From Oscillospiraceae bacterium (GTDB lineage Bacteria > Bacillota > Clostridia > Oscillospirales > Oscillospiraceae): 64,000 nt of DNA. Positions within the stretch are counted from its first letter, which is position 1. Every line of letters begins with the position of its first letter. A model generated the notes under the pieces. The model made no database searches. It saw only the letters and a list, made by a program, of their open reading frames with translations, and was not told where the DNA came from. The position numbers were made by a program, and so were the translations under genes. The stretch is taken from contig CADARY010000014.1 in NCBI GenBank assembly GCA_902790375.1, forward strand, positions 62,001 to 126,000, written 5' to 3'. This document shows, piece after piece, positions 1 to 64,000 of the stretch.

Positions 1-1142
1 AATACGGAAAGACCGTGCTGAATCTGCTGCCCTCCGGCATCATGCGGAAGAATACCGCGAACATCCTCGGCCCCGGCATGGTCGTTGACCTTGAACACCT
101 CTCAAAGGAGACCGACGCGATTCGGACGCGCGGCGTGCCGATCGGCCCGGAGAATCTGATCCTCAGCTCCCGTGCAACGATCTGCCTGCCGTATCATCGG
201 CTTCTGGATGTGCTGGAGGAAGAACGCCTCGGCAGCAAAAGCTTTGGCTCCACCCGGCGTGGGATATCTCCGGTGTATGCGGACAAGTATATGAAAAAGA
301 CCCTTCGCATGGGTGACCTGCTCTATCCGACTACGCTAAGGAAAAAGGTCGAAGATCTTCTGGAGTGGAAGAACCTCGCCGTTGAAAAAGGCTACGGACA
401 CAGTCCAATCAAAGCCGATGAGATCATGGAATGGCTCATCGCCTATGGGAAGCCCTTTGTGCCGTATATTCAGGATACCGGGCTATATCTGCAAAACGCA
501 ATAAACAAAGGGAAATCTGTCCTGTTTGAAGCGCAGCTCGGCGCGTTGCGGGATATAGACTTTGGAATCTATCCCTTCACCTCCGCATCCTCAACACTTT
601 CTGCCTATGCTCCCATCGGCGCGGGGGTGCCCTTTGCACATCTGGATCAGGTGATCGGGATCATGAAGGCGTATTCCAGCTGTGTTGGTGCAGGCCCCTT
701 TCCCTGTGAACTCTTCGGGGAAGAGGGAAGTGCATTGCGGGAAGCTGGGGCAGAATACGGCGCCGCCACCGGCAGACCGCGCAGAGTCGGCGGTTTCGAT
801 GTTGTCGCATCCCGCTACGGAACCAGGATGCAGGGATGCACTGCGCTTGCGCTGACCAAGCTGGATGTGCTGTCCTATATGGAGAAAATTCCGGTCTGCG
901 TTGCCTATGATGTGAGAGGTGAGCGCGTTGAGGATTTTCCAACAGTGATCGATGATCTGAATGCAGCGAAACCGATTTACGAATATCTGCCCGGTTTTCA
1001 CTGTGATATCAGTACCTGCCGCCATCTTGAAGATCTGCCGCAGGCAGCACGAGACTATATTGCCTTCGTAAAATCCTCCGTGGGCTGCCCAATCCGTTAT
1101 GTGTCTGTCGGTGCAGAAAGGGACGCGATTATTGTCACGTGA
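1..1142 (+). CDS. purA: Adenylosuccinate synthetase, 3' part (runs off the window start)
   Basis: Adenylosuccinate synthetase joins IMP and aspartate using GTP, the first committed step from IMP to AMP, in the cytoplasm. The frame is already open at base 3 and reads YGKTVLNLLPSGI, the conserved stretch after the family's N-terminal P-loop region, so the true start and the GTP-binding loop lie upstream of the window. The body matches PurA: the LGPGMVVD segment, FEAQLGALRDIDFGIYPFTSAS (the family usually reads FEGAQGxxLDxDxGTYPFVTSS) and a C-terminal IRYVSVGAERDAIIV. The substitution of AQLGALRDID for the usual GAQG-type sequence is a slight divergence. A GTG at base 15 could be taken for a start but sits inside conserved sequence. 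No downstream partner gene; an asnB remnant follows. Confidence 0.9.
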   Translation, partial: YGKTVLNLLPSGIMRKNTANILGPGMVVDLEHLSKETDAIRTRGVPIGPENLILSSRATICLPYHRLLDVLEEERLGSKSFGSTRRGISPVYADKYMKKTLRMGDLLYPTTLRKKVEDLLEWKNLAVEKGYGHSPIKADEIMEWLIAYGKPFVPYIQDTGLYLQNAINKGKSVLFEAQLGALRDIDFGIYPFTSASSTLSAYAPIGAGVPFAHLDQVIGIMKAYSSCVGAGPFPCELFGEEGSALREAGAEYGAATGRPRRVGGFDVVASRYGTRMQGCTALALTKLDVLSYMEKIPVCVAYDVRGERVEDFPTVIDDLNAAKPIYEYLPGFHCDISTCRHLEDLPQAARDYIAFVKSSVGCPIRYVSVGAERDAIIVT

Positions 1143-1190
1143 TGTCAGAGATTATTTTTGAGTAGTTATAGATAGCGAATATAAGTAAGT

Positions 1191-1240
1191 AAACAAAAAA
1201 CGCCCGCCGACTGCTCAACTTTCAAAGCAGCCGACGGGCG
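1191..1240 (-). terminator. Rho-independent terminator read on the minus strand
   Basis: A 15-bp stem (1201-1215 with 1226-1240) closes a 10-nt loop. Read on the minus strand the two non-Watson-Crick positions are G-U pairs and the stem is followed by TTTTTTG, a classic intrinsic terminator. Read on the plus strand the same positions are A-C mismatches and there is no T run. No minus-strand gene lies upstream of it, so it looks orphaned; it may still act weakly after purA. Confidence 0.6.
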
Positions 1241-1242
1241 TA

Positions 1243-1428
1243 AACTATGACTATGACCGGCCCTTTACCAAGGAGAGTCTGCTGTATCGGGAGATCTTCG
1301 AGAAATACTATCCCGGTCAGGCGGAGATGATCGCGGATTTCTGGATGCCGAACAAGAGCTGGCCGGGCTGCGATGTGAACGACCCCTCCGCCCGCGTCCT
1401 GGCAAACTACGGCGCAAGCGGGACCTGA
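1243..1428 (+). pseudogene. asnB: 3' remnant of asparagine synthase (glutamine-hydrolysing)
   Basis: The reading frame from 1243 to a TGA at 1426-1428 encodes about 61 residues with no start codon of its own at the left edge. It contains RPFTKESLLYREIFEKYYPG, then WMPNK, then GCDVNDPSARVLANYGASG. This is the C-terminal end of the roughly 600-residue Firmicutes AsnB, which makes asparagine from aspartate and glutamine. The N-terminal glutaminase and most of the synthetase domain are missing, and no other asnB sequence is seen. The left edge abuts the stem-loop ending at 1240, so the break appears to lie at that hairpin. It is most simply a deletion or rearrangement scar, though a join error in the assembly would look the same. 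Confidence 0.75.
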
Positions 1429-1498
1429 GCGCGAATGGGGAAAAATGAAAAAATGATATCAGGAGAATCCTCGGATCCTGCTGCTGCTCCATAAACCT

Positions 1499-1554
1499 GC
1501 ACAATTGATGCCCGCCGGGTGCTGACCACAGCGCCCGGCGGGCAAATTGCGTGC
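1499..1554. repeat. Long perfect-stem inverted repeat
   Basis: TGCCCGCCGGG (1509-1519) pairs exactly with CCCGGCGGGCA (1534-1544). The stem continues inward through GCTG/CAGC and outward through AATT and GCAC/GTGC with small bulges. There is no T run on either side, so it is a poor intrinsic terminator; it may be the transcript-end hairpin of the lost asnB gene or a REP-like palindrome. I see no gene between 1429 and 1762; the rest holds the promoter at 1626-1654 and an A/T-rich leader. Confidence 0.5.
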
Positions 1555-1625
1555 GTTGAAGTCTGATTCTGATCAAAATGTACGAATCTTGGGATGAAAA
1601 TGTCGTGAGCTTTAGGGAGTTTTTG

Positions 1626-1654
1626 TTGTTTTTTACCGAAACGCGTGATATAAT
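1626..1654 (+). promoter_or_regulatory. Sigma-A-type promoter for the first SBP-GGDEF gene
   Basis: TTGTTT (1626-1631), a 17-bp spacer and a perfect TATAAT (1649-1654) lie about 100 bases before the start codon at 1763. The -35 matches the consensus only in its first three bases; the -10 is exact. Confidence 0.55.
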
Positions 1655-1762
1655 AACCATAAATAACCACGTGCGGGCATGTATAAAAGATGACAAAACA
1701 GCTGCCGAGCCAAGCAAGGATATGGCTGCTATCGTAAAGATCATGAGGGGACGGTGCTGAAC

Positions 1763-4700
1763 ATGGGAGAAAAACGAAGTTTGAGGGGGCTTTTGCGCTT
1801 TCTGCTGTGTGTGATCGCGGTGATCACCCTGAGCATGCCTGCCGCGGCATATGCTGAGGAGCCGAATCAAAAGATCGTGCGCGTCGGCTGGTATGATTCC
1901 TCCTTCTGCTATTGGGATGAGTACGGAAGACGCTGCGGCATCGACGTCGAATATCAGGAAAAGATCTCCGCCTATACGGGCTGGACCTATGAATATGTGG
2001 AGGACAGCTGGTCGAACCTGTTCCAGATGCTGAAAAACGGCAAGATCGACCTGCTGAGCGACGTGTCCTATAAGCCGGAGAGGACAGAGTTCATGTCCTT
2101 CCCGGACCTGCCCATGGGCTCGGAGGCCTATTACATCTACATCGACGCGGAGAACCGGGAGATCACGGCGGATAATCTTGCGTCCTTCAACGGCAAACGC
2201 ATCGGCGTCAATGTGGACAGCATCCAGGAGGGCTTCCTCAAGGATTGGGCGGAGAGAAACGGCCTGAACATCGAAATCGTCCCGATGGATCTGGGGGAGG
2301 CGGAATCCCTGGACATGCTCACGCGGGGCGAGATCGACGGGTACACGACTGTCTACTCCTTTGGCTCCGAACAAAAGATCGTCCCTGTCTCCAGAGTCGG
2401 CGCGTCCGATTATTATTACGCCGTCAACAAGAGCCGGCCCGATCTGCTTGCCGAGCTCAACCTGGCGCTGTCCGGAATCCAGGATGAAGATCCGGATTTC
2501 CGGCACAGAATCAGCCAAAACAACAATTATAACACCAATACCAATATTTTCCTGACGCCGGGACAGGAGGATTGGCTGAAAGCGCACGGCCCGATCCGCA
2601 TCGGATATCGGGACGATTGCCTGCCGTTTTGCGATGCCGACAAGCAGACGGGAGAGCTGATCGGCGCGCTGGGGGATTACCTGACGCATGCGGCAAACCA
2701 TCTGAGGCGCTATGATATTCAGTTCGAGGCGCACCCCTATGCCTCGACTGAGGATGCGCTGAAAGCGCTGAGAGCCGGCGAGATCGACTGCGTTTTTCCC
2801 GTCAACCTGAGCTCGCATGACGCGGCCGCCATGGATGTGCGGGTGACGGCGCCGGCCATGAAGACTGAAATGAACGCGGTGATGCGCGCTACCGACCAGC
2901 AGAGGCTTTCCCGGGACAGCAGGATCAGCTTCGCGATTCATACCGACGATCTGAACATTGAAACGTTTATCATGGAAAAATACCCCGCGTCCGACAGAAA
3001 AAACTATGGGGACGGCAAGTCGTGCTTTGCCGCGGTCGCTTCCGGGGATGCCGACTGCATCCTTGTCAGCGCATACAGAATGCCCGCCGCAGAGGAGATC
3101 ATGACGAAATACAGGCTCTTCTCCGTGCCGACCGGCGAGACCATGCCCCTCTCCTTTGCGGTTAGCAGAGCCGACCGGGAGCTTTATTTCATCCTGAACA
3201 AGACGGCCGTCACGACAGACAGCGATGATATGGACTCGGCGCTGGCCTCCTATATGCACACCGATCAAAGGGCCTCCCTTACGCAGGTGCTGAAGAATAA
3301 CTGGCGTGTGGTCATGCTTGTGATGATTGCGGTGTTCACGATCATCATTGTTCTGCTGCTGCAGAAGCTGAAGGCGGAGAGAACCGCAAACGAGCAGAAA
3401 CGCCTGCTGGAGGAGGCGGAGAAAATCGCGGAGCTCAAGCAGACCATCGCTTCGCTGCTGGACAATATGCCCGGCATGAACTTCACCAAGGATGCCAAAA
3501 CGGGCGTGTATCTGGCCTGCAACCGGGATTTTGCCAGGTATGCGCACAAGGAAAAGCCGGAGGATGTGATCGGCCTCACCGCCGCCCAGATCTTCGACGA
3601 AAAGACCGCCGCCAAGTTTGACGAGGAGGACAAGATTGCCCTCTCCATGGACACGCCGTACATTTTTGTGGAAGACGTGCCGGACGCAAACGGGAACCGG
3701 CACCAGCTCCAGACCACCAAGCTCAAATACACGGACGCCTCCGGCCGTCAGTGCGTGCTCGGTATCTGCCGGGACATGACGGAAATGGTGCGCATCCGGC
3801 GCGAGATCGCCACATCGAAGGAGGCCTACGAGAAGGCGCGGAGAACCGGCATCATCTATACCCATATCGCCCAGACGCTGGCACGCAGCTACACGGATCT
3901 TTACTATGTGAATCTGCAAACGGAGGAATATATCGAATACCGGACAGACGACGAACATAACGCGCTGACAGAGGCCCGCCGCGGCTGGCACTTCTTTGAG
4001 GAGTGCCAGGTCGAGGTCAATGAATTCGTCTATCCCGATGACCGCGCCAAGTTCTCGAAAGCGATGGAGCGCAAAACGCTCCTGGCGGCGCTGGAGCACA
4101 ACAATACCTTTATGATGCAGTACCGGCTGATTTCGGATCATGGGCCGACTTACGTCACCATGAAGGTCTCCCGCATGGAGGACGATGAGCGCTTCATCAT
4201 CATCGGCATTGCGGATGTTGACGAAGAAGTGAGGCAGCGCCTTGCGATGGAACGGGTGAAGGAGGAGCAGCTTTCCTATGCCCGACTCAGAGCGCTCGCC
4301 GGCGACTTTCTCAGTCTCTACTCCGTTGTTCCGGAGACCGGCCATTATCATGAATACACTGCGACAAACAGCTTTAAGGAGCTTGCCAGCCCCAGGGAGG
4401 GGGCGGATTTCTTCGCCGATTCCAGGGAGCAGATTCGTATCGTGATCTATCCGGAGGATCAGGAGCGCCTCCTTGAAGTGCTGACAAAGGAAAACGTGCT
4501 GGCTGAGATCGAGCGTCACGGCATCTTCTCTGTCAGCTATCGCCTCATGCTGGAGGGGAAGCCGCGCTATGTGCAGCTCAGAGCGGCCATCGTCGAGGAA
4601 AAGGAAGGCCCTCGCCTGATCGTGGGCATCAGCGATATCGACGCGCATGTCCGGCAGGAGGAGGAATATGAGAGGCGCCTTGCGCAGGCCCAGCGGGAAG

Positions 4701-5170
4701 CGAACCTTGACGTGCTGACAGGCGTTAAGAACAGACATGCTTACCTGGAAACGGAGGAGCGCCTGGATTCCCAGATCGCAGAGCATCGCGTGTCGGACTT
4801 TGCCATTGTGATCCTGGATGTGAACGACCTGAAGAAAATCAATGATACAGTCGGACACAAGGCCGGGGATCTATACCTGCGGGATGCCTGCCGTATCATC
4901 TGCGGTATTTTCAAGCACAGTCCCGTTTTCCGCATCGGCGGGGATGAATTTGTCGCCGTTATTCAGGGCACGGATTATGAATGCATCGAAGAGCTGATCG
5001 GAAAAATGAAGGATCACAACACCAAGGCGATTCAGACAGGCGGGATTGTCATTGCCTGCGGTATGTCAAAATATAACGGCGACGCCAGTGTGGCGCTCGT
5101 GTTCGACCGCGCAGACCAGAATATGTATGAAAACAAGAGCGACCTGAAGGACAGACGGTCTGCAGACTAA
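1763..5170 (+). CDS. Membrane diguanylate cyclase with two periplasmic solute-binding domains and PAS-type modules
   Basis: Predicted to make c-di-GMP from two GTP under control of an external ligand. Order in the 1135-residue product: signal peptide (1-31); first SBP_bac_3 domain (about 37-250), which keeps the family's ligand-contact arginine in SYKPERTEFMSF; second, more divergent SBP-like domain (about 268-500); one membrane helix (about 516-536); a PAS domain (about 565-680); two related PAS-like modules (about 713-830 and 852-965), each ending G-I-(A/S)-D-(V/I)-D; and a GGDEF domain with an intact RIGGDEF motif at 1059-1063. No RxxD inhibitory site precedes the motif. ATG 1763 is 12 bases after GAGGGG; GTG 1754 is an alternative start only 3 bases from it. 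First gene of a run of related sensors; 116 bases separate it from the next. The binding fold suggests an amino-acid-like ligand, which is inference. Confidence 0.85.
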   Translation: MGEKRSLRGLLRFLLCVIAVITLSMPAAAYAEEPNQKIVRVGWYDSSFCYWDEYGRRCGIDVEYQEKISAYTGWTYEYVEDSWSNLFQMLKNGKIDLLSDVSYKPERTEFMSFPDLPMGSEAYYIYIDAENREITADNLASFNGKRIGVNVDSIQEGFLKDWAERNGLNIEIVPMDLGEAESLDMLTRGEIDGYTTVYSFGSEQKIVPVSRVGASDYYYAVNKSRPDLLAELNLALSGIQDEDPDFRHRISQNNNYNTNTNIFLTPGQEDWLKAHGPIRIGYRDDCLPFCDADKQTGELIGALGDYLTHAANHLRRYDIQFEAHPYASTEDALKALRAGEIDCVFPVNLSSHDAAAMDVRVTAPAMKTEMNAVMRATDQQRLSRDSRISFAIHTDDLNIETFIMEKYPASDRKNYGDGKSCFAAVASGDADCILVSAYRMPAAEEIMTKYRLFSVPTGETMPLSFAVSRADRELYFILNKTAVTTDSDDMDSALASYMHTDQRASLTQVLKNNWRVVMLVMIAVFTIIIVLLLQKLKAERTANEQKRLLEEAEKIAELKQTIASLLDNMPGMNFTKDAKTGVYLACNRDFARYAHKEKPEDVIGLTAAQIFDEKTAAKFDEEDKIALSMDTPYIFVEDVPDANGNRHQLQTTKLKYTDASGRQCVLGICRDMTEMVRIRREIATSKEAYEKARRTGIIYTHIAQTLARSYTDLYYVNLQTEEYIEYRTDDEHNALTEARRGWHFFEECQVEVNEFVYPDDRAKFSKAMERKTLLAALEHNNTFMMQYRLISDHGPTYVTMKVSRMEDDERFIIIGIADVDEEVRQRLAMERVKEEQLSYARLRALAGDFLSLYSVVPETGHYHEYTATNSFKELASPREGADFFADSREQIRIVIYPEDQERLLEVLTKENVLAEIERHGIFSVSYRLMLEGKPRYVQLRAAIVEEKEGPRLIVGISDIDAHVRQEEEYERRLAQAQREANLDVLTGVKNRHAYLETEERLDSQIAEHRVSDFAIVILDVNDLKKINDTVGHKAGDLYLRDACRIICGIFKHSPVFRIGGDEFVAVIQGTDYECIEELIGKMKDHNTKAIQTGGIVIACGMSKYNGDASVALVFDRADQNMYENKSDLKDRRSAD

Positions 5171-5286
5171 GCGAAGACCCCGGGGCTGAAAGCTGCCCGC
5201 TGCGGGCGGGCAAAGCACGGCTTCGGTTCCGGTGCGAACCGGAAAAAAGCGAAAATCTGAGAGTGCTTTAAGGAGTGAGCGGGAAG

Positions 5287-8223
5287 ATGTTATCAGGAAA
5301 CACTGCGTTTTATCGCATACGAAAGGCAGTAGTGCTATTGATTCTTGTTGCGGCAGCATTTTCCATGTGGATGCCTTCGGATGCTTACGCGCAAAAAAGC
5401 AGAAAGACGGTGCGCGTGGGTTGGTATGAGTCAGCCTTTCACCATACGGATCAGTTCGGAAGGCGCTCCGGCTACGGCTATGAATACCAGCAGCGGATCG
5501 CCACCTTTACCGGCTGGGAGTATGAATATGTCGAAGGCAGCTGGTCCGAGCTGCTTGAGATGCTGATGGCGGGGGAGATCGACCTGCTCAGCGACGTGTC
5601 CTATACCGAAGCGCGCGCGGAGAAGATCCTCTATTCCGCTTTGCGCATGGGCTCGGAGGACTACCATGTCTTTATCTCTCCCGACAATACGGAGATAAGG
5701 CCGGATGATTTTTCCACCCTTGACGGAAAGCTTGTCGGCGTCAACAAAAACAGCATTCAGGAACAGCTTTTTGTTCAGTGGGCGAAGGATTATAACGTTC
5801 ACCCCCAAATCACGGAGCTGACGGGCAAGACACCGGAGCTGCTTGCCATGCTGGAGCGCGGTGAGATCGACGCGCTTGTGACGCTGGATACCTACGGAAA
5901 CTCCGCGGACGTGCTGCCCATCTGCAAGGTGGGCTTTGCGGAATCCTTCTTCGGCGTGAACAGGAACCGCCCGGATCTCAAACGCGAGCTGGACGCTGCC
6001 ATGAACCGCATCATGGAGGACAACCGGAATTTCAATGAAGAGATGACCGCAAAGTACCACAAGGCCAGCGGACTGACCGGCTTTCTGACGCAGGATGAGC
6101 TGGCCTGGTACCAAGAGCACGGCAGCATCCGCGTGGGGTACAGGACGGATTATCTGCCGTTTTGCGGAATGAATGAAAAAACGCAGTCGGTCGAGGGCGC
6201 GCTGTCGGATATCCTGGCCTTTGCGAAGACCTGCGAGAAGAACGCGGTTTTAAGCTTTGAAACCCAGGGCTATCCATCTACGCAAGAGGGCATAAAGGCG
6301 CTCGTGCGCGGGGAGATCGACTGCCTGTTTCCGATCAACCTCAGCTCCTACGACGGTGAGCAGCTTGGCGTTATCATCACAGACCCCTATGTATCCACAG
6401 AGCTGTATGCGGCGGTACGTACCGCGGATCGGCGGGGAATATCGCCGGAGCAGCCCATGACGGCTGCGATTACACGCGGAAATCTGGGCTTTGAAACGTT
6501 TCTGAAGGACAATTTTCCCGACTGGGAGATCCAATACTATGACGAGAGAGAGGACGGCTTCAAGGCGGTGTCCGCGGGGGAGGCGGACTGTGTGCTGATC
6601 AACAATTATCGCCTCAACCGCGTGACGGATGTGTGCGAGAGATATGAGCTTTCCCCGCTTTCAACAGGCAGAAATGCGGATTGCTCCTTTGCCGTAAGGC
6701 GGGACGACGACTGCCTGTATTCCATTCTCAACAAAATCAGCCGTCTCATCCCGGAGTCGCTGATCCATTCTTCCCTGACGGCCAATTCCTATTCCAACGA
6801 GCGCGTGTCCGTCGCCCGCTTTCTGCGTGACAACGCGGGCGTCGTGTTTATCACCGTGTCGGCGCTCGCGCTCTTTATCATCGGGCTTCTGCTGCGGACC
6901 ATACGCACAGAACGCAGAGAGAACCAGGAGCGGAAGCTGATCTCCGCGGTCGAGACGGATGCCCTGACGGGGCTTTATAACCGAAACTTTTTCTTTGAAT
7001 ATGCCAGCCGCCTGTATCAGAGCGATCCGATGCGCAAGGTAGACGCGGTTGTCCTGAACATTGAACAGTTCCATACCATCAACGAGCTTCACGGCAGGGA
7101 CTATGGCGACCGGGTGCTCAAAGCCTTCGGGGAGGAGATACGGAGCTTCCTGAGTGAGACGAAGGGGATCGGCGGGCGTTTTGAGGGAGACCGTTTTGAT
7201 ATTTACTGCGTGCCGCAGGACGATTACCGCGCACTGCTGCACCGCTTTCAGGACGGACTGAGCAAGCAGTTTCCTGATACCAATATACGGCTGCGCATGG
7301 GCGTGGCCCCCTGGCAGGAGGGGATCGAGCCGGTACAGCTGTTTGACCGGGCAAGAACGGCCAGCAGCGCCGTGCGCGCCACGGAAAAGCATCTCATGAT
7401 CTACGACAAGAAGATGCGTATCCGGGAGGAGCTGAGCCAGCGCCTGCTCAATGACTTCGGACGCGCCCTGGAGGAGCAGGAGTTCAAGGTTTATTATCAG
7501 CCAAAGTATGATATTCAGAGCGAACCGCCCGTTTTCAGAAGCGCAGAGGCGCTGATCCGCTGGCAGCATCCCGATCTCGGCCTGATTTCGCCCGCTGATT
7601 TTATCCCCCTGTTTGAAGCCAACGGACAGATCAGCGAAATCGACAAGTACGTGTGGCGGGAGACGATCCGGCAGATCGCGCAATGGCGGGAGCAGTACGG
7701 GATCACGATCCCCGTGTCCGTCAATCTGTCCCGCGTGGACGCGCTGGACCCCACGCTGGAGCAGACGCTGGAGGATATGATGAAGGCGTTTTCCCTGCAT
7801 CCCCGGTATCTCCATCTGGAGGTGACGGAATCGGCCTATACCGAGGACAGAGAGCAGCTCGGCAGCGTGATTCAGCGGCTGCGGGCCAAGGGCTACCAAA
7901 TTGAGATGGATGATTTCGGCTCCGGCTACTCATCGCTCAACATGCTCTCCTCCATGCCGATCGACGGCCTGAAAATGGACATGGCCTTTGTGAAGAACAT
8001 CGAGCAGAACGAAAAGGATATTCAACTGGTAGAATTGATCCTCAACATCGGCAACAAGCTGAAGATCCCGGTCGTTGCGGAGGGCGTTGAAACCAGAACA
8101 CAGGTGGAGCTGCTGAAAAAAATGGGGTGCGACATGGTACAGGGCTATTATTTCGCCCGGCCTCTTCCGGCAGCCGATTTTGAAGCGCGCATCATCAAAA
8201 ACCTGCCGGCAGAGAAGCAGTGA
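5287..8223 (+). CDS. SBP-SBP-TM-GGDEF(degenerate)-EAL protein, predicted c-di-GMP phosphodiesterase
   Basis: Predicted ligand-controlled enzyme that opens c-di-GMP to pGpG, anchored in the membrane with its sensor outside. In 978 residues: signal peptide ending near 35 (SDAYA); first SBP_bac_3 domain (about 40-250) with DVSYTEARAEK carrying the usual ligand arginine; second SBP-like domain (about 265-495); membrane helix (about 514-535); GGDEF fold whose signature is EGDRF (633-637), so unlikely to be a cyclase; EAL domain with EAL at 754-756, SVNLSR, EVTES, MDDFGSGYSS (D875, D876), LKMD and AEGVET (E932), i.e. all metal and catalytic positions kept. ATG 5287 is chosen because AGGAG (5271-5275) lies 11 bases before it and overlaps the in-frame GTG at 5275. 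The degenerate GGDEF may instead bind GTP as a regulator, as known for some GGDEF-EAL proteins. Confidence 0.87.
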   Translation: MLSGNTAFYRIRKAVVLLILVAAAFSMWMPSDAYAQKSRKTVRVGWYESAFHHTDQFGRRSGYGYEYQQRIATFTGWEYEYVEGSWSELLEMLMAGEIDLLSDVSYTEARAEKILYSALRMGSEDYHVFISPDNTEIRPDDFSTLDGKLVGVNKNSIQEQLFVQWAKDYNVHPQITELTGKTPELLAMLERGEIDALVTLDTYGNSADVLPICKVGFAESFFGVNRNRPDLKRELDAAMNRIMEDNRNFNEEMTAKYHKASGLTGFLTQDELAWYQEHGSIRVGYRTDYLPFCGMNEKTQSVEGALSDILAFAKTCEKNAVLSFETQGYPSTQEGIKALVRGEIDCLFPINLSSYDGEQLGVIITDPYVSTELYAAVRTADRRGISPEQPMTAAITRGNLGFETFLKDNFPDWEIQYYDEREDGFKAVSAGEADCVLINNYRLNRVTDVCERYELSPLSTGRNADCSFAVRRDDDCLYSILNKISRLIPESLIHSSLTANSYSNERVSVARFLRDNAGVVFITVSALALFIIGLLLRTIRTERRENQERKLISAVETDALTGLYNRNFFFEYASRLYQSDPMRKVDAVVLNIEQFHTINELHGRDYGDRVLKAFGEEIRSFLSETKGIGGRFEGDRFDIYCVPQDDYRALLHRFQDGLSKQFPDTNIRLRMGVAPWQEGIEPVQLFDRARTASSAVRATEKHLMIYDKKMRIREELSQRLLNDFGRALEEQEFKVYYQPKYDIQSEPPVFRSAEALIRWQHPDLGLISPADFIPLFEANGQISEIDKYVWRETIRQIAQWREQYGITIPVSVNLSRVDALDPTLEQTLEDMMKAFSLHPRYLHLEVTESAYTEDREQLGSVIQRLRAKGYQIEMDDFGSGYSSLNMLSSMPIDGLKMDMAFVKNIEQNEKDIQLVELILNIGNKLKIPVVAEGVETRTQVELLKKMGCDMVQGYYFARPLPAADFEARIIKNLPAEKQ

Positions 8224-8274
8224 GCACATGCTGCGCGGCGGGGTATCCGGAGCAAAAGGAATCAGGAGGCTGCA

Positions 8275-8751
8275 ATGCGTTTCTTGCTTTTGATCCCGGG
8301 GCTGGCCTGCCTGTTTTTGGGCGCTGTGTTTCTCCTCGTTTTCAGAATGAGCCGTAATAAACAGGAAGAAGAGGAACAGCGCTTTACGGGCAGGGCCTGG
8401 GCACGGCTTGCGGACACGGGGAGCAAATCGGAGCGCGACCCCGATGGGCGCGCGCATACCGTGTATTTCGGTATTTATGAATATGACACTGCCGACGGGC
8501 AGCGCGTCACATCCGCGTCGGAGTTCTGCTACGGCAACGAGCAGGACATTCCCGGTACACAGGGAAACATGGTGAAAATCTGCTACGATCCCCGGAAGCC
8601 GACGGACTATGCTCTCCCGGAGGAACAGGCAATCACCCTGCGTATTATGCCGACAGTCAAAAAAATCGGAATCTGGCTCATGATTCTCGGCGTTCTTCTC
8701 ACTCTGGCAGCTGCCGCCGTCATATCCGGGGTCATAAATCTTGAGGTCTGA
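8275..8751 (+). CDS. DUF3592-type membrane protein
   Basis: A 158-residue protein of unknown function. It has an N-terminal membrane helix (about 3-24), an extracytoplasmic-looking middle with VYFGIYEYDTADGQRV and ICYDPRKPTDYAL, and a second helix (about 128-150). That two-helix layout with a YDP-N/K-P motif fits the DUF3592 family. It lies 51 bases after the preceding phosphodiesterase gene on the same strand, with AGGAGGCTGC just before the ATG at 8275, so it may be co-transcribed. Being inside the c-di-GMP block suggests, but does not show, a link with signalling. Confidence 0.7.
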   Translation: MRFLLLIPGLACLFLGAVFLLVFRMSRNKQEEEEQRFTGRAWARLADTGSKSERDPDGRAHTVYFGIYEYDTADGQRVTSASEFCYGNEQDIPGTQGNMVKICYDPRKPTDYALPEEQAITLRIMPTVKKIGIWLMILGVLLTLAAAAVISGVINLEV

Positions 8752-8830
8752 AAGGAAGCGCGAACGGAACGGACGCCGCGCCCGAATGGCAGCGGGCTTC
8801 GGCGTATAAAGAGAAGCGGGAAACTGCCGC

Positions 8831-8860
8831 TTGCAATGACTGTCATGGCTATGATACAAT
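8831..8860 (+). promoter_or_regulatory. Candidate promoter upstream of the 257-bp repeat
   Basis: TTGCAA (8831-8836), 18 bases, TACAAT (8855-8860). The repeat element begins 10 bases after the -10, so if this promoter is active the element becomes the 5' untranslated leader of the SBP-EAL gene at 9188. Confidence 0.45.
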
Positions 8861-9137
8861 AAAAATGTAAGTGCGTATCGGTTTAACTCAGCTAATCCTG
8901 TCATTGCGAGCCAGCGCCGCAGCGTTGGCGTGGCAATCCGCCCGCCGGAGGCACTACTAATCACGGAAATGCTGGTTGTCCGCAGGAAGAACGGATTGCC
9001 ACACCAGTGACAGCGGTCACTTAAGTGAGCGTCCAAATCTTTGGTTTGGCTAACGCGAACTTACACCTCAGGCGGGTTCGCAATGACAGATCGAGAGCCG
9101 GCACTTGCTGAATTAAGCCGATACCCATAAAAATGTA
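8859..9137. repeat. MITE-like element flanked by 11-bp direct repeats
   Basis: The same 11 bases, ATAAAAATGTA, occur at 8859-8869 and 9127-9137 and look like a target-site duplication. Between them is 257 bp with outer inverted repeats GTATCGGTTTAACTCAGC (8875-8892) and GCTGAATTAAGCCGATAC (9107-9124; 16 of 18 match) and inner ones TGTCATTGCGAGCC (8899-8912) and GGTTCGCAATGACA (9075-9088). The TGTCATTGCGAGCC...GGCAATCCG type of sequence is common in Clostridia non-coding repeats. Inside, 9021-9064 forms a separate imperfect hairpin (AAGTGAGCGTCCAAA with TTTGGCTAACGCGAACTT). No protein is encoded; it would need a transposase supplied elsewhere. Confidence 0.75.
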
Positions 9138-9187
9138 TACAGGCTTCAAAAGCGGAATAATCCTGAACAGCGGGGGAAAGGTTGAAA

Positions 9188-12115
9188 ATGAAACAAAACA
9201 CAGTCAGATCGGAGCTTATGAAACGGCTTGCATCGCTGCTGCTCTGTTTCCTTATGGGAGTCTCTGTTTTGCCTCCAAGCGCTGCTCTGGCACAGGACGC
9301 GCAAAAGATCGTGCGTGTCGGCTGGTATGATTCCTCCTATAATACCGTTGATGCGTTCGGAAGACGCTCCGGCTACGCTTATGAGTACCAGCTCAAGATC
9401 GCGGCCTATACCGGCTGGTCGTATGAATATGTGACCGGAAGCTGGTCGGAGCTTCTGCGTATGCTCATCAACGGCGATATCGACCTGATGAGTGACGTCT
9501 CCTATACGGCCGAGCGCGCGGAGCGCATGCTGTTTCCCGAGCTTCCCATGGGTGCGGAGGAATACTATCTGTTTATCTCTCCCAATAACCGGGCCATCAG
9601 CTCGGCAGATTTCTCCACGCTGAACGGGAAGCGGATCGGCGTGAACAGGGACAGCATCCAGGCGGCCTTCTATCTTGAGTGGGCAAAGCGAAACGACGTC
9701 CAGGCTGAGCTGATCGAGCTGGCAAACACCGAGGATGAATCGCTGAGAATGCTGGAAACCGGAGAGCTGGACGCCTATGTCACCGTCGATTCCTTTACGG
9801 ACCCGAGCCGGGCGGTGCCGGTGGCCAAGGTCGGCTCCTCCGATTTCTTCTTTGCTGTCAACAAAACCCGGCCTGATCTGCTGAAGGACCTGAACGGCGC
9901 GATGAGCCGCATTCAGGACGAGAACCGCTACTTCAACCAGCAGATGTTTGAAAGATACATGAAAACAGCCGGCGCCAACGCCTTCCTCACGACGGAGGAG
10001 CTGAGCTGGCTCTCGGATCATGGCACGATCCGGGTGGGATATCAGGACAATTATCTGGCCTTCTGCGCCGCGGACAAGACAAGCGGGGAGCTGACAGGCG
10101 CCATGAAGGATTATCTGGACATCGCCTCCGGCTGCATGGAAAATGCCCGCCTTTCCTTTTCGGCCAAGGCCTATCCCACCATGGAGAAGGCTGTCAGCGC
10201 AATAAAAAACGGGGAAGTGGACTGTATTTTCCCTGCAAACCTGAGCGGCTATGACGGGGAAAAGCTCGGCATTGTCATGACGCCGCCCCTGCTGCGCACG
10301 GATATCTACGCGGTGGTGCGGGAATCGGACCTGAACATCTTCACCAACAAAGAGCATGTGATCGTGGCTGTAAATGAAGGGAACCTGAATTACGACACCT
10401 TCCTGCTCGACCGTTACCCGAACTGGCAGAAGGTATACTATACCAGCACCGCGGACTGCCTGAAGGCTGTGTCCGAGCGTGTGGCGGACTGTGTGCTGAT
10501 CAGCAGTTATCGCTACAATAATATTTACAGACAATGTGAAAAATATCATCTGACGACCCTCCCCACGGGTCTGGAGATGGATTACTGCTTAGCGGTCGAC
10601 AAGGGCGAAAAGGAGCTGTATTCCATCCTGACCAAGATGGTCAGCTTGGTTCCGACCTCTACCGTCAACTCGGCATTGTCCTACTATATCACGGAGGACG
10701 CAAAGCTCACGCTGGCCGATTTTATAGAAGACAATCTGACCGGCGTCATGACCGGCATCACCATCGTGATACTGGCGATCCTTTTCCTGCTGCTGAGAAG
10801 CATGCGGGCGGAGAAGAGGGCAAAGCAGCTCATATCCTTAACGGAGATCGACAGCCTGAGCGGCCTTTATAACCGCGACTATTTCTTCCAGTACGCAAAC
10901 CGCATCTTTCATGAACACCCCGATGTGCCGATGGACGCCATCGTGCTGAATATCGAGCAGTTTCATTCCATCAACGCGCTCAACGGCAGAGACTTCGGCG
11001 ATCAGATCCTCCGTGTTCTCGGCAGCGAGCTTCACGCAATCGCGGATGAAGCCGGCGGGATCGCCGGCAGATTCGGGGCGGATCGCTTTGACTGCTATTG
11101 TCGTCACGCCGCGGATTACCAGGCGATATTTGACCGCCTGCAGAGCAGGGTGGACGCCATGTCGCCGAACACCAGCGTGTTCCTGCGTATGGGCGTTGCG
11201 CTGTGCCAACCGGGCGTTGAGCCCGTCCAGCTTTTCGACAGGGCGAGGATCGCGTGCACACAGGCGCGCGGGCACTTCAAGGAGCATCTGATCGTTTTTG
11301 ATGAGCAGGTGCGCGAGCGTGAGCTGCTCGACCAGCGTCTGATCAACGATCTGCGCCGCGCCCTGGATAATTATGAGCTTGAGGTTTACTACCAGCCGAA
11401 GTTCGATGTCGGGTCTGAGCCGCCAAGGCTTGTGAGCGCAGAGGCGCTGGTGCGCTGGCAGCATCCGGAGCTCGGCATGATCACGCCGGATGTCTTTGTT
11501 CCGCTCTTTGAGCGCTGCGGAAAGATCAGCGAGGTGGACAAGTATGTCTGGTCTCAGGCGGCCAGGCAGATTGCCCGCTGGCAGGCCCGCTTCGGGAGGA
11601 CGATTCCTGTCTCGGTCAATCTCTCGCGGGTGGATGTGTTTGACCCGACGCTGGAGAAAAACCTGGAAGACATTATCCGGCAGAATGGCCTTGAGCGTGA
11701 CACGCTGAAGCTTGAGCTTACAGAGTCGGCCTATACGGAGAACGCGGAACAGGTGATCCGCGTCGTGGAGGGCTTGCGCGATAAAGGCTACACGGTGGAG
11801 ATGGATGACTTCGGCACAGGATATTCCTCGCTTAACATGCTCTCCGCCATGCCGGTCGACGTGCTGAAGATGGACAGGACCTTTATCCGCAACATGGAGA
11901 ACAACGAGCGGGATGTTCAGCTGGTGGCGCTGATCCTCGGCATTGCAAAGAATCTGAAAATCCCGGTCATTGCCGAAGGCGTGGAGACAGAGACCCAGCT
12001 TCAGATGCTGAAGAATCTGGGCTGTACGCTTGTGCAGGGATACTATTTTTCCCGTCCGCTGCACCCTGCCGAGTTTGAGTCGTCGCTTCTCAGCAATTCG
12101 GAGACGAAAGCCTGA
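9188..12115 (+). CDS. SBP-SBP-TM-GGDEF(degenerate)-EAL protein, predicted c-di-GMP phosphodiesterase
   Basis: A 975-residue paralogue of the protein at 5287-8223, with the same order: signal peptide (cleavage near ALAQ, about 36); SBP_bac_3 domain with DVSYTAERAERMLF; second SBP-like domain with DCIFPANLSGYDGE; one membrane helix (about 520-540); GGDEF fold with the non-catalytic signature GADRF (630-634); and an EAL domain with EAL at 752-754, SVNLSR, ELTES, MDDFGTGYSS, LKMD and AEGVET all intact. It should therefore degrade c-di-GMP in response to an outside ligand. ATG 9188 is preceded by GGGGGAAAGG at 6 bases. A 257-bp repeat separates it from the likely promoter at 8831. The next gene, a GGDEF protein, starts 22 bases after its stop, so synthesis and breakdown genes may share a transcript. 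Confidence 0.87.
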   Translation: MKQNTVRSELMKRLASLLLCFLMGVSVLPPSAALAQDAQKIVRVGWYDSSYNTVDAFGRRSGYAYEYQLKIAAYTGWSYEYVTGSWSELLRMLINGDIDLMSDVSYTAERAERMLFPELPMGAEEYYLFISPNNRAISSADFSTLNGKRIGVNRDSIQAAFYLEWAKRNDVQAELIELANTEDESLRMLETGELDAYVTVDSFTDPSRAVPVAKVGSSDFFFAVNKTRPDLLKDLNGAMSRIQDENRYFNQQMFERYMKTAGANAFLTTEELSWLSDHGTIRVGYQDNYLAFCAADKTSGELTGAMKDYLDIASGCMENARLSFSAKAYPTMEKAVSAIKNGEVDCIFPANLSGYDGEKLGIVMTPPLLRTDIYAVVRESDLNIFTNKEHVIVAVNEGNLNYDTFLLDRYPNWQKVYYTSTADCLKAVSERVADCVLISSYRYNNIYRQCEKYHLTTLPTGLEMDYCLAVDKGEKELYSILTKMVSLVPTSTVNSALSYYITEDAKLTLADFIEDNLTGVMTGITIVILAILFLLLRSMRAEKRAKQLISLTEIDSLSGLYNRDYFFQYANRIFHEHPDVPMDAIVLNIEQFHSINALNGRDFGDQILRVLGSELHAIADEAGGIAGRFGADRFDCYCRHAADYQAIFDRLQSRVDAMSPNTSVFLRMGVALCQPGVEPVQLFDRARIACTQARGHFKEHLIVFDEQVRERELLDQRLINDLRRALDNYELEVYYQPKFDVGSEPPRLVSAEALVRWQHPELGMITPDVFVPLFERCGKISEVDKYVWSQAARQIARWQARFGRTIPVSVNLSRVDVFDPTLEKNLEDIIRQNGLERDTLKLELTESAYTENAEQVIRVVEGLRDKGYTVEMDDFGTGYSSLNMLSAMPVDVLKMDRTFIRNMENNERDVQLVALILGIAKNLKIPVIAEGVETETQLQMLKNLGCTLVQGYYFSRPLHPAEFESSLLSNSETKA

Positions 12116-12137
12116 TAGAATCAGAGGTGATGCGCGA

Positions 12138-13757
12138 ATGCGCTCGTTACGTACAAAAATGACAATGCTGACCGTCTTTGCCATTCTCGTTGCGGTGACC
12201 AGCATCACGGTTCTCAGCGTGCTTTTTATTCGCAGCACGGAGCACCGGAAATCCGACCAGCTTCTCCTTCTGCTGTGCGAGACGGGGGAGAGGAATCTCG
12301 ACTATTATTTCAACAGCGTCCAGAAATCCGTTCGGAAGCTGGCAACCCATGTGGAGGCAGACCTGGACGGTGTGGAGAGCGGGCGGCTTGCGCGGCATGT
12401 CGAACGTGTGAAGCCCTTTTTTGAAGAAACCGCGGCCAAGACAAACGGGGTGCTGACCTATTATTACCGCATTGATCCGACCCTTTCGGATACGGTTAAG
12501 GGCTTCTGGTACACGAACCTCGACGGGGAAGGCTTTGTTGAGCATGCGGTGACGGATATCACGCTCTATGACACGGAGGATACCTCCAAGCTGGTCTGGT
12601 TCACTGTCCCGAAGCATTTTGGCGAGCCGATCTGGATTCCCCCGTACATTACGGACAATCTGGATGTGCGCGTGATCTCGTATAATGTTCCGATCTATTG
12701 GCGGGGCAGATTTGTCGGCGTGGTCGGGATCGAGCTTGACTATTCCACCATGGCCGAGCAGGTGGAGAGCATACGCCTGTTCAATAACGGCTATGCGTTT
12801 CTGAGCGATGGGGAAGGCAAGCTCTTCTACCATCCCCTGATCGACGTCACCCGCCTTACCGAGGAGGAGATGCCTGCGGTGCCGGACGGGCTGATCCAGA
12901 AGAATACCTTTTTCCATTATAAATATGAAGGGGTGGAAAAGGTCGGAGCCTGGCTGCCGCTGTCGAACGGGATGCGCCTGAACGTCACAGTGCCGATCTC
13001 GGAGACGGAAGGGGACTGGCAGAAGCTGATCCTGAACATCGTGATCGTGTCTGTTGAGGTGCTGGTCGCGCTGAGCATCTTTACCATGTTCTACACACGG
13101 CGCATCACGAAGCCGCTTGAGGAGCTGACCGACGCTGCCGAACAGGTGGACAAAGGCAATTACGACTTCGAGCTGAACTATGACGCGGATGATGAGATCG
13201 GCAGACTGACAAGCACCTTCAAGCGCCTGGCCGGCCACATGAAGGATCATATCTCCGATCTGAGCAAGCGCGCCTATGTCGATTCTCTGACCTCTGTGCG
13301 CAACAAAGGGGCGTATTCCACCTATATTGAGCAGCTCCAGACGCGCATGAATGAAACCAACGGGCTCATTGCCTTTGCGATCGGCATGTTTGACTGCGAC
13401 GACCTCAAGAAGATCAACGATCGCTACGGTCATGAAAAAGGCGATATTTATCTCAAAACAGCCAGCCGCCTGATCTGCCGCGTCTATCAGCACAGCCCCG
13501 TGTTCCGCATCGGCGGGGACGAGTTTTCCGTGGTTCTGCAGAATGATGATTATCGGAACAGGGAAGCGCTCGCACGGCAGTTCAGCAGGGAAATGGCGGA
13601 GATCTGTGCCGTCAACAAGAACAAATGGGAGCAGGTACATATTGCGATGGGCGTCGCGGTTTACGATCCGCAGACCGACCGTTCCGTGAACGATGTTATC
13701 CGACGCGCGGATGCCTGCATGTATGAAAACAAACGCAGCCGGAAAAGCGCGCGCTGA
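12138..13757 (+). CDS. dCache-HAMP-GGDEF diguanylate cyclase
   Basis: Predicted c-di-GMP synthase. In 539 residues: N-terminal membrane helix (about 9-30); a large extracellular dCache-type sensor (about 40-300) with the GVVGIELDYSTM and NGYAFLSDGEGKLFYHP elements of that fold; second helix (about 306-325); HAMP linker (RRITKPLEELTDAAEQVDKG); GGDEF domain with intact RIGGDEF near residue 460 and D-D-L-K-K-I-N in the GTP pocket. There is no RxxD site before the motif, so product inhibition of the usual kind is not expected. dCache domains often bind amino acids or small amines, in keeping with its neighbours. ATG 12138 has AGAGGTG 8 bases upstream; the frame is open further back inside the previous gene, but those starts are not credible. 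Confidence 0.87.
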   Translation: MRSLRTKMTMLTVFAILVAVTSITVLSVLFIRSTEHRKSDQLLLLLCETGERNLDYYFNSVQKSVRKLATHVEADLDGVESGRLARHVERVKPFFEETAAKTNGVLTYYYRIDPTLSDTVKGFWYTNLDGEGFVEHAVTDITLYDTEDTSKLVWFTVPKHFGEPIWIPPYITDNLDVRVISYNVPIYWRGRFVGVVGIELDYSTMAEQVESIRLFNNGYAFLSDGEGKLFYHPLIDVTRLTEEEMPAVPDGLIQKNTFFHYKYEGVEKVGAWLPLSNGMRLNVTVPISETEGDWQKLILNIVIVSVEVLVALSIFTMFYTRRITKPLEELTDAAEQVDKGNYDFELNYDADDEIGRLTSTFKRLAGHMKDHISDLSKRAYVDSLTSVRNKGAYSTYIEQLQTRMNETNGLIAFAIGMFDCDDLKKINDRYGHEKGDIYLKTASRLICRVYQHSPVFRIGGDEFSVVLQNDDYRNREALARQFSREMAEICAVNKNKWEQVHIAMGVAVYDPQTDRSVNDVIRRADACMYENKRSRKSAR

Positions 13758-13802
13758 ATAAGCAAAGCGGGCGCGGAGAGTGCCGGCGCTGGAGGCGAAA
13801 AG

Positions 13803-16715
13803 ATGAAATCAGGAAAACGGATACGGTATGCGGCGCGCGGCGCGCTCCTGCTTGCGCTCACGGTTCTGGCCGCCCTTGCGCTGCCGCTCGGCGCGCATGC
13901 GCGGGAATCCGAAAAAATCGTCCGTGTCGGCTGGTATGAATCGCCGTTCAACACCACGGATGAGCTGGGGCGGCGCTCCGGCTACGCCTATGATTATCAG
14001 CAGAAGATCGCCGCCTGTACCGGCTGGACATACGAATATGTGACCGGGAGCTGGCCGGAGCTGCTGCAAATGCTTGAGGATGGCAGGATCGACCTGATGA
14101 GCGATGTCTCCTATACGGACGAGCGCGCGGAAAAAATGCTGTTCTCCGCGCAGCCGATGGGGACGGAGGATTACTATCTCTTCACGGCGCCCGGCAATCA
14201 TGAGATCACACCGGAGGACTTTTCCACCATCAACGGCAGAAAGGTCGGCGCGAACAAGGGCAGCGTTCAGATTACCTTCTTCCGGAATTGGGCGGAGGCA
14301 AACGGCGTCCGGGCGGAGATCGTGGAGATGACCGGCTCGGAGGAGTATAACATTACCCAGCTCAAGCTCGGCGAGATCGACCTCTATGCGTCGCTTGACG
14401 GACTGCACAAGGCCGGGGACGCCGTGCCTGCCTGCAAGATCGGCTCCTCCGATTTTTACTTTGCCGTCAGCAAATCGCGCCCTGAGCTTCTCGGCGAGCT
14501 CAACAACGCCATGACCAAGATTCTGGACGAGAACCCGCTTTATAATCGAACGCTCTATGAAAAGTACCTCGAAACCGCAAAGATCAACCACTATCTCAGC
14601 GCAGATGAGATCGCCTGGCTCTCTGCCCACGGCCCGATCCGGGTTGGATACCGGGACAATTATCTGGCTTTCTGCGCCAGGGATCAGAAAACAGGGGAGC
14701 TGACCGGCGCGCTGAAGGACTTTCTGGAGGCTGCCTCGGACTGCCTCAATAACGCCCATCTGGAATTTGAGCCGGTCGCCTTTTCCACGGCCGAGGCTGC
14801 GATGGAGGCGTTGAAGAGCGGAGAGGTGGACTGCGTATTTCCCGTAAACCTCACGGATTATGACGGGGAGATTCAGGGCGTTTTCATCACGCCCGCGCTG
14901 ATGCGCACGGACATGGCCGCAGTGATCCGCGAGTCGGATAAAGACTCCTTCACAAAGAAGGAGCGGGTGGCGGTTGCCGTCAACGTGGGGAATCCCAACT
15001 ATGAAATGTTCCTGATGGATCATTTCCCGCAGTGGCGGACGGTCTTTTTTGAGGATACGCCGAGCTGCCTGCGCGCCATTGCGGACGAACAGGCGGACTG
15101 TCTGCTGATCAGCAGCTACCGCTTCAACAACATCTCCGACCTCTGCGGAAAGTATAACCTGACGACTATTTCCACCGGCGTTGAAATGGATGATTGCCTC
15201 GCGGTAAACCGGCAGGATACGCTCCTGTATTCCATCCTGAGCAAAATTACCGGCATCGTCCCGGCTTCCACGATCAATGCGTCCCTGACAAAGTATTATG
15301 CGGAGGATGCAAAAACCACTATCATTGATCTTTTCAGGAGAAACCTCCTTGTTTTGCTGGGCGTGTTTGCCTTGATCGGCGGCGTGTTTCTGTTCCTGCT
15401 GCTGCGCGGAATGAAAGCTGAAAAAAGAGCGGACGAAAAACAGCGCCTGATTGCGAAAACTGAGATCGACAAGCGGACAGGTCTGTATAACAGGGAATAC
15501 TTCTACGCCTATGCCGAGCGAATGTACCGTGAGAAGCCCGACCAGCCGATGGATGCCGTCGTGCTGAGCGTCGATCAGCTTTCGGCTGTCGGCCTCATGT
15601 ACGGGCAGCACTTTGAGGAGGATATCCTGCGCACGCTGGGAGCGGGGCTCCAGACCTTCGTAAAAAAGCATGGCGGGATCACCGGCAGGACAGACACAAA
15701 CCGCTTTGCCGTCTTCTGCCCGCCCGTGGAGGACTATGAAACCCTCTATCGCAGCCTGCAGGGGAGCCTGGACATTCTCTCACCGGATATGAGGCTGCGG
15801 CTGAAAATGGGCGTCGCGCCCTGGCGCGCGAATACGGAACCCGTGCGTATGCTTGAGCTGGCGCGCATGGCCTGCCGAAAGGCGCGCCGGATGGGGGAGG
15901 AGCGCATGGTCGTCGTTGACGAGAAGCTTCTCGAACAGGAGGCATACGATAAGCGCCTCCTGAGCGATCTGAAGCGTGCCTTGGAGGCCATGGAGTTTGA
16001 GGTCTATTATCAGCCGATGCTTGATACCCGAACCGAGACGCCGAAGCTCGCCGGCGCGGAGGCGCTGGTGCGCTGGCAGCACCCGGAACTCGGCCTCATT
16101 GAACCGGTCGATTTCCTGCCTCTGCTTGAGCGCAGCGGAGAGATCTGCTCGGTGGATCAGTACGTCTGGAAGGAAGCGGTTCGCCAGCTTGCGTCCTGGA
16201 AGAAGAAATACGGCACAGCGGTTCCGGTGTCGGTCAACCTGTCGAGCCAGGATCTGTTTGATCCTGCCTTGAAGCGGACGCTGGGGGAGGCGATCAGGGA
16301 AAACGGCCTTTCCTGCGATGATCTCAAGCTGGAGATCAGGGAATCGGTGTGCGCGGAAAACAGATTCCAGATCTTTGACATTGTGGAAAGCCTGCGCAGA
16401 GCGGGCTATGAGATCCAGATCGACAATTTCGGCGCGGAGAGCGGCACGCTCAGCGTGCTCTCATCCATAGCCGTCGACGGCCTGAAGCTCGAGAAAATTC
16501 TGGTTTCCGAGCTGGGACAGGATGAAAAGGCTTCGCGGCTTGTCGATCTGATTCTGGAGACTGCGAAATACCTCAAGCTTCCCGTGGTCGCTGTGGGAGT
16601 GGAGACAGAGGAGCAGATGCGGCTTTTGAAGAAGAAAGGCTGCGCCCTTGCACAGGGTTATTATTTCTCCCGGCCGCTTCCGGCAGCGGAGTTTGAAGCG
16701 CGCTTTCTGCAATAA
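13803..16715 (+). CDS. SBP-SBP-TM-GGDEF-EAL paralogue with both c-di-GMP domains degenerate
   Basis: A 970-residue paralogue of the two SBP-EAL proteins upstream: signal peptide (about 1-33), SBP_bac_3 domain with DVSYTDERAEKMLF, second SBP-like domain (about 265-495), membrane helix (about 517-538), GGDEF and EAL. The GGDEF signature is DTNRF (631-635). The EAL domain keeps EAL (753-755), SVNLS and the LK lysine. The usual ExTES is EIRES, the DDFGTGYSS loop reads DNFGAESGT (second metal aspartate is N875), and AEGVET reads AVGVET (V931 for the catalytic glutamate). Known EAL enzymes need these residues, so it is probably inactive and could serve as a c-di-GMP receptor or a regulator of its paralogues. 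GGAGG lies 7 bases before the ATG. Sits 45 bases after the cyclase gene. Confidence 0.85.
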   Translation: MKSGKRIRYAARGALLLALTVLAALALPLGAHARESEKIVRVGWYESPFNTTDELGRRSGYAYDYQQKIAACTGWTYEYVTGSWPELLQMLEDGRIDLMSDVSYTDERAEKMLFSAQPMGTEDYYLFTAPGNHEITPEDFSTINGRKVGANKGSVQITFFRNWAEANGVRAEIVEMTGSEEYNITQLKLGEIDLYASLDGLHKAGDAVPACKIGSSDFYFAVSKSRPELLGELNNAMTKILDENPLYNRTLYEKYLETAKINHYLSADEIAWLSAHGPIRVGYRDNYLAFCARDQKTGELTGALKDFLEAASDCLNNAHLEFEPVAFSTAEAAMEALKSGEVDCVFPVNLTDYDGEIQGVFITPALMRTDMAAVIRESDKDSFTKKERVAVAVNVGNPNYEMFLMDHFPQWRTVFFEDTPSCLRAIADEQADCLLISSYRFNNISDLCGKYNLTTISTGVEMDDCLAVNRQDTLLYSILSKITGIVPASTINASLTKYYAEDAKTTIIDLFRRNLLVLLGVFALIGGVFLFLLLRGMKAEKRADEKQRLIAKTEIDKRTGLYNREYFYAYAERMYREKPDQPMDAVVLSVDQLSAVGLMYGQHFEEDILRTLGAGLQTFVKKHGGITGRTDTNRFAVFCPPVEDYETLYRSLQGSLDILSPDMRLRLKMGVAPWRANTEPVRMLELARMACRKARRMGEERMVVVDEKLLEQEAYDKRLLSDLKRALEAMEFEVYYQPMLDTRTETPKLAGAEALVRWQHPELGLIEPVDFLPLLERSGEICSVDQYVWKEAVRQLASWKKKYGTAVPVSVNLSSQDLFDPALKRTLGEAIRENGLSCDDLKLEIRESVCAENRFQIFDIVESLRRAGYEIQIDNFGAESGTLSVLSSIAVDGLKLEKILVSELGQDEKASRLVDLILETAKYLKLPVVAVGVETEEQMRLLKKKGCALAQGYYFSRPLPAAEFEARFLQ

Positions 16716-16748
16716 ACCCGATTGGCTCTCCCGGCTGCACCGAACAAT

Positions 16749-16786
16749 AATCGCCCCGACTGCATGCATGTGCAGTCGGGGCGATT
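16749..16786. terminator. Strong hairpin between convergent signalling genes
   Basis: AATCGCCCCGACTGCA (16749-16764) pairs perfectly with TGCAGTCGGGGCGATT (16771-16786), a 16-bp stem with a 6-nt loop. T content after it is modest on both strands (TTCGCC on plus, ATTGTT on minus). It can end both the plus-strand SBP-EAL gene and the minus-strand permease fusion. Confidence 0.65.
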
Positions 16787-16803
16787 TCGCCGTCAGGGAT
16801 CAT

Positions 16804-16953
16804 TAAGGCAACACCGCACAATCCGCCTGCGGCATCTCCTGGAAAATTTGTGCCCTGATTTCGTCCCTTTTTCTTGAGGTACACAAAGTACATCTGCGAA
16901 AAAGTGCCTTTATCAGAACCCAAATTTTCTCAGGATCTGCTCTTGCCGAATTA
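16804..16953 (-). repeat. Gene-end repeat, copy 1 (lies inside the 3' end of the permease-GGDEF-EAL gene)
   Basis: About 150 bp matching the copies at 23622, 35572 and 63934. The outer end at 16804 is complete (AAGGCAACACCGCACAATCC). At the end facing the gene the first 14 or so bases of the other terminal repeat are absent and the sequence passes straight into coding DNA at about 16953. Read on the minus strand it runs ATTCGGCAAGAGCAGATCC onward and supplies the last codons and the stop of the gene at 16913-21304. Confidence 0.85.
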
Positions 16954-19900
16954 CGATGACGATATGGTGATCGTCGCTGCTTCTGGTCTTGATCGCCTGC
17001 AGGATGTACGGCTTTAATTTGCCCTCCCGCATCCGTCGGAAGGAGACTTCCTCTATGTTTTCCTGGTCGATCCAGCGGAGCAGACTTGTCTTGCTGAGCA
17101 CATCTCTGATTTTTTCTCTGTCCTCGGCACACACGTCCTCCAGCAGCTTTTCTCTGGCGTCTCCATAGAAATCTATACCGCCGGGGCGGATTTCAAGATC
17201 GCCATCCCTGCCGCTGTAGAACTCAAGGAAGTGGGCAGAAACAACGTCCACATAGAAGATGCTCTCGAAATCGCTGGTTAGCGCTTTGGAGATGCTCATA
17301 TAGGTCTTTCTCGTCACCGGCGTCACCGCGTAGGCAGTCTCTGCCCGCTCGATCAGGAAACGGTCAAAGTCCTCCGGCGGCACGGGCTTTGAGAAGTAAT
17401 AGCCCTGCACATATTCGCAGCCCATCGCCTTCAGAACCAGATACTGCTCCTGCGTCTCCACGCCTTCCGCCACGACCGGTACGTGCAGATAATCCGCAAT
17501 GTCGATGATCAGCTCGATCATCCGCACATCTCTGTTCTCTCCGAAGGCGCTGCGAATGAAGCTCATGTCCAGCTTCAGCGCGTCGATCGGCAGGTGGGAC
17601 AGCATACCCAGCGACGAATAGCCGGTGCCGAAGTCGTCCATCTCGATACGGAAGCCCATCCCCATACCGCGCAGCTCTTTTGCCGTGGAGATCACCTGGT
17701 CGGAGTCACCGGTGTAGGCAGACTCCGTGATCTCGAGCATCAGATCATCCGGGCTGAGATGATGCTCATCCAGGATCTCCTTGAAAATGTTTTTCAGATT
17801 CGGCGTCAGCATATCAATGCGGGATACATTGACCGACACCGGCACGGAAAAGCCGAAGCGGTCTTTCCAGTCCCGTATCCTTGCCGCCGCTTCACGCCAT
17901 ACGAACTGGTCGAGATCCAGAATCAGGCCGTTATCCTCCAGCAGCGGGATAAACACACCGGGATTGATCATGCCGAGCTCGGGATGATTCCAGCGCACCA
18001 GGGCTTCCGCGCTGGCCAGAACGGGCTTGTCGGGACGGATATCAAACTTGGGCTGGAAATACACCATGAAGCAGTTGCTTTCCAGCGAGGGCTTGAAGTC
18101 CTCCAGCAGGCGTTCCTTATAAAGCTCCGCCTCATGCATCTTGATATCGTAGATCCCGATCGCCTTTCGGAAGCCGTATTTCACGGTATTTGCGGCGACC
18201 TTCGCGTAATCAAAGCGCCGTTCGATCTGAAGCGACTTGTCCACCCGGGAGTATACGCCCATGCGCAGACGCACGCGGTTGGCGGACACATCCTCGTCCA
18301 CAAGGCCCTCGGACGCCTGATCCAGGATGCTCTCATAGTCCTCTCTGTGCGGGCAGTAGATGTAGAAGATATCCGCTGCGCGGCGGCAGCATACGCCGCC
18401 CACCTCGCGGGAGATCTGCCGGATACGATTGCCGAGCCGGGCGAGCACACTGTCGCCGTACTGTTTTCCGTAGCGCTCGTTGAGCAGGTGAAAATGGTTG
18501 ACGTCAAGCACGATGGCGTCCATCGGCAGATCGTGATAATGCTGGTCATACAGGCGAACGTAGCGGAGGAAATAATCCAGGTTCAGCAGGTTCGTCAGGC
18601 TGTCGCGCTCTGTGGACTGGATGATGTTCCGTTTTTCATTCAGCTCGATGCAGCGGTTGACACGGGCCTGAATGATCTCGGGAGAGGGATAGGGCTTGGG
18701 GATAAAGTCGATGGCGCCGATCTTCAGGCAATCGACCTCCGCGCTCTGATCCGCGGTCATCACGATCACCGGGATATTGCTGAGCTCCGCCTCTTCCTTC
18801 ATGACCTTCAGAACCTCCATACCGCTCATCTGCGGCATCTGGAGGTCGAGCAGCACGATTGCCAGATCGTCTTTATGGGTCTTGACCTGTTCCAGCGCTT
18901 CATTCCCGTTCGAGGCATACAGAACCTCATAGCTGTCACCGAGCATATTGCCCAGGATCATCTGATTGATGCGCTCGTCCTCTACGATGAGGACATAGCG
19001 TTTCAGATTCAGGATCTCCGCGTCTTCATCTGCCGGGAAAATCGGCTTCGCGGCAACCTCGGCGTCCTCACGCGATATGGCGCCCATTCCTTTGAGAAGC
19101 TTCTTTTCCTCATACATCAGGTTGTCCGCGCGCTCAAACACTTCGTGGAAGCTGGTGTCGATCCCGGCCTGATATTCCGAAAGGCCGCCCGAGACGACGA
19201 CATCCTTGGTGCTGATATGCTCCACGGACCGGTCATGCAGCGCCAAAAGCAGCTCCTTGCGGATGAGATAATCACGCCCGTGCAGGATCACCACGAACTC
19301 GTCTCCGCCCGTCCGGTAAACCGGGCTGTGCTGGAAGATGTCGCAGATCATCCTGCAAGCCTTGACGATATGCTCGTCGCCCGCTTTATGGCCGAGGGTG
19401 TCGTTGATCACCTTCAGGCCGTTCACGTCGCAGACGACGACCGCAAAGGCTTCCGCGCTGCCCTCGTCAATGGCGGCGTTGATCTGCTTCTGCCTCAACA
19501 GGAAGGCGTGCTTGCTCTTGACCCCGGTCAGGGGATCGGTCAGCGCGATCGTCTCGGCCGCATCACGCTCCGCCTGTGCTTTTTGCTCCCACTTGCGCAT
19601 GGAGACATAGTTGGCGAGCATGACCAGGAGGGACAGGCCGAAGAGACTCACGATCACGAATACGCTGGTGTTGTCGGCGTCATGGAGGCGTTTGAGCTCC
19701 ATTGCGAGAAAGTCGCTCTTGCTCATTGCGAGCAGCTTGCTGTCGCCCGCACCATCCATATAGGAAGAAATTTCCGCAATGATGGCGTTTTCTCTGCTCT
19801 CGTTCAGCCTTTCCGCCCAGGTCATTGCCATCAGAACGATAAAGACAAGCAGGGAAAGCCAGACAACGATGGCTTTGCCGAACTTTCTTTCCTGATCGTT

Positions 19901-21304
19901 GCGGATGACCCAGCTGAAATACAGCACCCCGAGGAACGTCCACACGGCCATCAGCACATAGGTCTCCGTAGCGATGGTGTAATCGGAGAAGGCGCTCGGG
20001 AACAGCAGGAATATGGAAAAGGCAACCAGAATGAAAAGGCAGATGCCGCTGATCAGGCGATTCTTTTTGACGCCCTCCTGTCCCGAGACCTTGAAGACTG
20101 CGACCGATACGAAGCCGTAGATAATGGTGGCTCCAAACGTGGTGGCGTCCACGATCCACCCGATCGCCGTTCTGCCGAGAAACGGGATGGGCAGAGAGAC
20201 AAGCAGCACCAGCAGAATGGCGTTGACGGGGATCTGCTTGTCATTGAGCCTGGCAAAGCGCACGGGCAAGATACCGTCCAGCGCTGCGGCATAGCACAGG
20301 CGGCTCAGGGCGCGCAGCATACCGATCAGGCTCGAAAGGACCAGGGCCAGCAGAGATGCCATCAGGATATTCACACCGGTCTGACCGAGGTAATAGTTTG
20401 CCGCGTAAAAGGCAGGCAGGCCGGCGATCCCGTCAAATTCGTCCAGGCGGGTGATATAATCCAGCCAGCCGGAGCAGCTCTCCGGATAAGCGGAGACGCT
20501 CAGAAGAACAATAAAGATGTACAGGGCGGTGGTGACGGTCACGGCGAGGACGAGGATGCGGAACATATTGCTGTGCTTGAATTTGTATTCCTCGGCCGAA
20601 TGCGTCACGGTTTCAAAGCCGATGAAAGCCCAGGGAGAGATAAAGGCAATGCGGATCACCTGCCCCAGGACGTTTTTATCCGGGAGAAAGGCAGGACTCA
20701 TGCTCATGCCGGTGCTGCGGTGCCCGATCATGGCAACAGCGAAGCATACCGTAATGCCGACGGTGAAGACCAGCACCATCACCACCATGAGCCTGGCAGT
20801 CGCCGTCTTGCTCTTCATGCACAGCAGACCGACCAGCCACATCACCACCAGCGTCACCAGCGCTTCCCCAAGGTAGACCTCATAGCCGAAGACCTTGAAG
20901 AGATACACCTTCTTAAAGACGGCCTGCAGGAAATAGCGCGCGAACAGGGGAATGCTCGTGGCGTTGGCCCAGAAGATCGAGATATAGATCAGGAACATGA
21001 ACCAGGCGATCAGGAAGGCGAGGTCATAGCCGAAGATGCACTTCACATAGTTATAAAGACCGCCTGTGCCCGGATAACGATTGGCCAGAAAATGATAATG
21101 GCTCGACACCATCAGCATCATGGCAAACCCGATCAGCAGGCCGAGGATGGAGCCCATCGGTCCCGCCTGGGAGAGGTAGGAGCTGCTGGTGACAACAAGC
21201 GAACCCCAGCCGATAGCCGAACCGACCGACAGCGCCCAGACGGCCAGCGGCGAAAGATAGGGCTGCAGCGTTTGTTTTTGTGTGATGTTCTTTGTCTCGT
21301 TCAT
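16913..21304 (-). CDS. APC-family permease fused to GGDEF-REC-GGDEF-EAL
   Basis: A 1463-residue fusion of a transporter and c-di-GMP signalling domains. Residues about 10-440 are an APC amino-acid permease (SVGSAIGWGSLV in helix 1, then GTGGLYNYVKCIFG and a dozen hydrophobic helices), followed by further helices to about 590. Then: GGDEF with intact RTGGDEF (666-670) and no RxxD site; a receiver domain with VEDE (D776), phosphoacceptor D820 in LLDLQMP and FIPKPY; a second GGDEF fold with AADIF near 975; an EAL domain with EAL at 1100-1102, SVNVSR, EITES, MDDFGTGYSS, LKLD and AEGVET, all intact; and a PAS-like module like those in the gene at 1763. The last residues, RQEQILRKFGF, come from the repeat at 16804-16953 and cut that module short. 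ATG 21304 has AGGAG 8 bases upstream. It could both make and degrade c-di-GMP; its substrate is unknown. Confidence 0.88.
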   Translation of the reverse strand: MNETKNITQKQTLQPYLSPLAVWALSVGSAIGWGSLVVTSSSYLSQAGPMGSILGLLIGFAMMLMVSSHYHFLANRYPGTGGLYNYVKCIFGYDLAFLIAWFMFLIYISIFWANATSIPLFARYFLQAVFKKVYLFKVFGYEVYLGEALVTLVVMWLVGLLCMKSKTATARLMVVMVLVFTVGITVCFAVAMIGHRSTGMSMSPAFLPDKNVLGQVIRIAFISPWAFIGFETVTHSAEEYKFKHSNMFRILVLAVTVTTALYIFIVLLSVSAYPESCSGWLDYITRLDEFDGIAGLPAFYAANYYLGQTGVNILMASLLALVLSSLIGMLRALSRLCYAAALDGILPVRFARLNDKQIPVNAILLVLLVSLPIPFLGRTAIGWIVDATTFGATIIYGFVSVAVFKVSGQEGVKKNRLISGICLFILVAFSIFLLFPSAFSDYTIATETYVLMAVWTFLGVLYFSWVIRNDQERKFGKAIVVWLSLLVFIVLMAMTWAERLNESRENAIIAEISSYMDGAGDSKLLAMSKSDFLAMELKRLHDADNTSVFVIVSLFGLSLLVMLANYVSMRKWEQKAQAERDAAETIALTDPLTGVKSKHAFLLRQKQINAAIDEGSAEAFAVVVCDVNGLKVINDTLGHKAGDEHIVKACRMICDIFQHSPVYRTGGDEFVVILHGRDYLIRKELLLALHDRSVEHISTKDVVVSGGLSEYQAGIDTSFHEVFERADNLMYEEKKLLKGMGAISREDAEVAAKPIFPADEDAEILNLKRYVLIVEDERINQMILGNMLGDSYEVLYASNGNEALEQVKTHKDDLAIVLLDLQMPQMSGMEVLKVMKEEAELSNIPVIVMTADQSAEVDCLKIGAIDFIPKPYPSPEIIQARVNRCIELNEKRNIIQSTERDSLTNLLNLDYFLRYVRLYDQHYHDLPMDAIVLDVNHFHLLNERYGKQYGDSVLARLGNRIRQISREVGGVCCRRAADIFYIYCPHREDYESILDQASEGLVDEDVSANRVRLRMGVYSRVDKSLQIERRFDYAKVAANTVKYGFRKAIGIYDIKMHEAELYKERLLEDFKPSLESNCFMVYFQPKFDIRPDKPVLASAEALVRWNHPELGMINPGVFIPLLEDNGLILDLDQFVWREAAARIRDWKDRFGFSVPVSVNVSRIDMLTPNLKNIFKEILDEHHLSPDDLMLEITESAYTGDSDQVISTAKELRGMGMGFRIEMDDFGTGYSSLGMLSHLPIDALKLDMSFIRSAFGENRDVRMIELIIDIADYLHVPVVAEGVETQEQYLVLKAMGCEYVQGYYFSKPVPPEDFDRFLIERAETAYAVTPVTRKTYMSISKALTSDFESIFYVDVVSAHFLEFYSGRDGDLEIRPGGIDFYGDAREKLLEDVCAEDREKIRDVLSKTSLLRWIDQENIEEVSFRRMREGKLKPYILQAIKTRSSDDHHIVIVIRQEQILRKFGF

Positions 21305-21410
21305 ATGATCAGCTCCTACTTTATGAAACTGTAATCCGCTGCAGGAGTCCTTTTGCCCGCTGTGCAGGATTGCCAACGGATCGCTCTCTCAGCTTCGATA
21401 CTTTCTTTAT

Positions 21411-21439
21411 ATTCTACTATATTTTTGCTTTTTTTTCAA
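21411..21439 (-). promoter_or_regulatory. Promoter of the permease-GGDEF-EAL gene
   Basis: On the minus strand TTGAAA (21434-21439), 17 bases, TAGAAT (21411-21416), about 107 bases before the ATG. The -35 overlaps the folD stop codon (21436-21438), so this gene has its own promoter at the very end of folD. The rest of 21305-21435 is A/T-rich without other recognisable signals. Confidence 0.6.
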
Positions 21440-22326
21440 TGATATTCTTCCAATAAGGCGGCACTTGTTTTATCGAAGGCCAACAGCCCCATATGGAGCC
21501 TTGCCAGCGTGAGCGCGTTTTCCAGGAGCATGGCCCGCGTCATCGGGCCGACCCCTCCCGGAACCGGGGTGATGTGGGAGCAAATGTCCTTTACCTCGTC
21601 AAAGCACACATCCCCGGTAAACTTCCCGGTGACAGGATCACGGTTCATGGCGACATCGATCACCACGGCCCCGTCCTTCACCATGTCTGCGGTGATGAGT
21701 CCCGGGCGCCCTGCCGCAACGATCAGTATATCCGCCAGGCGCGTCATGGCGGCAAGATCCTGCGTGTGGCTGTGGCAGTAGATCACGGTGCCGTGGCGCT
21801 GAAGCAGGAGCAGGCCCATGGGCTTGCCGACAATCTCGCTTCTGCCGATGACGACGCAGGTCTTGCCGTCCACGCAAATGTGATAGGCGTCCAGCAGACG
21901 GCCAATCCCGCGGGGCGTGCACGGCCAGAGCACGGAATCCCCTTGAACCATTCGCCCCACATTGAGCGGATGGAAAGCGTCCACATCCTTTGCCGGACTG
22001 ATGGATTCTATGATGCGGCGCTCGTTGAAGGACGCCGGGAGAGGGAGCTGAACCAGAATGCCGTCAATGGCAGCGTCGTCGTTGAGCTTGCTGATCGCAC
22101 CAAGCAGCTCTTCCTCCGAGACGGAGACGGGGTAATGGATCAGACGCGAAAAGAAACCGCATTCCCCGCAGTCTTTGATCTTGTTCGTCACATAGAGCTG
22201 CGAAGCGGGATCATCTCCGACAAGGATAACGGCGACCCCGGGCCTGCGCGGCAGCTTTGCGGCTTCCTCCTGAATCCTCCGGCGGATCGACGCCGCGAGA
22301 GCTTTTCCATCCAGTATCGTGGGCAT
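21436..22326 (-). CDS. folD: Bifunctional methylenetetrahydrofolate dehydrogenase / cyclohydrolase
   Basis: FolD interconverts 5,10-methylene-, methenyl- and 10-formyl-tetrahydrofolate, feeding purine and formyl-Met-tRNA synthesis. The 296-residue product has family length. It shows YVTNKIKDCGECG (the family's YxxxK catalytic region), DGILVQLPLP, DVDAFHPLNVGRM, the Rossmann segment CVVIGRSEIVGKPMG and the C-terminal PVPGGVGPMTRAMLLENAL. ATG 22326 is chosen because AAAGGAGATC precedes it; an upstream ATG at 22362 adds 12 residues without a binding site. It is transcribed from the promoter at 22454-22482 and its stop overlaps the promoter of the next gene on the same strand. Confidence 0.96.
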   Translation of the reverse strand: MPTILDGKALAASIRRRIQEEAAKLPRRPGVAVILVGDDPASQLYVTNKIKDCGECGFFSRLIHYPVSVSEEELLGAISKLNDDAAIDGILVQLPLPASFNERRIIESISPAKDVDAFHPLNVGRMVQGDSVLWPCTPRGIGRLLDAYHICVDGKTCVVIGRSEIVGKPMGLLLLQRHGTVIYCHSHTQDLAAMTRLADILIVAAGRPGLITADMVKDGAVVIDVAMNRDPVTGKFTGDVCFDEVKDICSHITPVPGGVGPMTRAMLLENALTLARLHMGLLAFDKTSAALLEEYH

Positions 22327-22453
22327 TTTGTGATCTCCTTTCTGCGCCCTGCGCGCCCGCAATTTTCACAGTGAAAGGGACAGTATTCTCCGGGCATGGC
22401 AGCGAAGGCGCATGACAAAAGAAAAATAAAAACGCAGGTTCAAAGCGTGGGTA

Positions 22454-22482
22454 ATTATACGTGATAAGCAGAGAAAAAGCAA
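22454..22482 (-). promoter_or_regulatory. Promoter of folD
   Basis: On the minus strand TTGCTT (22477-22482), 17 bases, exact TATAAT (22454-22459), about 128 bases before the folD start. Confidence 0.6.
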
Positions 22483-22513
22483 GGCGAGGTTATCGGCAGG
22501 AAAGGAAAAGTAC

Positions 22514-22542
22514 TTTCCTTACTGCCGGATTTATGATATAAT
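22514..22542 (+). promoter_or_regulatory. Promoter of the APH-type kinase gene
   Basis: Exact TATAAT at 22537-22542 with a weak -35 (TTTCCT, 22514-22519) at 17 bases. A palindrome, AAGGAAAAGTACTTTCCTT (22502-22520), covers the -35 and could be an operator. The 113 bases to the start codon also contain a 26-codon open frame (22582-22662) with GGAG upstream that overlaps the kinase start; whether it is translated cannot be judged. Confidence 0.45.
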
Positions 22543-22654
22543 TACCGCAATCGGCCTAAAGCAGATTGGAGAATGAAACATATGGGACAGAGTAAGCTGC
22601 CCGACGGACAAAAGCCGGGCTTTACAACAGCTCTGTTCAGGGAAAGGACGCATG

Positions 22655-23623
22655 ATGGATAAGGAGCCTGCCGGTTCTCTTTGCTCGGAACCCTCCGATT
22701 CCGATAAGCCAATGCCCGGCAAATGCAGGGAGGTATCCCTCGACGGCTGCCGTAAGATCGGCAGCGGACAGAAGGGGACGGTTTACCGCTACGGGAATGA
22801 GCTGATCCTCAAGGTCTATGATATAATAAACACCTATCGGGATGTAGAGCGGGAGATCGCGCTGAGTCGGCGCGCATTTGTCCTCGGCATCCCCACGGCG
22901 ATCTCCTTCGGTATCGTATCGCTGGGAGACCGCTACGGCGCCATGTATGAGCTTTTGGGCTCCGAGACTCTGTCTGCCTGCATTGCGAATAATCCGTCAG
23001 GTCTGGATTATTATGCCGGCGTGATGGCGAAGCTGGCCCGGACCATTCACAGTACCGAGGCGAAGGAGAAGGATTGCTTCCCCGATGCAAGGGACAGATT
23101 CCGGGCATATATCACCAATGGGCTTGCCCGCTGCGACAGGGAGCTTGCCGACCGCTGCTGTGAGCTGATCGATGGCATGCAGGCGACAAGGTTTTTGATC
23201 CACGGGGACTTTCATACCAGCAACGTCTTCCTGCACAAAACCGAAGCCCTTGCCATTGATATGGATCGCCTGTCGACAGGGGACCCGATCTTTGAGCTGG
23301 GGGATATGAATTATTATTTCGATAAAGGAAAAGGGAAGGACCCGGAGGACACAGATCCGTATCTGGGGATTTCCTACAGAATATGCCGGGAATTTTTGAA
23401 TCTGTTCATGCGGCATTATCTTCAAACACAGGATGAAGCGCGCCTGCGGGAGGTGACGGACCGGGCGGCGCTGCTGGGAGACCTGCGGCGCATCAACCGG
23501 TACTGGAAGGCGGGAGCGCTCACGGAAGAGACTCAGAGCAAGGTGGATCGGCTGATCGTGGAAATGAAAAAACTGCTGGAGCGGGTGGACAGTCTGGACG
23601 TTATCCGGCAGAAACAGAAATAA
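22655..23623 (+). CDS. Aminoglycoside-phosphotransferase-like kinase (TIGR02172-type)
   Basis: A 322-residue protein with a small-molecule kinase fold of the APH/choline-kinase class. The N-lobe has KIGSGQKGTVYRYGNELILKVY (glycine-rich loop and ATP lysine). The C-lobe has FLIHGDFHTSNVFL (HGDxxxxN catalytic loop) and AIDMDRLSTGDPIFELGD (the metal-binding D of the DFG-like element). The best fit is the TIGR02172 family, whose substrate is not known. ATG 22655 is preferred over 22652 because GGAAAGGA then sits 6 bases away. The stop codon directly abuts repeat copy 2, and the gene's terminator lies beyond that repeat. It is transcribed alone. Confidence 0.8.
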   Translation: MDKEPAGSLCSEPSDSDKPMPGKCREVSLDGCRKIGSGQKGTVYRYGNELILKVYDIINTYRDVEREIALSRRAFVLGIPTAISFGIVSLGDRYGAMYELLGSETLSACIANNPSGLDYYAGVMAKLARTIHSTEAKEKDCFPDARDRFRAYITNGLARCDRELADRCCELIDGMQATRFLIHGDFHTSNVFLHKTEALAIDMDRLSTGDPIFELGDMNYYFDKGKGKDPEDTDPYLGISYRICREFLNLFMRHYLQTQDEARLREVTDRAALLGDLRRINRYWKAGALTEETQSKVDRLIVEMKKLLERVDSLDVIRQKQK

Positions 23624-23769
23624 AGGCAACACCGCATAATTCGGCAAGAGCAGATCCTGAGAAAATTTGGGTTCTGATAAAGGCACTTTTTCGCAGATGT
23701 ACTTTGTGTACCTCAAGAAAACACAAATTTTCCAGGAGATGCCGCAGGCGGATTATGCGGTGTTGCCTA
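23622..23769 (+). repeat. Gene-end repeat, copy 2
   Basis: About 148 bp with terminal inverted repeats: AGGCAACACCGCATAATTCGGC at the left and its near-complement GCAGGCGGATTATGCGGTGTTGCCT at the right. It starts within the TAA stop of the kinase gene and ends just before that gene's terminator. It lacks about 17 bases in the right-hand half (the GACGAAATCAGGGC segment of copies 1, 3 and 4). Same strand orientation as the gene it follows. Confidence 0.85.
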
Positions 23770-23770
23770 A

Positions 23771-23840
23771 AGAATCCCCCAGGCAATGCGGCAATGCCAT
23801 CGCTTTGTGACATTGAGCCAAGCTGGGGGATTCTTTTTTT
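23771..23840 (+). terminator. Terminator of the kinase gene
   Basis: AGAATCCCCCAG (23771-23782) pairs with CTGGGGGATTCT (23823-23834) around a 40-nt partly structured loop and is followed by TTTTTTT to 23840. Confidence 0.7.
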
Positions 23841-23867
23841 AAAAACGGGATCGTATCACAGATCCCG
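23838..23867 (-). terminator. Terminator of the mltG-U32 operon
   Basis: CGGGATC and GATCCCG (23846-23867) form a 7-bp stem; on the minus strand it is followed by TTTTT. It lies 9 bases beyond the U32 peptidase stop. Confidence 0.65.
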
Positions 23868-23876
23868 GAGCTGCCA

Positions 23877-25121
23877 TTATCTGCGCCTTCTGAGAATGGA
23901 GAGCCTGGGGGCCTTTTTCGGAAGATGCATATGAAACGCCATCATCGGGTGGCGGGCATCGGGGATAGACGCTCCTTCCTCGTCAAAGAGCGCTGCCGCG
24001 GTGAAGGCAAGCGGCTCCCCCTCGGGGGTGAGAAGCTCCAGCTCCTCGCCGACAGAAAACTTGTTGCGCTGGGTGAGCAGGGCGTTCCCGTCCTCCTCGC
24101 AGCTTTCCACAACGGCAACGATGTCCGCGCCGCTCGTGTATGTTCCGTCATAGCACTGACCGGGCTCGCGGCCCAGGTAAAAGCCGGTGCAATAGGGCCG
24201 GTGACTGACCATCTCGGTCTCCCGCACCCACAGCTCCGGCACCGGATCTCCGGCGGCGACGGCGTCAAGCGCGTGACGGTAGGCATTCGTGGTCACGGCG
24301 GCATAATAGGCGGATTTCATGCGTCCTTCGATTTTGAAGCTGGTGACGCCCGCCTCCGCCAGATCCTGCAGATGCTCGATCATCCGCAGATCGTTGGAGT
24401 TCATGATGTAGGTGCCGCCGTCATCCTCCGTGAGATCGAAGGCCTGCCCGGGGCGCTTTTCCTCCACCAGGCTGTATTTCCAGCGGCAGGGCTGGGCGCA
24501 CTCGCCCCGGTTGCCGTCCCGCCCGGTCAAATAGTTAGACAGCAGGCAGCGCCCGGAGAAGGAGACGCACATCGCCCCGTGCACAAAGGCCTCCAGCCTG
24601 AGCTCCGAGGGGGTGTTGGCACGGATCTTCCGGATCTCCTCCAGGCTCAGCTCCCGGGCGAGCACCACCGTGTCCGCGCCCATGGCGTGCAGAACATTGG
24701 CGGCAGCGCTGTTGACCACGCCAAGCTGCGTACTCACATGGAGCTTGAGCTGCGGGGCAAATCGCCTGGCAAGCGCCAGCACTCCCATATCCGCGATGAT
24801 GAGGGCGTCAGACCCGGCCTCCTGCAGGAAGCCGAGATACTCCGGCAGGCGGGCAAGCTCATCCTCCCGCGGCAGCGTATTGCAGGTCACGTAGACCTTC
24901 CGGCCCATGCTGTGCGCAAGCGCCGTCGCGCGGACGAGCTCTTCTCTTTCAAAATTACCGGCGGCGGCCCGCAGGCCAAATTCCTTTCCGGCCAGGTATA
25001 CGGCGTCGGCTCCGTAGCACAGCGCCATTTCGAGGCGTTCCCAATCTCCCGCGGGAGAAAGAAGCTCGAAATCATTACGAATAATTTTGTGAAGCAACAA
25101 AGTTATTGAACTCCGTATCAT
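23877..25121 (-). CDS. U32 family peptidase / RNA-modification-type protein
   Basis: Member of the U32 family, which includes collagenase-type peptidases and the rRNA/tRNA hydroxylation proteins RlhA and TrhP. Seen: FELLSPAGDWERLEMALCYGADAVYLAG at the start, the HVSTQLGVVN segment, the signature ELRLEAFVHGAMCVSFSGRCLLSNYLTGRDGNRGECAQPCRW with its cluster of cysteines, and SFKIEGRMKSAYYAA. In RlhA-type members those cysteines hold an iron-sulfur cluster. The product has 414 residues, close to the short Firmicutes form. ATG 25121 overlaps mltG by 47 bases and has no clear binding site; the conserved part begins about 16 residues in, so a later TTG is possible. Translation is probably coupled to mltG. 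Confidence 0.85.
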   Translation of the reverse strand: MIRSSITLLLHKIIRNDFELLSPAGDWERLEMALCYGADAVYLAGKEFGLRAAAGNFEREELVRATALAHSMGRKVYVTCNTLPREDELARLPEYLGFLQEAGSDALIIADMGVLALARRFAPQLKLHVSTQLGVVNSAAANVLHAMGADTVVLARELSLEEIRKIRANTPSELRLEAFVHGAMCVSFSGRCLLSNYLTGRDGNRGECAQPCRWKYSLVEEKRPGQAFDLTEDDGGTYIMNSNDLRMIEHLQDLAEAGVTSFKIEGRMKSAYYAAVTTNAYRHALDAVAAGDPVPELWVRETEMVSHRPYCTGFYLGREPGQCYDGTYTSGADIVAVVESCEEDGNALLTQRNKFSVGEELELLTPEGEPLAFTAAALFDEEGASIPDARHPMMAFHMHLPKKAPRLSILRRRR

Positions 25122-26406
25122 TAGTAAAGAATCTGTGAATGCCCAGCTCCTGATCGAGCGCGTAGTAATAATAGTTCGTCGATTCGGGATAGAGGGCGGC
25201 GTAAATGGAGGTCAGGCCCGGGCTGCAGATCGGGGTGGGCGGCAGACCGTCATGGATGCGCGTGTTGTAGGGATCATCCTTTTCCAGCATTTCGGCGGTG
25301 GGCGCCCCCTCGTGCTCATCGTAGGGATAGAGAACCGAGGCGTCAATGCCCAGCACGATCCCGGCGTTGAGACGGTTATAGATGACCGAGGCGATCAGGG
25401 TGCGCTCTTCATCACTGCCGGCCTCCTTCTCAATGAGGGAGGCGACCTTGAGCACATCGTACATGTTCATGCCGAGTTCCTCAGCCCGCTGATACATCTC
25501 CTCCGTCACACGGCGTCGGAAGTTATCCAGCAGCTTGTTGACGGCGCTGGAGCCCTGCATGCCCACATAAAACTCATAGGTGTCCGGGAAGAGGAAGCCC
25601 TCCAGACGGTAAGCGCCCTGCCCCTCGCTGAGCTGCAGGAAATCGTAGTTGTATTCGGCCTCGCCGGCATCCTTCATGAGATCATTATAACTGCAAACGC
25701 CGTTTTCCTCCAGGCGCATGAAGATCTGGTGCATCTTGAAGCCCTCCGGGATCGTCACCGTGACCGTGACGGTGGAGGCGGAGCCGGCCCGCATATTCTG
25801 AATCAGCGCGCGGTAGTCAAAGGTGGAGCGCAGCTCATACTCGCCGGGGCTCACCTTCTCGTCTGCGGTGGAGATCTTGCAGAAAAGGTTGAAGAGCCAC
25901 TTGTATTCGATCAGTCCCGCGTCCTTGAGCACATCCGCCACATAGTCCATATCGGCATGGGTGACGCGTTTGGTGCCGACCTTCTGTCCGTTTTCGTCGA
26001 TCCTGTCCACGGTTTCGGACTGGAAGATGCTGCTCGGCAGGGTGACGACAGCCGTAAAGTCGTCTTTGTTCAGGGCGAGCATGTCGCTTGTCGCCATCCA
26101 GGCAAGGCAGGCCAGCACAATACTGACGCACACGATGAAGGTAAAGTACATCAGTCCCCCGAGGCAGCCGGAGTGATACTCATGGCTCTGCCTTACGGGG
26201 TGATAATCCCGCTCTGACTCCGCGTCGCCCGTGTAGTTGCTCGTCTCCTTGCCGGAAGCGTCGATCAGGAGCTTGTCCATCGCCTCCAGGGGCTTGCGCC
26301 TCTCGGCGTGCTTGGCGGTCCGCTTTTTGGCAGGCTGCTCTGCCGGCTTGCCGTGTTCATCCTGAATGCGGAATATTTCGTTGATTTTGTCGAGTTCGTC
26401 GGGCAT
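25075..26406 (-). CDS. mltG: Endolytic murein transglycosylase
   Basis: MltG (YceG) cuts nascent peptidoglycan strands inside the chain and so sets glycan length. The 443-residue product has a charged cytoplasmic N-terminus (about 1-80), one membrane helix (about 83-104) and an extracellular LysM-like plus YceG domain. Key motifs are LEGFLFPDTYEF, the catalytic glutamate in ASLIEKEAG, SVIYNRL, and YNTRIHDGLPPTPICSPG near the end. The cytoplasmic tail is longer than in E. coli, as is usual in Clostridia. AAAGGAGAG lies 4 bases before the ATG. It is the first gene of a two-gene minus-strand operon with the U32 peptidase. Its 3' end overlaps that gene. Confidence 0.94.
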   Translation of the reverse strand: MPDELDKINEIFRIQDEHGKPAEQPAKKRTAKHAERRKPLEAMDKLLIDASGKETSNYTGDAESERDYHPVRQSHEYHSGCLGGLMYFTFIVCVSIVLACLAWMATSDMLALNKDDFTAVVTLPSSIFQSETVDRIDENGQKVGTKRVTHADMDYVADVLKDAGLIEYKWLFNLFCKISTADEKVSPGEYELRSTFDYRALIQNMRAGSASTVTVTVTIPEGFKMHQIFMRLEENGVCSYNDLMKDAGEAEYNYDFLQLSEGQGAYRLEGFLFPDTYEFYVGMQGSSAVNKLLDNFRRRVTEEMYQRAEELGMNMYDVLKVASLIEKEAGSDEERTLIASVIYNRLNAGIVLGIDASVLYPYDEHEGAPTAEMLEKDDPYNTRIHDGLPPTPICSPGLTSIYAALYPESTNYYYYALDQELGIHRFFTNDTEFNNFVASQNYS

Positions 26407-26579
26407 GTTACTCTCCTTTGATCAGGGTGGGAGTACCGCAGTCTGTGACACGGCAGGGGACTGCGTCATAAGATGGCATGAGCGCTGTGAAACAACGCGG
26501 CGCCGCTCACAGCCGGTCCCGCCGGTTCCGCACAGCTCGGCGGACGATGACAGCTCATGTGCGGAGAAAGGAACGTACT

Positions 26580-26771
26580 ATGTTCTGCAATTCCTGTAAC
26601 AACAATAACACCCTCTGGCTCATCATCCTGATCATCATTCTCTTCGGCGGCTGCAACAACGGCTGCGGCGGCAACTGCGGCTGCGGCAATAATTGCGGCG
26701 GCTGCGGCTGCAACAATAACTGCGGCTGCAACAATAACTGCGGCTGCAGCAACGACTGCGGCTGCTGCTGA
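26580..26771 (+). CDS. Small Cys/Asn/Gly-rich membrane-anchored peptide
   Basis: A 63-residue peptide: MFCNSCNNNN, then a very hydrophobic helix (LWLIILIIILF, residues about 12-22), then a tail built of Cys-Gly/Asn repeats such as CGCNNNCGC and ending CGCC. Similar Clostridia peptides are annotated 'chorion class high-cysteine' proteins; their role is not known. ATG 26580 follows AGAAAGGA at 7 bases; the frame extends upstream but without conserved features. It has its own terminator at 26779 and faces tmk. The tail could be disulfide-linked or bind metal outside the cell, which is inference. About 17 cysteines in 63 residues makes it the most biased coding sequence in the window. Confidence 0.8.
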   Translation: MFCNSCNNNNTLWLIILIIILFGGCNNGCGGNCGCGNNCGGCGCNNNCGCNNNCGCSNDCGCC

Positions 26772-26778
26772 GCCTGTA

Positions 26779-26808
26779 AGGGGCCCCGCATGGGGCTCCT
26801 TTTCCTTT
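26779..26808 (+). terminator. Terminator after the Cys-rich peptide
   Basis: AGGGGCCCC and GGGGCTCCT (26779-26800) form a GC-rich stem with a GCAT loop, then TTTCCTTT. It may also help end tmk on the other strand. Confidence 0.7.
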
Positions 26809-26823
26809 GACGCCGTGCGCACC

Positions 26824-27501
26824 CTATTTGTTTCCGAGCTCCCGCAGGAGAATGTCATAGATTTCAGCGTTTTTCTCGTCCATATCGCGCTCGCGCCCGT
26901 CCTTCTGCCAGGGAATGCGCGTCCAGCCGTAATGCCGGCAGGCCATGTCCGCCGTGTGAAGGCAGCGGGCCAGATAGCCGCTGTCCTGCTCATGGATATC
27001 CGCGCGGGTGTGCGTTTCCGCCTCCCGCTGCCGCATGCGTCTGCGGGAGGTTTCCAGATCCACATCCAGATAGAGAACCAGATCCGGCTCCGGCAGGCCC
27101 ATCTTCCCGTATTCAAAATCCGCAAGCCAGTCGAAGAAGGCCGGCAGCTCCTCATCCGGGAGCTTGCTCCCCTGGTGGACGGCGTTCGAGGTCGTATAGC
27201 GGTCGGAGAGAATGAGACCGCCGTTTTCATAAAGCCTGCCCCAATCGTCCCGATAGGAGGCGAAGCGATCCACCGCGTAAAAGGCGGAAGCCGTGTAAGC
27301 GTTCACATCCCCGGGCTTTTTTCCGAAGGCGCCGCCGAGATAGAGACGGATCAGCGCGCTGCTCTGCTTCTCATAGCGCGGAAATACGATGTGATTATAC
27401 GCAATTTTGTCCCGTTCCATTCTCTCGCACAGGAGGCGGTACTGCGCGGACTTGCCGCTGCCGTCAATGCCCTCCAGAACGATCAGCTTTCCCTTGCCCA
27501 T
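26824..27501 (-). CDS. tmk: Thymidylate kinase
   Basis: Phosphorylates dTMP to dTDP for DNA synthesis. The 225-residue product has the P-loop LEGIDGSGKS (residues 8-17), FPRYEKQSSALIRLYLGG, the DR(Y/F) substrate motif in ILSDRYTTSNAVHQGSK, and LYLDVDLETSRRRMRQRE in the lid region. The arrangement matches dNMP kinases of the Tmk family. ATG 27501 is the likely start, with AAAGGAAAGA 9 bases before it; a TTG at 27525 is an alternative. Last gene of the prfC operon, 26 bases after the sirtuin stop. Confidence 0.93.
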   Translation of the reverse strand: MGKGKLIVLEGIDGSGKSAQYRLLCERMERDKIAYNHIVFPRYEKQSSALIRLYLGGAFGKKPGDVNAYTASAFYAVDRFASYRDDWGRLYENGGLILSDRYTTSNAVHQGSKLPDEELPAFFDWLADFEYGKMGLPEPDLVLYLDVDLETSRRRMRQREAETHTRADIHEQDSGYLARCLHTADMACRHYGWTRIPWQKDGRERDMDEKNAEIYDILLRELGNK

Positions 27502-27527
27502 AGTGTTCGGTCTTTCCTTTTTCAATT

Positions 27528-28238
27528 TCAGATTTGCGCAAAAACCTCGCCGATCTTGCCGTGGATGGTGAGATCCGCCTCGGCAGGCGTACTGCTGCGG
27601 GTAATCAGCACAAGCTTATTCCCCCGGTAATAGTTGATGAGCCCTGCCGCCGGATAGACCTTCAGAGAAGTGCCGCCGATGATGAGCACATCCGCGCTGC
27701 GGATATACTGGATGGCGCGCATCATCACATCGTTGTCCAGCGGTTCCTCATAGAGTACGATATCCGGGCGGATCACTCCGCCGCAGCCACAGCGCGGCAC
27801 GCCGGAGCCGTGGTTCATGAGATCGGCGTCAAAGCTTTTTCGGCAGCGGGAGCAGTATGCGCGCATGATGCTGCCGTGCAGCTCAAGGACGTTTTCACTT
27901 CCCGCGGCCTGGTGCAGACCGTCGATGTTCTGCGTGATGACAGCCTTAAGCTTGCCTTCCCGCTCCAGCTCTGCCAGACGCAGGTGGCAGCGGTTCGGCT
28001 TTACGCCGTCGATCACCAGCTTCTCCCGATGAAAACGATAGTACTCCTCGGGAAAGCGCTCGAAGAAGGTATGGCTGAGGATGGTCTCGGGCGGGTATTT
28101 CCACTTCTGATTATACAGGCCGTCCACACTTCGAAAGTCGGGGATACCGCTCTCGGTGCTGACGCCGGCCCCGCCAAAGAAGACGATATTGTCACTGCCG
28201 TCTATCCATTCCTTCAGCTTTGCAATATTGGCATCCAT
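27528..28238 (-). CDS. cobB: NAD-dependent protein deacylase (sirtuin)
   Basis: Sir2-family enzymes remove acyl groups from lysines using NAD. The 236-residue product has [15 protein letters not shown] (NAD pocket), [12 protein letters not shown], the catalytic histidine in ELHGS, two zinc-binding cysteine pairs (YCSRC and PRCGCGG), [11 protein letters not shown] and the late [12 protein letters not shown]. These are all intact, so it should be active. AAAGGAGGCGCGG lies 4 bases before the ATG. It lies 14 bases after the cyclodeaminase-like gene and before tmk, so it is part of one transcript. The gene symbol follows the bacterial sirtuin convention; the particular target is unknown. Confidence 0.93.
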
Positions 28239-28252
28239 GTTCCGCGCCTCCT

Positions 28253-28864
28253 TTATACAGCCGCCTCTGCCGCGGCTGTGATCTCTTCTGCGCAGGCAGC
28301 GCAGGCTTTGAGCGTGAGCTCGTTCTCACGCCTGACAACATAGCGATACGTGTCGTCCGAGCACTGATCCGACATGTCGAGGATATACAGGCGGGCGCTG
28401 CGGACAGAAGCCATGGCAAGCTCCGCAAACTCGCCCAGATAGTGCAGCGCTTCCTGCGGGCAAAGGCCCGCAAGCTCTCTTCCAAGCTCCAGCGCCTGGC
28501 TCATCATATGGATGACCTCGCCCGCAATGGCGACGGCGGGCTGGCGCGCAGCCTCGATTTCCCGCTCCCCGCCCTCTTTGAAGGCGCGGCGGAGAGGTCC
28601 GCGGGCTTTGACGTCCTCGTCAATGAGGTGCACCATATAGCGCCGGAGGATCTCCGCATTGCGGTCGATATACTCGGCGCGCTCATTTCCCGGCCTGATC
28701 GGTACCGTCAGAGCCGCGGCGCGCTTCAAAAGGGCGGCGGAGAGCGCCGCTGTCATGGCGGCGCCGCTGCCGGTATCCATTCTGGATTCCGGATCGGCCA
28801 GGGACTGCGTCAGTTCATCGGCATTTTTCGTCCGATAAATCTCGATCTTGATTCCTTCCGCCAT
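28253..28864 (-). CDS. Cyclodeaminase/cyclohydrolase family protein (FTCD_C-like)
   Basis: A 203-residue all-helical protein of the family formed by the C-terminal domain of formiminotransferase-cyclodeaminase and by methenyl-THF cyclohydrolase FchA. It shows the N-terminal DTGSGAAMTAALSAALLKRAAALT (where the family usually has PGGGSxAA) and later long helices (AIAGEVIHMMSQALELGRELAG). The start of that motif is unusual, DPESRMDTGSGAAM rather than xPGGGSAAA, so folate binding is uncertain. AAAGGAGCAAGC precedes ATG 28864. It starts 11 bases after the prfC stop. A role in folate one-carbon chemistry is known for relatives but not shown here. Confidence 0.75.
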   Translation of the reverse strand: MAEGIKIEIYRTKNADELTQSLADPESRMDTGSGAAMTAALSAALLKRAAALTVPIRPGNERAEYIDRNAEILRRYMVHLIDEDVKARGPLRRAFKEGGEREIEAARQPAVAIAGEVIHMMSQALELGRELAGLCPQEALHYLGEFAELAMASVRSARLYILDMSDQCSDDTYRYVVRRENELTLKACAACAEEITAAAEAAV

Positions 28865-28875
28865 GCTTGCTCCTT

Positions 28876-30468
28876 TCAGTCTCTGTTAAACTCCCTTAAA
28901 CGCAGGCCTTCGTTCTTCTGCAGCGCCCAGTTGACGCACCAGTCGGAGGTGAAAAGCAGCAGATTGTTGCCCTTGAAGTCCTGCACCCATTTGGTGTCGC
29001 TCGTGAGGTTCAGATCCTGAATGCGGATATCCTCGTTCTCCACCCAGCGGACAAGCTCAAAGGGCATGGAACGCCTGCGGATCTCAACGCCGTACTCGGT
29101 GCGCAGCCGGTACTCCAGCACCTCAAACTGCAGCACGCCCACAACGCCGACGATCACTTCCTCCACGCCGGTATAAGGCTCGTGGAAAATCTGAATAGCG
29201 CCCTCCTGAGCGATCTGCTGGATGCCCTTTTCAAACTGCTTGCGCTTCATGGTATCCACGCGCTCCACACCCGCGAAATGCTCAGGCGCGAAGGTGGGGA
29301 TGCCTTCAAAGCAGACGTTCATACCCTTCTCACAGATCGTATCGCCGATGGAGAATATGCCCGGGTCAAAGACACCGATGATATCGCCGGCATAGGCCTC
29401 GTCAATGATGGCACGGTCCTGGGCCATGAGCTGCTGGGGCTGTGCCAGGCGCAGATTCTTGCCCGCCTGAACATGGTAGTACTCTCTGTCCCGTTCGAAA
29501 CGGCCGGAGCAGATACGCATGAAGGCGATGCGGTCGCGATGGGCCTTGTTCATATTGGCCTGGATCTTGAAGACAAAGGCCGAGAAGCGCGCATCCATGG
29601 GGTCCACCGTCTCTTCGCCGGATACGCGCGGCAGCGGAGGCATCGTCATCCTCAAAAAGCTCTCAAGGAAGGGCTCCACGCCGAAATTGTTGAGCGCCGA
29701 ACCGAAGAACACCGGGCTGAGCGCGCCCTCGCGCACAGCCTCCAGATCAAAGTCGTAGCCCGCACCGTCCAGAAGCTCGATATCCTCCGCCAGCTGCTCG
29801 CGCAGTCTGGGGCCGATCAGCTCGTCCAGCTTTTCCGTCTCATCCAGGCGGCACTCGATAGCGCGGATCTTGCTCTGTCCCCGGTGAAATTCGTTGAATG
29901 CGAGGATCTCCCGCTTCTCTCTGTCATACACGCCCTTGAACTCCCGGCCGCAGCCGATGGGCCAGTTCATCGGATAGGTGCCGATCCCGAACTCACGCTC
30001 CAGCTCCTCCATCAGATCATAGGGACTTCTGGCCTCGCGGTCGAGCTTGTTGATAAAGGTAAAGATCGGGATATGCCGCATGGCGCAGATTTTGAAAAGC
30101 TTTCTGGTCTGCGGCTCGATACCCTTGGCGGCGTCAATGACCATAACGGCAGAGTCCGCCGCCATGAGGGTACGGTAGGTATCCTCGGAAAAATCCTGGT
30201 GTCCCGGCGTGTCCAGGATGTTGATGCAGTATCCCTCATACTCAAACTGCATGACGGAGGAGGTAATGGAGATACCGCGCTGCTTTTCCAGCTCCATCCA
30301 GTCGGATACTGCGTGGCGCGCAGTGGCCTTGCCCTTGACGGAGCCCGCAAGCTGAATGGCCCCGCCGTAAAGCAGGAGCTTTTCGGTCAGCGTTGTTTTG
30401 CCCGCGTCGGGGTGGGAGATGATGGCGAAGGTTCTCCGCCTCTCGATTTCTTTTTTGTAGTCCGGCAT
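28876..30468 (-). CDS. prfC: Peptide chain release factor 3
   Basis: RF3 is a GTPase that recycles RF1/RF2 from the ribosome after termination. The 530-residue product matches family length. It has G1 SHPDAGKTTLTEKLLLYGGAIQLAGSVKG, G2 RGISITSS, G3 DTPGHQDFSEDTYRTL, G4 NKLDR, and the family's C-terminal ELVRWVENE. ATG 30468 lies 12 bases after TAAGG; an in-frame ATG at 30480 directly abuts that site and is less likely. It heads a four-gene minus-strand operon (prfC, cyclodeaminase-like, sirtuin, tmk) with the promoter at 30504-30532. Confidence 0.95.
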   Translation of the reverse strand: MPDYKKEIERRRTFAIISHPDAGKTTLTEKLLLYGGAIQLAGSVKGKATARHAVSDWMELEKQRGISITSSVMQFEYEGYCINILDTPGHQDFSEDTYRTLMAADSAVMVIDAAKGIEPQTRKLFKICAMRHIPIFTFINKLDREARSPYDLMEELEREFGIGTYPMNWPIGCGREFKGVYDREKREILAFNEFHRGQSKIRAIECRLDETEKLDELIGPRLREQLAEDIELLDGAGYDFDLEAVREGALSPVFFGSALNNFGVEPFLESFLRMTMPPLPRVSGEETVDPMDARFSAFVFKIQANMNKAHRDRIAFMRICSGRFERDREYYHVQAGKNLRLAQPQQLMAQDRAIIDEAYAGDIIGVFDPGIFSIGDTICEKGMNVCFEGIPTFAPEHFAGVERVDTMKRKQFEKGIQQIAQEGAIQIFHEPYTGVEEVIVGVVGVLQFEVLEYRLRTEYGVEIRRRSMPFELVRWVENEDIRIQDLNLTSDTKWVQDFKGNNLLLFTSDWCVNWALQKNEGLRLREFNRD

Positions 30469-30503
30469 AAAAACAATCATCCTTATAAAATACTTAGCAA
30501 TAT

Positions 30504-30532
30504 ATTATAGCCGGTTCCCCGGCACTTGTAAA
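30504..30532 (-). promoter_or_regulatory. Promoter of the prfC operon
   Basis: On the minus strand TTTACA (30527-30532), 17 bases, exact TATAAT (30504-30509), giving a short leader of about 30 bases. Confidence 0.75.
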
Positions 30533-30561
30533 GATTTTCTTCCTCTTTTCCATTCTGGATG

Positions 30562-30590
30562 TTGAAACACGGCGGCGTGTGTGCTAAAAT
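30562..30590 (+). promoter_or_regulatory. Promoter of the DUF554 gene
   Basis: TTGAAA (30562-30567), 17 bases, TAAAAT (30585-30590), 36 bases before the start codon and back to back with the prfC promoter. Confidence 0.65.
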
Positions 30591-30625
30591 CGTCCCGGTT
30601 TATTCGATTGAAGGGGTCTTGTTCA

Positions 30626-31333
30626 ATGCTCGGTACAATCATCAACACCCTCGCGGTACTCATCGGCGGCCTGATCGGGACGCTTTTCGGGAACAAAATC
30701 CCGGAGTCCTATTCCGCTGGCATCATGAAGGTCATGGGCTTTATCACCGCCGCCATCGGCATTCAGGGAGCTGCCGGGACAAAGAGCTTTCTTGTCGTGG
30801 TGCTCTCCCTTGTCATCGGCACGCTGATCGGCATGGCACTGCGGCTTGACGACAGGATCAACGGCGCCGGCGACTGGGCCAGGCGCAGGCTTGCCGGCAC
30901 GGCTCTCGGCAAGGGCCCCTTTGGGGACGCCGTCGTCACCTGTTTTATGCTCTTCTGCATCGGCAGCATGACGATCCTCGGCTCGATCCGCGCGGGGCTT
31001 GACCACGATTACAGCATTCTCTATACCAAGAGCGTCATGGACTTCATCAGCGCCACCGCCTTTGCCTCCGCTCTTGGAGCGGGCGTCATCTTTTCCGCCG
31101 TTCCGCTGCTTTTGTTTCAGGGGCTCTTGACCTTGCTGGCCTCGCTTGCCGAGCCAGTTCTCACGCCCGAGGTGATCAATGAGATGAGCGCGGTCGGCGG
31201 GCCGATCTTCCTGGCCATGGCCTGCAATATCATCGGCCTCGGCAAGGAGCATTTCAAGGTGGGCAACATGCTGCCCGGTATTTTCCTGCCGATCCTTCTC
31301 GTGCCGCTGGCAAAGGCCGTCGGGCTGTTTTGA
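30626..31333 (+). CDS. DUF554 family membrane protein
   Basis: A 235-residue protein with about seven hydrophobic helices. N-terminal MLGTIINTLAVLIGGLIGTLFG and the GDAVVTCFMLFCIGSMTILGSI and DFISATAFASALGAGVIFSA segments are typical of DUF554 (YdfK/YqgA type), a family of unproven function, possibly transporters. ATG 30626 is 9 bases after AAGGGG; the frame is open to 30581 but without a binding site. It is followed by the methyltransferase gene after 59 bases, on the same strand. Confidence 0.85.
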   Translation: MLGTIINTLAVLIGGLIGTLFGNKIPESYSAGIMKVMGFITAAIGIQGAAGTKSFLVVVLSLVIGTLIGMALRLDDRINGAGDWARRRLAGTALGKGPFGDAVVTCFMLFCIGSMTILGSIRAGLDHDYSILYTKSVMDFISATAFASALGAGVIFSAVPLLLFQGLLTLLASLAEPVLTPEVINEMSAVGGPIFLAMACNIIGLGKEHFKVGNMLPGIFLPILLVPLAKAVGLF

Positions 31334-31392
31334 GAAGCCGCGCCGGAAAACGCGACATTCAATACTATTTTGTATACATAAGAGGAAAAGCC

Positions 31393-32505
31393 ATGAACTA
31401 TAAAATGTGTGTGCCCTGCCTGCTGGGACTGGAGGGCCCGATTGCGGATGAACTCAAAAGGCTGAGCATTCCGGACGTCGCTGCCGAAAACGGACGGGTC
31501 TATTTTGGCGGCTCGGACGCGGAGCTTGCCAGAGCCAACATCTGCCTGCGCATCGGCGAGCGGGTGCTGATCGAGGTGGGCAGCTTTGAGGCCAGGAGCT
31601 TTGACGCTCTTTTTGAGGGGACAAAGGCCTTGCCCTGGGAGAGCCTGATCCCCGTCGACGGCGCTTTTCCCGTCAAGGGCTACAGCCTCAATTCCCAGCT
31701 TTTCTCTGTCTCCGACTGTCAGAAGATCATCAAAAAGGCAGTTGTCGAACGGCTCAAAAGCAAGTACCGTATCGACTGGTTTCCGGAGACGGGGGCTCTC
31801 TACCAAATCCAGTTCTCCATTATGAAGGACCGCGTCTCTCTCTGCATCGACACGTCGGGCGACGGGCTTCACAAGCGCGGATACCGACCGGCGCACAACG
31901 CGGCTCCCCTGAAGGAGACCATGGCCGCCGCCATGGTGACCCTCTCCCGTTACCGGGGGCGGGACGATTTCTGCGATCCCTTCTGCGGCAGCGGCACGAT
32001 CCCCATTGAAGCGGCGCTGATCGCCAAAAACCGCGCGCCCGGCCTCGACCGCGGCTTTACCGCCCAGAGCTGGAAGAGCATCCCCCGCCGTATATGGGAG
32101 GATGAACGCGAAGCGGCAAGAGCACGCGAATATCACGGTGACTACCGCATTGTGGGCTCTGATCTTGATCCGAAGGCGGTCGCCATTGCAGAGGAAAACG
32201 CGCGTCGTGCCGGCGTGGACGATGTCGTGCGCTTTGAGGTGGCGGACGCCATGCGCTTTGACCGGAAAACCGAGCGCGGCGTCATCGTCACAAATCCGCC
32301 CTACGGGGAGCGCATCATGGAAAAGCAGGAGGCCGAGACCTTGTATCGCGGCTTCGGAAGGGCGTTTTCCGAGTGCCCGAACTGGCAGCTTTATCTGCTC
32401 TCCTCCCACACGGAATTTGAACGCTGCTTCGGCCGTCAGGCGGATAAAAAGCGCAAGCTCTATAATGGCATGATCAAATGCGATCTCTATATGTATTTTA
32501 AGTGA
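31393..32505 (+). CDS. THUMP-domain class I RNA methyltransferase (RlmL N-terminal / YpsC type)
   Basis: Predicted 23S rRNA guanine-N2 methyltransferase. The 370-residue product has an N-terminal ferredoxin-like/THUMP region (about 1-155) with CLRIGERVLIEVGSFEARSFDALFEG. The SAM-dependent methyltransferase domain has RGYRPAHNAAPLKETMAAAMV, DPFCGSGTIPIEAALIAKN (SAM loop), GSDLDPKAVAIAEENA and the catalytic NPPYGERI. This is the single-domain Firmicutes form. ATG 31393 is preceded by AGAGGAAAAG. It is 23 bases upstream of the lipid-kinase-like gene, so both are probably on one transcript with DUF554. Confidence 0.9.
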   Translation: MNYKMCVPCLLGLEGPIADELKRLSIPDVAAENGRVYFGGSDAELARANICLRIGERVLIEVGSFEARSFDALFEGTKALPWESLIPVDGAFPVKGYSLNSQLFSVSDCQKIIKKAVVERLKSKYRIDWFPETGALYQIQFSIMKDRVSLCIDTSGDGLHKRGYRPAHNAAPLKETMAAAMVTLSRYRGRDDFCDPFCGSGTIPIEAALIAKNRAPGLDRGFTAQSWKSIPRRIWEDEREAARAREYHGDYRIVGSDLDPKAVAIAEENARRAGVDDVVRFEVADAMRFDRKTERGVIVTNPPYGERIMEKQEAETLYRGFGRAFSECPNWQLYLLSSHTEFERCFGRQADKKRKLYNGMIKCDLYMYFK

Positions 32506-32528
32506 GAAAATAGAGAAGGATAAGCGCG

Positions 32529-33452
32529 ATGAAGCATCTGTTTATTGTCAATCCTGCCGCCGGCGGCAAGGACAAGAGCATCGCAGTACAGCGTGCAGTC
32601 CGCGCCGCGTTTGAGGGCAGGGAAGAGGACTGGGAGCTTTATGTGACCAGTGCGCCGATGGACGCACCGGAGAAGATCCGGCGGGAAGCTGAAAAAGCCG
32701 GGCATCTGCGCGTCTATGCCTGCGGGGGCGACGGCACCTTCAATGAGTGCGTATGCGGCGCGGCTCTGCTGGACAATGTGGCTGTGGCCCCATATCCCAC
32801 AGGGACCGGTAATGATTTCTGCCGTATGTTCGGGGAGGAGAAGGATTTATACCGGGATCTCAACGCCCTTCTCAACGGCACAGAGCGGCCCATCGACCTC
32901 ATTGACTGCAACGGGCGCTACAGCGCCAATATCTGCTCGGTCGGCATTGACGCGCGGATCGGGACGGAGGTACATCGCTACAGCGGCCTGCCCCTGATCG
33001 GCGGGACCGGCGGCTATATCGTTTCCGCGATTGTGAATGTGTTCAAGGGCATCAACCGGCCGATGCGTGTGCAGACAGGGGAGTACTGCCATTCCGGCGA
33101 CTTTGCGCTGCTGTGCGCCTGCAACGGGCGCTTTTACGGCGGCGGCTTCAACCCCAGCCCGGACGCACGGCCTGATGACGGTGTCCTGGATATCTACGTG
33201 GTGCCGGGCGTCAGTCTCTTTACGCTTGCGAGATATATCGGGCCCTATGCCTCCGGCAAGGCCGACAGATATCCGAAGCACATCAAGCACCTGCGCGGCA
33301 CAAGTCTCCGCATCGACTTCGATGAGGAGAACGTGATCAATGTGGACGGTGAGGCCATTTACGCCAAAAGTGTTGAAATGAAGCTGATCCCGGGCGCGCT
33401 CAGGCTGATCGTACCGGAAGGGATGCATTTTTTCGATGAGGCCGCGCACTGA
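32529..33452 (+). CDS. Diacylglycerol kinase / YegS-like lipid kinase
   Basis: A 307-residue member of the DAGK catalytic family, which phosphorylates diacylglycerol or related lipids at the membrane. Motifs: FIVNPAAGGKDKS at the N-terminus, CGGDGTFNECVCG (nucleotide-binding GGDGT), PYPTGTGNDFCRMFG, and the C-lobe PDDGVLDIY followed by VNVDGEAI near the end. GAAGGATAAGCG precedes ATG 32529. Probably last in a run with DUF554 and the methyltransferase. After the stop there is a weak C/G stem and T run (about 33463-33500) that may be a terminator, then the groESL control region. Confidence 0.9.
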   Translation: MKHLFIVNPAAGGKDKSIAVQRAVRAAFEGREEDWELYVTSAPMDAPEKIRREAEKAGHLRVYACGGDGTFNECVCGAALLDNVAVAPYPTGTGNDFCRMFGEEKDLYRDLNALLNGTERPIDLIDCNGRYSANICSVGIDARIGTEVHRYSGLPLIGGTGGYIVSAIVNVFKGINRPMRVQTGEYCHSGDFALLCACNGRFYGGGFNPSPDARPDDGVLDIYVVPGVSLFTLARYIGPYASGKADRYPKHIKHLRGTSLRIDFDEENVINVDGEAIYAKSVEMKLIPGALRLIVPEGMHFFDEAAH

Positions 33453-33511
33453 GTCTCCGGTGCGGTAACAAAAAATTCAAAAACTTCCGGCGTTTTTTTC
33501 TCGGAACCCCC

Positions 33512-33539
33512 TTGCAAAATATGAAAAGTGTGGTATAGT
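33512..33539 (+). promoter_or_regulatory. groESL promoter
   Basis: TTGCAA (33512-33517), 16 bases, TATAGT (33534-33539). The CIRCE operator begins 9 bases after the -10, over the expected transcription start. Confidence 0.7.
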
Positions 33540-33547
33540 ATGCATCG

Positions 33548-33574
33548 TTAGCACTCAAGGTGTTTGAGTGCTAA
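33548..33574 (+). promoter_or_regulatory. CIRCE operator (HrcA site)
   Basis: Perfect TTAGCACTC (33548-33556), 9-base spacer, GAGTGCTAA (33566-33574); the palindrome extends outward by GCATCG/CGATGC. In Firmicutes this is where the heat-shock repressor HrcA binds, so groESL is predicted to be derepressed by protein-folding stress. Confidence 0.97.
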
Positions 33575-33615
33575 CGATGCTGATTTATGTAATAAATTAT
33601 TGGAGGTATATAAGC

Positions 33616-33900
33616 ATGAAACTCAAACCCTTGGCAGACAGAGTTGTTCTGAAGCAGAACAAGGCCGAAGAGCGCACCGCTTCCGGCATTTTCCTCACCT
33701 CCTCCGCACAGGAGAAGCCCGAGGTTTATGAGGTTGTCGAGGTCGGCCCCGGCGGCATGGTTGACGGCAACGAGGTCAAGATGATCGTCAAGGCCGGGCA
33801 GAGCGTTCTCGTCGGCAAGTACAGCGGCAGCAAGGTCAAGCTGGAGGATCAGGAATACACCATCGTCCGCCAGTCCGACATTCTGGCTGTTATTGAGTAA
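33616..33900 (+). CDS. groES: Co-chaperonin GroES
   Basis: The 94-residue lid of the GroEL chamber. It has the family start MKLKPLADRVVLKQ, the mobile loop around ERTASGIFLTSSAQEKPEVYEVVEVGPG and the end DILAVIE. ATG 33616 follows TGGAGG at 9 bases; in-frame upstream starts overlap the CIRCE operator and are rejected. groEL starts 18 bases after the stop, as one operon under CIRCE. Confidence 0.97.
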   Translation: MKLKPLADRVVLKQNKAEERTASGIFLTSSAQEKPEVYEVVEVGPGGMVDGNEVKMIVKAGQSVLVGKYSGSKVKLEDQEYTIVRQSDILAVIE

Positions 33901-33912
33901 TACGGAGGTTAA

Positions 33913-35544
<1,632 letters not shown>

Positions 35545-35571
35545 TTCGCACCCTTTCGGACAAGACAATTT

Positions 35572-35749
35572 AGGGCAATACCGCATAATTTGGCAAGAGC
35601 AGATCCTGAGAAAATTTGGGTTCTGATAAAGGCACTTTTTCGCAGATGTACTTAAGTAAGCGTCCAAATCTTACCTCAAGAAAAAGTGACGAAATCAGGG
35701 CACAATTTTTCCAGGAGATGCCGAAGGCGGATTGTGCGGTGTTGCCTTA
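35572..35749 (+). repeat. Gene-end repeat, copy 3 (with a 20-base internal insert)
   Basis: About 178 bp, with left end AGGGCAATACCGCATAATTTGGC and right end GGCGGATTGTGCGGTGTTGCCTT. It has the same core as copies 1 and 2, but the short GTACTTTGTGTAC hairpin is replaced: positions 35650-35672 match 9019-9041 of the MITE-like element at 22 of 23 bases. It lies between groEL and its terminator, in the same orientation as the gene. Confidence 0.85.
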
Positions 35750-35778
35750 AGGAAAGCTGCCTCAAGAAGGCTTGGAGG

Positions 35779-35818
35779 AGCAGACAGTATGCTGAATATT
35801 GTCTGCTTCTTTGTATTC
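35779..35818 (+). terminator. Probable groESL terminator
   Basis: AGCAGACAGTAT (35779-35790) pairs with ATATTGTCTGCT (35796-35807), then TCTTTGTATT. Between here and the alaS promoter (35819-35908) I see nothing else that I can name. Confidence 0.6.
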
Positions 35819-35908
35819 AGTAAGGAAGTATCGGTATGCCGGTTTTGGATTTTTGCATGCCTTGGCCGCTTTATCTGCTCTGCGGCGGTGAAACGCCGTA
35901 GATAAAGC

Positions 35909-35936
35909 TTGACAAATCGGGGACTTGTGATAAAAT
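35909..35936 (+). promoter_or_regulatory. alaS promoter
   Basis: Exact TTGACA (35909-35914), 16 bases, TAAAAT (35931-35936); the T-box leader starts just downstream. Confidence 0.8.
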
Positions 35937-35942
35937 GCGTCC

Positions 35943-36175
35943 GTGATATTGTGATCGGCTGTGAAGGAACGAGTCGGCGCAGGATTCTGCAGAGAGGGGC
36001 CGGATGCTGAAAGGCCCTGTGTCCAAAACCGACAGCCATTCCTGAGCTCCCCGGGATGACCGGGGCGTCTGCCCGCGTTATGGGCGCTTGAGATACGGCG
36101 CATGCCGTAATCAGGGTGGTACCGCGAATCATACCTTCGCCCCTGGACCGGGGCGGAGGTATTGTTTTTTGTCAG
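35943..36175 (+). promoter_or_regulatory. T-box leader specific for alanine
   Basis: The leader carries the T-box sequence AGGGTGGTACCGCG (36113-36126) and a stem I with GGAAC, AGAGAG and a GCTG terminal-loop motif. The specifier loop has GCC (36035-36037), an alanine codon, followed by A and then the closing TTCC that pairs with GGAA. The terminator CCTTCGCCCC/GGGGCGGAGG (36134-36159) with TTTTTT follows. T-boxes bind uncharged tRNA by its anticodon and by the NCCA end, so alaS should be read through when charged tRNA-Ala is short. Confidence 0.92.
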
Positions 36176-36200
36176 TTCTTTTTTTGGAGGATATATTTAC

Positions 36201-38837
<2,637 letters not shown>

Positions 38838-38853
38838 CAGGAGGATCATAAAA

Positions 38854-39195
38854 ATGGACAACTGCCTTTTCTGCAAAATCATCGCCGGGGACATTCCCAG
38901 CACCAAGGTTTATGAGGACGAGTATGTCTTCGCCTTCCGGGATATCAATCCCGTAGCGCCCGTTCACGTCCTGGTGGTTCCCAAGCAGCATATCCCCTGC
39001 GCCGATGCCGTGGACAGCAGCAATTCTCTTTATGTTGCCAAGTGCTTTGAGGCCATTGCAAAGATCGCAAAGGCCGAAGGCCTTGAAAATGGCTACCGTG
39101 TCATCAATAACTGTGGTGAAGACGGCGGTCAGACCGTGATGCATCTGCATTTTCATCTGATCGGCGGCACGGATCTCGGCATAGCAATCCGTTAA
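38854..39195 (+). CDS. HIT family nucleotide-binding protein
   Basis: A 113-residue histidine-triad protein, a family of nucleotide hydrolases acting on AMP-lysine, AMP-NH2 and adenylated aminoacyl compounds. It has CLFCKIIAGDIPSTKVYEDEYVFAFRDINPVAPVHVLVVPKQHI and the HIT motif HLHFHLIGG (H-x-H-x-H). AGGAGG lies 7 bases before ATG 38854. Because it is in the alaS transcript and such hydrolases can remove stray aminoacyl-AMP, a clean-up role for AlaRS products is possible, but that is inference. A terminator follows at 39206. Confidence 0.93.
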   Translation: MDNCLFCKIIAGDIPSTKVYEDEYVFAFRDINPVAPVHVLVVPKQHIPCADAVDSSNSLYVAKCFEAIAKIAKAEGLENGYRVINNCGEDGGQTVMHLHFHLIGGTDLGIAIR

Positions 39196-39205
39196 GAAAA
39201 CCAAT

Positions 39206-39240
39206 GGGCCGGTATTGCAATCCATACCGGCCCCGTTTTG
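39206..39240 (+). terminator. Terminator of the alaS-HIT transcript
   Basis: GGGCCGGTAT (39206-39215) pairs with ATACCGGCCC (39224-39233), followed by CGTTTTG. It ends 12 bases before the comEC start, so comEC is probably read from leakage or a promoter I cannot place. Confidence 0.75.
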
Positions 39241-39252
39241 TGAGGGAAGTCT

Positions 39253-41523
39253 ATGAGGAAGCTCGCGACGGCGGCGCTGGCCTTTTCCGCCGCTGTGTTC
39301 CTCGCAAATTATGTTTTACCGGCAGGGTGGCTGATCGTGCCTGCGGTCCTTTCCGCAGTTTTCGGCGCCGCCCTTGCGCTGCTTCACCGAAAGTGGCTGC
39401 GGCCGGCCGCGGTTGCGCTGGTGTTTTTCTCTCTCGGATTGCTGGAGTATTCCGTCTACAAAAGTCTCACAATAGACCGCGCGCAGGAATACGCCGGGCA
39501 GACGCGGGAGATCTGCGGCACGGTGCTGGATTACCCGGAGGAATACAGCGGCTACTGCCGCCTGCACATCCGCATCCGATCGGAGGATCTGCCGCACTTC
39601 AAGGCGATCGTATACGATAACCATAAGGCCTTCCTGAATGCGGAGCCGGGACAGACGATCAGCTTTACCGGCAAAATCACCCCGGCGGATACGCTCTACG
39701 GGAAAGCCTGTGATAATTATCACACCAACGGCTATTACCTCAAGCTCAGCGTCAAGGGGGAGGAGGAAATCCGCGATGCCGGCTTCTCGGCTGCGAGTCT
39801 GCCGCAGCGGCTGCATCGTTTTCTCTGCTCCCGTGTGGAGCTTATCTTTCCGCAGGACAGCCGCACCTTCATAAAAGCCCTGATGCTTGGCGACAAGCAG
39901 GACTTTTATGATGACGACGCGTTATATGTGGCCATGAGCCGCTCCGGACTCATGCATGTGGTGGCGGTCTCCGGCCTGCACATTTCCTTCCTGGTTGGCT
40001 TTCTCGGGCTCCTGCTCGGAAACGGCCGACGCAGCGCATGGATCAGCATTGTTCTGATCTGGTGCTTTGTGCTGGTGACGGGGGTCAGCAAGTCCGCGGT
40101 CCGCGCGGGCTTCATGCAGACCCTCCTGCTGCTCGCGCCGGTACTGCGGCGGGAAAATGATCCGCTTACGTCCCTTTCGGCGGTGCTGGCGCTGCTCCTG
40201 GCTGCCTGTCCCTTTGCGGCCGGAAGCGTGAGTCTGCAGATGAGCTTTTCTGCCATGGCGGGAATCATCTGCTTTTCGGAACCGATCCTTGCATGGCTCC
40301 TCAGGCCGCTGCCGGAAAAGCTTCATTACGGTCCGATCCGGACGCTCCTCGGGGTAATTGCAGGCTCGCTGAGCGTCATGGTCTTTACAACGCCGATCAC
40401 GGCCCTGCATTTTTCCTATGTGCCTTTACTCGCGGTGCTGAGCAATGTCGCCTGCCTGTGGACGGTCAGCCTTTGCTTCTGCATGGCCTGGGCGGCCTGC
40501 GCTCTCTCGGTAATACCGGCGCTCGGGTCAGCGGCGGCGTGGCTCTGTGCCTGGCCGGCGCGCTATATCCTCTTTTGCGCGGGGAAGGTCGCAGCTTTGC
40601 CCCATGCCGTCCTGTATATGAAAACCGAGGGCGCGCTTGTCTGGATGCTGACAAGCTATGCGCTCCTGCTGCTGGGCGTGCTGCTGCGAAGGCACCGCTA
40701 TGTCAGAATCCTGCTGCCGGCCTCGCTCTCGCTCGCGCTGCTGGTCGGCGTCATCCTGCGCACAGAGAGGCTGTACCGGCAGACGGACTGCATCAGCGTC
40801 CTGAACGTCGGACAGGGACAGTGTATCACAGCCTTCGCCGGGGATGAAACCGCGGTGATCGACTGCGGCAATGTCTACAGCACGGAGCATGCCGGGAGCG
40901 TTGCCGGAGAATATCTCCTGGGCTGCGGGCGCAGGAGCGTTGAAATCTTCGTTCTGACGCATATGGATGAGGATCATGTCGACGGCGCTGTCCGGCTGAT
41001 GGAAATGGTGCCGGTGAACACGCTGATCCTTCCTGCGGTAGAAGAGGAGGATAACGGCTGTCAAAGCGCCATTCTGGCGTGTGCCGCCCGGCACGGGACA
41101 GAGGTTCGGGCTTTGAAAAACAATGCCGAGGCCTCCTGCGGCAGACTGAAGATGCGGCTATACAGGCTGTCAGATTCCGGCGACAGGAACGAAAGCGGGC
41201 TGATGGCAAGCCTCTGCGTTGGTGAGACCAAGCTTCTTGTAACGGCGGACGCATCGAAAAAGCTGGAGCGTAAGCTCGTGCAGCAGGAGGATTTGAGCGG
41301 TACGGATATCCTGGTTGTGGGTCACCACGGCTCCAAATATGCAAGCGCGCCCGAGCTCCTGGAGGAAGCCGGCGGCCGCCTTGCGGTGATCAGTGTCGGG
41401 TATAACAACTACGGCCATCCGGCGCAGGAAACGCTGGACGCGCTGCGGGAGCATGGCTATCAAGTCATGCGAACGGATGAAGACGGAACGGTGGAAATCC
41501 GTTTGGAGAAGAACAATGGCTAA
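39253..41523 (+). CDS. comEC: DNA internalisation protein ComEC/Rec2
   Basis: Channel for single-stranded DNA uptake in natural transformation. The 756-residue product has an N-terminal helix pair and OB-like region (DUF4131, about 1-170). The Competence domain has many helices with LMHVVAVSGLHISFLVG and GVSKSAVRAGFM. The C-terminal metallo-beta-lactamase-like domain has SVLNVGQGQCITAF, LTHMDEDHVDGA (H-x-D-x-D-H), DILVVGHHGSKYAS and ISVGYNNYGHPAQETLDAL. Full length and intact. The start codon at 39253 follows GAGGGAAG. The stop overlaps holA by 8 bases. No comEA or pilus genes are in the window. Confidence 0.93.
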   Translation: MRKLATAALAFSAAVFLANYVLPAGWLIVPAVLSAVFGAALALLHRKWLRPAAVALVFFSLGLLEYSVYKSLTIDRAQEYAGQTREICGTVLDYPEEYSGYCRLHIRIRSEDLPHFKAIVYDNHKAFLNAEPGQTISFTGKITPADTLYGKACDNYHTNGYYLKLSVKGEEEIRDAGFSAASLPQRLHRFLCSRVELIFPQDSRTFIKALMLGDKQDFYDDDALYVAMSRSGLMHVVAVSGLHISFLVGFLGLLLGNGRRSAWISIVLIWCFVLVTGVSKSAVRAGFMQTLLLLAPVLRRENDPLTSLSAVLALLLAACPFAAGSVSLQMSFSAMAGIICFSEPILAWLLRPLPEKLHYGPIRTLLGVIAGSLSVMVFTTPITALHFSYVPLLAVLSNVACLWTVSLCFCMAWAACALSVIPALGSAAAWLCAWPARYILFCAGKVAALPHAVLYMKTEGALVWMLTSYALLLLGVLLRRHRYVRILLPASLSLALLVGVILRTERLYRQTDCISVLNVGQGQCITAFAGDETAVIDCGNVYSTEHAGSVAGEYLLGCGRRSVEIFVLTHMDEDHVDGAVRLMEMVPVNTLILPAVEEEDNGCQSAILACAARHGTEVRALKNNAEASCGRLKMRLYRLSDSGDRNESGLMASLCVGETKLLVTADASKKLERKLVQQEDLSGTDILVVGHHGSKYASAPELLEEAGGRLAVISVGYNNYGHPAQETLDALREHGYQVMRTDEDGTVEIRLEKNNG

Positions 41524-42571
41524 GAAAGCTGGGAAAAACGAAGAAGCCTTCAACTATGCTTCTGAGCTTCGCTCACTCAAGGAGCTGGGGCCGGAGCGGC
41601 TTTATCTGCTCTGGGGCCCGGAGGACTATCTGCGGGAGCAGTATCTGCAGCAGCTGAAAAAAAGATGCCTCCCGGAAGGGGAGGACGATTTCAGCTATAA
41701 GCGGATTGACGGACCCGCGCTGGACCCGGTGAAGCTCCGCCAGGCGGTGGACGCCATGCCCTTCATGACAGAGCGGACCTTTGTGGAGCTGCGCGATGTG
41801 GATATCAACCGCCTGTCAGATCCGGAGGCCTGCGCAAAGCTCCTGTCCGATCTTCCGGACTACTGCACGGTGGCTTTCGTGCAGAACGCCGAGTTTGAGC
41901 CGGACGGCAGGCTTCGCTTTGTCAAGACCCTGCGTTCCGAGGGACGGGAACTCAAATTCACCCGCCAGTCCCAGGGCATGCTGACAGACTGGATCGTGCG
42001 CCGCTTTGCCGCAGCAGGGAAGAGCGTCGATCTTGCGGCGGCTCAACGGCTGATTTTTATCAGCGGCGACCTTATGAGCAGGCTGATCCCGGAAATTGAA
42101 AAGATCGCGGCCTATGCCAAAGGCGACAAAGTGACGCCGGAGGACGTGGAGGCTGTGGCCAATCATATTCCGGAGGCTGTGGTCTTTGAGATGACAGAGC
42201 TTATCGCCCGGAAGAAGAACAATTCCGCCATGGAGGTTCTGGCGGAACTGCTCGCGGATAAGAATAACGAGCCGATCATGATCCTGGCTGTCCTCGGAAA
42301 ACAGATGCGCCAGCTCTATGCGGCAAGGCTCGCGGTGGAAAAGGATCTCGGCGCCAGATATGTCATGGATGTATGCGCCATGAAGTATGATTACATTGCC
42401 AATAAGCTGATCGCTGCGGCCAGGGGCTTCACCCTGCCGCAGCTGAAGCGGGCGGTGGAGCTCTGCGCCGAAACGGACTATCGCATGAAGAGCAGCGGCG
42501 CGGATGCACGGGAGCTCCTGAAAGAAACCGTGCTGCGTATTGCGGCGGGGGAAGAGCATGCGCCGGATTAA
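41516..42571 (+). CDS. holA: DNA polymerase III subunit delta
   Basis: Clamp-loader subunit that opens the sliding clamp. The 351-residue product has the family layout: a RYLLWGPEDYLREQYLQQLKK-like start (LYLLWGPEDYLREQ), TERTFVELRDVD, a helical central part (DLMSRLIPEIEKIAAYA), DVEAVANHIPEAVVFEMTELIARKKN and a C-terminal collar domain (AVLGKQMRQLYAARL). The ATG at 41516 lies within the last codons of comEC. The stop overlaps rnmV by 14 bases. This order (comEC-holA) is widespread in Firmicutes. Annotation of the N-terminus rests on TTGGAGAAG 5 bases before the ATG. Confidence 0.93.
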   Translation: MAKKAGKNEEAFNYASELRSLKELGPERLYLLWGPEDYLREQYLQQLKKRCLPEGEDDFSYKRIDGPALDPVKLRQAVDAMPFMTERTFVELRDVDINRLSDPEACAKLLSDLPDYCTVAFVQNAEFEPDGRLRFVKTLRSEGRELKFTRQSQGMLTDWIVRRFAAAGKSVDLAAAQRLIFISGDLMSRLIPEIEKIAAYAKGDKVTPEDVEAVANHIPEAVVFEMTELIARKKNNSAMEVLAELLADKNNEPIMILAVLGKQMRQLYAARLAVEKDLGARYVMDVCAMKYDYIANKLIAAARGFTLPQLKRAVELCAETDYRMKSSGADARELLKETVLRIAAGEEHAPD

Positions 42572-43139
42572 GGAAGTCATTGTCGTCGAGGGGCGCTATG
42601 ATAAGAACACCCTCAGCCAGGTCGTGGATGCGGTGATTCTGGAGACCTCCGGCTTCGGCATCTTTCATGATGCGCAGAAGCGCCGCCTTCTCCAGACGCT
42701 GGCAGAGACACGGGGACTCATCGTACTCACGGATTCTGATGGAGCGGGATTTATGATCCGCAACCACATCCGGGGCTGCGTCGATCCCAGGCTGGTAAAG
42801 CATGCCTACATCCCCGATATCAAAGGAAAAGAGAGACGAAAAGCAGCCCCGTCCAGAGAAGGGAAGCTCGGAGTGGAGGGCATGCGGCCTGAAATCCTGC
42901 TGGAAGCCCTGCGCCGTGCGGGCGCGACCTTCGACGATCAGCCTGCTGACATGCCGTCCGGCCGGATCGGGAAGGCGGATCTTTACGCCCGGGGCCTCAG
43001 CGGAAAAGAGGGGAGTGCCGAGCGCCGAAAGGCTGTGCAGCGTCGGCTCGATCTGCCGGAGCATATGAGCGCGGATGCGCTGCTGGACGTTCTCAACGCC
43101 CTGATGGACAGGGAGGAGTTTTACCGTCTCGAGCTTTGA
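42558..43139 (+). CDS. rnmV: Ribonuclease M5
   Basis: RNase M5 makes the final cuts that mature 5S rRNA in Firmicutes. The 193-residue product begins MRRIKEVIVVEGRYDKNTLSQVVDA (Toprim glutamate), has IFHDAQKRRLLQTLAE, and then the Toprim aspartates in IVLTDSDGAGFMIRN; DIKGKERRK and GKLGVEGM are also family-typical. Length fits the family. ATG 42558 is preceded by GGGGAAGAG and lies inside the holA end. It is usual to find rnmV near ksgA; here it is attached to comEC-holA. Its 3' end overlaps, tail to tail, a small minus-strand gene. Confidence 0.92.
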   Translation: MRRIKEVIVVEGRYDKNTLSQVVDAVILETSGFGIFHDAQKRRLLQTLAETRGLIVLTDSDGAGFMIRNHIRGCVDPRLVKHAYIPDIKGKERRKAAPSREGKLGVEGMRPEILLEALRRAGATFDDQPADMPSGRIGKADLYARGLSGKEGSAERRKAVQRRLDLPEHMSADALLDVLNALMDREEFYRLEL

Positions 43140-43378
43140 ACGTCCTCGATACAGACCGAGAAGATGGCGCCGATCATCAGCAGAGCCTCTCCTGTTTCAT
43201 ACAGGCTCATCGCTGTCATGTACTGGGTATAGCCCTCCGACATGCTGCCGCCCCAGCTCAGCAGGAGCATAAAGGCGCCCAGCAGCAGGAAGGCTGTAAG
43301 CTTTATGGAAGAGATAAATATGTACCAGGCATCAGGACACATGTTGAGCATGCGGATTACGGTTTTCCTGAGTTTCAT
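43121..43378 (-). CDS. Small hypothetical membrane protein
   Basis: An 85-residue protein that I do not recognise. It has a basic N-terminus (MKLRKTVIRMLNMCPDAW) and two hydrophobic stretches: YIFISSIKLTAFLLLGAFMLLLSW (about 19-42), and SLYETGEALLMIGAIFSVCIED (about 58-79). GAGGTGG lies 6 bases before ATG 43378, and a promoter with an exact TATAAT is just upstream, which supports it as a real gene. It runs against rnmV and overlaps its last 19 bases. Function unknown. Confidence 0.6.
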   Translation of the reverse strand: MKLRKTVIRMLNMCPDAWYIFISSIKLTAFLLLGAFMLLLSWGGSMSEGYTQYMTAMSLYETGEALLMIGAIFSVCIEDVQSSRR

Positions 43379-43396
43379 GCAAACCACCTCGCACCG

Positions 43397-43425
43397 ATTA
43401 TAACGGGGGAGGACGCTTGTCACAA
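43397..43425 (-). promoter_or_regulatory. Promoter of the small membrane-protein gene
   Basis: On the minus strand TTGTGA (43420-43425), 17 bases, exact TATAAT (43397-43402); the start codon follows after 18 bases. Confidence 0.55.
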
Positions 43426-43508
43426 TGCAAAATGTTTTCCAGCAACGCAGGCTGCTCCAGAATGTAAAGATTGATTGAATAATTTTTATCAAAAATGTGA
43501 ATTTGACC

Positions 43509-43537
43509 TTGTGCGAAAAAAAATTATGTGATATATT
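43509..43537 (+). promoter_or_regulatory. Promoter of the DUF3798 transporter operon
   Basis: TTGTGC (43509-43514), 17 bases, TATATT (43532-43537) in an A/T-rich stretch. The transcript would carry a 115-base leader. Confidence 0.5.
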
Positions 43538-43545
43538 AAAGGAGT

Positions 43546-43630
43546 TTTCGAGAATTTCATGTGTTCTCGGAAATGAATGGAGGATGTGAGAGCGGTTTTA
43601 CGGGGGTCAAAGCCGCCGGAAGACTGCTTT
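43546..43630 (+). promoter_or_regulatory. Structured leader of the DUF3798 transporter operon
   Basis: Two hairpins can form: TTTTCGAGAA with TTCTCGGAAA, and GCGGTTTT with AAAGCCGC around a G-rich loop. There is no T run, so these are not plain terminators. I do not recognise a known riboswitch class; simple mRNA-stabilising hairpins are equally possible. Confidence 0.25.
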
Positions 43631-43658
43631 TGTATCCAAGAACGATAAGGAGGAAAAC

Positions 43659-44879
43659 ATGAAAAAGATTGTTGCGCTTCTGCTCGCGCTCACCCTGGTG
43701 TTCGCGCTTGCCGCATGCGGCAAGAAGGCTGAACCCGCCGCCACTGAGACTCCTGCACCCGCAGAGTCCAAGCCCCATATCGGCATCATCACCGGCTCCG
43801 TCTCCCAGTCTGAGGACGACCGCCGCGGCGCCGAGGCTTTCCAGGCCAAGTATGGCGAGGATATGGTCAAGCTGGCCATCTACCCCGACAACTTTACCGA
43901 GGAGCTTGAGACGACCATCCAGACCATCGTCAACATGGCCGATGACCCTGACATGAAGGCCATCATTGTCAACCAGGCTGTCCCCGGCACCACCGAGGCT
44001 TTCCGCCAGATCAAGGAGAAGAACCCTGACATCATCTGCATCGCCGGTGAGTCTCATGAGGACCTGCCCGAGATCGGCTCCGCTGCTGACCTTGTCGTCA
44101 ACAACGACTTCGTTGCCCGCGGCTACCTGATGATCCGCACCGCCCATGAGATGGGCTGCGACACCTTTGTGCACATCTCCTTCCCGCGCCACATGTCTTA
44201 CGAGACCATGAGCCGCCGCGTGGCCATCATGAAGGCCGCCTGCGAGGAGTTTGGCATGAAGTTTGTTCTTGAGACCGCTCCCGACCCCACCACCGACGTT
44301 GGTGTTGCCGGCGCACAGGCTTACATTCTTGAGCATGTCCCCCAGTGGGTCGAGCAGTACGGTGAGCATGCCGCTTACTTCTGCACCAACGACGCCCACA
44401 CCGAGCCTCTGCTCAAGCAGCTGCTCGAGTACGGCGGATGCTTCGTCGAGGCTGACCTGCCCTCTCCCACCATGGGCTATCCCGGCGCTCTGGGCATTGA
44501 CCTGACCGCTGAGGCCGGCGACTATGCCAAGATCCTTGCGAAGGTCGAATCCGCCATCTCCGAGAAGGGCGGCGCCGGCCGCTTCGGCACCTGGGCTTAC
44601 TCTTACGGCTACACGGTTTCCGCCGGCCTTGCCCAGCATGCGCTCAACGTCATCAACGGCGAGAGCAAGCTCCTGGAGATCGACGACATCTCCAAGGCCT
44701 ATGCTGAGTTCTCCCCCGGCGCTGAGTGGAACGGCTCCAACTACACCAATGCGGAGACCGGCGTGAAGGCTGAAAACACCTTCCTGATCTATCAGGATAC
44801 CTACATCATGGGTAATCCGGGCCACTACATGGGCTCCACCTCTGTTGAGGTTCCCGAGAAGTACTTCACCATCAAGTAA
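43659..44879 (+). CDS. DUF3798 substrate-binding lipoprotein
   Basis: Predicted solute-binding lipoprotein of an ABC importer. The 406-residue product has a lipoprotein signal (hydrophobic 4-17, lipobox LAAC with C19), a short KKAEPAATETPAPAE linker, and a periplasmic-binding fold starting HIGIITGSVSQSEDDRRGAEAF. It continues with long segments of the DUF3798 type (FVHISFPRHMSYETMSRRVAIMKAACEEFGM, GYPGALGIDL). DUF3798 proteins resemble BMP/sugar-binding proteins; the ligand is not known. AAGGAGGAAAAC precedes the ATG. Three transporter genes and a small accessory gene follow on the same strand; a hairpin at 44909 separates it from the ATPase gene, which fits higher expression of the binding protein. 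Confidence 0.88.
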   Translation: MKKIVALLLALTLVFALAACGKKAEPAATETPAPAESKPHIGIITGSVSQSEDDRRGAEAFQAKYGEDMVKLAIYPDNFTEELETTIQTIVNMADDPDMKAIIVNQAVPGTTEAFRQIKEKNPDIICIAGESHEDLPEIGSAADLVVNNDFVARGYLMIRTAHEMGCDTFVHISFPRHMSYETMSRRVAIMKAACEEFGMKFVLETAPDPTTDVGVAGAQAYILEHVPQWVEQYGEHAAYFCTNDAHTEPLLKQLLEYGGCFVEADLPSPTMGYPGALGIDLTAEAGDYAKILAKVESAISEKGGAGRFGTWAYSYGYTVSAGLAQHALNVINGESKLLEIDDISKAYAEFSPGAEWNGSNYTNAETGVKAENTFLIYQDTYIMGNPGHYMGSTSVEVPEKYFTIK

Positions 44880-44908
44880 TTTCCCAAGGCTCCAAAAACA
44901 GAAAACCA

Positions 44909-44938
44909 AGGGGGGAGGGGGCGGCGCTCCCTCCCCCT
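44909..44938 (+). terminator. Attenuating hairpin between binding protein and ATPase genes
   Basis: GGGGGAGGG pairs with CCCTCCCCC around a short GC loop. The tail (TGTTAATTGATT) is only partly T-rich, so partial termination or 3'-end protection of the binding-protein mRNA is likely. Confidence 0.6.
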
Positions 44939-44964
44939 GTTAATTGATTAGGTGGGTAACAGAT

Positions 44965-46554
44965 ATGGCAAATAACAACGCTCCGCTTCTGGAAATGCGG
45001 AATATCAAAAAGGCCTTCTTCGGCAATCAGGTGCTGACGGATATCAACCTCAGCCTGGCCGAGGGCGAGGTCCTGGGGCTCTGCGGCGAAAACGGCGCAG
45101 GAAAGAGCACCCTCATGAAGATTCTCTTTGGCATGGACGTGATCCGCGACACCGGCGGTTATGAAGGCGATATTCTCATAAACGGCGAGAAGGTCACCTT
45201 CAACACGCCCTTTGACGCACTTGCTGCCGGCATCGGCATGGTGCATCAGGAGTTCTCCCTGATTCCCGGCTTTACTGCCACGGAGAATATCCTCCTTAAC
45301 CGCGAACCGAAAAAGAAAAATGTTATCTCCGAGGTCTTCGGAGACAGACTTGATACGCTGAATTATCATGTGATGACCGAACGCGCGGAGGCCGCCATCG
45401 ACAAGATGGGCTTCCGTATCGACAAGGATATGGTCATCAGCGAAATGCCTGTCGGACATAAGCAGTTTACGGAGATTGCACGTGAGCTCAGCAAGGATCA
45501 GCTCAAGATCCTGATCCTGGACGAGCCGACCGCGGTGCTTACCGAAAAGGAGGCGGAAGCTCTGCTTGCCTCCATTCGCTCCATGTCGGAAAAGGGCATC
45601 GCCGTCATCTTCATCACCCACAGACTGCATGAGATCCTGGCAGTCTGCGACAGAGTTGTGGTTATGCGCGACGGTTACGTCGTTTCAGACGAACCCGCAG
45701 CAGAGACCACCGTAAATGAGATTTCAAGTCGGATGGTTGGCAGAGCCGTTGAAACGACTGCCAAATCTGATATACGCGATAAGTCGGACGCAAAAACCAT
45801 CATGTCCATCAAACGCCTCTGGGTGGATATGCCGGGCGAGATCGTACGGGACGTCAGCCTTGATATCAAGGAGGGCGAGATCCTGGGCATCGGCGGCCTG
45901 GCCGGCCAGGGCAAGCTGGGCATTCCCAACGGCATCATGGGTTTGTATGAGGCTGGCGGCAGCGTGGAGTTTGACGGGGCAAAGATCCCGCTCAACAGCC
46001 CCAGAAAGTGCCTGGACGCGTCCCTTGCCTTCGTGTCGGAGGATCGGCGCGGCGTGGGCCTGCTGCTGGATGAGACGCTGGAGTGGAACGTGGCCTTCCC
46101 GGCCATGCAGGTACAGAACAAATTCCTGAAGAATTACCTGGGCGGTTTTGTCAAGTGGCGCGATGAAAAGTCGATCCGTGAGGTGACCGAGCGCTATATC
46201 GACGAGCTTGCCATCAAATGCACCGGCTCCAAGCAGAAGGCGAAGGAGCTCTCCGGCGGCAACCAGCAGAAGGTATGTCTTGCCAAAGCCTTTGCGCTCG
46301 AGCCCAAATTCCTCTTTGTGTCAGAGCCGACCCGCGGCATAGACGTGGGCGCCAAATCCCTGGTGCTCGAGGCGCTCAGAAAGTTCAACAGGGAGAGCGG
46401 CGTCACCGTTGTCATGATCTCCTCGGAGCTGGAAGAGCTCCGCTCGATCTGTGATCGCATCGCCATCATTTCCGGCGGCAAGGTTGCCGGCATCCTCCCG
46501 GCCTCAAAGCCTTCGGAGGAGTTTGGCATGCTGATGGTCAGTATGGTAAAGTGA
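44965..46554 (+). CDS. Sugar-type ABC transporter ATPase (two ABC domains)
   Basis: A 529-residue RbsA/MglA-type ATPase. The first ABC domain has GENGAGKSTLMKILFG (Walker A), GMVHQEFSLIPGFTATENILLN, a modified signature MPVGHKQFTEIARELS and ILILDEPTAVLTEKEAE (Walker B). The second, degenerate domain has GIGGLAGQGKLGIPNGIMG in place of a Walker A, an intact LSGGNQQKVCLAKAF and FLFVSEPTRGIDVG. This layout is standard for importers whose permeases are BPD_transp_2 type. ATG 44965 follows AGGTGGG; a start at 44944 lies inside the hairpin region and is rejected. Ten bases separate it from the first permease. Confidence 0.95.
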   Translation: MANNNAPLLEMRNIKKAFFGNQVLTDINLSLAEGEVLGLCGENGAGKSTLMKILFGMDVIRDTGGYEGDILINGEKVTFNTPFDALAAGIGMVHQEFSLIPGFTATENILLNREPKKKNVISEVFGDRLDTLNYHVMTERAEAAIDKMGFRIDKDMVISEMPVGHKQFTEIARELSKDQLKILILDEPTAVLTEKEAEALLASIRSMSEKGIAVIFITHRLHEILAVCDRVVVMRDGYVVSDEPAAETTVNEISSRMVGRAVETTAKSDIRDKSDAKTIMSIKRLWVDMPGEIVRDVSLDIKEGEILGIGGLAGQGKLGIPNGIMGLYEAGGSVEFDGAKIPLNSPRKCLDASLAFVSEDRRGVGLLLDETLEWNVAFPAMQVQNKFLKNYLGGFVKWRDEKSIREVTERYIDELAIKCTGSKQKAKELSGGNQQKVCLAKAFALEPKFLFVSEPTRGIDVGAKSLVLEALRKFNRESGVTVVMISSELEELRSICDRIAIISGGKVAGILPASKPSEEFGMLMVSMVK

Positions 46555-46564
46555 GGAGGGCAGC

Positions 46565-47641
46565 ATGAACGAAACATTAGACAAAACCAATATGACGCTG
46601 CGTGACAGGCTCAAGGCCTTTGTTGACGCCTTCGGCCTGCCGAGACTTATCATTGCAGCCTTCCTGCTGATGCTGTATATTGCGGCCCCCATTGTCGGCG
46701 CAGGCTTCTGGATGCAGATCAGCAACACCATCAACCGCTTCAGCTGGAATGCCGTCATGGTGCTTGCCATGGTGCCGATGATCCACTCCGGCTGCGGCCT
46801 GAACTTCGGGCTTCCGCTCGGTATTATCTCCGGCCTTTTGGGCGCTACGCTTTCCATCGAGCTTGGCTTTACCGGGCCGTTGAGCTTTCTCATGGCGATC
46901 CTCATTGCCACTCCCTTTGCCATCGTTCTCGGCGCGCTCTACGGCTGGCTTCTCAACAAGATCAAGGGCGGCGAGATGATGATCGCAACTTATGTCGGCT
47001 TCTCGTCCGTGTCCTTCATGTGCATGATGTGGCTTCTGCTGCCCTACCACAGCCCGACGATGGTCTGGGGCTTCTCCGGCAAGGGCCTGAGGACCACGAT
47101 CTCGCTGGAAGGCTTTTATGACAAGGTGCTTGCGAACTTCCTGCAGATCAATATCGGCAGCCTCTCCATCCCCACGGGCACGCTCCTGTTCTTTGCGGTG
47201 CTGGCCTTCGGCATGTGGGCTTTCCTGCACACCAAGACCGGCACGGCCATGACGGCTGTGGGCTCCAACCCCACCTTTGCCAAGGCTGCCGGCGTCAATG
47301 TGGATAAAATGCGCATGCTTTCCGTTGTTCTCTCCACCTGGCTTGCCGCCATCGGCATTCTGGTCTATGAGCAGGGCTTCGGCTTTATCCAGCTCTATAT
47401 GGCGCCCTTCTATATGGCGCTGCCCGCTGTTTCCGCCATTTTGATCGGCGGCGCGTCCGTCAACAAGGCGTCGATTGCAAACGTCATTATCGGCACCTTC
47501 CTCTTTCAGGGTATTGTCACCATGACGCCCACCGTTATGAACAACATGATCCACATGGATATGAGCGAGGTTATCCGTGTCGTGGCTTCCCAGGGCATGA
47601 TCCTCTATGCGCTGACAAGGAAAACGGAGGCGACGAAATGA
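46565..47641 (+). CDS. ABC transporter permease (BPD_transp_2), first of two
   Basis: A 358-residue inner-membrane protein with about 9-10 helices. It has the family pattern NAVMVLAMVPMIHSGCGLNFGLPLGIISGLLGA early and AVGSNPTFAKAAGVNVDKMRMLSVVLSTWLAAIGIL followed by LPAVSAILIGGASVNKASIANVIIGTFLFQGI late (the EAA-like coupling region and G-G-A-S loop). GAGGAGGGCAGC precedes the ATG. It overlaps the second permease by ATGA. The two permeases should form a heterodimer with the ATPase at 44965. Confidence 0.93.
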   Translation: MNETLDKTNMTLRDRLKAFVDAFGLPRLIIAAFLLMLYIAAPIVGAGFWMQISNTINRFSWNAVMVLAMVPMIHSGCGLNFGLPLGIISGLLGATLSIELGFTGPLSFLMAILIATPFAIVLGALYGWLLNKIKGGEMMIATYVGFSSVSFMCMMWLLLPYHSPTMVWGFSGKGLRTTISLEGFYDKVLANFLQINIGSLSIPTGTLLFFAVLAFGMWAFLHTKTGTAMTAVGSNPTFAKAAGVNVDKMRMLSVVLSTWLAAIGILVYEQGFGFIQLYMAPFYMALPAVSAILIGGASVNKASIANVIIGTFLFQGIVTMTPTVMNNMIHMDMSEVIRVVASQGMILYALTRKTEATK

Positions 47642-48759
47642 AAAACAAGATTACTGCCGGCAAAATTCTCTCCTTCGTTCGCGACAACAGTGTGCCCCTC
47701 ATGTTCGTGCTGATCTGCGCGGTCTGCATTCCGATCTCCGGCTTCTCCTGGGGCTATCTGATCAACGAGATCGTGACCCGTATGGGCCGCAACATATTCC
47801 TGATCCTTGCTCTGCTGATCCCCATCATGTCCGGTATGGGCCTGAACTTCGGCATGACCCTCGGCGCCATGGCAGGAGAGATCGCCCTGATCCTGGTCTC
47901 CGACTGGCAGATCTGGGGTATTCCCGGCGTGGTGCTGGCCATGATCATTTCCATCCCCATCTCCGTGCTTCTTGGCGCGTTCTGCGGCAAGATCCTGAAC
48001 ATGGCCAAGGGCCGCGAAATGATCACGAGCTATATTATCAGCTTCTTCATGAACGGTATCTATCAGCTGATCGTGCTGTATATGATGGGCTCCATCATCC
48101 CGATCAAGCATTTTTCCATCAAGCTGCCCCGCGGCTACGGTATCCGCAACACGGTGTCCCTGCTGAATATGCGCCAGTGCCTGGATAATCTGCTGGCCGT
48201 GCGTGTCAGCGGCGTGAAGATCCCGGTACTGACCTTTCTCATCATCGGGGTGCTGTGCCTTTTCATCGTGTGGTTCCGTAAGACCAAGCTCGGTCAGGAT
48301 ATGCGCGCTGTCGGCCAGGACATGAATGTTGCCCGCGACGCCGGTATCAATGTCGAGCGCACCCGCATCATTTCCATCGTCATGTCCACGGTGCTGGCAG
48401 GCTTCGGAATGGTTATCTATCTCCAGAATATGGGCAATATCGCCACCTACAGCTCCCATTCGCAGATCGGCATGTTCTGCATCGCGGCTCTGCTGGTCGG
48501 CGGCGCCAGTGTGGACAAGGCTTCCATCGGCAATGTTTTCCTCGGCGTTATCCTGTTCCACACCATGTTTATTGTCGCCCCCAAGGCGGGCGCTGAGATC
48601 ACGGGCGACTCCATGATCGGCGAGTATTTCCGTGTCTTTGTCTCCTATGCCGTTATCACCGTGGCGCTCATTATGTATGAGACCAAGAAACGCAAGCACA
48701 AGAGCCAGAATGCACAGCAGCTGCAGCTTGCACAGGAGGAGGCCGATAAGCATGAATAA
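47638..48759 (+). CDS. ABC transporter permease (BPD_transp_2), second of two
   Basis: A 373-residue paralogue of the preceding permease, with MSGMGLNFGMTLGAMAGEIALIL, FRKTKLGQDMRAVGQDMNVARDAGINVERTRIISIVMSTVLAGFGM and IAALLVGGASVDKASIGNVFLGVILFHTMF. Starts on the ATGA overlap with the stop of the first permease, so their translation is coupled. Its C-terminus is a charged Lys/Gln-rich tail (about 355-373) within which the accessory gene's start lies. Substrate unknown. Confidence 0.93.
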   Translation: MKNKITAGKILSFVRDNSVPLMFVLICAVCIPISGFSWGYLINEIVTRMGRNIFLILALLIPIMSGMGLNFGMTLGAMAGEIALILVSDWQIWGIPGVVLAMIISIPISVLLGAFCGKILNMAKGREMITSYIISFFMNGIYQLIVLYMMGSIIPIKHFSIKLPRGYGIRNTVSLLNMRQCLDNLLAVRVSGVKIPVLTFLIIGVLCLFIVWFRKTKLGQDMRAVGQDMNVARDAGINVERTRIISIVMSTVLAGFGMVIYLQNMGNIATYSSHSQIGMFCIAALLVGGASVDKASIGNVFLGVILFHTMFIVAPKAGAEITGDSMIGEYFRVFVSYAVITVALIMYETKKRKHKSQNAQQLQLAQEEADKHE

Positions 48760-49219
48760 GAGAAGGCTCCTTTTCCGGGTCGGCGCCGTTGCGATCCTGC
48801 TTGCCATTGCGGCCTGCATGATGGTCATCGGCCGGGGACATACGGTCTATGTCGACAACAAGACCCTGGAGTATAACGGCGAGAGCTACAAGGCGCCCTA
48901 TCGCGTCAACGTCTATGTGAAGGGCGAGCAGATCGCAAGGCTTGCCGCGCGTGAACGCGGTATGACCACCAACATCGGTCAGAGATTCAGGATGACGCTC
49001 GGTGTGATCGAAGAAAAGGGCGGCGACGAAAAGATGGTCGACGTGTCTCTGAAGCTTCCCTACAGCATGGACGGCATCATTCTGAACGTACCCGGTTACC
49101 TGGCGAATCTGCCTCAGGAGGCCTGGCTGAGTGAGTTTGTCTCCACGCCAACCGAGGCGGAGATGCAGGATGAAGAGATTCCCAGCGAAGAGGAAGACCT
49201 CCTCGCCGGCGAGTTCTGA
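48752..49219 (+). CDS. Accessory protein of the DUF3798 transporter operon
   Basis: A 155-residue protein with one N-terminal helix (about 8-27) and an extracytoplasmic domain (HTVYVDNKTLEYNGESYKAPYRVNVYVKGEQI, then FRMTLGVIEEKGGDEKMVDVSLKLPYSMDG). It ends in an acidic tail (EEIPSEEEDLLAGEF). I think it belongs with DUF6672, but I am not sure of that number. It overlaps the second permease by 8 bases and is the last gene before a perfect terminator palindrome, so it is very likely part of the transporter's function. It may be a membrane-anchored partner of the complex. AGGAGGAGG lies upstream of the ATG. Confidence 0.7.
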   Translation: MNKRRLLFRVGAVAILLAIAACMMVIGRGHTVYVDNKTLEYNGESYKAPYRVNVYVKGEQIARLAARERGMTTNIGQRFRMTLGVIEEKGGDEKMVDVSLKLPYSMDGIILNVPGYLANLPQEAWLSEFVSTPTEAEMQDEEIPSEEEDLLAGEF

Positions 49220-49235
49220 TCGCTCAAAAAGCACA

Positions 49236-49266
49236 ACAGCCCATGCCATGGCATGGGCTGTCTTTA
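49236..49266 (+). terminator. Terminator of the DUF3798 transporter operon
   Basis: A perfect 26-base palindrome begins ACAGCCCATGCC (49236-49261), followed by CTTTAC. The next gene's ribosome-binding site (AGGAGG) directly follows. Confidence 0.65.
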
Positions 49267-49278
49267 CAGGAGGAAAAA

Positions 49279-50730
49279 ATGGCAGTATTGCAAGGCTTGA
49301 AGCCCGAAAAGGTTTTTGAATATTTTGAAATGCTCTGCTCAGTGCCGCATGGCTCCGGCAACACAAAACAGATCAGCGATCTGTGCGTCAGGTTTGCACA
49401 GGAGCGTGGGCTGCGCTGCAAGCAGGATGAGATGAATAATGTCATCATCTGGAAGGACGCGACCCCCGGCTATGAGAATGCCGAGCCGCTGATTCTGCAG
49501 GGGCATATCGACATGGTCTGCGCCTCAGAGCCGGACTGCGGCATCGACATGGAGACCGATGGACTGCGGCTTGTGGTTGACGGAGACTGGGTCAAGGCAT
49601 ATAAGACAAGCCTCGGCGCGGACAACGGCATCGGCGTTGCCATCACGATGGCTCTGCTCGACGACGATACCCTCAGGCACCCCCGGCTGGAGGCAGTTTT
49701 TACAACCGATGAGGAGACCGGCATGTTCGGCGCGGACAGCGTGGATCTCTCCGTGCTGGAGGGGCGCAATCTCATCAACCTCGACTCCGAGGAGGAGGGG
49801 TATCTGACTGTCAGCTGTGCCGGCGGCGTACGCGTGGATGCTTTCTTTCAGGCCGACTGGGAAAAAGCGCCCGACGGCTGGCGCTTTTTTGAGGTCGTGA
49901 TCGACGGCCTCAAGGGCGGACACTCCGGCGCGGAGATCGACAAGGGCCGTGCCAGCGCAACCCAGCTCATGGGCCGCTTCCTTTACCGGGCGGAAAAGGA
50001 GACGGGTCTTCGCATCGCCTCCATGGAGGGCGGCACGTTCACCAATGTCATTCCGCTGTTCTGCCGCTCCGTCGTGGCTGTCCCCGCAGAGAAGGCGGGC
50101 TGTTTTGAAGCAATGTGCAAGGCGGATGAGGAGATGTTTCGCAACGAATATGCAACACCCGATCCGGGCCTGCGCATGAGATGCGCAGATGCCGAGATGG
50201 CAGAGAAGGTGTTCTCTGCGGTAAGAACAAAGGCTCTGCTCGGCATGCTGCTGCTTGCCCCCTATGGCGTGGAGGCAATGAGCATGGATATCCCCGGCCT
50301 GGTGCAGACCTCCATGAACCTCGGCGTCATCAAAACGGAAGAAGAGGGGATCGGCCTTTATTTCAGCCTTCGCTCCTCCATCGGCAGTCAGAAGGAGATG
50401 CTGGCAGAGCGCCTGCAGGCTCTCTGCACGCTCTTCGAGGCCTCCTTCTCCACCCATGATCCCTATCCTGCCTGGTCCTTCAAAAAGGAATCCCGTCTGC
50501 GCGACGCCATGAGCGCCGCCTGCACGAAAATTCTGGGCAGAGAGCCTGGCATCACTGCCACGCACGGCGGGCTTGAATGCGGCCTGTTCATGGAAAAGCG
50601 GCCGGACTTTGACTGCGTCTCGCTCGGTCCCGACCTGCGCGAGGTGCACTCTGTGCGTGAGCGTTTAAGCATCAGCTCCACAGAACGTCTGTACAACATC
50701 ATGCGCAGCTTTATCGAAAACTGGAAATAA
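49279..50730 (+). CDS. pepD: Aminoacyl-histidine dipeptidase (PepD-like, M20)
   Basis: A 483-residue zinc dipeptidase that frees amino acids from dipeptides such as Xaa-His. It has the N-terminal VFEYFEMLCSVPHGSGNTKQISD, the metal loop LILQGHIDMVCA (H-x-D), YKTSLGADNGIGVAITMALLDD, and FTTDEETGMFGADSVDL (catalytic and metal glutamates). The lid domain has IDGLKGGHSGAEIDKGRASATQLMGRFL, and the last metal histidine is in EVHSVRERL. It has the family's length. ATG 49279 is 6 bases after AGGAGG. No promoter was placed; it may be read through from the transporter operon. Confidence 0.93.
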   Translation: MAVLQGLKPEKVFEYFEMLCSVPHGSGNTKQISDLCVRFAQERGLRCKQDEMNNVIIWKDATPGYENAEPLILQGHIDMVCASEPDCGIDMETDGLRLVVDGDWVKAYKTSLGADNGIGVAITMALLDDDTLRHPRLEAVFTTDEETGMFGADSVDLSVLEGRNLINLDSEEEGYLTVSCAGGVRVDAFFQADWEKAPDGWRFFEVVIDGLKGGHSGAEIDKGRASATQLMGRFLYRAEKETGLRIASMEGGTFTNVIPLFCRSVVAVPAEKAGCFEAMCKADEEMFRNEYATPDPGLRMRCADAEMAEKVFSAVRTKALLGMLLLAPYGVEAMSMDIPGLVQTSMNLGVIKTEEEGIGLYFSLRSSIGSQKEMLAERLQALCTLFEASFSTHDPYPAWSFKKESRLRDAMSAACTKILGREPGITATHGGLECGLFMEKRPDFDCVSLGPDLREVHSVRERLSISSTERLYNIMRSFIENWK

Positions 50731-50783
50731 ACCACGACGGGAGTTGTCTCAAAATACAACAGCTCCTGTGTTGGGATGAATGT

Positions 50784-50909
50784 CGTAGGGGCCGACGGCC
50801 CAGGCCGGCCTCTCTTGACAACAGGCCGCCGGTTATTTGACCGGTGGCCTGTTGTCAATTCACCTTCTGCCCTCTTTTCGGCGGGTCAATCTGGGGATCT
50901 ACCCCTACG
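50784..50909. repeat. Inverted-repeat element with a central long hairpin
   Basis: Ends are CGTAGGGG (50784-50791) and CCCCTACG (50902-50909). In the middle TTGACAACAGGCC (50815-50827) pairs exactly with GGCCTGTTGTCAA (50846-50858), extended inward by CCGGT/ACCGG. No coding evidence. It fits a small non-autonomous repeat; the hairpin may also end the pepD transcript. The rest of 50731-50982 shows nothing else. Confidence 0.5.
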
Positions 50910-50982
50910 CTTTTGCGGCCATATCCGTTTTGAGTTCATATCCTGCGCCGCGCCCGCATATCCTTGCCGGGGAGGGGAGCGG

Positions 50983-51573
50983 ATGGACAAACGGCATTTT
51001 TTCCTGAGCTTTACGGCGGTCTATCTGACAGCCTGCCTGTATTACCGTGCGGCCCTGACCCTGCTGCCCGCGGCGCTGCTTCCGATCGCGGTGCATGAGC
51101 TTTCGCATATTCTGGCACTGCGTCTGCTGGGACAGAAGATCACCGGCCTTACGGCAGACGCGCGGGGACTCTGCATACGCTATCACGGAAGCTGCTCCGA
51201 CGCGGGACACGTCCTCGCCGCGCTTGCCGGGCCTCTCGGCGGCGCGCTCTATGCCCTTGTCGGATTCACAGACATTGCGTGTCTCAGGCAAAGCGCGGCG
51301 CTGAGTATTCTGCTGACGGCCTTCAACCTCCTGCCGCTGCTGCCGCTGGACGGGGGACGGGTGTTCAGCATACTGTGCGCCATGACGCTCGGCGAAGAGC
51401 GCGGTGCGCGGCTCTATCACGGCGTCAGCACGGTATGTCTCACGCTCCTGCTCACGGGCGGGGTGTATCTCGCCATATGGAAAAAGAGTACGGCTCTGCT
51501 CGCCGCCGCGATCTGGCTGCTGCTTTTTCAAAATGAAGAGGAAGCACTTGTAAAAAGCCGGGAAATCATTTAG
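50983..51573 (+). CDS. M50 family site-2 metalloprotease (SpoIVFB-like)
   Basis: A 196-residue intramembrane zinc protease. It has about five hydrophobic stretches, the zinc-binding HELSHILALRLLG (H-E-x-x-H) in an early helix, and the second metal ligand in FNLLPLLPLDGGRVFSI (N-x-x-P-x-x-P-L-D-G-G). It is shorter than typical RseP and lacks PDZ and CBS domains, which fits SpoIVFB-type proteins that cut pro-sigma factors in sporulation. ATG 50983 follows GGAGGGGAG; the frame is open upstream into the repeat, but not convincingly. It precedes the radical SAM gene by 30 bases. Confidence 0.85.
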   Translation: MDKRHFFLSFTAVYLTACLYYRAALTLLPAALLPIAVHELSHILALRLLGQKITGLTADARGLCIRYHGSCSDAGHVLAALAGPLGGALYALVGFTDIACLRQSAALSILLTAFNLLPLLPLDGGRVFSILCAMTLGEERGARLYHGVSTVCLTLLLTGGVYLAIWKKSTALLAAAIWLLLFQNEEEALVKSREII

Positions 51574-51603
51574 AATAGCCCCAAACCGACTGGGGAGAGA
51601 AAT

Positions 51604-53439
51604 ATGGACAAGAGACTGGAACGTATCCTGCCCCGCGTGCAGAAGCCTGCGCGCTATACGGGCGGAGAGTATAATCAGATCATCAAGGATAAAGAGAAGG
51701 CGGAGCTGCGTGTCGCCTTCTGTTTTCCGGATACCTATGAGATCGGCATGTCAAATCTCGGCATGAGCATCCTGTACCACACCATGAACAGTCTGGACTT
51801 TGTCTGGTGCGAGCGCGTGTTTGCTCCCTGGGGGGACATGTATGCGGAGATGAAGAAAGCCGGCATCCCGCTCTACGCGCTGGAGAGCGGAGACAGCCTC
51901 GATCGGTTTGACGCGCTGGCCTTTTCCATCGGCTATGAGATGGCCTATACCACCGTGCTGGATATGATCGACCAGGCGGGACTGCCGCTTCGCTCTGCCG
52001 AAAGGCAATCCCTTCTGCCGCTGGTTTTCGCGGGCGGCTCCGCGGCAGTGAATGCCGAACCGATGGCGGAGTTCATTGACCTCTTCGTCATCGGCGAGGG
52101 GGAGGAGATGAATAATGACCTGCTCACGCTTTTGAACCAGGCAAAGCTTGAAAACTGGTCCAAGCGGGACTTCCTGCGAAAAGCCGCGCAGATCGGCGGC
52201 GTATATGTGCCCTCTCTCTACAGCGTTTCATATAACGAAGACGGGACCGTCGCTTCGATCACGGCGGAGGAGGGCGCGCCGGAGCGCGTTACCAAGCGTG
52301 TAATTGTGGATCTGGACAAGGCCCCCTATCCCACCAGGCCCATCGTCCCGTCTACCGAGGTCGTGCATGACCGGGTGAATCTCGAGCTTTTTCGCGGCTG
52401 TGTGCGCGGCTGCCGCTTCTGCCAGGCGGGCTATATCTATCGCCCCATCCGCGCCAAGAAGCCGGAGACCCTGATCCGGCAGGGGATCGAGGCGTTGAAA
52501 AACACCGGCCATGAGGATGTGACGCTCCTGTCCCTCTCCACCAGCGATTACCGCCCGCTGCCCGGCCTGTGCGACGGGCTGCTGGACTACTGCGAAAGCC
52601 GCAGCATCGGCCTGTCGCTGCCCTCCCTGCGGGCTGACAATTTCTCCATGGAGATCATGGAAAAGCTCCAGAAGGTGAGGAAAAGCGGCCTGACCTTTGC
52701 GGTCGAAGGCGGCAGCCAGCGCCTGCGTGACGCCGTCAATAAAAATGTCACGGAGGAGGATCTGCTCAACACCTGCGCCATTGCCTTCGCGGGCGGGTGG
52801 AATACGGTCAAGCTCTATTACATGCTCGGCCTGCCCACGGAGACGGATGAGGACATCATCGGCATTGCGGATATGGCGGGGCGCATCCTCCACTGCTGGC
52901 GGGAAAACGCGAAAAACAAAAACCGGGGCGTGAAGATCACGGTCTCCACCTCCTGCTTTATTCCCAAGCCCCACAGTCCCTTCCAGTGGGAGGCACAGAT
53001 CAGCAAAGAGGAATATCTCCGGCGGGTCAATCTCCTGCGCAGCAGCATCAATTCCCGCAACGTGGTCTATAACTGGCATGACGCGGACACCAGTGTTGTG
53101 GAGGCTGTGCTCTCCCGCGGGGACAGGCGTCTTGCGCCGGTACTGGAGGAGGTCTGGAGAGACGGCGGCAGGCTGGAGGCCTGGACCGATTATTTCAGCT
53201 TTGATCGCTGGATGCGGGCCCTCGAAAAGCACGGCCTTTCGCCTGCCTTCTATGCCGAGCGGGAGCGCAGCACCGAGGAGATCCTGCCCTGGGACATGAT
53301 TGACGTCGGCGTTCGCAAGGAGCATCTCAGGCGGGAGCGGGAAAAATGCTACAGCTCCACACTCTCGCCGGACTGCCGGCGCCAGTGCTCCGCCTGCGGA
53401 GCGCTGAAGCTCATGGAAGGAGGCAGGTGCGATGGATAA
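51604..53439 (+). CDS. B12-binding-domain radical SAM protein (TIGR03960 type)
   Basis: A 611-residue radical SAM enzyme of unknown substrate. The N-terminal part (about 1-190) is a cobalamin-binding-like fold with RVAFCFPDTYEIGMSNLGMSILYH. The radical SAM core has the cluster motif RGCVRGCRFCQAGYIYRP (C-x3-C-x2-C), followed by VTLLSLSTSDYRPL and a C-terminal part (CSACG). AGAGAAAT precedes the ATG. The stop overlaps the DUF2344 partner by 8 bases. These two proteins occur together, sometimes fused, upstream of rplU/rplS-type genes in Firmicutes, and are thought to act on tRNA or rRNA, which is not proven. Confidence 0.93.
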   Translation: MDKRLERILPRVQKPARYTGGEYNQIIKDKEKAELRVAFCFPDTYEIGMSNLGMSILYHTMNSLDFVWCERVFAPWGDMYAEMKKAGIPLYALESGDSLDRFDALAFSIGYEMAYTTVLDMIDQAGLPLRSAERQSLLPLVFAGGSAAVNAEPMAEFIDLFVIGEGEEMNNDLLTLLNQAKLENWSKRDFLRKAAQIGGVYVPSLYSVSYNEDGTVASITAEEGAPERVTKRVIVDLDKAPYPTRPIVPSTEVVHDRVNLELFRGCVRGCRFCQAGYIYRPIRAKKPETLIRQGIEALKNTGHEDVTLLSLSTSDYRPLPGLCDGLLDYCESRSIGLSLPSLRADNFSMEIMEKLQKVRKSGLTFAVEGGSQRLRDAVNKNVTEEDLLNTCAIAFAGGWNTVKLYYMLGLPTETDEDIIGIADMAGRILHCWRENAKNKNRGVKITVSTSCFIPKPHSPFQWEAQISKEEYLRRVNLLRSSINSRNVVYNWHDADTSVVEAVLSRGDRRLAPVLEEVWRDGGRLEAWTDYFSFDRWMRALEKHGLSPAFYAERERSTEEILPWDMIDVGVRKEHLRREREKCYSSTLSPDCRRQCSACGALKLMEGGRCDG

Positions 53440-54091
53440 GCTGCGCCTTCGCTTTGAAAAAACCGGACGGGCAGTCTATATCTCCCATCTGGATCTGATG
53501 CACACCATGCAGCGGGCATTTTCGCGCGCGGAATACGAGCTCAAGTATTCTGAGGGCTTCAATCCTCACCCGCAGATCTCCATTGCGCTGCCGCTTTCGG
53601 TCGGTGTTGAGAGCTTCTGCGAGATCATGGACTTTCGCCTCAGGGGGGACGCGGACCTCCGCGAGCTGCCCGCAAGGCTCACGGCCGTGATGCCTGAGGG
53701 CATCCGGGTCACAGACTGCTATGAGCAGGTGAACAAAACGGCGCTGCTCAAGTTCCTGGAGATCCGCGGCGCGTTCGAATATGATGACAGACCGCTTGCC
53801 GATATGGCGGAAAAGCTGAACCGCTTCTATTCACAGGAGGCGATCGTGATCGAAAAGAAGACCAAGCGCGGCCAGGGACAGAGCGATATTCGCCCGGCCA
53901 TTCGGGAGATACGCTTTGCGGCAGGGGAGAAGACGGTCGAGCTCCGCGCTGTCATCTCCGCTCAGGAGCCGACCCTGAACCCTGCTCTGCTGGCAGACGC
54001 CCTCCGACAGCTTGAGCCAGGAATCGCGCCGGATTTTGCCCGCTTTACAAGAATTGAAAATTATCTGGAGAATATGGAGATTTTTCGGTAA
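53432..54091 (+). CDS. TIGR03936 / DUF2344 radical-SAM-associated protein
   Basis: A 219-residue partner of the radical SAM protein. It starts MDKLRLRFEKTGRAVYISHLDLMHTMQRAFSRAEYELKYSEGFNPHPQISIALPLSVGVES, typical of DUF2344, and has the usual length. Its ATG lies in the last codons of the upstream gene (8-base overlap), so translation is coupled. GGAGGCAGG sits before it. The gene is followed by the rplS promoter and leader. Exact function unknown; it is likely to act in the same complex as the radical SAM enzyme. Confidence 0.9.
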   Translation: MDKLRLRFEKTGRAVYISHLDLMHTMQRAFSRAEYELKYSEGFNPHPQISIALPLSVGVESFCEIMDFRLRGDADLRELPARLTAVMPEGIRVTDCYEQVNKTALLKFLEIRGAFEYDDRPLADMAEKLNRFYSQEAIVIEKKTKRGQGQSDIRPAIREIRFAAGEKTVELRAVISAQEPTLNPALLADALRQLEPGIAPDFARFTRIENYLENMEIFR

Positions 54092-54098
54092 AAACCCC

Positions 54099-54127
54099 TT
54101 GCATTGTGCCTGAATGTATGGTAATAT
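54099..54127 (+). promoter_or_regulatory. rplS promoter
   Basis: TTGCAT (54099-54104), 17 bases, TAATAT (54122-54127). It lies just after the DUF2344 stop and starts a roughly 100-base leader. Confidence 0.6.
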
Positions 54128-54132
54128 ACTAT

Positions 54133-54205
54133 AGCTTGCGCAGGGAGAACCTGTGCAGCCGCGAATAAGGCGGTCCGCTGTCAAGGCTGCGTCCCTCTGA
54201 TAAGA
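54133..54205 (+). ncRNA. Candidate L19 mRNA leader
   Basis: The leader holds GCGCAGG/CCTGTGC as a first hairpin and then GCCGC/GCGG-type pairing inside a longer G/C element that closes with GCAGCC/GGCTGC, and ends with CTGATAAGAAC. Firmicutes rplS mRNAs are known to carry an autoregulatory leader (Rfam 'L19_leader'). I have not compared bases with that model, so the assignment is tentative. Confidence 0.4.
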
Positions 54206-54232
54206 ACGTCTATATAAAGGAAGGATCATACA

Positions 54233-54574
54233 ATGGATCTGATTAAAATTCTCTCCGAGCAGTACACCAAGGATGAACTGCCCGAAATGAACGTGGGCGA
54301 TACCGTCCGTGTTCTCGTCCGTGTCAAGGAAGGCAACCGCGAGCGCACCCAGGCTTTCGAGGGCACCATCATTGCCAAGAAGCATGGCGGCATCAATGAG
54401 ACCATCACCGTCCGCCGCATCTCCTACGGTGTCGGCTGTGAGAAGGTCTTCCCCGTGCACTCTCCCTCCATCGTCTCTGTCACCACCGTCCGCAAGGGCA
54501 AGGTTCGCAGAGCGAAGCTGTACTACCTGCGTGACCGCGTGGGCAAGGCGGCCAAGGTCAAGGAGCGCCTGTAA
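54233..54574 (+). CDS. rplS: Ribosomal protein L19
   Basis: A 113-residue large-subunit protein at the interface with the small subunit. It has [60 protein letters not shown] and the basic C-terminal [21 protein letters not shown], which is standard for L19. AAGGAAGG lies 8 bases before ATG 54233. It has a strong terminator of its own at 54586. In many Firmicutes lepB, rbgA and rnhB follow rplS directly; here the polysaccharide cluster lies between. Confidence 0.97.
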
Positions 54575-54585
54575 GACAGATATGC

Positions 54586-54621
54586 AAAAAAGGCATCTTC
54601 CTGCGGGAAGGTGCCTTTTTT
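54586..54621 (+). terminator. Terminator of rplS
   Basis: AAAAAAGGCATCTTCC pairs with GGAAGGTGCCTTTTTT around a short loop; T run at 54616-54621. Confidence 0.9.
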
Positions 54622-54640
54622 GCGGCATAACAAATCCGCC

Positions 54641-54669
54641 TTTACAGAATACGGTATTTGCGATACAAT
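54641..54669 (+). promoter_or_regulatory. Promoter of the polysaccharide cluster
   Basis: TTTACA (54641-54646), 17 bases, TACAAT (54664-54669), about 74 bases before the first glycosyltransferase start. Confidence 0.7.
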
Positions 54670-54742
54670 ATAAAATGTATCGGCATATTGGCTCATGCGG
54701 GTGCGGCGTTGGACCGGCAGTCAGCAGGGAAGGACAGGGAGC

Positions 54743-56959
54743 ATGAAAAGAATTGCCTTTTTTCAGGACAATCTGGATGTTGGCGGGATTCAGAAATCCA
54801 TTATCAATCTCCTGATGAACTTTGATTATCGGGATTATCAGGTGGATCTGTATCTGTCTGATGAGAAATGCTTCTGGGATGCCGATTTCCCGAAGGAATT
54901 GAACATCAAATATCTGAGGCGTATCCCGCGTCTTTATTCTTTTATCCCCTTTGACCTTGCGCGCAGGATGGTCACGCTTGATTTTTCCGATGTGACAGAG
55001 CCCTATGATGTCGCCATTGACTTTAATTCCTATCAGTTTTCCTGCGCTCTCGGCGCCCTGACCGTTCCCGCGAAGCGCAGGGTTATGTGGATTCACAACA
55101 ATGTAAATGTCAAGCTGGAAAACGAGTGGAAATATCGTGTGCTCTGGAATAACTTCAAGGATAAATTCAAGTATTACGATGAATTTGTAGGCGTATCCAA
55201 GGGGGTGATCGAGCCCTTTATGGAATGCAGCGGGATGTATGATAAAAAGTTTACCGTCATCCAGAATACGATCGACACCCGCGAAATCTATGAGAAAGCG
55301 GCAGAGCCCTGTGATTTTGAGGTGGATCCTTCAAAACTGAATTTTGTCGCGGTCGGCAGGCTCTGCCACCAGAAGGCCTATGACATCATGCTCGACGAGT
55401 TCAGCAGGGTGGTCTCGGTGCGGGAGGATGTGCATCTGTACATCATCGGCGACGGGGATAAACGATTGTCTCTGGAGTATCAGCGGGACAGCCTGGGCCT
55501 GACAGATTTCGTGACATTTCTGGGGCAGAAAAAGAACCCCTTTGTTTATATGGACAAGATGGATGCCTTTCTTTCCACCTCCCGGTATGAGGGGCAGCCG
55601 CTCAACGTGATGGAGGCCCGGGCCCTGGGCCTGCCCTTGTACTGCACAAAAAACCTGGAGCAGTACAGCGAAGGACTTGTGGGGTATGAGGACGTTGCAG
55701 AGGCGATGTGCTCAGCCCGCAAGACGCAGAAGCACAGGGACGATCTGAAGGAATACAACGCTGAAATCATCAGAAGGGTCAAGCAGCTTGCCGAAGCGCC
55801 TGCGGAGGAATCGGGCTCCGGGAAGAAGCAGGTCAATATTATCGCGCTGCATCTTGGCGTGGGCGGCGTGGAGAAGGCGATCATCGGTATGGCAAATCTC
55901 TTTGCCGAGCGCTATGACGTTCGATTATACAGCGTTTATAAACTGCCCGGTACACCCGCTCTGCCGGTCGACCCTCGTGTGAGCGTGCGTTTCCTGCTGC
56001 GGGATGTGCCTAACCGGGAAGAATGGAAGGCTGCCGTCCGGTCAAAAAACCTTCGTGCTTTTCACAAGGAGACGATGCGGAGCATACGCATCCTCACCGG
56101 AAAACGCCGGGCTGTGCGTAAGATGATCCGGAATATCACAGAGGGAGTCATCATCACCACGCGGCATGAGGATAATCTGCCGCTTTCCAAATACGGGGCA
56201 AAAAATGTCCTGAAAATCGGACAGCTTCATCATGATCACGCCTTTGAGCGAAAGTATATCAGGGGCTTCCGATATGGTTACCGGAATCTGGATATTCTGA
56301 CCCTGCTGACGCCACAGCTTGTGGAGGAGGTCGGGCAGCTCATGGCGGGGCGCAACAGCCACACAAAGCTTGTCTTCATGCCGAATTTTCTGGAGCATTA
56401 TCCGCAGCAGGAGGATTTTGGAATCCGGGAAAAAACCGTGCTGGCTGTCGGCCGTGTGACAGAGGTGAAGCGCTTTCCGCTCCTGGCGGAGCAGTTTGTC
56501 CGTCTCCATCCCCGCGTCCCTGACTGGAAGCTGAAAATCATCGGCGACGGGGACGAGCTGGCCGGGATTCGGGATTTTACAGAAAAGGCAGAGGCACAAA
56601 GCTATATTGAGCTGCCGGGTCAGATGAATAATGAACAGGTGGAACGAGAGATGCTGCGCGCCTCGATCTTTGCCATGTCTTCCCGTTCGGAGGGCTTTCC
56701 CTTTGTGCTGATGGAGGCGCAGAGCTGCGCCCTGCCCATTGTGGCCTATGATGTCCGGGTCGGCCCCGGCTTTCTTGTGAGCGACAGGGAGAACGGATAC
56801 CTGGTCCCGGAGGGAAATCGGGAGGAGTACGAGGAAAGACTTGTCGAGCTGATGGAGGCCCCGGAGCTCAGGGAGCGGATGGGAGAGAACGCACGGCGTC
56901 ATGCGGCAAGCTTCAGCCGTGAGGCGGTCGCTGAGAAATGGTTTACGGTGATAGGATGA
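54743..56959 (+). CDS. Tandem GT4 glycosyltransferase (two catalytic modules)
   Basis: A 738-residue protein made of two GT-B modules of the GT4 family. Module 1 (about 1-360) has VGGIQKSIINLL, VAVGRLCHQKAYDIMLDEF, LYIIGDGDKR and STSRYEGQPLNVMEARALGLP. Module 2 (about 370-738) has LGVGGVEKAIIGMANLF, VLAVGRVTEVKRFPLLAEQF, LKIIGDGDEL and SRSEGFPFVLMEAQSCALPIV. Both carry the E-G-x-P-L/F-x-x-x-E-A catalytic region, so it may add two sugars in turn to a lipid-linked glycan at the cytoplasmic membrane. The ATG at 54743 follows AGGGAAGGACAGGG. It is the first gene of a three-gene operon and its stop overlaps the next start (ATGA). Confidence 0.85.
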   Translation: MKRIAFFQDNLDVGGIQKSIINLLMNFDYRDYQVDLYLSDEKCFWDADFPKELNIKYLRRIPRLYSFIPFDLARRMVTLDFSDVTEPYDVAIDFNSYQFSCALGALTVPAKRRVMWIHNNVNVKLENEWKYRVLWNNFKDKFKYYDEFVGVSKGVIEPFMECSGMYDKKFTVIQNTIDTREIYEKAAEPCDFEVDPSKLNFVAVGRLCHQKAYDIMLDEFSRVVSVREDVHLYIIGDGDKRLSLEYQRDSLGLTDFVTFLGQKKNPFVYMDKMDAFLSTSRYEGQPLNVMEARALGLPLYCTKNLEQYSEGLVGYEDVAEAMCSARKTQKHRDDLKEYNAEIIRRVKQLAEAPAEESGSGKKQVNIIALHLGVGGVEKAIIGMANLFAERYDVRLYSVYKLPGTPALPVDPRVSVRFLLRDVPNREEWKAAVRSKNLRAFHKETMRSIRILTGKRRAVRKMIRNITEGVIITTRHEDNLPLSKYGAKNVLKIGQLHHDHAFERKYIRGFRYGYRNLDILTLLTPQLVEEVGQLMAGRNSHTKLVFMPNFLEHYPQQEDFGIREKTVLAVGRVTEVKRFPLLAEQFVRLHPRVPDWKLKIIGDGDELAGIRDFTEKAEAQSYIELPGQMNNEQVEREMLRASIFAMSSRSEGFPFVLMEAQSCALPIVAYDVRVGPGFLVSDRENGYLVPEGNREEYEERLVELMEAPELRERMGENARRHAASFSREAVAEKWFTVIG

Positions 56960-58452
56960 ATACCAGGATAAAACAGAGGAAACCCTTTGCGCGCTTCTTT
57001 CGGAACCACTGGCTGATGGGCTTGATCATTCTTCAGCCCATTCTCGATATCCTTGCCTTCTGGACAAAAAGTCCCGACGGGACCTTTGCCGGATATATCA
57101 GGCTTTTGATCATGCTTGCTTTTCCGATCACGCTGCTGATCGTCCTGCCTGAGAAGAAGGATAAAGGCCGCCTGGCGCTTGGCCTGTGCGCCATCGGCGT
57201 CATATGCCTTCTTCACATCGCCAATGTCTGTCGGATCGGGGCGGCGGATCTTCGCTATGAGATCTCCTATACCGCCAAGGTGGCGCACATGCCGGTGCTC
57301 GCATTGTGCTTCGTGTTTTCGATCCGGGATGCGCAGACCAGAAACCAGGCGTATTGGGGGCTGTTCTTTGCGGCAGGGATTACAGCCCTGGCACTGCTGC
57401 TTTCAATCGTAACAGGCACAGCCAACATCACTTACGGCGAAGGCCTCGGCGTGAGCGGATGGGTCATTGACGACAACCGAACGGCCAACAGCACGATTCT
57501 CGTGGTGCTGTCCGCCTTTGCGGTGTTTTGCGCTGTGAAATCCGACAAGAGGATTGTCAATCTTCTTGTCCCGGCAGTGTGCGCCCTGTGCCTGATCATA
57601 AACGGCACCATGACCTGCTATCTGTCTGTCTTTCTGATCCTTCTGGGGTTCGCGGTCTTTCTCCCGCTGGAGCATCTGGTGCGAGGCTGCTCGCTCAATC
57701 GCTTCGCCGTGCTCGTACTGGTCGTCGTATCGCTTCTGGCAGCGGCGGCTTATCCGCTCACGCCCAAGTACAAAATCCGGCAGGAGCAGAACGCTTTCAT
57801 GGAAAAAACAGAGGGCGAGTTTGTAGAGGATGCGGACAAATGGGGCTTTGATCCGAACGCGCTTACCAAAGAACAGATCCTGAACGACGCTGAAATCCAC
57901 CGCATGTATGAGGATTACTACTGGAAATGTCTCTGGATTCTGTCGCCGGGCATGTTTGAGATGTACGATATTGACGAAATCATGGCAAAATACGGTTTTA
58001 CAACCGATGCCGCGATCCTGCTCAATACCCGGAATCTGAAGAGAGCGTTTGTCTCCCTCATGTGGGACCACAGCGACACGCTGACGAAGCTCTTCGGGAT
58101 CGATATCTCGGCTGCCTGGAATTACGGGGGCGTGGATCTTGAAAACGACTGGCCGGCAATCTTCTACTATTTCGGGTATGTGGGCTTTGCGGCCTATGTC
58201 CTGTTTGTCCTGTATTTTGTGTACATGATGCTGCGCCGCCTTCTGCGCGATTTTAAGAACAGCTTTACGGCTGACAATTATATTCTGTTTGTCACGCTTG
58301 TGCTTCTGATCGGCATTGCGCAGTATTCCGGCGCCGTGCTCAGAAGGCCGAACGTATCCTTCTATTTTGCGCTGATCCTGGGCCTGATCTATTACCAGTC
58401 GGCAGTCCTGCCTCTGGGCCGCGCCAGTACCTGGAGGGGGGAGTGGATATGA
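56956..58452 (+). CDS. O-antigen ligase / polymerase-like membrane protein
   Basis: A 498-residue membrane protein with about ten helices and a large extracellular loop (about 275-400, beginning after YPLTPKYKIRQEQNAF). It has a hydrophobic pattern and an ending (QYSGAVLRRPNVSFYFALILGLIYYQSA) like O-antigen ligases and polymerases (Wzy/WaaL type), which join or polymerise lipid-linked glycans outside the membrane. No strict motif identifies the exact function. Starts on the ATGA overlap with the GT4 gene and ends on an ATGA overlap with the GT2 gene, so all three are translated together. Confidence 0.75.
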   Translation: MNTRIKQRKPFARFFRNHWLMGLIILQPILDILAFWTKSPDGTFAGYIRLLIMLAFPITLLIVLPEKKDKGRLALGLCAIGVICLLHIANVCRIGAADLRYEISYTAKVAHMPVLALCFVFSIRDAQTRNQAYWGLFFAAGITALALLLSIVTGTANITYGEGLGVSGWVIDDNRTANSTILVVLSAFAVFCAVKSDKRIVNLLVPAVCALCLIINGTMTCYLSVFLILLGFAVFLPLEHLVRGCSLNRFAVLVLVVVSLLAAAAYPLTPKYKIRQEQNAFMEKTEGEFVEDADKWGFDPNALTKEQILNDAEIHRMYEDYYWKCLWILSPGMFEMYDIDEIMAKYGFTTDAAILLNTRNLKRAFVSLMWDHSDTLTKLFGIDISAAWNYGGVDLENDWPAIFYYFGYVGFAAYVLFVLYFVYMMLRRLLRDFKNSFTADNYILFVTLVLLIGIAQYSGAVLRRPNVSFYFALILGLIYYQSAVLPLGRASTWRGEWI

Positions 58453-59384
58453 GGCTCAGCGTTATTGTGCCGGTCTATAATGTGGAGGCCTATCTTGCCG
58501 AGTGTGTCGACTCTCTTCTTGCGCAGGAGATTGAGGACATGGAGATTTTTCTGGTGGATGACGGCTCCAAAGACCGCTCCGGTGAAATCGCCGATCGCTA
58601 CGCCGCGGAAAAACCCGGGATCATTCGCTGCCTGCACACGGAAAACGGCGGTCAGGGGCGCGCGCGCAATCTCGCGCTTCCGCTTGCAAAAGGAGACTAT
58701 GTGGGCTTTGTGGACAGCGACGACTGGGTCAGGCCGGACATGTATAAAAAACTCCTGGCTTGCGCGGATGAGACGGGCGCGGACATAGTTGTGTGCGATT
58801 TTCTCGAGCGCTTCAGCGACGGGACCGAGCGCCTGCTCCCCGCGAATTTCCAGGAGCATCCGCTCAGCGCCGCAGGCTCCTCCTGCAACAAGATCTTTCG
58901 AAGGACGCTGATCGGGGATCTCCGCTTCCCCGAGGGGCTGTGGTATGAGGATTTTTATTTTTCGGCGATGATGCTTCTGCGCTCAGGCAGAACCGAATAC
59001 CTGCACGAGCCGCTTTACATCTATCGGCGCGGGCAGGAATCCACCATGCATAACAACAACGCGGCAAAAAATCTCGATATGCTCAAAATCATGGATCTGC
59101 TGGAGCCTGAAATGATTGCCATGAACCGGCGGGAGGATTTTTCCTTTTTTGTCATCAATCATGTGGTGCTCGATACGATCAGCCGCCTTGCGCAGCAGAC
59201 AGCGGCTGACCGGCAGGCGGTGATCCGGGCTTTTCGGGAATATGCCCACAAAAAAATCCCGCGGCTGTCCCGATGTGAAAGCTATCGAGCCGAGACGCGA
59301 AACCGGAAGATCATCATGTTTCTCAATTATCATGGCCTGGAAGGGCTCGGGCAGCTGCTGCTCAACATCAAAAGAAAAGTATAG
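58449..59384 (+). CDS. GT2 family glycosyltransferase
   Basis: A 311-residue GT-A-type transferase with RLSVIVPVYNVEAYLAECVDSLLAQ, IFLVDDGSKDRSGEIADRYA, ENGGQGRARNLAL and the D-x-D site in VGFVDSDDWVRPDMY, then FRRTLIGDLRFPEGLWYEDFYFSAMM, typical of surface-polysaccharide GT2 enzymes. ATG 58449 follows GGAGGGGGGAGTGG and overlaps the previous stop; GTG 58443 is an alternative. Its C-terminus has no membrane helix, so it should work on the cytoplasmic side. It meets a minus-strand GT2 gene at a shared terminator. Confidence 0.9.
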   Translation: MRLSVIVPVYNVEAYLAECVDSLLAQEIEDMEIFLVDDGSKDRSGEIADRYAAEKPGIIRCLHTENGGQGRARNLALPLAKGDYVGFVDSDDWVRPDMYKKLLACADETGADIVVCDFLERFSDGTERLLPANFQEHPLSAAGSSCNKIFRRTLIGDLRFPEGLWYEDFYFSAMMLLRSGRTEYLHEPLYIYRRGQESTMHNNNAAKNLDMLKIMDLLEPEMIAMNRREDFSFFVINHVVLDTISRLAQQTAADRQAVIRAFREYAHKKIPRLSRCESYRAETRNRKIIMFLNYHGLEGLGQLLLNIKRKV

Positions 59385-59420
59385 GCTACGGGGATTTTGA
59401 CCCGTATCCTATACTTTCTT
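59376..59420. terminator. Bidirectional terminator between convergent GT2 genes
   Basis: AAAGTATAGG (59376-59385) pairs with CCTATACTTT (59408-59417), with ACGGG/CCCGT inside; T runs follow on both strands. The stem overlaps the last codons of both genes. Confidence 0.8.
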
Positions 59421-60404
59421 GTCTTTCATGAGATTGTTGAGCTTCATGAGGATATGCACCGAAAGCCGCATACGACGCATCAGCAGCCAGGTGAGAAGCC
59501 TGTGCTTGAAGGGGAGGGCGCGCACATAGCGGTTATTCCGCCAATCCGGGGCTCTCCGCAGAAAATCGCAAAGCAGCGTTTCCTGCACGTCGCTTCTCCA
59601 GTCAACGAGGTTTACGCGCACCGAACCGGTGAGAAATTCGTTGTGAAAAGCCAGATAGACGAGAACCTCCCGCAGCTCCTCCCAACGCTTGTGGGAGCGG
59701 TAAAAATCCCAAAGGTCATCCACTGCCGGAATGATTTCGAGGTTTCGGCGCACACGGCTGGTGTTGGTGACGGAATCTGGCCGCTGCAGGTAAAAATGCC
59801 ATGCGCGGGGAATATAACGGATCCGGTCCGTAAACTGATAGAGCTTGCGGATGGTGCGCATGTCTTCATACCAGACGCGTATCGGAAAACGGACGCCGCT
59901 TTGCAGGAAGAGGCTGCGGCGGAAGACCTTGTTTCCGATGTCGGGATACTGCAAAAGGAGCTCCGGATAATCGGAGAGGCCAAGAGCGCTGGTCGACCTG
60001 CCGCAGCCGGGTATACGCTCGATGGCCTTGCCGTCCACGTTCACGGTTGTAGAGTCAAAAATCAGGATATCCAGCGTTTCATCCAGAACGGCTGTCATGC
60101 CGTGAAGAGCGTCAGGCGCAAGATAATCATCGCTGTCAATAAAATACAGGAACTCTCCGCCGGCGCGTTCGATTCCGATATTCCGCGCGTTGCCCTGTCC
60201 GAGGTTCTCCGTTGTGATGACCGTGATGAGCCCCGGATATCTGTCCTGATATTGCTCGGCGACGGAAAGAGAGCCGTCTGTCGAGCCGTCGTTGATCAGG
60301 ATGATCTCATAATCCCGGACTGCGGGGTCAAGCAGAGAATCAAGGCATTTCGAAAGATACTTTTCTACATTGTAAACAGGAATAATGATACTGAGCTTCA
60401 GCAT
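59409..60404 (-). CDS. GT2 family glycosyltransferase
   Basis: A 331-residue GT-A transferase: MLKLSIIIPVYNVEKYLSKCLDSLLDPAVRDYEIILINDGSTDGS, ENLGQGNARNIGIERAGGEFLYFIDSDDYL (D-x-D) and NKVFRRSLFLQSGVRFPIRVWYEDMRTIRKLY. It is closely related to the next upstream gene on the same strand, with which it shares the C-terminal RALPFKHRLLTWLLMRR arrangement, so a duplication is likely. CAGGAGGTTCCT lies just before the ATG. It starts 12 bases after the upstream stop. Confidence 0.9.
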   Translation of the reverse strand: MLKLSIIIPVYNVEKYLSKCLDSLLDPAVRDYEIILINDGSTDGSLSVAEQYQDRYPGLITVITTENLGQGNARNIGIERAGGEFLYFIDSDDYLAPDALHGMTAVLDETLDILIFDSTTVNVDGKAIERIPGCGRSTSALGLSDYPELLLQYPDIGNKVFRRSLFLQSGVRFPIRVWYEDMRTIRKLYQFTDRIRYIPRAWHFYLQRPDSVTNTSRVRRNLEIIPAVDDLWDFYRSHKRWEELREVLVYLAFHNEFLTGSVRVNLVDWRSDVQETLLCDFLRRAPDWRNNRYVRALPFKHRLLTWLLMRRMRLSVHILMKLNNLMKDKKV

Positions 60405-60416
60405 AGGAACCTCCTG

Positions 60417-61394
60417 TCAGGTGAGCGCCGCCTTGAGCTTCATCAGTCCTGCGGCGCTGCGATAGTGCCCGCGCATCAGAAGCGCCGTCAGCACCCGGTG
60501 CTTAAGCGGCATTGCGCGCACGTAAGGGTTTTCGGCATAGTCGGGGAAGCGCGCAAGGAGCGCCTCACGCAGCCTCGGCAGCAGAGGGCTTGCCGGATCT
60601 GCGGTACAGATACGCATGGAGCCCGCCAAAAAAACATTGTAAAACACCACATATTCAAGCTGGCTTTTGTATCTATCGAACTGTCCTTCCGCCCGGTAAT
60701 ACCCGGTCAGATCGTCAGCCGCGTCGATGATCTCCAGATTTCGTGCAAGATTTGCACTCTTGGTGATGGAGCCCGGGCGGGTCAGATAGCAGTACCAGGC
60801 TTTTCCCGTGGCCCAGATCCTGTCCGTACAGAGGTAGAGCTTCGGCATCGTGCGCAGATCCTCATACCACACCCGACCCGGAAAACGGATGCCGTTTTCC
60901 ATGAAGAGGGTACGCCGGCAGACTTTGTTGCAGCCTGAAGGATATTCCATCAGAAGCTCGGGATAGGACGCAAGATTGACAAGACCGGTCTTCGCGCAGC
61001 CGGGAAGCCGCTCGATCACCGAGCCGTCCGGCCGAACGGACAGGAAATCGAAGAGAATCATATCCCGCTGCGGCGTAAGCTCCGCCATCATCTCCGGCAG
61101 GGCGCCTTCACAAAGGCGGTCGTCGCTGTCGAGGAAGAACAGAAACTCGCCGCGGGCATTCTCAAGCCCGATGTTGCGCGCAGCACCCAAGCCTCCGTTT
61201 TCTGTGGCGATCAGGCGGATGCGCTCAGGATATCGCCCGGCGTATTCTGCCGCTATGAGACCGGAATCGTCCGTTGAACCGTCGTTGACAAGGATGATTT
61301 CATAATCCTGCAGCTCCGGGACGATGACCGAATCGAGACAGGCCCTGAGATAATCCCGCGTATTATAGATGGGAATGACAATGCTCAGCTTCAA
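60417..61394 (-). CDS. GT2 family glycosyltransferase (TTG start)
   Basis: A 325-residue GT-A transferase: LKLSIVIPIYNTRDYLRACLDSVIVPELQDYEIILVNDGSTDDSG, ENGGLGAARNIGLENARGEFLFFLDSDDRL (D-x-D), NKVCRRTLFMENGIRFPGRVWYEDLRTMPKLY and RAMPLKHRVLTALLMRG. The start is taken at TTG 61394, which gives the family's M-K-L-S beginning and has AGAGGTGG about 5 bases upstream; ATG 61421 would add 9 residues that do not belong to the fold. Paralogue of the gene at 59409. No clear promoter was found between it and lepB, whose promoter faces away. Confidence 0.85.
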   Translation of the reverse strand: MKLSIVIPIYNTRDYLRACLDSVIVPELQDYEIILVNDGSTDDSGLIAAEYAGRYPERIRLIATENGGLGAARNIGLENARGEFLFFLDSDDRLCEGALPEMMAELTPQRDMILFDFLSVRPDGSVIERLPGCAKTGLVNLASYPELLMEYPSGCNKVCRRTLFMENGIRFPGRVWYEDLRTMPKLYLCTDRIWATGKAWYCYLTRPGSITKSANLARNLEIIDAADDLTGYYRAEGQFDRYKSQLEYVVFYNVFLAGSMRICTADPASPLLPRLREALLARFPDYAENPYVRAMPLKHRVLTALLMRGHYRSAAGLMKLKAALT

Positions 61395-61472
61395 GCAGAC
61401 CACCTCTTTTTCACCCGCCATGATAACACAGCGCGCCTGCGGTTTGCAAGATACGGGCGGCACAGAAAACAG

Positions 61473-61501
61473 TTGCGGTGCAGATCTTTTTGATGTATAA
61501 T
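61473..61501 (+). promoter_or_regulatory. Promoter of the lepB operon
   Basis: TTGCGG (61473-61478), 17 bases, exact TATAAT (61496-61501), 30 bases before the start codon. Confidence 0.7.
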
Positions 61502-61531
61502 GCTTTGACTATATATAAGGTGGTAGTAGCA

Positions 61532-62107
61532 ATGGCTAACGAAACAAAAAAACAAGTTGCCGGGAAAGCGCCTGATCCTCACGCAGGCTGCAAAGATGTC
61601 TATGATTGGATTCGGGCTCTGATTTTTGCCCTGATAGTGGTAGCGCTGTTATGCTCCTTTGTTTTCCACGTGATCGACGTTGTCGGCTCCTCCATGGTTC
61701 CGACGCTGCATAACGGCGACAAGATGCTTGTCTCCGGCCTGTTCTACAAGCCGAAGGCGGGAGACGTGGTCGTATTCAAGAAGGCGGAATATGATCCGGA
61801 CCGCGCCCTTGTCAAACGCGTGATCGCCACGGAGGGCCAGGAAATCAACATGGACTTTGCAAACGGTATCGTCTATATTGACGGCGAGCCGCTGGCAGAA
61901 GACTATATCAACGATCTGACCTATAACAAGCTTGACTTTATCGGTCCCAAGACCGTACCGGAAGGCTGCGTCTTTGTGATGGGCGACAACCGCAACGCCT
62001 CCGTTGACAGCCGCAAGGCCGAAATCGGCATGCTCGATTCACGGCTGATCATCGGCAGGGCGTATTGTGTGATCTACCCGCTGTCTGTGGTCAGAGCGAT
62101 CAAATGA
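61532..62107 (+). CDS. lepB: Signal peptidase I
   Basis: Cleaves signal peptides of exported proteins at the outer face of the membrane. The 191-residue product has a cytoplasmic N-terminus, one helix (about 30-48), the serine nucleophile in VVGSSMVPTL, the lysine general base in ALVKRVIATEGQEI, and box E GCVFVMGDNRNASVDSR. Typical of the short Gram-positive S26 form. ATG 61532 follows AAGGTGG at 8 bases; a frame extension upstream crosses the -10 and is rejected. The stop overlaps the start of rbgA (ATGA). Confidence 0.95.
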   Translation: MANETKKQVAGKAPDPHAGCKDVYDWIRALIFALIVVALLCSFVFHVIDVVGSSMVPTLHNGDKMLVSGLFYKPKAGDVVVFKKAEYDPDRALVKRVIATEGQEINMDFANGIVYIDGEPLAEDYINDLTYNKLDFIGPKTVPEGCVFVMGDNRNASVDSRKAEIGMLDSRLIIGRAYCVIYPLSVVRAIK

Positions 62108-62997
62108 CGAACGGAATGGAAAAAATGAACATCCAGTGGTTTCCGGGACATATGACCCGGGCCCAGCGGATGATCGAAGAAAACCTCAAGCTCGTGGACG
62201 CGGTGTGTGAAATCCTGGATGCCCGCATCCCGGCGTCCAGCCGCAACCCGGATATCGACCGTCTGGCTGCCGGAAAGCCGCGCCTTGTCATTCTCAACCG
62301 CAGCGATCTGGCAGACCCGGAGGCCACAGCCCGCTGGCGCCAGTGGTTTCAGGGGCAGGGGATCTCCATTCTGGAGACGGACGCCCGGACAGGCCGCGGC
62401 GTCAGCGGTTTTGTAAACGCTGTGCGCGCGCTCCTTTATGACAAGCTTAAAGACTATGAGGCCAAGGGCCAGGCGGGGCGGCCGCTGCGGGTGATGATCC
62501 TCGGCATTCCCAATGTCGGAAAGTCTACCTTTATCAATAAGGTCGCCGGCAGAAAGGCTGCCATTGCAGGCGATAAGCCCGGCGTTACCCGCGGCAGACA
62601 GTGGATCAGCATTGACGCCGGTCTGGATCTGCTCGATACCCCCGGCATTCTCTGGCCGAAATTTGACAGCCAGGAGGTGGGGGAGCTGCTGGCCATCACC
62701 AACGCCATCAAGGCAGATGTGCTGGACAAGGAGACCCTGGGCGCAAACTTCATGCTCCGGCTCCGGGACAACTATCCCGACGCTCTGCGCGAGCGGTACA
62801 GGATCGAACCGGACGCGGAGCTCAACGGATATGAGCTTCTGGAGCAGGCCGCCAAAAAGCGCGGATTTCTCCTTTCAAAGGGCGAGTACGATATTGAACG
62901 TATGGCCAATACCTTGCTCAAGGAATACCATGAGGGCAAGCTTGGCAGACTGACGCTGGAGATGCCGGATGACAGAGCTTTGGACGCTGGAAAATGA
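62104..62997 (+). CDS. rbgA: Ribosome biogenesis GTPase RbgA (YlqF)
   Basis: A circularly permuted GTPase needed for late assembly of the 50S subunit. The 297-residue product shows NIQWFPGHMTRAQRMIEENLKLVDAVCEILDARIPASSRNP, then G4 NRSDL before G1 GIPNVGKSTFINKVAGRKAA, G2 in PGVTRGRQW and G3 LDTPGILWPKF. The C-terminal helical domain follows (GANFMLRLRDNYPDALRERY). The start at 62104 overlaps lepB's TGA; in-frame ATGs at 62116 and 62125 are also possible. Overlaps rnhB by 29 bases at its end. Confidence 0.95.
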   Translation: MTNGMEKMNIQWFPGHMTRAQRMIEENLKLVDAVCEILDARIPASSRNPDIDRLAAGKPRLVILNRSDLADPEATARWRQWFQGQGISILETDARTGRGVSGFVNAVRALLYDKLKDYEAKGQAGRPLRVMILGIPNVGKSTFINKVAGRKAAIAGDKPGVTRGRQWISIDAGLDLLDTPGILWPKFDSQEVGELLAITNAIKADVLDKETLGANFMLRLRDNYPDALRERYRIEPDAELNGYELLEQAAKKRGFLLSKGEYDIERMANTLLKEYHEGKLGRLTLEMPDDRALDAGK

Positions 62998-63571
62998 GAT
63001 ATATGACGAGGGATTCCGGCTTCTCTGCGGCGTGGATGAGGCTGGCCGCGGCCCCCTTGCGGGCCCTGTCTGCGCGGCAGCGGTAATCCTGCCGCGCGGC
63101 CTTAAACTGGAGGGGCTGAACGACTCCAAGAAGCTCACCGAGAAAAAGCGCGAGGCGCTGTTTGACCCGATCTGTGCACAGGCGATCAGCTGCGGGATCG
63201 CGTTTGCAAGCGTGGAGGAGATTGAGGAGCTGAACATTCTCAACGCCACCTATCTCGCCATGAATCGCGCCATCGCAAAGCTGAATCCCGCGCCGGAGCT
63301 TGCGCTCATTGACGGCAATCGCAGCACCGGCATCACGATGAAAAACCGCTGTGTTGTGAAGGGGGACGCCAAATGCGCCGATATCGCGGCGGCCTCTGTT
63401 CTGGCCAAGGTCAGCCGTGACCGATATATGCTGGAGATGGCACAGCGCTATCCGGAATATCATTTTGAGCAGCACAAGGGATACGGCACAAAGCTTCATT
63501 ATGCGGCGATCCGGAAATACGGTCCATCCCCGATCCACCGGATGAGCTTTCTGAAGAATCTGCACGGATGA
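62969..63571 (+). CDS. rnhB: Ribonuclease HII
   Basis: Removes ribonucleotides from DNA and RNA primers from RNA:DNA hybrids. The 200-residue product has the catalytic CGVDEAGRGPLAGPVCAAAVIL (D-E-A-G-R-G), LNDSKKLTEKKREAL, the aspartate in LALIDGN, the AKCADIAAASVLAKVSRDRYM stretch, and HKGYGTKLHYAAIRKYGPSPIHRMSF. Complete. ATG 62969 lies in the end of rbgA; the alternative frame of that gene runs past it. The stop overlaps yraN's ATG. Confidence 0.96.
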   Translation: MTELWTLENEIYDEGFRLLCGVDEAGRGPLAGPVCAAAVILPRGLKLEGLNDSKKLTEKKREALFDPICAQAISCGIAFASVEEIEELNILNATYLAMNRAIAKLNPAPELALIDGNRSTGITMKNRCVVKGDAKCADIAAASVLAKVSRDRYMLEMAQRYPEYHFEQHKGYGTKLHYAAIRKYGPSPIHRMSFLKNLHG

Positions 63572-63936
63572 ACGAGAAAAAAGACCTTGGCGTCTGGGGG
63601 GAGGATCGGGCTGTCCGTTATCTTCGCCTTCGCGGATATCGGGTGCTTGAACGGAATTTCCGCTGCCGCCAGGGAGAGATAGACATCATCGCCCGCAAAG
63701 GCGGCTTCATCGTGTTCGTTGAAGTAAAGCTGCGTAAAAATGCGGATCATGGCGAGGCGCGCGAGTTTGTCACCTATGCAAAGCAGCGCCGTGTCATCTG
63801 CGCGGCAGAGTACTGGCTTGTGAAAAACAGCTGTGAGCTGCAGCCGCGCTTTGACGTGATGGAGATCTACGCGCCGGCGGGAACGGGGACGCTTCGTCCC
63901 ACGATCCGGCATCTGGAGAACGCCTTTTCCTATTAA
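63568..63936 (+). CDS. YraN family protein (UPF0102)
   Basis: A 122-residue nuclease-fold protein of unproven function. It begins MNEKKDLGVWGEDRAVRYLRLRGYRVLERNFRCRQGEIDIIARKGGFIVFVEVKLR, which carries the G-E-D-x-A, E-I-D and E-V-K residues of PD-(D/E)xK-type folds. These proteins usually sit after rnhB, as here. The start overlaps the rnhB stop (ATGA). The TAA stop forms the first bases of the repeat at 63934, so the gene ends exactly at that element. Confidence 0.9.
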   Translation: MNEKKDLGVWGEDRAVRYLRLRGYRVLERNFRCRQGEIDIIARKGGFIVFVEVKLRKNADHGEAREFVTYAKQRRVICAAEYWLVKNSCELQPRFDVMEIYAPAGTGTLRPTIRHLENAFSY

Positions 63937-64000
63937 GGCAACACCGCACAATCCGCCTTCGGCATCTCCTGGAAAATTTGTGCCCTGATTTCGTCACTTT
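63934..64000 (-). repeat. Gene-end repeat, copy 4 (cut by the window end)
   Basis: TAAGGCAACACCGCACAATCC, then CGGCATCTCCTGGAAAATTTGTGCCCTGATTTCGTCACTTT, same as the left end of copy 1. It begins at the yraN stop codon and runs off the window. Its orientation is opposite to that of copies 2 and 3 with respect to their genes. Confidence 0.85.

What the first reader, a model, noticed from the sequence alone, without database searches (positions are those of the whole stretch)
16913..21304. Amino-acid permease fused to a c-di-GMP circuit: APC-GGDEF-REC-GGDEF-EAL
One protein joins a full 12-helix-type APC permease with an intact GGDEF, a receiver domain with all phosphorylation residues (D776, D820, FIPKPY), a degenerate GGDEF and an intact EAL. 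It could tie nutrient transport directly to making and destroying a second messenger, with phosphorylation as a third input. APC permeases joined to sensor kinases are known; this architecture with two output enzymes and a receiver is not one I know. It also has its own promoter and stands opposite a run of SBP-containing c-di-GMP enzymes, so the whole block may be one amino-acid sensing module.
Basis: partly seen in the sequence, partly recalled or inferred. Interest (0 to 1): 0.85.

Follow-up and report, generated by a model that had tools for sequence, protein, structure and literature searches.

The report
Amino-acid permease fused to c-di-GMP switches
A gut bacterium carries one giant protein in which an amino-acid transporter is welded to enzymes that should make and destroy the signal molecule cyclic di-GMP, and the same protein turns up in dozens of other gut microbes, some only distantly related, which suggests that a transporter has become a nutrient sensor that spreads between species.

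Summary
It is no assembly artefact: 38 other records, one of them the isolate Lachnospiraceae AC2029, hold the same architecture, with catalytic and phosphorylation residues almost invariant. It belongs to a wider set in which the same permease head carries GGDEF, HD-GYP or a hybrid histidine kinase; I found none described. In some relatives APC-GGDEF and REC-GGDEF-EAL are adjacent genes, the likely precursors. The signalling cassette is one clade, the permease heads are not (AU p 1e-8), so heads and outputs were exchanged. The gene moves between phyla: 78-81% identical in seven genomes whose RpoB is 55-59% identical, but 65-75% in three near relatives with 96% RpoB. Best reading: a permease-based receptor ("transceptor") driving the first cyclase through a helix of nearly fixed length, while phosphorylation of REC, perhaps by sister APC-histidine kinases, sets the EAL phosphodiesterase. 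Substrate, transport, activity and direction of control are inferred, not shown. The SBP "module" idea is only weakly supported.

The parts
16913..21304 (-). whole gene: APC-TM2-GGDEF-REC-GGDEF(degenerate)-EAL-PAS-like, 1463 aa, ATG start with AGGAG upstream
19859..21268 (-). [not shown]
19547..19858 (-). rest of TM13 (hydrophobic aa 473-500), loop of about 42 aa (probably extracellular), TM14 (aa 543-569), signal helix into GGDEF1 (aa 483-586 in all)
19100..19546 (-). GGDEF1 (aa 587-735): intact GGDEF, metal-binding D626, no RxxD I-site
18665..18994 (-). receiver (aa 771-880): D776, D820, T850, K870
18140..18616 (-). GGDEF2 (aa about 897-1055), degenerate AADIF; keeps D934 and N936
17384..18100 (-). 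EAL phosphodiesterase domain (aa 1069-1307), catalytic motifs present
16931..17299 (-). PAS-like domain (aa about 1336-1458); repeated copies in stand-alone relatives L037, L038, L125
   Evidence: PAS_3 matches only in relatives and weak
21411..21439 (-). promoter-like TTGAAA-17-TAGAAT (weak, chance not excluded)
21436..22362 (-). neighbour: folD (THF dehydrogenase/cyclohydrolase), same strand, also in the nearest relative L055
1754..16715 (+). convergent run: SBP-PAS-GGDEF (1754-5170), SBP-GGDEF-EAL (5275-8223, 9182-12115, 13803-16715), dCache-HAMP-GGDEF (12030-13757); context, not shown to belong to the system

Best explanation
It is a permease-based receptor (transceptor) for c-di-GMP. An amino acid (or similar solute) bound or carried by the APC head changes its conformation; the change passes through TM13-TM14 and a helix of nearly fixed length to the first GGDEF, which as a dimer makes c-di-GMP and lacks the usual product-inhibition site. 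Independently, phosphorylation of the receiver by a histidine kinase (candidates: sister APC-HK-REC proteins or neighbouring hybrid kinases) acts on the degenerate GGDEF, a regulatory pseudo-enzyme, to set the EAL phosphodiesterase. One polypeptide thus integrates a solute signal (synthesis) and a phosphorelay signal (degradation). It arose by fusion of two adjacent genes and was spread horizontally. SHOWN by sequence: architecture, conservation, two-gene form in relatives, head/cassette exchange, horizontal spread. INFERRED: ligand, sensing, dimer, direction of control, kinase partner, sign of each effect.
For: Full architecture in 38 of the 80 loci kept (L092 is cut by its contig inside the EAL). 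GGDEF1 D-E-F 39 of 39, REC D776/D820/K870 39 of 39, T850 38 of 39 (one Ser), EAL residues in all 38 rows that reach them, no canonical motif in GGDEF2 in 39 of 39. The same head carries GGDEF (40 rows), HD-GYP (5) and HK-REC (10): what a sensory input module does. TM14-to-GGDEF1 is 25 residues in 58 of 69 rows, 18 in 10, 35 in 1, while the outer loop has 8 lengths; TM14-to-His is 34 in 7 of 7 APC-HK rows. Positions equivalent to GkApcT T43/F231/D237 (my mapping along the alignment; roles from passages of PMC5803215) are W33/W225/E231, each 39 of 39. APC-GGDEF gene followed by REC-GGDEF-EAL in 6 loci, preceded by it in 3. APC-HK junction in 29 of 38 full-fusion genomes against 12 of 39 comparison genomes. 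Response_reg (11), HATPase_c (9) and HisKA (9) are the commonest families among 96 neighbours. Precedent: CbrA, transporter plus kinase in one chain (PMC7096432 abstract).
Against: No biochemistry. The head lacks the TM5 lysine of GkApcT (T185) and has a bulky Trp where that protein has Thr43 at the substrate carboxylate, so classical transport is uncertain. In CbrA the SLC5 domain only appears to modulate the kinase, and histidine affected none of the activities significantly (abstract), so sensing cannot be assumed from architecture. The ten 18-residue helices are one clade of the head tree, so the seven-residue step is a single event, and the one 35 is not a multiple of seven away. No kinase lies beside the window gene; the nearest HATPase_c on its contig is about 42 kb off. 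REC, GGDEF2 and EAL are better conserved than the head in 37 of 38 relatives.
Confidence: 0.55

Rival explanations
1. Control runs the other way: the cytosolic enzymes and the phosphorylated receiver regulate an ordinary amino-acid transporter, and c-di-GMP is a local by-product or a local brake on uptake.
For: APC fold is complete and pocket core conserved; a coupling helix of fixed length would work in either direction.
Against: The same head is joined to GGDEF, HD-GYP and kinase outputs, which are signal emitters; head exchange around a conserved cassette fits a swappable sensor better.
Confidence: 0.15
2. The head is a pure receptor that binds but no longer transports.
For: Trp33 is 39 of 39 in full fusions and 93 of 94 across the fused types, where GkApcT has Thr43 lining the site; TM5 lysine absent.
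Against: Permeases without an output domain also carry it (4 of the 6 rows in the group labelled ALONE; L004 of the same genome reads CWG), so Trp33 is not a mark of lost transport; AdiC/LAT types work without the lysine (recalled).
Confidence: 0.2
3. The permease is a membrane anchor; signalling is controlled only by REC and the PAS-like domain.
For: The REC-GGDEF2-EAL part is more similar to the window than the head is in 37 of 38 relatives.
Against: A 14-helix domain with invariant pocket core and nearly constant helix length, kept across dozens of genomes, is far more than an anchor needs.
Confidence: 0.07
4. Assembly or binning artefact.
For: The window genome is a fragmented draft (95 contigs, 88.6% complete).
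Against: 38 other records incl. an isolate; fusion and PurA on one contig in G799 and in G800.
Confidence: 0.01

Closest known systems
CbrA and CrbS, SLC5(-STAC)-histidine kinase transceptors
   Same: Transporter domain and signalling output in one chain (PMC13022988 passages, PMC7096432 abstract)
   Different: SLC5 not APC head, STAC linker, histidine kinase output, no c-di-GMP enzyme in the chain
AdiC / LAT / CAT amino-acid transporters (APC superfamily)
   Different: about 17-18% identity to AdiC, two extra TMs, C-terminal signalling domains, Trp in the TM1 GxG, no TM5 Lys
PA0575 and other GGDEF-EAL proteins with solved structures
   Same: GGDEF2-EAL module, 31% identity to PA0575 structure 5m3c
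   Different: Here preceded by REC and by a second, intact GGDEF, and headed by a permease
Stand-alone REC-GGDEF-EAL response regulators of the same bacteria (window genome C36, 597 aa)
   Same: Same three domains: REC 52%, GGDEF2 39%, EAL 54% identity
   Different: No permease; gene lies between kinase genes

Membership tests
APC amino-acid permease superfamily | significant Pfam match over most of the domain | tested here: met
   PF13520 17-436, 105.8 bits, cut-off 27
APC amino-acid permease superfamily | LeuT-type fold | tested here: met
   [not shown]
APC amino-acid permease superfamily | transport activity | not testable with these tools
   needs an uptake assay
diguanylate cyclase (GGDEF1) | GG(D/E)EF and metal-binding Asp | tested here: met
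   both Gly in 38 of 39, D668-E669-F670 39 of 39, D626 39 of 39
product-inhibited (I-site) diguanylate cyclases | RxxD site before the GGDEF motif | tested here: not met
   F657 and S660 in 39 of 39; so a cyclase without I-site, not of this subgroup
EAL phosphodiesterase | catalytic residues (E of EAL, N, E, DD, K, E, Q) | tested here: met
   all 38 rows that reach them
response-regulator receiver | acidic pair, phospho-Asp, Thr/Ser, Lys | tested here: met
SLC5-STAC histidine kinase transceptors (CbrA type) | SLC5/SSS transporter head and kinase | tested here: not met
   Pfam finds an APC head and no HisKA/HATPase in the protein; it may work like one, it is not a member

The most novel reading that the evidence does not exclude
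A mobile, cross-phylum class of APC transceptors exists in gut (mostly ruminant) bacteria: one permease head acts as a plug-in amino-acid receptor for several c-di-GMP outputs (GGDEF, HD-GYP, GGDEF-REC-GGDEF-EAL) and for hybrid kinases, and the two kinds form a circuit in which an APC-kinase phosphorylates the receiver of the APC-GGDEF-REC-GGDEF-EAL protein, so that two permease heads in one cell set synthesis and degradation of the same messenger against each other.
Probability: 0.3. Interest if true: 0.88.

Novelty: new variant of a known kind. Interest (0 to 1): 0.72.

Why it matters
How bacteria read nutrients into c-di-GMP is often unknown, because many GGDEF/EAL proteins have sensors of unknown ligand. 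Here the sensor is a transporter fold with a known type of ligand, so ligand screens are direct. It would widen transceptors from SLC5-kinase proteins to APC heads with second-messenger enzymes, joins a two-component receiver to the same chain, and is carried between phyla, which hints at an advantage in the gut. An isolate (Lachnospiraceae AC2029) holds it, so it can be tested.

Tried and rejected
Assembly artefact: rejected by 38 other records. One architecture for all 80 loci: rejected; 38 full, the rest GGDEF-only, HD-GYP or split; these 80 are the best matches to the window's kind of head, so 38 of 80 is not a population frequency. L096 looked like a lone permease plus a separate REC-GGDEF-EAL: it is two overlapping frames of one gene, i.e. 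a frameshifted full copy. SBP neighbours as a conserved module: 4 of 96 neighbour proteins, not supported. A first search of 150 family genomes with the whole protein gave no second full-length copy (three candidates per genome scored). PAS-like domain: no Pfam match in the window protein, one chance-level PDB hit, weak PAS_3 in relatives; kept as PAS-like on predicted topology only; the structure comparison barely tested that part (one search covers model residues 161-587). Plasmid search: no record with 80% of the query among the 5000 best (limit reached). Literature: searches listed no paper; 24-27, 30, 31 and 85 listed papers whose titles and abstract starts do not describe an APC-GGDEF protein. 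I looked at passages of PMC13022988, PMC10333796, PMC5803215, PMC9371280, PMC12802237 and PMC2907700 and the abstract of PMC7096432; in PMC9371280, PMC12802237 and PMC2907700 the terms stand in unrelated places. The other listed papers were not opened. Only open-access papers are held. Recalled and not looked up: Amt-GGDEF fusions mentioned in a review, GTP-dependent activation of PA0575, receptor-cyclase helices spaced in heptads.

Full report
OBSERVATION. The ORF at 16913-21304 (-) is open over 1463 codons and holds an APC permease, GGDEF, receiver, a second weaker GGDEF and EAL. I add two hydrophobic segments after the permease (473-500, 543-569), a loop of about 42 residues between them that should lie outside if the permease has both termini inside (inference), a long helix into the cyclase (AlphaFold model, mean pLDDT 87.1, 69-row alignment), and a C-terminal PAS-like fold (model with mean pLDDT 79.2). 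The gene follows folD on the same strand; the nearest relative L055 has the same order. The promoter claim is weak.

IS IT REAL. Translating these 80 loci gives the full architecture in 38, with heads 48-94% identical to the window's; one, L092, is cut by its contig. L119 is the isolate Lachnospiraceae AC2029 on a 3.86 Mb contig. 34 of the 38 titles match ruminant words or project codes (what codes such as RUG stand for is partly recalled). In the window's own family the junction profile A5 covers both GGDEF1 and REC in 2 of 400 genomes, both of the window's genus (10 genus members in the draw); 7 further genomes match the GGDEF part only (at most five candidates per genome scored). In a phylum-wide draw it is 1 of 398, the window's own. 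So it is recurrent but patchy.

CONSERVATION. Across the 39 full proteins the GGDEF1 D-E-F is 39 of 39 (first Gly 38), its metal Asp 39, the I-site positions are F and S in 39 (site absent); REC D776, D820, K870 are 39 and T850 38; GGDEF2 has a canonical motif in none (commonest GADTF, 17 of 39) but keeps D934 (39) and N936 (38); the EAL catalytic residues are in all 38 rows that reach them. Both enzyme sites and the phosphorylation site are therefore kept by selection. The GGDEF2-EAL half resembles PA0575 (5m3c), whose deposited structure has GTP bound.

THE FAMILY. In the set used for the head tree (96 rows) the same head has GGDEF only in 40 rows, the full cassette in 39, HisKA-HATPase-REC(-REC) in 10, HD-GYP in 5 (L102, L104, L113, L114, and L115 of the isolate Ruminococcus sp. 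YE71; HD_5 confirmed in all five), and 2 rows without output (one is the frameshifted L096). The window genome has three: the full fusion, an APC-GGDEF (C61, 745 aa) and an APC-HK-REC-REC (C36, 1111 aa) beside a stand-alone REC-GGDEF-EAL, plus an unfused relative (L004). L094 has three in tandem: APC-HK-REC-REC, the full fusion, APC-GGDEF.

ORIGIN. In L083, L099, L107, L121, L125 and L134 an APC-GGDEF gene is directly followed by a REC-GGDEF-EAL gene, and in L079, L080 and L118 preceded by one: the two-gene form from which the fusion can arise. In the tree of REC-GGDEF2-EAL (62 rows) all 38 full fusions used (window included) fall in one clade (SH-aLRT 100) whose only other member is L096. In the head tree they are scattered (at least 5 changes forced by starred branches), and holding them together is rejected (p-AU 1e-8). 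The simplest reading is one fusion followed by exchange of heads and outputs. GGDEF1 needs 3 changes. The trees are quick ones, with some long branches.

HORIZONTAL SPREAD. PurA identity to the window was compared with fusion identity in 25 genomes: no positive relation (Spearman -0.21, p 0.31). L060, L063, L065, L066 and L069 (Atopobiaceae-, Coriobacteriaceae- and Solobacterium-labelled) have PurA 39-41% and RpoB 55-59% but a fusion 78-81% identical; L062 and L101 (labelled Chloroflexi) RpoB 55%, fusion 80 and 78%. L074, L077 and L094 have PurA 94-95% and RpoB 96% but a fusion only 65-75% identical (RpoB compared for 14 genomes from open frames of 530-1203 aa). Not all fits transfer: L055 (RpoB 99%, fusion 95%) and distant members such as L119 (RpoB 64%, fusion 54%) are as expected by descent. 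In G799 (L065) and G800 (L069) fusion and PurA lie on one contig, so binning error is not the cause there.

MECHANISM. (a) Input. The head has the fold of AdiC. Positions that GkApcT uses to bind and enclose substrate (T43, F231, D237; passages of PMC5803215; mapped by me along the alignment printed) are W33, W225 and E231, each 39 of 39; E115 and M321, near the side chain, correspond to I106 and M329, which vary. This fits conserved backbone recognition with differing specificity and speaks against a cationic substrate (inference). (b) Coupling. TM14 to GGDEF1 has 25 residues in 58 of 69 rows, 18 in 10 and 35 in one; the outer loop has eight lengths and the GGDEF1-REC linker nine. A helix of constant length that changes by seven is what a coiled-coil transmitter would show; but the ten 18-residue rows are exactly one clade of the head tree, so this is one event, and 35 does not fit. 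In APC-HK the TM14-to-His distance is 34 in 7 of 7. (c) Second input. The REC-GGDEF2 and GGDEF2-EAL spacings have one length in 39 of 39, so REC is likely coupled to the EAL half. Who phosphorylates it? Among 96 proteins within two genes of full fusions, Response_reg (11), HATPase_c (9) and HisKA (9) are the commonest families, the others listed have 4 or fewer; the window genome has 22 HATPase_c matches in 3.1 Mb, so chance would give about one (estimate, one gene per kb; kinase density of the other genomes was not measured). APC-HK junctions occur in 29 of 38 full-fusion genomes and 12 of 39 others (Fisher 8.7e-5; 0.0036 adjusted for genome size); kinship was not corrected. No kinase was found beside the window gene (nearest on the contig about 42 kb away), so its partner, if any, is elsewhere, C36 being my best candidate.

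COMPARISON. Transporter-kinase chains are known: CbrA binds and transports histidine and is a kinase (abstract of PMC7096432), and its 2026 structure paper calls it a rare transceptor (passages of PMC13022988; GGDEF does not occur in its main text). This protein may work like those but is not one: head and outputs differ. None of ten literature searches brought up a description of an APC-GGDEF protein; the library is open-access only, and domain-architecture databases, which probably list such proteins automatically, were not on hand.

VERDICT. Observation confirmed; the fusion is real, conserved and part of a horizontally spread family that I could not find described. Sensing and circuit logic are inferred. 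New variant of a known kind.

Noticed in passing
L102, L104, L113, L114, L115 (6944-9322, 1987-4377, 3981-6395, 7001-9394, 6977-9367, all +): The same permease head is fused to an HD-GYP-type HD_5 domain, possibly a degrader version of the sensor; L115 is an isolate, Ruminococcus sp. YE71.
   Followed up: partly
L094:3577-13739: Three permease-headed signalling genes in tandem: APC-HK-REC-REC, the full fusion, APC-GGDEF.
   Followed up: partly
window 16913-21304 and L060, L063, L065, L066, L069: Cross-phylum horizontal transfer of the fusion gene; no mobile element was looked for beyond the neighbour scan.
   Followed up: partly
window 1754-16715: Five c-di-GMP genes in a row on the + strand, four with SBP_bac_3 sensors and one with dCache-HAMP; the own genome has 34 GGDEF matches.
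   Followed up: no
L037:1222-5217 (-), L125:9197-12733 (+): Stand-alone REC-GGDEF-EAL-PAS(n)-GGDEF proteins; the last GGDEF of L037 is 55% identical to GGDEF1 of the window, and the L125 gene directly follows an APC-GGDEF gene.
   Followed up: partly
own genome C7:69586-73413: A 1451-aa open frame with two GGDEF matches far apart; fetched (L137) but not examined.
   Followed up: no
L096:6905-11217: Frameshifted copy of the full gene (two overlapping frames); real lesion or sequencing error not decided.
   Followed up: partly
permease heads (window aa 33): A tryptophan stands in the TM1 GxG substrate loop in 93 of 94 fused heads and in 4 of 6 rows without output; the unfused L004 of the window genome reads CWG there.
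   Followed up: partly
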